A stretch of DNA of 17,053 nucleotides from Candidatus Adiutrix sp. (lineage in GTDB: Bacteria; Desulfobacterota; Desulfarculia; Adiutricales; Adiutricaceae), in contig JAISRV010000395.1 of NCBI GenBank assembly GCA_031273445.1, forward strand, positions 1 through 17,053. Direction: 5' to 3'. The translations under genes were made by a program, and so were the position numbers. The notes beneath the pieces were generated by a model. That model worked only from the letters and a program-made list of their open reading frames with translations, did no database searches and was not told where the DNA came from. Below are positions 1 to 17,053 of the stretch, piece by piece (position 1 is the first letter of the stretch; every line of letters starts with the position of its first letter).

Positions 1-2097
1 CACGTCGCTCTTGTTCAGGCCAAAGTTTCTCATGCCAATATCCGCGGCATCGACGTTTCCGAAGCCGAGAAGATGCCGGGCGTGGTCAAGGTGGTGACCC
101 ACAAGGACGTTAAGGGCAAAAACCGCATCACCGGCCTCATCACCTTTCCTAGCAACCTGGGCGACGGTTGGGATCGCCCGATTCTGTGCGACGAAAAGGT
201 GTTTCAGTACGGCGACGCCTTGGCCCTGGTCTGCGCCGCGACCTTGAAAGAAGCCGAGGCCGCCGCCGCAAAGGTCAAAGTCGACCTGGAAACGCTGCCC
301 GCCTACATGTCGGCTCCGGCGGCTAAAGCCGCTGACGCCATTGAAATTCATCCCGGCACGCCCAACCATTATTTCACCCAGAAACTGGAAAAAGGCGAAG
401 ACACCGCCCCCATCTTCAGCCGCCCCGACGCGGTCGTCGTGGAGGAGAACGTCGTCTCAAGCCGCCAGCCTCACATGCCCATCGAGCCGGATGTGGCCTT
501 CGCTTTTTACAGCGACGACGGCAAGCTGCACATTCATTCCAAGTCCATAGGCGTACATCTGCACCTCTTCATGATCGCTCCGGGCCTGGGCCTGGAACCG
601 GATCAGATCGTTCTGGCCACCAACCCCGCCGGCGGCACTTTCGGCTATAAATTCAGCCCGACCATCGAAGCCCTGGTGGGCGCCGCCACTATGGCTACGG
701 GCCGCCCCTGCCTCCTTGGCTTCAATTATCGGCAGCAGCAGCAGTATACCGGCAAGCGTTCGCCGTTTTTCATCAACATCAAATTGGCCGCCGACAAAAG
801 CGGCAAACTGCTGGGCATGGAGACTGATTTCGATGTCGACCATGGCCCTTATTCCGAATTCGGCGACCTTCTGACCCTGCGCGGCATTCAATTTACCGGG
901 GCCGGATACGACATTCCCAACATACGCGGCGAAGGGCGCACCATTTGCACTAACCATGCCTGGGGTTCGGCTTTCCGAGGCTACGGCGCGCCTCAGTCTT
1001 TTCTGGCTTCCGAGATCGCCATGGATGAACTAGCCGAAAAGTTGGGCATGGACCCTCTGGAACTGCGCTACAAAAACGCCTACCGACCGGGCAGCCTCAA
1101 CATAAGCGGCCAGACGCCGGACTCCTATTCTCTGCCGGAAATGCTTGAAGCCCTGCGTCCTTTATATAAAGCGGCCCGGGAAAAAGCCGAAGCGCAGTCC
1201 ACCGACCAGCATAAAAAAGGGGTCGGCCTTGCCGTTGGCGTCTATGGCAGCGGCCTGGACGGGCCTGACACAGCCGAAGCTTATGTCGAAATGAAGCCGA
1301 ACGGCGTCATTGAGATCGGCACAGCCTGGGAAGATCACGGTCAGGGGGCCGACGCCGGCGCCGTCGGCACGGCGCATGAAGCCTTAAGGCCGATGAAAGT
1401 AGCGGCGGAACGCCTGACCTTTACCTGGCCCGACACGGAGAAACGGCCCAACTCAGGGCCAGCCGGCGGTTCTCGCTCCCAAGTCATGGTCGGCGGCGCC
1501 ATCAAAGCGGCCTGCGAAAAACTTCTGGACGGCGCGCGCAAGAGCGACGGCGGCTATATGACCTATGATGAACTGGTCGCCGCCGGCAAGCCCGTACGCT
1601 ACGACGGCGTCTATTCCGTGCCCGGCGTCAACTGCGACGACAAGGGGCAAGGCAAGCCCTTTATGGTCTATATGTACGGCGTGTTCATGGCCGAAGTCAC
1701 GGTGGAAACGGCTACCGGCAAGACCAAAGTCGACAAGATGACCATGATGTGCGACCCCGGCAAAATCAACAACCGCCTGGTGGTCGACGGTCAGATCTAT
1801 GGCGGCCTAGCCCAGGGCATCGGCCTGGCCTTGACCGAAGATTTTGAAGATATTGAAAAGCACGCCACAATGCTGGGGGCCGGCATTCCCTTTATAAACG
1901 ACGTCCCCGACGACATGGAAATACATTATTTCGAACATGAAAGGGAATTCGGTCCCTTCGGCGCGGCCGGCGTGGGCGAAGTGCCCCTGACCGCTCCTCA
2001 TCCGGCTATACTCAACGCCATTTACCACGCCTGCGGCGCCCGGATCACCCACATCCCGGCTTATCCGGAAAAGGTGCTGGCGGCCATGAAGAAGTAG
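1..2097 (+). CDS. mop: Molybdenum aldehyde oxidoreductase (MOP/xanthine oxidase family), 5' end outside window
   Basis: The frame is open from base 1 and an internal ATG at 73 is not the start; the visible part is 698 residues. D. gigas MOP has about 907 residues, so roughly the first 210 (two [2Fe-2S] domains and linker) lie upstream. The visible part is the molybdopterin-binding region: RQPHMPIEPDVAFAF, GGTFGYKFSP, GSAFRGYGAPQ, GQGADAGAVGTAHEAL and GPAGGSRSQVM cofactor-contact motifs. It ends with GVGEVPLTAPH, whose Glu (codon 1978-1980) matches the catalytic general base of the family. Known family reaction: aldehyde + H2O to carboxylate + 2e- + 2H+ at a Mo-MCD centre, with electrons leaving through the Fe-S clusters. 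The protein is expected in the cytoplasm. It is followed by a terminator and then by genes that probably serve it. The family is very secure; the physiological aldehyde is unknown. Confidence 0.95.
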   Translation, partial: HVALVQAKVSHANIRGIDVSEAEKMPGVVKVVTHKDVKGKNRITGLITFPSNLGDGWDRPILCDEKVFQYGDALALVCAATLKEAEAAAAKVKVDLETLPAYMSAPAAKAADAIEIHPGTPNHYFTQKLEKGEDTAPIFSRPDAVVVEENVVSSRQPHMPIEPDVAFAFYSDDGKLHIHSKSIGVHLHLFMIAPGLGLEPDQIVLATNPAGGTFGYKFSPTIEALVGAATMATGRPCLLGFNYRQQQQYTGKRSPFFINIKLAADKSGKLLGMETDFDVDHGPYSEFGDLLTLRGIQFTGAGYDIPNIRGEGRTICTNHAWGSAFRGYGAPQSFLASEIAMDELAEKLGMDPLELRYKNAYRPGSLNISGQTPDSYSLPEMLEALRPLYKAAREKAEAQSTDQHKKGVGLAVGVYGSGLDGPDTAEAYVEMKPNGVIEIGTAWEDHGQGADAGAVGTAHEALRPMKVAAERLTFTWPDTEKRPNSGPAGGSRSQVMVGGAIKAACEKLLDGARKSDGGYMTYDELVAAGKPVRYDGVYSVPGVNCDDKGQGKPFMVYMYGVFMAEVTVETATGKTKVDKMTMMCDPGKINNRLVVDGQIYGGLAQGIGLALTEDFEDIEKHATMLGAGIPFINDVPDDMEIHYFEHEREFGPFGAAGVGEVPLTAPHPAILNAIYHACGARITHIPAYPEKVLAAMKK

Positions 2098-2112
2098 AGA
2101 CAAACCTTGCTT

Positions 2113-2144
2113 CCGGCGGCGGAGGAGCCCGCCGCCGGCGTTTT
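2113..2144 (+). terminator. Intrinsic terminator after the aldehyde oxidoreductase
   Basis: A perfect 10-bp GC stem (CCGGCGGCGG at 2113-2122, CCGCCGCCGG at 2129-2138) with a 6-nt loop is followed by CG and four T. It lies 15 nt after the stop codon. It should end or attenuate transcription between the oxidoreductase and the downstream cluster. Confidence 0.8.
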
Positions 2145-2196
2145 CCGGCTCTGGTCGCCCCCTGAGATATTGACTCGCCGAACAAACATATCAAGC

Positions 2197-2222
2197 GTGA
2201 TTTCGTCAAAACCAGAAATCAC
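2197..2222. promoter_or_regulatory. Perfect 8-bp inverted repeat, candidate operator
   Basis: GTGATTTC (2197-2204) and GAAATCAC (2215-2222) are exact reverse complements 10 nt apart. They sit about 52 nt upstream of the best promoter candidate, in an otherwise featureless intergenic stretch. The layout fits a dimeric regulator site. A transcribed hairpin is less likely because the arms are AT-rich and no T-run follows. Confidence 0.4.
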
Positions 2223-2273
2223 AATACTTTCGCCGCCTAAGCGTTGCGATATTTAATAGTCAGGTCTATATTC

Positions 2274-2303
2274 TTGTCGGCGACGCCAGTAATGTGCTAT
2301 CAT
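2274..2303 (+). promoter_or_regulatory. Candidate sigma-70-type promoter for the six-gene cluster
   Basis: TTGTCG at 2274-2279 and TATCAT at 2298-2303 are separated by 18 nt, with a TGn extended -10 (2295-2297). Transcription would begin near 2310. This is the only good promoter-like site between the terminator at 2113-2144 and the next gene. It was picked by eye and not scored. Confidence 0.45.
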
Positions 2304-2412
2304 TGAAAACAAACGGCAGAACGGCTTGGCGGAAGGTCGCCCCTGGCCTACGCGCAACCTGACCGCAACCGCCGAACTTGCCGAAATAGCCTCGGCTGCG
2401 GTACGGGCGAAT

Positions 2413-4758
2413 ATGGAACAACAAACCCTTAGACAGTTTGAGGCGCGGTGCATTCAAGACGAACCCCCGGTCTGCCAAACGCAATGCCCTCTGCATGTAG
2501 ACGCCAGGAATCTGGCGCGCCTTATAGCCGGCGGCAAAATCAGCGAAGCCCGCAGGCTCCTTGACCGGACCATGCCCCTGGCCGGCCTCGCCGGATATCT
2601 CTGTGAAGGCCCGTGCCGCGGCCACTGCCGCCGCAGGGAAGTGGACGAACCCATAGATATGCCGCTTCTGGAACGTTTCTGCATTGCCCGGAGCCGTTTC
2701 GCCAAACCCATGCCGCTGCCGCCCACCGGAAAAAAGGCCGCTATATTCGGCAGCGGGCTTTCCTCTTTGGCCGCCGCCTGGGAACTTGGCCGCAAAGGAC
2801 ATTCGGTTCACGTCTTCCACGTCGGCCCGCCGGGGAGATCTCTAATTGATGTTCCTGCGGAAAAATTGCCTGAAACAGCCCTGAAAGAAACCCTTGGACA
2901 ACTGGCCGCCGTTCGGACGACCTTTGAGGCGGCGGAAAATTTCTCGCCCGAGCAGTTGGACTCCGCCAAAAAGAAATTTATGGCCGTTTATCTGGGCTTT
3001 GACGATCCGGCCCTGAAAGCCGTCGATTTCAATATGAGCGAACCTATCCCCGTGGAACCGGCGACTCTGGCCGCCCTGACCGGCCGGATTTTCGCCAGCC
3101 GCGAGCCAAGCTTCATCGGCCAACTGGCGGCCGGCAGAAGAGCGGCCGGTTCTATCGACAGGCTCATGCAGGGCGTATCTCCGGCTACGGCCAGGGAGGC
3201 TGAAGCCACATATCCCACCAAACTTTACACTAATCTGGCCAAGGTGACCGTAAAGCCGCAAAAACCGCCCGCCGACCCTCTGGCGCCCACGCCGGAAGAG
3301 GCGATGGAAGAGGCCGGCCGCTGCATTCAGTGCGAATGTCTTGAATGCGTCAAAAATTGCGCTTACCTGCGCCATTACAAGGGCCACCCAAAAAAATACG
3401 CCCGCGAGATATACAACAACCTATCGGTGGTGCATGGTCTGCGCAAGGCCAACAACATGATCAATTCCTGCGCGGAATGCGGCTTATGCAAGGAAATATG
3501 TCCTCTTGAAGCCGACAGCGGCCAATTCATCGCCAAGGCCCGTCTAGAAATGACGGCCGCCAGCCGCATGCCGCCTTCGGCCCATGAATTCGCTCTGGAG
3601 GACATGCTCTACAGCAACTCGCCCGCCGTCGCTTTTTTCCGTCACCAACCCGGAGCGGATCACAGCGCCTGGCTCTTTTTCCCCGGCTGCCAACTGCCGC
3701 CGTCGCTGCCTGGCGAAACAGCGGCCGTATATGAACACCTGCGCGACCGCTTGGCCGGAGGGGTGGGCTTCGCTTTGGGCTGTTGCGGGGCGCCGGCCAA
3801 ATGGTCCGGTCGCCAAAAACTGACGCAAACCGTGCGGGACGACCTCCACAAGATCTGGGAGGAAGCCGGCCGGCCGCAAGTCATACTGGCCTGTGCTTCC
3901 TGCAGCCTGTTTTTTCAGGCTGAACTAGCCGAAATACCAGCGATTACGCTCTGGGATGTCCTGGCTGAAACGGAACTCCCGGCCACGGGACGCGCGGCCG
4001 CTGAAGAACTGGCTCTGCACGACCCTTGCGCCGCCCGACATGACCCGAAAACGCGCCAAAGCATACGCACAATAGCCCGGCGGCTGGAACAGCCTATAAG
4101 GGAGCTGCCTCTCAGCGGCGAACTGACCCGCTGCTGCGGCTACGGCGGGCTGGCTTCAGCCGCCAACCCCGAAGTCGGCGACCTAATCGCCGGCGACAGG
4201 GCCGGCGACAGCGACCTGACGATGTTGACTTATTGCATCATGTGCCGCGACCGCCTAAAGGGCGTGGGCAAGCCGTCGCTCCACCTGTTGAATCTGCTTT
4301 TTCCTAATGCGCCGATGGAAAAAGCGGCCCTCCGCAAGCCGCCCGGCATCTCCGAACGGCAGGAAGGCAGACTGGAATTCCGCCGCGATCTGTTATTTAA
4401 ATGCTGGGGCGAAAGTCCGGCCCCGGGGTGGCTTATGAATAGTTTTCCCATGCATATATCCGAAGAACTGGCGAGTCGACTTGAACGCCGCCGCATACTG
4501 ACAAGCGATCTGGCGGCCGTCCTCCGGCACGCCAAAGAGCATGGCGCGCAATTTTTCAACCGGGAAACAGGCCGTTATTTGACCAGTTTAAGGCCCCGGC
4601 AGGTAACTTTCTGGGTGGAATACAGCTTGGATGACGACGGCGCCTACACCATTCACGACGCCTATTGTCACCGTATGGTCGTGCCGGGGGTTCCCGGTTG
4701 CGGGGCCGGCAGCCCGGCCAGCCTGGAAGGCTATGCCGCCAAGGGCGGACGCGCCTAA
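2413..4758 (+). CDS. Pyridine nucleotide-disulfide oxidoreductase-like / dicluster-binding Fe-S protein (DVU_1558 type)
   Basis: 781 residues from ATG 2413. The frame also has a TTG at 2326 that would add 29 residues with no recognisable family sequence; neither start has a strong ribosome site, and I prefer ATG because family-like sequence begins there. Residues 1-95 form a GltD-like Fe-S domain (C13, C21, C25, C64, C68, C72). Residues 107-260 resemble a shortened two-dinucleotide-binding flavoprotein fold (IFGSGLSSL, later RIFASREP and SIDRLM). Two ferredoxin-type clusters follow: C304/307/309/312/316 and C353/356/359/363. Two CCG (HdrB/GlpC-like) domains come next, with C426, C457-C458, C494xxC497 and C539, C574-C575, C608xxC611. 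The last 120 residues are a domain I cannot name. Position next to the Mo enzyme suggests electron transfer with it. The dinucleotide fold looks degenerate (see findings). Confidence 0.85.
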   Translation: MEQQTLRQFEARCIQDEPPVCQTQCPLHVDARNLARLIAGGKISEARRLLDRTMPLAGLAGYLCEGPCRGHCRRREVDEPIDMPLLERFCIARSRFAKPMPLPPTGKKAAIFGSGLSSLAAAWELGRKGHSVHVFHVGPPGRSLIDVPAEKLPETALKETLGQLAAVRTTFEAAENFSPEQLDSAKKKFMAVYLGFDDPALKAVDFNMSEPIPVEPATLAALTGRIFASREPSFIGQLAAGRRAAGSIDRLMQGVSPATAREAEATYPTKLYTNLAKVTVKPQKPPADPLAPTPEEAMEEAGRCIQCECLECVKNCAYLRHYKGHPKKYAREIYNNLSVVHGLRKANNMINSCAECGLCKEICPLEADSGQFIAKARLEMTAASRMPPSAHEFALEDMLYSNSPAVAFFRHQPGADHSAWLFFPGCQLPPSLPGETAAVYEHLRDRLAGGVGFALGCCGAPAKWSGRQKLTQTVRDDLHKIWEEAGRPQVILACASCSLFFQAELAEIPAITLWDVLAETELPATGRAAAEELALHDPCAARHDPKTRQSIRTIARRLEQPIRELPLSGELTRCCGYGGLASAANPEVGDLIAGDRAGDSDLTMLTYCIMCRDRLKGVGKPSLHLLNLLFPNAPMEKAALRKPPGISERQEGRLEFRRDLLFKCWGESPAPGWLMNSFPMHISEELASRLERRRILTSDLAAVLRHAKEHGAQFFNRETGRYLTSLRPRQVTFWVEYSLDDDGAYTIHDAYCHRMVVPGVPGCGAGSPASLEGYAAKGGRA

Positions 4759-4829
4759 GGCGGGGAATGAATTTATTGATCTGCCTGGACGACCGCAATG
4801 GCGCCTGTTCTAACGCTGAAGGAGACCGG

Positions 4830-5042
4830 ATGAAAGCCGAACTGCGCGGCATCAAAGCCGAAGGCTGGCTCTGCCGGAATTGCCGTGAGCCGCTTCAGCC
4901 GATGCCGGTCAACATAACCTATATGGGTTCAAGCTTCCAGGTTGAACTGCCGCGTTGCCCGACCTGCGGCTATACTTTTATTCCGCCCGACCTGGCTTAC
5001 GGCAAAATGCTGGAAGTCGAAAAACTGCTTGAAGACAAATAG
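4830..5042 (+). CDS. Small two-CxxC redox or zinc-ribbon protein (DVU_1557 / CLJU_RS11820 type)
   Basis: 70 residues from ATG 4830, chosen because AAGGAG at 4819-4824 is well placed; an upstream in-frame ATG at 4767 would give 91 residues. Two pairs, C15xxC18 and C43xxC46, with a helical, charged C-terminus (LEVEKLLEDK) indicate a rubredoxin- or zinc-ribbon-like metal site. I recall this short family only as a 'redox protein' found beside the dicluster oxidoreductase, which fits its position here, 71 nt after that gene. Direct function is unknown; an electron carrier or a metal-bound scaffold are both possible. Confidence 0.75.
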   Translation: MKAELRGIKAEGWLCRNCREPLQPMPVNITYMGSSFQVELPRCPTCGYTFIPPDLAYGKMLEVEKLLEDK

Positions 5043-5056
5043 ATAGAGCCGGCAAC

Positions 5057-5076
5057 CCCGCGTAACGCGGGCTTTT
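5057..5076 (+). terminator. Short terminator-like hairpin between redox and methyltransferase genes
   Basis: CCCGCG (5057-5062) and CGCGGG (5066-5071) form a 6-bp all-GC stem with a 3-nt TAA loop, followed by C and four T. It starts 14 nt after the redox-gene stop and just before a GAGAGG ribosome-site-like sequence (5077-5082). It could attenuate transcription into the distal four genes. The T-run is short, so readthrough is likely. Confidence 0.5.
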
Positions 5077-5133
5077 GAGAGGCGCTTCATCATATCCGCC
5101 CGCGTCGACGACATCCTCCCTGTTTGGACGGCC

Positions 5134-5778
5134 TTGCGTCAGGTTCTGGGCGACGCGTTGCGGCCCGGCGGCCTGGAACTGACCCGCGAAGCAGTGGAAC
5201 TATGCGGTTTTCCGGCCGGCGCCAGGCTTCTGGACCTTGGCTGCGGCCCCGGCGCTACGCTGGAGTATCTGCTGGCGCAAGGTTATGCGGCTCAAGGCGT
5301 GGAACAGTCTCCGATCTTTATTGAAGAAGCCTCCCGGCGCGGGCCAGTCCTTTACGCCGATTTCCATCGGCTGCCCCTGCCCGACCGTTATGCCGACGGC
5401 ATTCTATGTGAATGTTCTTTGAGCCTGGCCGCGGACAAAGCCGTGGTGTTGCGCGAGTGCCGCCGGACCCTGAAAGAGGGGGGACGGCTGATAGTCAGCG
5501 ATCTGTTTAGAAAAAACAGCCAGGCCAGGGCCATAGGCGGATGCGCGGCCGGCGCCGTGACCATGGACGAGCTGGCGACCTTAATGAAAACGGCGGGGTT
5601 CATTGTGCTGGCGCAACGCGACTATGGGGAAGCTCTTAAAGTTCTGGCCGCCCGCCTGATCTGGCATTTCGGGTCGGCTGAAAAAATCTCTGAACTATGG
5701 TCGGCGCACGGCGCCTGCCGACCGGGCCGGGACTTCACCTATGCGCTGTTGATAGCGGGAAAGGCAAGTCATGATTGA
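5134..5778 (+). CDS. SAM-dependent class I methyltransferase (DVU_1556 type)
   Basis: 214 residues from the TTG at 5134. The SAM-binding glycine motif LDLGCGPG is at residues 33-40, the acidic end of strand 2 is in GVEQS (55-59), and the post-motif region includes LPLPDRYADGILCECSLSL. A Cys-containing GGCAAGAVT segment (about 135-143) replaces the usual substrate loop. The reading frame is open and protein-like back to 5047, including VDDILPVWTALRQVLG, but has no ATG, GTG or TTG before 5134, so the true start may be a rare codon near 5089-5094 behind GAGAGG (5077-5082). It overlaps the next gene by 8 nt, implying translational coupling. The methyl acceptor is unknown; context suggests a cofactor or cluster-maturation step. 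Confidence 0.8.
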   Translation: MRQVLGDALRPGGLELTREAVELCGFPAGARLLDLGCGPGATLEYLLAQGYAAQGVEQSPIFIEEASRRGPVLYADFHRLPLPDRYADGILCECSLSLAADKAVVLRECRRTLKEGGRLIVSDLFRKNSQARAIGGCAAGAVTMDELATLMKTAGFIVLAQRDYGEALKVLAARLIWHFGSAEKISELWSAHGACRPGRDFTYALLIAGKASHD

Positions 5779-6244
5779 CGACGCCAGGATTATGATAATG
5801 GAACTGGCCGCCCTGGGTTATTCCTGCGCCCAGATAGTGATGATCGGAGGATTGCGTCTTATGGGCCGCGAAAATCCGGATCTGGTGCGGGCCATGGCCG
5901 GTCTGGCCGGCGGGGCCTCCTGCGGAGCCATCTGCGGCGCCCTTACGGGAGGCATCAGCCTTATTTCCCTGCATACGGCCAAAGGTCTGGACGACGAGCG
6001 CCCGCTCCCCGGCGGCCGCACTCTGGCAGGCGCCCTGATCAAATGGTTCAAAGAGGAAGAGCTGGGCGGCCGCGTCGGTCTGAATTGTTCCGATATTTTC
6101 GAAGCGGCCGGTCAGTCGTTGGACAATGGCGAAATGAACCCGGCCGCCGGATGCGGCGAACTGGTGGAACACGCTTGGATCAAGGCGGTGCAGATTTTGA
6201 CCGAGAACAACATAGACCCTTCCCTGGGGCGCGACGAGTCATGA
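5771..6244 (+). CDS. C-GCAxxG-C-C family redox protein (DVU_1555 type)
   Basis: 157 residues. The family pattern is visible: GYSCAQIV with C19, then AGGASCGAICGALTGG with C51 and C55, then C106 and C128. Members are small helical proteins thought from their conserved cysteines to bind a metal or do thiol redox chemistry; no activity is assigned. The ATG at 5771 lies inside the end of the methyltransferase gene, and the stop TGA (6242-6244) overlaps the next ATG as ATGA, so it is translated as part of a coupled block. The length is normal for the family, and all cysteine positions use Cys codons. Confidence 0.8.
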   Translation: MIDDARIMIMELAALGYSCAQIVMIGGLRLMGRENPDLVRAMAGLAGGASCGAICGALTGGISLISLHTAKGLDDERPLPGGRTLAGALIKWFKEEELGGRVGLNCSDIFEAAGQSLDNGEMNPAAGCGELVEHAWIKAVQILTENNIDPSLGRDES

Positions 6245-7632
6245 CTGAACCAGGCCCGGCGCTATCGGCCACTGAAAGTCTATGCCCTGTCTGCCTGAAA
6301 GTTCTTCCTGCGGAAATAAGGCGTCGGGGCGAAGAGATAATTTTGTCGCGCGTCTGCCCCGAACATGGCCCTTGGGCCGAGGTTATCTGGCGGGGCGAGC
6401 CGGCTTTTGAAAAATGGCGCCGGCCTAAAGCGGCGGCGGAAGGAATAAAGCGCCAAACATCGCACGACCGCGGCTGCCCCTTCGACTGCGGCATTTGCCC
6501 CGGCCACGCACAAAAATCGTGCGCCGTGCTGTTTGAAATCACCGGGCGTTGCAATCTCAAATGCCCGGTCTGTTTCGCCGACGTCAATGAAAAAAAAGCC
6601 GAAACGGCCTTTACGCCGCTTCCGGCGTTGCTTGAGCAATTGCGCTGGATCAGGCGGCAGGCCGGAGCCGTGGTTCTGCAACTTTCCGGCGGCGAACCCA
6701 CCTTATATCCGGATCTGCCGTCGCTTGTCCGTGAAGCCGCGGCCCTGTTTCCGGCCGTGCAGCTCAACACCAACGGCCTTAGGCTGGCCGAGAAGCCGGC
6801 TCTGGCCCATGATCTGGCCGAAGCCGGCCTGTCCTGGGTTTTTCTGCAATTTGACGGGGTCAGCGACCGGGTCTTCGAGATAATGCGTGGCCGCCCTCTG
6901 CTGGAAAAGAAGAAAGATGTTGTGGCCGCCTGCCGTGAAGCCGGCCTTAGCGTGGTGTTGACGCCGACCGTGGCCGCCGGTATCAATGACGGCGAGCTGG
7001 GTGAACTGGTGCGTCTGGCCATCTCTTGGGCGCCGACGGTAAGAGGCGTTCATATTCAGCCCATGACCTCGTCAGGGCGCAATCATCTGGCCGGGGCCGC
7101 GCATCGTCTGACTCTGCCGGAAACCCTTTCCAGGCTTCAAGAGCAAACCAACGGCCTGGTGAAGCCGGAACAAGCTTCCCCGCCCGGCTGCGAACATGAA
7201 CGATGCTCCTTCCACCTGCGCTACCGCCTGACTGAAGGCGGCGTTCTCGCCCCGTTGCCGGGCGATAAGGGCTGCGGCTGCGGCCCTCCGGATGAGGCGG
7301 CCTGTTCGCCGGCGGAAACGGAACGCAGTCTCCGCCGCTCTATTGAAACAGTCATCCGCAGTTGGCGTCAGCCGGCCATTCCCATGGCCGCTAACGCGCA
7401 AACCGCGCCAGACGCCTTTGACGAGTTCATCAATAAAGCCAGCCGCGAAACATTCAGCATAACCGCCATGGCTTTCCAGGACGTCTGGACCGTGGACCTC
7501 AAAAGATTGCAAGGCTGTTGCGTCCATGTCTTCGTCCCTCCCGCGTCCCTGATCCCCTTCTGTTCTTTCAATCTGACCTCGTCCGACGGTCGTCCTCTTC
7601 ATCGTAAGCCAAATGATCATGCCCGGATCTGA
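6241..7632 (+). CDS. trsS: Radical SAM protein, TrsS type
   Basis: 463 residues from ATG 6241 (ATGA overlap); the frame is open further upstream but the overlap start fits the family. Residues 15-45 (CPVC then CPEHG) look like an N-terminal metal-binding ribbon. C79, C83, C86 and C94 precede the radical SAM motif CNLKCPVC (C104, C108, C111). LSGGEPT at 148-154 is the SAM-contact GGE motif. Further cysteines (317, 322, 345, 347, 426-427, 441) suggest extra Fe-S clusters. The N-terminal layout resembles the archaeal tetraether-lipid-synthase (MJ0619-like) branch of radical SAM enzymes. As I recall, the family name is 'radical SAM (seleno)protein TrsS' because some members carry selenocysteine; here every site is Cys. 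The substrate is unknown; the neighbours suggest cofactor or small-molecule modification. Confidence 0.85.
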   Translation: MTEPGPALSATESLCPVCLKVLPAEIRRRGEEIILSRVCPEHGPWAEVIWRGEPAFEKWRRPKAAAEGIKRQTSHDRGCPFDCGICPGHAQKSCAVLFEITGRCNLKCPVCFADVNEKKAETAFTPLPALLEQLRWIRRQAGAVVLQLSGGEPTLYPDLPSLVREAAALFPAVQLNTNGLRLAEKPALAHDLAEAGLSWVFLQFDGVSDRVFEIMRGRPLLEKKKDVVAACREAGLSVVLTPTVAAGINDGELGELVRLAISWAPTVRGVHIQPMTSSGRNHLAGAAHRLTLPETLSRLQEQTNGLVKPEQASPPGCEHERCSFHLRYRLTEGGVLAPLPGDKGCGCGPPDEAACSPAETERSLRRSIETVIRSWRQPAIPMAANAQTAPDAFDEFINKASRETFSITAMAFQDVWTVDLKRLQGCCVHVFVPPASLIPFCSFNLTSSDGRPLHRKPNDHARI

Positions 7633-9043
7633 CGAAAAAAACAGTCCCTGGCTGGATCTTCAACTGCTGAACCGCCTTCCCGCCGATCTGCGAGAAAGCC
7701 GGCCGGAAGCGTCTCTGGCTCACTTCCGGGTTCGTCTCCTAAAGCGCACGATTGAACACGCGATAGGCCGCTCGCCGCATTATCGGCGTCAGATGGAGGC
7801 CGCCGGGGCCGCGCTGGAAATATTGACGGCCGTCAAAACGCATGACGACGCCTCAACAGTGGAGCGCCTGATTCAGGCCGCCTTGGCTTGTTTGCCTTTC
7901 ACTCGGCCGGATGAACTGGCCGCCGCCCCTGATGATTTTCTGGCCGTATCCCAGACCGAAGTGGAGGGCGTCATCAGCTTGCCCAGTTCCGGCAGCACCG
8001 GCCCGGTGAAACGGGTTTATTCAAGCGCTTCGGACCTCGAGTCCACGGTTGATTTTTTCTTCCACGGCATGCGCGGCCTGGTTTCGCTGAAAAACGGCGA
8101 CCGGGCGGCTTTGATGATGTCAGGAGACCGCCCGGGCAGCGTAGGCGACCTGCTAAGCAGGGCCATGGCCAGGCTGCGGATACCTATGATGTTGGCCGGC
8201 TTCCCGCCGCAAGAGGCGGGAAGCCGGCCAACATGGCTAAAAAAACTTATCGACTGGCGGCCCAGTTGCCTGGTGGGCCTCCCCCGGCAGGTGCTGGAAC
8301 TGTCAAGATGCCGTCTGGCCGCGTCTTTGTCTCCCGGCCTGCGAACGATTCTCCTGAGCGGAGATGTGGTCGCCGAATCTGCCCGGCGGCATTTGGCCGA
8401 CGCGCTGACCGCCGAGGTATTTATTCATTACGGGCTGACCGAGTTCGGCCTGGGAGGGGCGGTGGAATGCCGGGAACGCCTCGGCCCTCACCTGCGGGAA
8501 GCCGACCTCCTGGTCGAAATAATCGGCCCGGACGGCCGCACGGTCAACGAAGCCGGCCGGCGAGGCGAAATAGTCATCACCAGCCTGACCCGGCAGGCCA
8601 TGCCTCTTTTGCGTTACCGCACCGGCGACGAAGGCGCCTTCGCCCCCGGACCTTGCGCCTGCGGCTCCATCATGAGACGCCTTTTGACTTTTGGCCGTCT
8701 GGCTGACCGCATTAGCCTGGCGGACGGCCGCCATCTCGGCCTCTCAGATTTTGAAGAAGCCCTGCTGCCGCTTCCCTTCGTGCGCTGGTTTGAATTGACG
8801 CTCCATGAAGACGGCCTCCGCCCCTATCTGGTTCTGGCGGCCTCGCTGGCCGAGCCTCCTCCGGCCAACGCCCTTGACCTTATCGCCAAGGCCCTGTCAG
8901 GCTTGTCCGGCCTTCATCCGGCGGCGAATCTGGAAAAAACGTTCCCCTCCGCCCTTCTGCCCCTATTGGTGACCATAGCTGACGACAGCCGAAAAAGAAA
9001 CATGACCGGCAAGCAGACCCTGAAAAAAGCAAGCCCGACTTAG
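7613..9043 (+). CDS. AMP-dependent CoA ligase / adenylate-forming enzyme (PaaK-like, DVU_1553 type)
   Basis: 476 residues; the ATG at 7613 overlaps the radical SAM gene by 20 nt (a second ATG lies at 7619). Adenylation motifs are in order: SSGSTG at 125-130 (phosphate loop), IHYGLTE at 271-277 and RYRTGD at 334-339, followed by a Cys-rich CACG turn (348-351). GKQTL near the C-terminus lies where the family has its catalytic-lysine segment. Phenylacetate-CoA ligase relatives convert a carboxylate, ATP and CoA into acyl-CoA, AMP and PPi. It could activate the acid produced by the aldehyde oxidoreductase or a precursor of an unknown cofactor; the sequence does not decide. A perfect 20-bp inverted repeat encodes residues 193-207. 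It is the last plus-strand gene, facing the convergent channel gene. Confidence 0.85.
   Translation: MIMPGSDEKNSPWLDLQLLNRLPADLRESRPEASLAHFRVRLLKRTIEHAIGRSPHYRRQMEAAGAALEILTAVKTHDDASTVERLIQAALACLPFTRPDELAAAPDDFLAVSQTEVEGVISLPSSGSTGPVKRVYSSASDLESTVDFFFHGMRGLVSLKNGDRAALMMSGDRPGSVGDLLSRAMARLRIPMMLAGFPPQEAGSRPTWLKKLIDWRPSCLVGLPRQVLELSRCRLAASLSPGLRTILLSGDVVAESARRHLADALTAEVFIHYGLTEFGLGGAVECRERLGPHLREADLLVEIIGPDGRTVNEAGRRGEIVITSLTRQAMPLLRYRTGDEGAFAPGPCACGSIMRRLLTFGRLADRISLADGRHLGLSDFEEALLPLPFVRWFELTLHEDGLRPYLVLAASLAEPPPANALDLIAKALSGLSGLHPAANLEKTFPSALLPLLVTIADDSRKRNMTGKQTLKKASPT
8189..8234. repeat. Perfect 20-bp inverted repeat inside the ligase gene
   Basis: The left arm (8189-8208) and right arm (8215-8234) are exact reverse complements with a 6-nt loop (GCAAGA). 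The arms are GC-rich and centre on GGCCGGCTTCCCGCC. The element lies wholly within the coding frame, which stays open through it. An A7 run starts 5 nt after the right arm. Confidence 0.9.
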
Positions 9044-9088
9044 CCCGGATATTTGCGGAAGAGAGCATTATTCTAATCCGCCTGGCGC

Positions 9089-9111
9089 TTTTCAGCACGA
9101 ACGCCTGAAAA
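9089..9111. terminator. Weak hairpin between convergent genes, possible bidirectional terminator
   Basis: TTTTCAG (9089-9095) and CTGAAAA (9105-9111) are exact reverse complements around a 9-nt loop. They lie between the plus-strand ligase and the minus-strand channel gene. The arms themselves carry A and T runs, so the hairpin reads similarly from both sides. It is AT-rich and short, hence low confidence. Confidence 0.3.
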
Positions 9112-9125
9112 CGACGGCACGGGCC

Positions 9126-9232
9126 TTTGGCATTACTCGCCCCTATTCGTCAAAACTTAATGGCCAAAGCCGCGCAGCAACCCTGGCTTAAGGTTTTAAG
9201 AAGTTCAAAATGTTCGCCTTCCGAATATTCAG
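9126..9232 (-). pseudogene. Relic duplicate of the junction between the two last genes of the window
   Basis: About 107 bp match 16265-16374 in the same orientation, with roughly eight substitutions and one 3-nt gap. Read on the minus strand, it encodes the last 26 residues of the protein at 16289-17053 (here ending FELLKTLSQGCCAALAIKF, stop at 9150-9152). Then come the short gap with the ribosome site and the first codons (MPK) of the beta-flower gene. Similarity stops abruptly on both sides, so neither gene is intact here. The frame of the protein tail is the same as that of the adjacent channel gene beyond its stop codon. Confidence 0.85.
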
Positions 9233-9257
9233 TTGGACGTTCGCCTGTTCCTGCAAC

Positions 9258-11600
9258 TCATCGCGCTGATTCAGCGCCCGCGTCCGAGTTGCGCTTACGA
9301 GTCGCCGCCTGGTCATCGACCTTCCGCCCTTTGAACAAAAACAGATTCTGCCCGAAACAGGTTGATTTTATGCCGGCCCTCAACAAAGCCTTTTTCAGGC
9401 GCAAGCGGAGTTCGCGCCCAACGGCCCACTGTTGCCCGGCCGAAGTGGAAATACTCAGACGTATGGTGGTGCCGTCGGCATCAAAAGCCGTAACGCCGAC
9501 AAGACGGGTGGGAGCTATCAGATGCTCTTTCCACTTCGGGTCTTGGTCCAGTTCGGCGGCCGCTTCCGCGGCCAGTTCCATCATGGCCTCAGGATCCGCA
9601 TCGTAGGGCACGACCAAGTCGATTAGATCCTGCGAATAATCACGGGTCATGTTGACGATATCGGTCACGCTGCTGTTAGGCACGACAACCAGGTTGCCGG
9701 ATGAATCGCGCAACCGTATGGTGCGCAAGCCCACTTCCTCGACCGTGCCGCTTCGGCCGCCTATTGAGACATAGTCGCCCACCGACAGCGTGTCCATAAG
9801 CAGTATGGAAATGCCGTTAATGAGATCCTTGACCAACGACTGGGCGCCCATGCCCACCCCCAGGCCTAAAATGCCGGCCCCGGCCAAAATAGGCCCGATA
9901 TTTACGCCCAGTCTTTCCAGTATAACCACCGTGCCCACAAAGACGGCCAGAGCCCTGGCCGCGGTCAGCAGCAAAGGCGTCACTGTGCGCCAGTTGCGGT
10001 TCTGGGTGAAACCGGGAACCGACAGCAGCCATTCCGTGGCCAAGCGGCTGAATCTGATGAAAACGGCCAGAACCGTAACAACCACGGCAATGGCAAACCC
10101 GCGCGAGACTATTTCACTTATCACTTGATTTTCAATAATTGCGCCCAGCGGCGCTCCCCAGATGCTCAAGATCGTCGCAAAAACCACCAGCCAGACCAGA
10201 ATATTCGTCAGGGCGTCGGTGGTCAGAAGCAACCTGCGGCCCTGTTCCTGGCCGCGCTCCACCAGACGCGACATGACCGCCCGTTGCAGCTTAACCGCCA
10301 GAACTCCGGCGGCCATGACCGCAAACGAGCCGAGGAGGCAGTAGACAAAGCGATTGGAGGCGCTGACAGGATTGAGGATAAATACCAGCGAGGCCCCCCA
10401 GACGCAGACGACGGCCAGGGAAGGCCAATGAGCCTGAAAAAACAGGTCAGCCCGGTAATCGACAGCGGGCGCCTGGGTCGGGCCGGTTGCGCCATCTTCA
10501 TCTTCCGTCAGGCCGTCGGCGCTGAAGTCGTCGCCGGCCAAAACTTCAGCCCCGCGCGCCGCCTGAACCAGCCGTTTCAATTTTTTTAACCTAAAGGTCA
10601 GATATATGGGCGCGGGCACGACCATGAAGCCTAAAATCAGGGCATACAGAGCCTCGGAGGTGAAATTTTCCAAGAAGGTCTCTTTAATAAATACATAAAC
10701 GGCCAGATATATGACTAAAAATCGCCAACTGCCCAGAAAATGCCGCGCCAGGGCCGGGGGCAGGTCGATGACGGCCAAATCGTCATTGTTGCGGGCGAAC
10801 AGAACGTCCGCCATCCTAAGGCCTATATAGAGAAGTGAAAAGTTGACGAAAAAATGCTGAGCCAGGGCATAAAAGAAAGAAAAGCCTATGGCCATATTGG
10901 CCGTAATCCCGGACGCGGCGGCGGAAGGCGGGGGTATGGCCAGAAAAGAGGCGATCAAAATCAGGTTGGGGCCGGCCATTATCGCCAGGTAACGGCAGAC
11001 GGCCAAGAGGCGGCTCCTGAAAATGGGCTTGAATTTAGGCAGGGCGCCGCCATATCTGCCGATGACGGCCTTGGCGGCCAGAAGGCATACCAGGCCCCAG
11101 ATAAATATCTTTAGGATATAAGGCTGCCACATCCGCACGGTTTCAGGTCTGACCAGAACGGCGAGAACCTCTTGAAAGGTCTCTCGGGACTGGTTGAATC
11201 CGCTGCCTGCGGACTGCAGCTGCCGGAAAGCGCCGCTCGCCCGGCTCCGCAGCCAGACCGCCGCGCCGGACATTCCGGCCCCGCCGACGCTCAGATTTTC
11301 CGTCACGACCGCAGCTTGGTCGCCCGCGGCCGTCTCCGCTGAAGCTGTTTCGTTATTTATGACGGCCATCAATTTCAGAAGCCTGACGACTTCAGCTCTC
11401 CGTTCTTCATCTTCCAGAATATCAATGGTCTTCTGAATATTGTCCGGGACGTCGGCCGGGGCGGCCTCTTCGGCCAAGGCCGGCCAGGCCGCCAGGCCCG
11501 GCGGCATAAGCAGTAAAAAGGCCGCCGCCGCCAGCCTGATGAGGCGACCATAAAGCGCGTTAAGCGTCAGCGTCATAATCCACCTGTTAAAGTCGAGCAT
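9258..11600 (-). CDS. MscS-family mechanosensitive ion channel, large multi-TM type
   Basis: 780 residues. An N-terminal signal peptide (about residues 20-43, ending ALA-EE) is followed by a periplasmic region to about 155 and roughly eleven hydrophobic segments between 160 and 600. The last segment, IGPILAGAGILGLGVGMGAQSLVKDLINGI (568-597), is the pore-lining TM3 of MscS with its Gly/Ala packing pattern. The beta domain follows (GDYVSIGGRSGTVEEVGLR, VVVPNSSV), then the C-terminal alpha/beta domain. This family sits in the inner membrane and opens under tension to release solutes on osmotic downshock. It is longer than MscS and shorter than MscK. ATG 11576 (AGGTGG just upstream, residue 9) is an alternative start and gives a tidier signal peptide. 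The gene is transcribed alone and converges on the ligase. Confidence 0.92.
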   Translation of the reverse strand: MLDFNRWIMTLTLNALYGRLIRLAAAAFLLLMPPGLAAWPALAEEAAPADVPDNIQKTIDILEDEERRAEVVRLLKLMAVINNETASAETAAGDQAAVVTENLSVGGAGMSGAAVWLRSRASGAFRQLQSAGSGFNQSRETFQEVLAVLVRPETVRMWQPYILKIFIWGLVCLLAAKAVIGRYGGALPKFKPIFRSRLLAVCRYLAIMAGPNLILIASFLAIPPPSAAASGITANMAIGFSFFYALAQHFFVNFSLLYIGLRMADVLFARNNDDLAVIDLPPALARHFLGSWRFLVIYLAVYVFIKETFLENFTSEALYALILGFMVVPAPIYLTFRLKKLKRLVQAARGAEVLAGDDFSADGLTEDEDGATGPTQAPAVDYRADLFFQAHWPSLAVVCVWGASLVFILNPVSASNRFVYCLLGSFAVMAAGVLAVKLQRAVMSRLVERGQEQGRRLLLTTDALTNILVWLVVFATILSIWGAPLGAIIENQVISEIVSRGFAIAVVVTVLAVFIRFSRLATEWLLSVPGFTQNRNWRTVTPLLLTAARALAVFVGTVVILERLGVNIGPILAGAGILGLGVGMGAQSLVKDLINGISILLMDTLSVGDYVSIGGRSGTVEEVGLRTIRLRDSSGNLVVVPNSSVTDIVNMTRDYSQDLIDLVVPYDADPEAMMELAAEAAAELDQDPKWKEHLIAPTRLVGVTAFDADGTTIRLSISTSAGQQWAVGRELRLRLKKALLRAGIKSTCFGQNLFLFKGRKVDDQAATRKRNSDAGAESAR

Positions 11601-11693
11601 CTGACCGGGATCATCGTTTTTTCGCCATGTCTCCGGATTATACGCTCCAAAGGCGCTTAAGGCAAACGGATCGGGCAGGAGGCCGGGGCAAGA

Positions 11694-11771
11694 TCATTTT
11701 AATAGGATAAGTATTTGAATTTAATCTAATATGTATAATTTTTGTTATGAATTTTTTTATAATAATTCAAG
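11694..11771 (-). promoter_or_regulatory. AT-rich intergenic patch, probable promoter region of the channel gene
   Basis: This stretch is far richer in A and T than anything around it. On the minus strand it offers several -10-like hexamers, for example TATAAA and TATACA, and a TTGAAT. No pair has both good boxes and a 16-18 nt spacing, so no exact site is claimed. It lies between the end of the SGNH gene and the channel start and may also help end transcription of the former. Confidence 0.3.
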
Positions 11772-12503
11772 TTAAAAACGCCTCAGCAACTCTTCAACAC
11801 CCGGCCATAGCCGTCGCCCATATTCCAACCCTCTGGCATGGTGATCACCGAAGTTACAGCTTAATTCAGGGCGCAAGAAGCCGTTTGGTTCCATCGTACG
11901 CACAGCAGGGGTATTAGCCAGGGTGACCTTTAATGCTTCCAAAGCCGTTTTGAACAGAACCGCGCACAAGTTATGAATATAAAGAACCGTGTGCGGCGGA
12001 ATCCCGGCAACCGCGCCCTCGTGGAAAAAGGAAGGCGGCGGAACGGGGATCACGAAAAACCGGTGCCTGGTTCGCAAAAACTTCTTTATGACTTCGACTC
12101 TCAGCCGTACTTCGGGAAGGATCCTCTCTACGACCTCATTTAAAGATATCGGCTCCCTCTGCTGATCGACTGGAGCCAGGTCAGCGGGATAGCGGCTCAG
12201 CCAAATGGGGTCATCCACCGCATGGTGCCAACTGCCAAGCGAAAGACCGATAACCCGGTCGGGGTCATATTTTATCAAAGTTTGATTATAGGCATTCAGG
12301 CAGGCTTGTTTCAAGTTGGGATGTTTGAGGCAATCAATGTCCCCAGTGGCATTGACGTCGACCGCGAATGAAAAATCCAGGTCGGAACAGGAGACGATTT
12401 TTAGGCGGCAACCAGCCGGCAAAAGGCGTTTTCCGTTGTCGCCATTCAACAGGCTGATGAGGCTATTGTGATGGCTTCCGCCAAGGAGCAATAGTTCTTT
12501 CAT
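11772..12503 (-). CDS. SGNH/GDSL hydrolase-like protein
   Basis: 243 residues from the ATG at 12503, which overlaps the GSCFA stop as ATGA; the open frame extends 12 codons further but the overlap start is convincing. LLLLGGSHHNSL at 4-15 gives a nucleophile-type Ser10. GLSLGSWHH (86-94) sits where the family has its oxyanion-hole block, and GDHHARGLEYG (219-229) supplies the Asp/His pair (D220 with H221 or H222). Such enzymes are usually carbohydrate or lipid esterases/acyltransferases. No signal peptide is seen, so it probably acts in the cytoplasm. The coupling to a GSCFA protein suggests a common glycan substrate. Base composition is more AT-rich than the plus-strand cluster. Confidence 0.7.
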   Translation of the reverse strand: MKELLLLGGSHHNSLISLLNGDNGKRLLPAGCRLKIVSCSDLDFSFAVDVNATGDIDCLKHPNLKQACLNAYNQTLIKYDPDRVIGLSLGSWHHAVDDPIWLSRYPADLAPVDQQREPISLNEVVERILPEVRLRVEVIKKFLRTRHRFFVIPVPPPSFFHEGAVAGIPPHTVLYIHNLCAVLFKTALEALKVTLANTPAVRTMEPNGFLRPELSCNFGDHHARGLEYGRRLWPGVEELLRRF

Positions 12504-14179
12504 TTTCGACCGAAGGCCTCCAATAGTGCTTCGTCGCATTGTTCTTCAGGCGCCTGAGCGACGGCTATCTGAACCGGACTTTGGGTGGTCACAGCCGCAG
12601 CGGGTGCGGCACGGTAACCGTGGGCGCTCAGGAAGCGCGACATGATAAAGTCAACCACTTCCGGCTTCACGCCCCGCAGATTGTCCTGAAACGCGCCTCG
12701 GGCAAACGGAATGGATGAAATAATGTCATAGGACGGGAAGTAATCGACGAAATCATATTTTTCGTAAAACTCCAGAGCGACGGCCCGGAGCACCGCCTTG
12801 GAGCGCATGGTCGCCACCAGAACATGGTCCTGACTGGCCGTGGCGGTTAAGGGCACAGGAGAAACGGTAAGTAGAATTTTGAGATCGGGCTTGATTTCGC
12901 GCAGTTCCGCGATCAGGGCTTCAAGATCATCTTTTATTTCCCGATAGGTAAAATTCTTGAACTCATATTTAGCTTCATTAAATACACCGGCCGCTGTGCC
13001 GGGGCACATGGGGTAGACCGCCCCATCATGTTTGTGGCGCCAGGCTTCGGTCAGCCCCATGGTGAAGATCATCAGTTCAGCGTCTTCAAACAGGCGACGG
13101 ACGGCCCGCAGGTGGCTGGCACGCATCACTTGGGCTTCCCGCAAAGAAAAATAGCCGGATGGCTCAATGGTCGGCCGAAAGGGATCATACCAACGGCCGT
13201 TGTCGGCCCAAAAGTCTTCCTGCGGGCTGAAGCGGCCAAACGCCCTGAGAAACAGTTGTCGCAACTGCCTGGCAGTGTAGATGTTGCCGTAGCGGGCCGA
13301 ATACAGGTCATAGCCCATGTCTTGGGCCGGTTGGGCCAGGTAATGCGGCCGCTTGAAGGCCGGTTCATAATCCAGGAACCCAAAAGCGTTTTCTTTCAAA
13401 ACCCGGCCGATATGTTGCGCGAAGCAACTGCCGACGCTCATGATTTTGGTCTGTTTATCGAGGTCATACTTTTTTCGGTAAAGGTCAGCCAATTGCGCGG
13501 GCATGCGCTGGGCCACCGCTGTTTTCCAGTATTTTGTATCCGTACTCAAATCTGAATAGGGATTGTCGCGCAACTCTTTCTTTTCTTCGGCCAGCCCCAT
13601 ATAGGCCAACATTTTATCAGACTGATCAAGCAGTCGCTTAAAAGAAGGCCAGCGGCGAAACCTCTGCCGAGCTTCCACTATCGGCCAATGAAAAGAATAT
13701 GAAGTCCAGGTCAGTTCCCGGCCTTTACAATTGGTTGCTGCTTGCGCGTAATAGTCTTTGGCTGATTCCACATCTCCTGAAATGAGGTGGAATTGTGACC
13801 GCATGAAGTTCAGTTCAGCGGATATGGCGAAGCCGTCTGATAGCGCCTTTTCAATAAGACTTAGGCCGTCTTGAGCCTTTTGACGATCATATTCAATCGC
13901 GATAGTCAGATACAAGGCCACCGCCTTCAGAACGCCATCCGGGTCAATGGGGCTATTTGCGGAAAGACCGAGCAACAGACAACGGGACGCCATACTCAGC
14001 ATTTCATGGCGTTTATAAGCCCAGGTTTCTCGACGGCTGTATTCGCCCAACTTGTCGGCCGCCGCTTCCAAATCGGCCACAGTTTCTATGCGCAAATTGG
14101 ATACGGCGCCATTATCTTGGACGGCAAGGCTTGTTTTAAGAACATCCAGGTCTTTCTGTAGTTCGTTTAGGTCATTCAT
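12500..14179 (-). CDS. GSCFA-domain protein (SGNH-like) with N-terminal helical region
   Basis: 559 residues. Residues 1-200 are mostly helical and resemble a TPR-type repeat (SISAELNFMRSQFHLISGDVESAKDYYAQAA region, about 119-148). The signature GSCFA is at 250-254 in KIMSVGSCFAQHIG. It is followed by the expected TARQL, WYDPFRP, FTMGLTEAW (372-380) and TVSPVPL (438-444) blocks. GSCFA domains belong to the SGNH hydrolase clan and are linked to polysaccharide biosynthesis; biochemical proof is scarce. The C-terminal block reads DNLRGVKPEVVDFIM, lacking the His I expect there. It is the first gene of a two-gene unit, starting 28 nt from the end of an IS66 relic, and has no obvious promoter of its own. 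Confidence 0.85.
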   Translation of the reverse strand: MNDLNELQKDLDVLKTSLAVQDNGAVSNLRIETVADLEAAADKLGEYSRRETWAYKRHEMLSMASRCLLLGLSANSPIDPDGVLKAVALYLTIAIEYDRQKAQDGLSLIEKALSDGFAISAELNFMRSQFHLISGDVESAKDYYAQAATNCKGRELTWTSYSFHWPIVEARQRFRRWPSFKRLLDQSDKMLAYMGLAEEKKELRDNPYSDLSTDTKYWKTAVAQRMPAQLADLYRKKYDLDKQTKIMSVGSCFAQHIGRVLKENAFGFLDYEPAFKRPHYLAQPAQDMGYDLYSARYGNIYTARQLRQLFLRAFGRFSPQEDFWADNGRWYDPFRPTIEPSGYFSLREAQVMRASHLRAVRRLFEDAELMIFTMGLTEAWRHKHDGAVYPMCPGTAAGVFNEAKYEFKNFTYREIKDDLEALIAELREIKPDLKILLTVSPVPLTATASQDHVLVATMRSKAVLRAVALEFYEKYDFVDYFPSYDIISSIPFARGAFQDNLRGVKPEVVDFIMSRFLSAHGYRAAPAAAVTTQSPVQIAVAQAPEEQCDEALLEAFGRK

Positions 14180-14197
14180 TTCCGAAAACCGCCAATT

Positions 14198-14490
14198 TCA
14201 TTTCTTGTAACCGTTCACAGGCGTGGGAGTGAGGATCAGAGATTGAGCAGAGAACGGGCGTTTATTCTGGAGGTAGAAAACATCTATGGCCTGACGCAGG
14301 AACTTGAAGAGGGAATACTTGCGCCTGGAGCAAGCGGCACTGACCGTCCAGGCCCGCGCCGACCACTCACGTCCGGCCATGGAGCGCGTCCTTGAGTGAC
14401 GACCCGATCCAGCACCACGAAACGGATAGCCTGCTCGGCCAGATTATTGGTCGGCAAAATCAAAACTCTCAAACGACAAGCATATGGCTT
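14198..14490 (-). pseudogene. IS66-family transposase relic, 5'-truncated and frameshifted
   Basis: On the minus strand one frame reads LPTNNLAEQAIRFVVLDR and VVTQG, the conserved C-terminal segment of IS66 TnpC proteins. The family continuation (MAGREWSARAWTVSAAC, then SLFKFLRQAIDVFY) is in another frame beginning near 14380, so about one base has been lost around 14380-14392. Sequence upstream of about 14490 is no longer transposase-like, so only the C-terminal fifth or so remains. The frame closes at 14198. It is a dead remnant and marks past insertion-sequence activity beside the GSCFA/SGNH pair. Confidence 0.8.
14207..14222. repeat. Possible IS66 terminal inverted repeat end
   Basis: GTAACCGTTCACAGGC sits at the expected 3' side of the transposase relic. 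IS66 elements typically begin their terminal repeats with GTAA. The opposite end and a target duplication are not present, so this is only a suggestion. Confidence 0.3.
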
Positions 14491-14597
14491 TCGTGGTCTG
14501 GATTTCTTTAAACTCCGAATTATGGCTATTCACACCTCAAAGTACGCTTTAACCGGATGAACCGCAATTACTCGCCTCCCCGGTCTGGGCGGCGGAA

Positions 14598-15854
14598 TCA
14601 AGCCGAAACGGGCTCGCAATCCTCCGCTTTGGATGAACACAGGGCCTTGATCCGGGCCCAGCCTTTGGCGGCTTGGCCCTTAAGCCCCAAGTCCCGTATC
14701 TCCCCGGCCCCGGCGGCTTGCCGCAAAAATTCCTCATGACCGCGCAGACGCAAAGGAAAGCTGATCCATTCCCGCAGGCGGCCGTTTTGGTCATGCCCGG
14801 CCAGGATCGGCCAACTTAGGCAGCGGCCGACCACCAAGTCGCCGGTTAAAAGAACGCGCGTGGGAAACAGCAGCCAGCGTCTCCAGACGAAAACCGGGCC
14901 TTCCGGTGTGAATTCCAAAAAACCCAGACACCGCTTAGGAATACCGAACATCCGCTTGGCGCCGCCGCCGCCGAAAGCCAGCGCCTTTTCAGGTCTCGGC
15001 GTTTTTCGCCAGCGGCGTCCCAATAGATCCCAGGCGAAAATAAAGCCCCAGACCGTAAATCGAAAGGCCTTGCGGGCGACCAGGAAGCTGATGAAGATAA
15101 CCAGCAGGGCCGCCGCCAGCCCCAGCCCCGGATGGATGGCCCCCAATCCGTAAAGCGCGGCCCCCAAGGCGGCCCGGCCGGATTTCAGAATTGCGCCGAT
15201 GAAGCCGGGCACGACCAGACACAAAACCGTCGCCGCATTGGAGACGACCCAGACGGCCGCGAATATGGCCCCGCCCGCCAGGGCGGCCAGAAAGCCGCTC
15301 AGCATCGAAATCAGCCCGGCCGGCGGCGCGGCGGCCAGCTCCGCCGCTGTTCCCGCGTCGGCCCAGGCCACGCCGGTCGGCAAATACGGCCAGACCGCGG
15401 CCGCGGCCGCGCCCGCCGCCGGCGCAAAAAATTCCAGCAGCGAGGGCAGGCCGGCCATGAAGGCCGCCAGGCCCGAGCCGGGAGCCAGCAGCTCTTCAAG
15501 CGCGTTCAGGGGCGTTTTGACCGCTCCGGGAACGGGAATGACGTCTTTGACGGCTATGGCCAGAAGCAGCAGCCCCAGAGGGCCTAAAAAATACAAAGAG
15601 GCGAACCACGGCGTAGAAGCGTCCGCCCGGGAGCCGAGGTGATAAGAAAACCCATGAATGAGCATGGCCAACAGCGGAGAAACGGCCAGGCTGGTGGTCT
15701 GGCCAAGCTGGCTGGCGGCCGACTCGTACATCTCGACCCGTTTGACCGCGCTGGCGGCTGGAACATTCGAATCATCCGACGGCGTCTGGGCCATAAGAGA
15801 GGCGGGAGTCAAAAGCAGGATCATCACAAAAAACAGCGTCTTGAATTTTTTCAT
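14598..15854 (-). CDS. Multi-pass membrane protein of unknown function with signal peptide
   Basis: 418 residues. The start has AAGGTG 6 nt upstream and a TATACT -10-like box at 15900-15905, though no good -35. Residues 1-22 are a clean signal peptide (MKKFKTLFFVMILLLTPASLMAQ). Hydrophobic segments follow at about 55-70, 83-103, 125-152, 178-206, 207-222 and 242-262, very rich in Ala, Gly and Leu. The last 145 residues are soluble and basic, with WRRWLLFPTRVLLTGDLVVGRC and other Trp/Arg-rich stretches. The membrane part loosely recalls DUF4126 proteins, but I cannot support that assignment. Nothing links it functionally to its neighbours. The IS66 relic separates it from the GSCFA pair; positions 14491-14597 after it hold nothing recognisable. 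Confidence 0.75.
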   Translation of the reverse strand: MKKFKTLFFVMILLLTPASLMAQTPSDDSNVPAASAVKRVEMYESAASQLGQTTSLAVSPLLAMLIHGFSYHLGSRADASTPWFASLYFLGPLGLLLLAIAVKDVIPVPGAVKTPLNALEELLAPGSGLAAFMAGLPSLLEFFAPAAGAAAAAVWPYLPTGVAWADAGTAAELAAAPPAGLISMLSGFLAALAGGAIFAAVWVVSNAATVLCLVVPGFIGAILKSGRAALGAALYGLGAIHPGLGLAAALLVIFISFLVARKAFRFTVWGFIFAWDLLGRRWRKTPRPEKALAFGGGGAKRMFGIPKRCLGFLEFTPEGPVFVWRRWLLFPTRVLLTGDLVVGRCLSWPILAGHDQNGRLREWISFPLRLRGHEEFLRQAAGAGEIRDLGLKGQAAKGWARIKALCSSKAEDCEPVSA

Positions 15855-15942
15855 GTGAACACCTTAGAGTTCGCAAAAAATGCGCCGTTCGGACGGAGCA
15901 GTATATTTTCAACTCTACGCTTGACGGCTCGTCTAGAAAATA

Positions 15943-16272
15943 TCAATACAAATGAAGGACAAGAGCGCCGGCGACAACTAAAATCGGCGCATTGCCGATA
16001 TCCCAGGTATTATTATAGTTCGCCCCGGATTTCGGTTTGGCTTTATTGCCGTCGATAATCCAGGTATTATTAAAATTTGCCCCTGACTTGGGTTTTAGTT
16101 CTTTGCCGTCAAAAACCCAGGTATTATTGAAATTTGCCCCTGACTTGGGTTTTAGCTCTTTGCCGTTAAAAACCCAGGTATTACTAAAGTTTGCCCCTGA
16201 TTTAGGTTTTAGCTCTTTGCCGTCGCACAACCAGCCGGAAATTTCTTTGCCGTTCCACGCTAATTTTGGCAT
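15943..16272 (-). CDS. Small tandem-repeat protein, beta-flower-like
   Basis: 109 residues with AGGAG placed just upstream of the ATG. A 19-residue unit, DGKELKPKSGANFNNTWVF, recurs four times (residues 17-92) after a degenerate first unit (NGKEISGWLC), giving five in all. The protein ends in a hydrophobic strand, APILVVAGALVLHLY. Repeats of the form G..LKPK.G....TW... are what I recall from proteins annotated as '5-fold beta-flower', in which each unit is a beta-hairpin petal; five units match that count. There is no signal peptide and the function is unknown. It starts 16 nt after the preceding gene, so the two are surely co-transcribed. The gene is visibly more AT-rich than the flanking membrane-protein gene. 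Confidence 0.7.
   Translation of the reverse strand: MPKLAWNGKEISGWLCDGKELKPKSGANFSNTWVFNGKELKPKSGANFNNTWVFDGKELKPKSGANFNNTWIIDGNKAKPKSGANYNNTWDIGNAPILVVAGALVLHLY
16003..16230 (-). repeat. Four 57-bp tandem repeats within the beta-flower gene
   Basis: CCAGGTATTA-type unit starts occur at 16003, 16060, 16117 and 16174, exactly 57 bp apart, and a decayed fifth begins at 16231 (CCAGCCGG). The two central units are nearly identical at DNA level; the outer ones have diverged more. The period is a multiple of three, so unit gain or loss keeps the frame. Confidence 0.9.
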
Positions 16273-16374
16273 TACTCGCTCCTATTCGTCAAAACTTAAG
16301 CTTGGCCAAAGCCGCGCAGCAACCCTGGCTCAAAGTTTTAAGAAGTTCAAAGCGTTCGTCTTCCGAAGATTCAG
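16265..16374. repeat. Direct repeat partner of 9126-9232
   Basis: This stretch spans the end of the acidic protein gene, the 16-nt gap and the first codons of the beta-flower gene. It matches 9126-9232 in the same orientation at roughly nine bases in ten. The copies are about 7.1 kb apart. Confidence 0.85.
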
Positions 16375-17053
16375 GGGGAAAGGCGGCGCCGAAAAGGATT
16401 AAGTAGTTTTTGTCTTCATCTTCATCCTCATAGTCGCAGCGAAGCTCCCCGGCCGTCTCGGGGGGCAGGCCGGCCAGCAATTGCTCGCGCAAAGCCGTCA
16501 GCCCCAGCCTTTCCTCTTCATAACCGCTGATATAGATCGAATATCGTTCGCCGTTGAACCAAACGCCAAATTCTTCGCCGTAAACTTCGGCGTTCTTTTC
16601 CGGGGCAAGGTGCAGGCATATTTCATCAGACCCGCGGGGCTGATATATTTTGAATGCTTCCGTCCCTGTGCGTCTGAAGAAGGCTCTGGTTCCGGAATTA
16701 AGCGCCTCCCGCAATTGGTTGACGACGCGCCTGTTTTGACGCCGAACGTCCTGGCTGTAGCCCAGGTCGGCCTGCCCCGACGAACTCTCGCCCGCGGCGG
16801 TGACCGCGGCGAAAGTCAGTAAAGTCCGCAAATTAATAAGCTCCTCCTGGGACAGTTTGTTGTCGTCGTCATCCGAACTCAACTGAATGGCTTTGTAAAA
16901 CGAAGCTATAAAACTGATCAGCCTATGGGCTTGGAGGCCGGGCTCATCTTCCTGCAGGCGCTGCAAAATGCCGCTTATTTCCTGGTCGCCTTTTTCCGGA
17001 TGATAGCTGCTTTCATCCTGAAGCCGGGCAAATAAGGCGTCGCTTATTTGTCC
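16289..17053 (-). CDS. Acidic protein of unknown function, N-terminus outside window
   Basis: 254 residues are visible; the frame stays open to the window edge, so the TTG at 16966 is not the real start. I do not recognise the family. The N-terminal part is helical (LISFIASFYKAIQLSS, then a LRTLLTFAAVTAAGE segment). An alpha/beta part follows (about 130-254) with LHLAPEKNAEVYGEEFGVWF, SIYISGYEEE and an acidic run DYEDEDEDK before YLILFGAAFP. The end is a helix with a Cys pair, FELLKTLSQGCCAALAKLKF. No signal peptide or membrane segment is visible. It lies directly upstream of the beta-flower gene (16-nt gap), and a relic of the same junction exists at 9126-9232. The two genes therefore form a unit that has been copied at least once. 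Confidence 0.65.
   Translation of the reverse strand, partial: GQISDALFARLQDESSYHPEKGDQEISGILQRLQEDEPGLQAHRLISFIASFYKAIQLSSDDDDNKLSQEELINLRTLLTFAAVTAAGESSSGQADLGYSQDVRRQNRRVVNQLREALNSGTRAFFRRTGTEAFKIYQPRGSDEICLHLAPEKNAEVYGEEFGVWFNGERYSIYISGYEEERLGLTALREQLLAGLPPETAGELRCDYEDEDEDKNYLILFGAAFPPESSEDERFELLKTLSQGCCAALAKLKF

Follow-up and report, generated by a model that had tools for sequence, protein, structure and literature searches.

We found that the aldehyde oxidoreductase gene in a 17,053-nucleotide stretch of Candidatus Adiutrix DNA (the window, which is the whole of its contig) opens a recurrent set of genes, and we infer that the DIC C-terminal domain (DCT), RED, MT, CGC, TrsS and LIG of this set form a dedicated, portable biosynthetic module whose group is built on, or for, the small protein RED. 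The proposal draws on comparisons of predicted proteins: their order and conservation, the co-occurrence of TrsS with the oxidoreductase (AOR), gene fusions, the metal ligand sets of a Tes (tetraether lipid synthase)-type enzyme in TrsS, intact ligase motifs and the restriction of RED to TrsS genomes within our sample. One of the best-studied molybdenum enzymes is now tied to a radical SAM module, and a bacterial Tes-type enzyme gains a genomic context. Moreover, because RED, a protein of some 70 residues, exceeds its cut-off solely alongside TrsS in the sample, the question of the module becomes testable.

Seven genes of the window each scored above the curated NCBIfam cut-off of their family. 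They are listed here with three features that lie within them:

1..2097, + strand: AOR, molybdopterin-dependent aldehyde oxidoreductase of the D. gigas MOP type, 5' end cut (NF045668, 1213 bits, cut-off 1100)
2413..4758, + strand: DIC, dicluster protein (NF045663, 895 bits, cut-off 530; Pfam)
4444..4686, + strand: DCT, the C-terminal domain of DIC; at loci without this AOR, a stand-alone gene or fused to a DVU_1557 domain
4830..5042, + strand: RED, zinc-ribbon-like protein of the DVU_1557 / DUF7479 family, 70 aa, C-terminal LEDK (NF045645, 95 bits, cut-off 60)
5028..5039, + strand: the C-terminal LEDK of RED; Lys in 82 of 82 non-redundant stand-alone relatives
5134..5778, + strand: MT, DVU_1556 family SAM methyltransferase, TTG start (NF045667, 198 bits, cut-off 155)
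5771..6244, + strand: CGC, DVU_1555 family C-GCAxxG-C-C protein (NF045669, 119 bits, cut-off 103)
6241..7632, + strand: TRS (TrsS), predicted Tes-type radical SAM protein (NF045646, 525.9 bits, cut-off 490)
6550..6573, + strand: radical SAM cluster motif CX3CX2C of TrsS, residues 104, 108 and 111, invariant in alignment A1 and in 150 of 150 rows
7613..9043, + strand: LIG, predicted acyl-adenylating (PaaK-like) ligase of the DVU_1553 family (NF045666, 315 bits, cut-off 300)

A sequence-only reading of this DNA had named the same seven genes, and its description of the locus held: the overlaps it noted are real (8 nt at 5771-5778, 4 nt at 6241-6244, ATGA, and 20 nt at 7613-7632), and the DVU_1553-1559 numbering that it gave fits four NCBIfam names (1553, 1555, 1556 and 1557) when compared by family name alone; on this order TrsS would be DVU_1554. 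RED starts at ATG 4830. For DIC, ATG 2413 is the more likely start, with TTG 2326 as the alternative, while TTG 5134 is the sole start for MT, whose N-terminus looks short in alignment A6, although this is uncertain. We met the order again in named loci from several phyla, and it is therefore more than chance. NCBI had already named these gene families (DVU_1553-1557, diclust_near_Sec and TrsS), under names that carry no reaction; TrsS is credited to Haft & Tolstoy 2025 in the table of a review (PMC13188914, in the part available). Our literature searches on the gene set and its function brought up no paper that names its product or substrate or describes RED as modified.

The sequence-only reading had also proposed conservation of the set and a functional tie to AOR, and the distribution of TrsS supports this. 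We kept 80 named TrsS loci, a sample that leans towards the window's kind, and AOR was present at 50 of the 54 with enough flank; the outcome named beforehand as refuting the tie, namely downstream genes that usually lack the oxidoreductase, was not seen. The remaining 26 were left out because their flanks were too short (9 show AOR, one shows AFOR, a tungsten-type aldehyde oxidoreductase, one shows AFOR and a DMSO-reductase-family enzyme, and 15 are cut). Within the Desulfovibrionaceae, the family of D. gigas, TrsS was found in 49/49 hand-chosen AOR genomes of no more than 10 contigs, as well as in 4/4 genomes whose sampled AOR copy had none adjoining, and was absent from 14 of 15 chosen genomes lacking this AOR (Fisher p=1.2e-13, with genomes taken as independent and kinship ignored). 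The genomes (69) and 40 loci were picked by hand for few contigs and a spread over genera. One genome that is 94% complete (G004) keeps the genes from AOR to the ligase and has no TrsS over the cut-off, which means that TrsS may be dispensable or that this draft genome is incomplete.

Does the module act on AOR itself? The window AOR matches positions 208-905 of the 905 in NF045668; since the contig starts inside the gene, its 5' quarter is lacking, and the part for the two N-terminal [2Fe-2S] domains falls beyond the contig end. The remainder scored 1111 bits over 697 residues against the D. gigas enzyme (PDB 1sij/1vlb) and retains a Glu opposite Glu869 in the alignment, the residue that is catalytic in D. 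gigas AOR (PMC10223205, in the part available). All seven genes of the set are also present at the D. gigas locus (L144). At 1.28 A, the available text of that paper describes an ordinary enzyme, with a cytosine-dinucleotide cofactor (MCD), two Fe-S centres and oxygen ligands, for which a sulfido ligand is not needed. The ordinary molybdenum cofactor of this AOR, which comes from a full-set genome, speaks against AOR having a modified Mo or Fe-S centre; maturation of such a centre was one of two functions that the sequence-only reading had inferred for the set. Five genomes with no TrsS over the cut-off (G044, G049, G050, G054 and G058) also have sister AORs, which score 740-826 bits; in five other genomes, sister AOR and TrsS occur together. 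We therefore regard it as improbable that the module matures AOR and its substitutes by altering or mending their Mo/W cofactor or Fe-S centres, even though the AOR-TrsS co-occurrence is near-absolute, Mo/W-pterin enzymes of three unrelated families take turns near the core, and XdhC and MocA-like maturation genes come after the set in many loci. At two loci (L112 and L114) the core adjoins HGD-D/BadF-type genes with no Mo enzyme nearby. MoaC was found in 7/7 tested genomes that have the core and no adjacent Mo/W enzyme; this is what such maturation would predict, yet since all seven had it, the search for core genomes without Mo cofactor synthesis did not discriminate. A 95% complete genome with both AOR and TrsS (G005) gave no MoaC match, which counts against maturation.

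The enzymes that take the place of AOR bear on the second of the earlier inferences, a pathway that processes the acid. Elsewhere the core lies beside AFOR, DMSO-reductase-family or 2-hydroxyglutaryl-CoA-dehydratase (HGD)-like proteins, or beside none of these. AFOR was found near the core at four AOR-less loci, by family models at L046 and L070 and by similarity to these at L042 and L101, and L041 has an AFOR piece at its contig end. AOR and AFOR are unrelated and share a reaction type, which suggests that the acid matters. An acid-processing pathway is thus possible, if unlikely: AOR would make the acid from an aldehyde, the ligase would activate it, and TrsS and MT would reshape its acyl chain to give a catabolic intermediate or a free metabolite. 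The intact ligase motifs and the fusions of TrsS to the ligase would suit such a pathway, but the loci with DMSO-reductase-family, HGD-like or no oxidoreductase genes (L087, L094, L112, L113, L114 and L127) are not obvious acid makers, no constant catabolic genes were seen beside the set, and the RED tail would go unexplained. AOR, AFOR, DMSO-reductase-family and HGD-type enzymes are, on the other hand, all able to work at low potential, and this common capacity is what one would expect if whichever of them is at hand supplied the radical SAM enzyme with low-potential electrons. DIC, a short Fer4-CCG protein and ferredoxins lie between or beside the alternating enzymes, as such electron supply would also have it. 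A dedicated AOR nevertheless seems an excessive source of reductant for a single radical SAM enzyme, and we consider this explanation quite improbable.

DIC combines, by Pfam, Fer4_20, a flavin-type Rossmann motif, a 4Fe-4S dicluster and CCG, and is probably the electron-transfer partner of AOR. Of 148 genomes from the phylum, 15 have a RED-family match over the cut-off, and all 15 have TrsS; in 14 TrsS is over its own cut-off, and in the fifteenth (G097) it is broken in two frames. A Lys lies at or near the C-terminus of RED in all of the non-redundant stand-alone relatives, in the same range as the four Cys, so that across these alignments the Lys of the tail is at least as constant as the cysteines. 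Among the 131 RED ORFs that scored above 60 bits to their own profile, 129 end in EDK, compared with one shared last triplet in at most 16/130 for neighbour genes; eight weaker ORFs were left out, of which L112, L113, L114 and L190 are without the terminal Lys. RED also stands at the end of nine DIC ORFs with EDK kept, and fusions of DCT to RED were found as well. Of the ten DIC-family ORFs with a final EDK, six have a RED part whose first CxxC did not come out as intact with the pattern used. Partial sets exist: L097 has AOR-DIC-RED and L190 has DCT-RED, both without MT, TrsS and LIG, and their genomes carry a full or near-full set at another place.

LIG keeps the ATP-binding loop TSGTTGxxKR, the RYRTGD motif and the C-terminal Lys, K467, which is invariant in alignment A2 (19 sequences), and its A2 profile scored 235 bits against PaaK (4r1l). 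It is, as judged from these motifs, an intact acyl-adenylating enzyme, and either CoA or a protein Lys may take over its acyl group. Fusions of TrsS and the ligase occur at 3 loci. CGC has a single relevant PDB match, the split-Soret cytochrome c 1h21 (E=1.8e-4), and several AOR-less loci gave no match to it.

Taken together, we tentatively propose that the module builds a small organic group for a redox chain around RED/DIC, a scheme that we hold to be less likely than not. The Mo centre of AOR would be left unaltered. The ligase would activate a carboxylic acid, TrsS would take hydrogen from an unactivated carbon and form a C-C or C-S bond in the manner of Tes, by way of the auxiliary cluster in its C-terminal part, and MT would finish the group. 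RED would be its most likely carrier or client, and AOR, or its replacement, would exchange electrons with DIC/RED. We count for this scheme the conserved order in the 80 named loci, the co-occurrence, the restriction of RED to TrsS genomes in the sample, the RED tail, the Tes ligands kept in TrsS, the fusions and the ordinary D. gigas AOR, together with the two partial sets that accompany full or near-full ones. Counted against it are the silence of the literature found on a product, a substrate or a modified RED, the first CxxC that did not come out as intact in six DIC-family ORFs, the genome that keeps AOR to ligase with no TrsS over the cut-off, the several AOR-less loci with no CGC match, the activity that Tes keeps in its M439A variant and the habit of PaaK-like enzymes, whose usual product is free acyl-CoA. 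A modification of RED goes beyond the two functions proposed from sequence earlier, and we find it at least as good as an acid-processing pathway. In its boldest form, which we consider rather improbable, RED holds a new protein-bound cofactor on its lysine: the invariant Lys would be acylated by the ligase, TrsS would make C-S or C-C bonds on the bound chain by chemistry like that of Tes and LipA, MT would cap the group, and finished RED would carry electrons or acyl groups between AOR (or its substitutes) and DIC. If so, the real partner of D. gigas AOR has been missing from four decades of work on this classic enzyme. As an alternative to a carrier site, the invariant Lys can be part of a docking tail.

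The closest known system for TrsS is Tes, also known as GDGT-MAS (MJ0619, 7TOL), which is its closest solved structure (384 bits for TrsS profile A1), and TrsS is on this evidence a Tes-type radical SAM enzyme. It keeps the rubredoxin site CX2CX20CX2H, the N-terminal cluster C,C,C,H, the radical SAM CX3CX2C, the cysteines of the C-terminal cluster and the labile Met439. The four metal ligand sets are present in 149-150 of 150 TrsS rows per position, with the exception of C456 (141/150), and Met439 in 150/150; the rows include five pairs fetched twice, and the 145 sequences under 99% identity gave the same outcome. Since the Tes variant M439A is still active (PMC9433317, in the part available), the kept Met is weak evidence of function. 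The available text of that paper also places Tes homologues in bacteria without known biphytanyl chains. Could TrsS, like archaeal Tes, join acyl or alkyl chains into membrane-spanning lipids? The kept metal ligands and the structural match speak for this; we nonetheless hold it to be highly improbable. Tyr459, strictly conserved across 1,000 archaeal Tes (from the available text of PMC9433317), occurs in 0/150 TrsS rows, though Tes variants Y459F and Y459L retain activity. Tes residues 330-445 are without match in TrsS, which in turn has three more invariant positions (C160, H337 and C388, counting from the start of the long ORF at 6043). The window TrsS scored 302 bits against the Tes model NF045702, under its cut-off of 450, while the phylum also has Tes relatives over that cut-off, which score apart from TrsS (L131, 587 bits). 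TrsS also differs in its gene neighbours, which are AOR, RED and the ligase, and lipid cross-linking would leave the link to AOR and RED unexplained.

The TrsS family name refers to a (seleno)protein, so selenocysteine is not required of its members; no in-frame TGA was found in the window TrsS, nor among the listed matches over the cut-off besides G422, in which it is a natural stop. We considered the separate TrsS of G422 as a moved gene and rejected this, since the tree groups it with a distant TrsS (L122), making it a different copy. The tree was built from 165 TrsS/Tes-like rows, reduced to 106 at 70% identity, with L042, L046 and L070 not among the rows.

A second likeness, by analogy only, is to LipA and the lipoyl carrier, where an adenylating ligase, a Lys carrier and a radical SAM enzyme with an auxiliary cluster that bonds to carbon work by a comparable logic. 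RED would hold the carrier's place in our scheme, and the likeness lies in this logic, with no kinship of sequence claimed.

The window spans all of C346, a contig in a 72%-complete draft assembly of 2.79 Mb and 439 contigs. The nearest named relatives are genomes of Candidatus Adiutrix, bacteria of termite guts. Within positions 1-9043 it carries seven plus-strand genes, each above the curated cut-off of its own NCBIfam family model:

AOR, first of the seven, plus strand: D. gigas-type molybdenum aldehyde oxidoreductase, its 5' quarter missing at the contig edge
DIC, after AOR, plus strand: dicluster protein
RED, after DIC, plus strand: 70-residue DVU_1557 redox protein
MT, after RED, plus strand: SAM methyltransferase (DVU_1556)
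CGC, after MT, plus strand: C-GCAxxG-C-C protein (DVU_1555)
TrsS, after CGC, plus strand: radical SAM protein
LIG, after TrsS, plus strand: PaaK-like ligase (DVU_1553)

The gene overlaps of 8, 4 and 20 nt claimed in the sequence-only reading had the same values when we re-examined them. Beyond the operon, and convergent with it, lies an MscS-type mechanosensitive channel (9258-11600) whose N-terminal part is long, followed by a GSCFA-family protein (12500-14179, 175 bits), the end of whose gene is overlapped on the same strand by an unassigned 255-aa ORF, and by a short protein of about four copies of the 20-residue repeat KPKSGANFNNTW, with no Pfam match (15943-16272).

That reading also held that the set is conserved and proposed comparing its presence and absence across genomes. 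With one genome per species, we took the best 80 TrsS loci of at least 567 confirmed places, a sample biased towards the window's kind; among these the gene order does recur in several phyla, the record titles naming Desulfobacterota, Bacillota (Acetobacterium, Lacrimispora and Desulfotruncus), Chloroflexota, Synergistota, Campylobacterota and Pseudomonadota. Fifty-four of the 80 had at least 6.5 kb upstream and at least 1.5 kb downstream. AOR is present in 50 of them, a tungsten-type aldehyde oxidoreductase family (AFOR) gene in two, a DMSO-reductase-family gene in one, and no oxidoreductase in the last (L019), since the DIC edge is where its contig starts. In the same 54 loci, the genes lying no more than 9 kb from TrsS include DIC or its C-terminal piece in 53, MT in 52, CGC in 52, LIG in 51 and a separate RED ORF in 49, RED being fused to DIC or to the DIC C-terminal domain (DCT) in some loci. 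In a sample spread evenly over the phylum, TrsS exceeds its cut-off in 33 of 297 genomes. For 27 of these 33 the locus was retrieved (L101-L127), and the neighbouring oxidoreductase was labelled AOR in 17 (including L124, a contig-end fragment of divergent kind), AOR plus AFOR in one, AFOR in one, divergent AOR plus DMSO reductase in one, 2-hydroxyglutaryl-CoA-dehydratase-like (HGD) in two, none in two and cut in three. NCBIfam holds families and names for these proteins, and therefore the set had already been noticed; a review (PMC13188914) attributes TrsS to Haft & Tolstoy 2025. Our literature search found no function for the gene set, and within the literature searched the following are new: the tie to D. 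gigas, the survey of Tes ligands in TrsS, the swapping of oxidoreductase partners and the conserved tail of RED.

The tie between AOR and TrsS is nearly absolute in f45, which we take to be Desulfovibrionaceae, the family of D. gigas, where 212 of 288 genomes have some match to an AOR stretch. We sampled 40 AOR loci from across the genera of f45: TrsS lay within the retrieved stretch in 33, three ran off their contig (L159, L164, L171) and four were without it (L150, L154, L165, L173). All four genomes behind the latter carry TrsS elsewhere: beside another AOR copy (G593, L188), in a set about 22 kb from AOR (G486, L187), alone (G422, L184) or on a separate contig (G346, L186). TrsS was found in 49/49 hand-chosen f45 AOR genomes of ten or fewer contigs and was missing from 14 of 15 chosen f45 genomes without this AOR, the exception (G360) having two TrsS in tandem. 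When the four exceptions are entered as positive and kinship is ignored, the association in f45 has a Fisher p=1.2e-13. Outside f45, G004 (94% complete) has AOR, DIC, RED, MT, CGC and LIG, with no TrsS above cut-off. The tie is to one AOR clade: sister AORs, scoring 740-826 bits against a family cut-off of 1100, occur in 10 of the 60 nearest genomes. TrsS above cut-off is lacking in five of the ten (G044, G049, G050, G054, G058) and present in the other five (G040, G043, G047, G048, G051), where four genomes also carry a separate AOR above cut-off.

In G005, an Adiutrix-like genome (95% complete, with AOR and TrsS), the ligase is on a different contig from the rest of the set (L099, L100), and a search for MoaC gave no match. 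By eye, a transposase-like gene pair follows TrsS at the ligase's expected place (L014:11525-13210, L099:12121-13806), the ligase sitting on another contig (L100:3904-5274). Elsewhere, extra AOR copies adjoin genes that on visual inspection resemble iron-containing alcohol dehydrogenases (L195:2551-3705, L191:3286-4434), neighbours that would suit alcohol-derived aldehydes as substrate.

A 309-residue stretch of PDB 1SIJ is 100% identical to a single genome, G547, which on that basis we take to be D. gigas. Its locus (L144) runs AOR, DIC, RED, MT, CGC, TrsS, LIG and XdhC, and the CRYSTALLISED enzyme thus belongs to a TrsS-type locus. PMC10223205 describes D. gigas AOR, in a 1.28 A structure, with cytosine-dinucleotide molybdopterin and two iron-sulfur centres, active without a sulfido ligand and with flavodoxin as putative partner. 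The set had earlier been proposed to mature a modified Mo or Fe-S centre; given L144 and these reported centres, a lasting modification of the AOR centres is unlikely. The gene neighbourhood also suggests DIC, rather than flavodoxin, as the partner of AOR.

At loci without AOR, DIC is usually cut down to its last ~85 residues (DCT), which either stand by themselves or are joined to RED, and a short Fer4-CCG protein sometimes adjoins DCT. Near these AOR-less cores we found AFOR-family partners (L046, L070; L042 and L101 by similarity; a fragment in L041), DMSO-reductase-family partners (L041, L087 and L094, the last with flavin and 4Fe-4S subunits) and HGD-like partners (L112 and L114, with BadF-type ATPases; L185), and none of the three kinds within 9 kb at L113 and L127. 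L093 has full DIC, RED, CGC, TrsS, LIG and a class-V aminotransferase, with neither AOR nor MT. In a midpoint-rooted TrsS tree of 106 rows, built by a quick method, AOR-linked proteins clustered, with 12 label changes versus 28.2 when labels were shuffled. Loci of the AFOR and DMSO-reductase kinds fell in two places inside them, with support of 90 and 91, under the 95 mark, and HGD-type and stand-alone loci formed the outer group. The oxidoreductase partner seems to have been swapped at least twice. At L122:8525-12715, next to a TrsS locus, a class-V aminotransferase and a DsrC-like protein accompany a divergent AOR (755 bits to the profile) and may form a sulfur relay.

In 82 non-redundant RED proteins that stand alone, the four Cys never vary where they align (80-82 rows), and Glu51 is kept in 81, Glu55 in 80 and Lys57 in all 82. 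Lys57 is the last residue in 79; two residues lie beyond it in L112, L113 and L114, and therefore the Lys side chain, not the terminal carboxylate, is what is constant. Its codon varies (AAA 47, AAG 32). RED ORFs above 60 bits end in EDK in 129/131 cases, as do 56/56 database relatives, the window's own included. No RED-like tail was seen in the neighbouring families, whose commonest last triplet accounts for 16/130 AOR (last residue Lys in 76/130), 10/144 DIC, 5/148 CGC, 5/146 MT, 8/165 TrsS and 3/151 LIG. Ten DIC-family ORFs end in EDK: in nine, DIC is fused to RED (two of these have the same sequence), and one is a DCT-RED (L046); by pattern, the first CxxC is broken in six of the ten, with the tail still there.

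Of 148 genomes sampled from the phylum, 19 have a RED match, 15 of them above cut-off. TrsS is above cut-off in 14 of those 15, being split in two frames in G097, and in none of the four weak ones. Extra copies arranged as AOR-DIC-RED (L097, G021) and DCT-RED (L190, G132) are without MT, TrsS and LIG, a full or near-full set lying elsewhere in the genome. A client protein would be expected to show this pattern relative to its makers, and RED may be the client of the module. Some sources name RED relatives (window:4830-5042 and public ones) 'DNA-binding protein' or 'ribosomal protein S27AE', perhaps owing to the zinc ribbon.

Alongside the observed families, order, co-occurrence, ligands, tail and fusions, we propose a scheme in which LIG would adenylate a carboxylic acid, TrsS would activate an unreactive carbon and MT would methylate, the resulting group landing on RED or nearby, and electrons would pass from AOR to DIC and RED. 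In the consensus and the window sequence, DIC has a flavin-type Rossmann motif and its GltD-like halves are only ~120 residues apart; compared with the GltD layout, the NADPH domain is therefore presumably absent.

The top solved relative of TrsS is the archaeal tetraether lipid synthase Tes (MJ0619, PDB 7TOL; 384 bits with a ten-sequence profile). We scored the ligands of the four Tes metal sites, taken from PMC9433317, in 150 TrsS rows (145 under 99% identity). The rubredoxin ligands C9, C12, C33 and H36 are kept in 149; the N-terminal cluster C73, C77 and C80 with His at 83, the radical SAM cysteines, Met439, C455 and C470 in all 150; and C456 in 141. His83, C98, C455, C456 and C470 are putative ligands, assigned by position. 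A genome of the window's phylum (G204) encodes a protein (L131:7439-9088) that scores 587 bits to the Tes model (cut-off 450) and is either a true bacterial Tes or a sign of contaminating archaeal DNA. At L136:7519-10380 and L137:8526-11416, distant TrsS/Tes-like proteins stand in tandem pairs beside class-V aminotransferases, which have the fold of cysteine desulfurases; one aminotransferase bears a rhodanese domain.

Tes and TrsS differ at Tyr459, which PMC9433317 gives as strictly conserved in 1,000 archaeal Tes. In TrsS this position is Val in 114 rows, Ile in 19 and Tyr in none, with Thr, Glu, Cys, Ser, Gln or Ala making up the remaining 17, a loss that suggests a different substrate. The Tes variants Y459F, Y459L and M439A stay active (PMC9433317), and therefore neither the loss of Tyr459 nor the kept Met settles TrsS chemistry. 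Tes is described there as holding the first substrate radical as a carbon-sulfur bond to the C-terminal cluster; judged by its residues, TrsS has the parts that would equip it for such storage, and it is a Tes-type enzyme, probably with another job.
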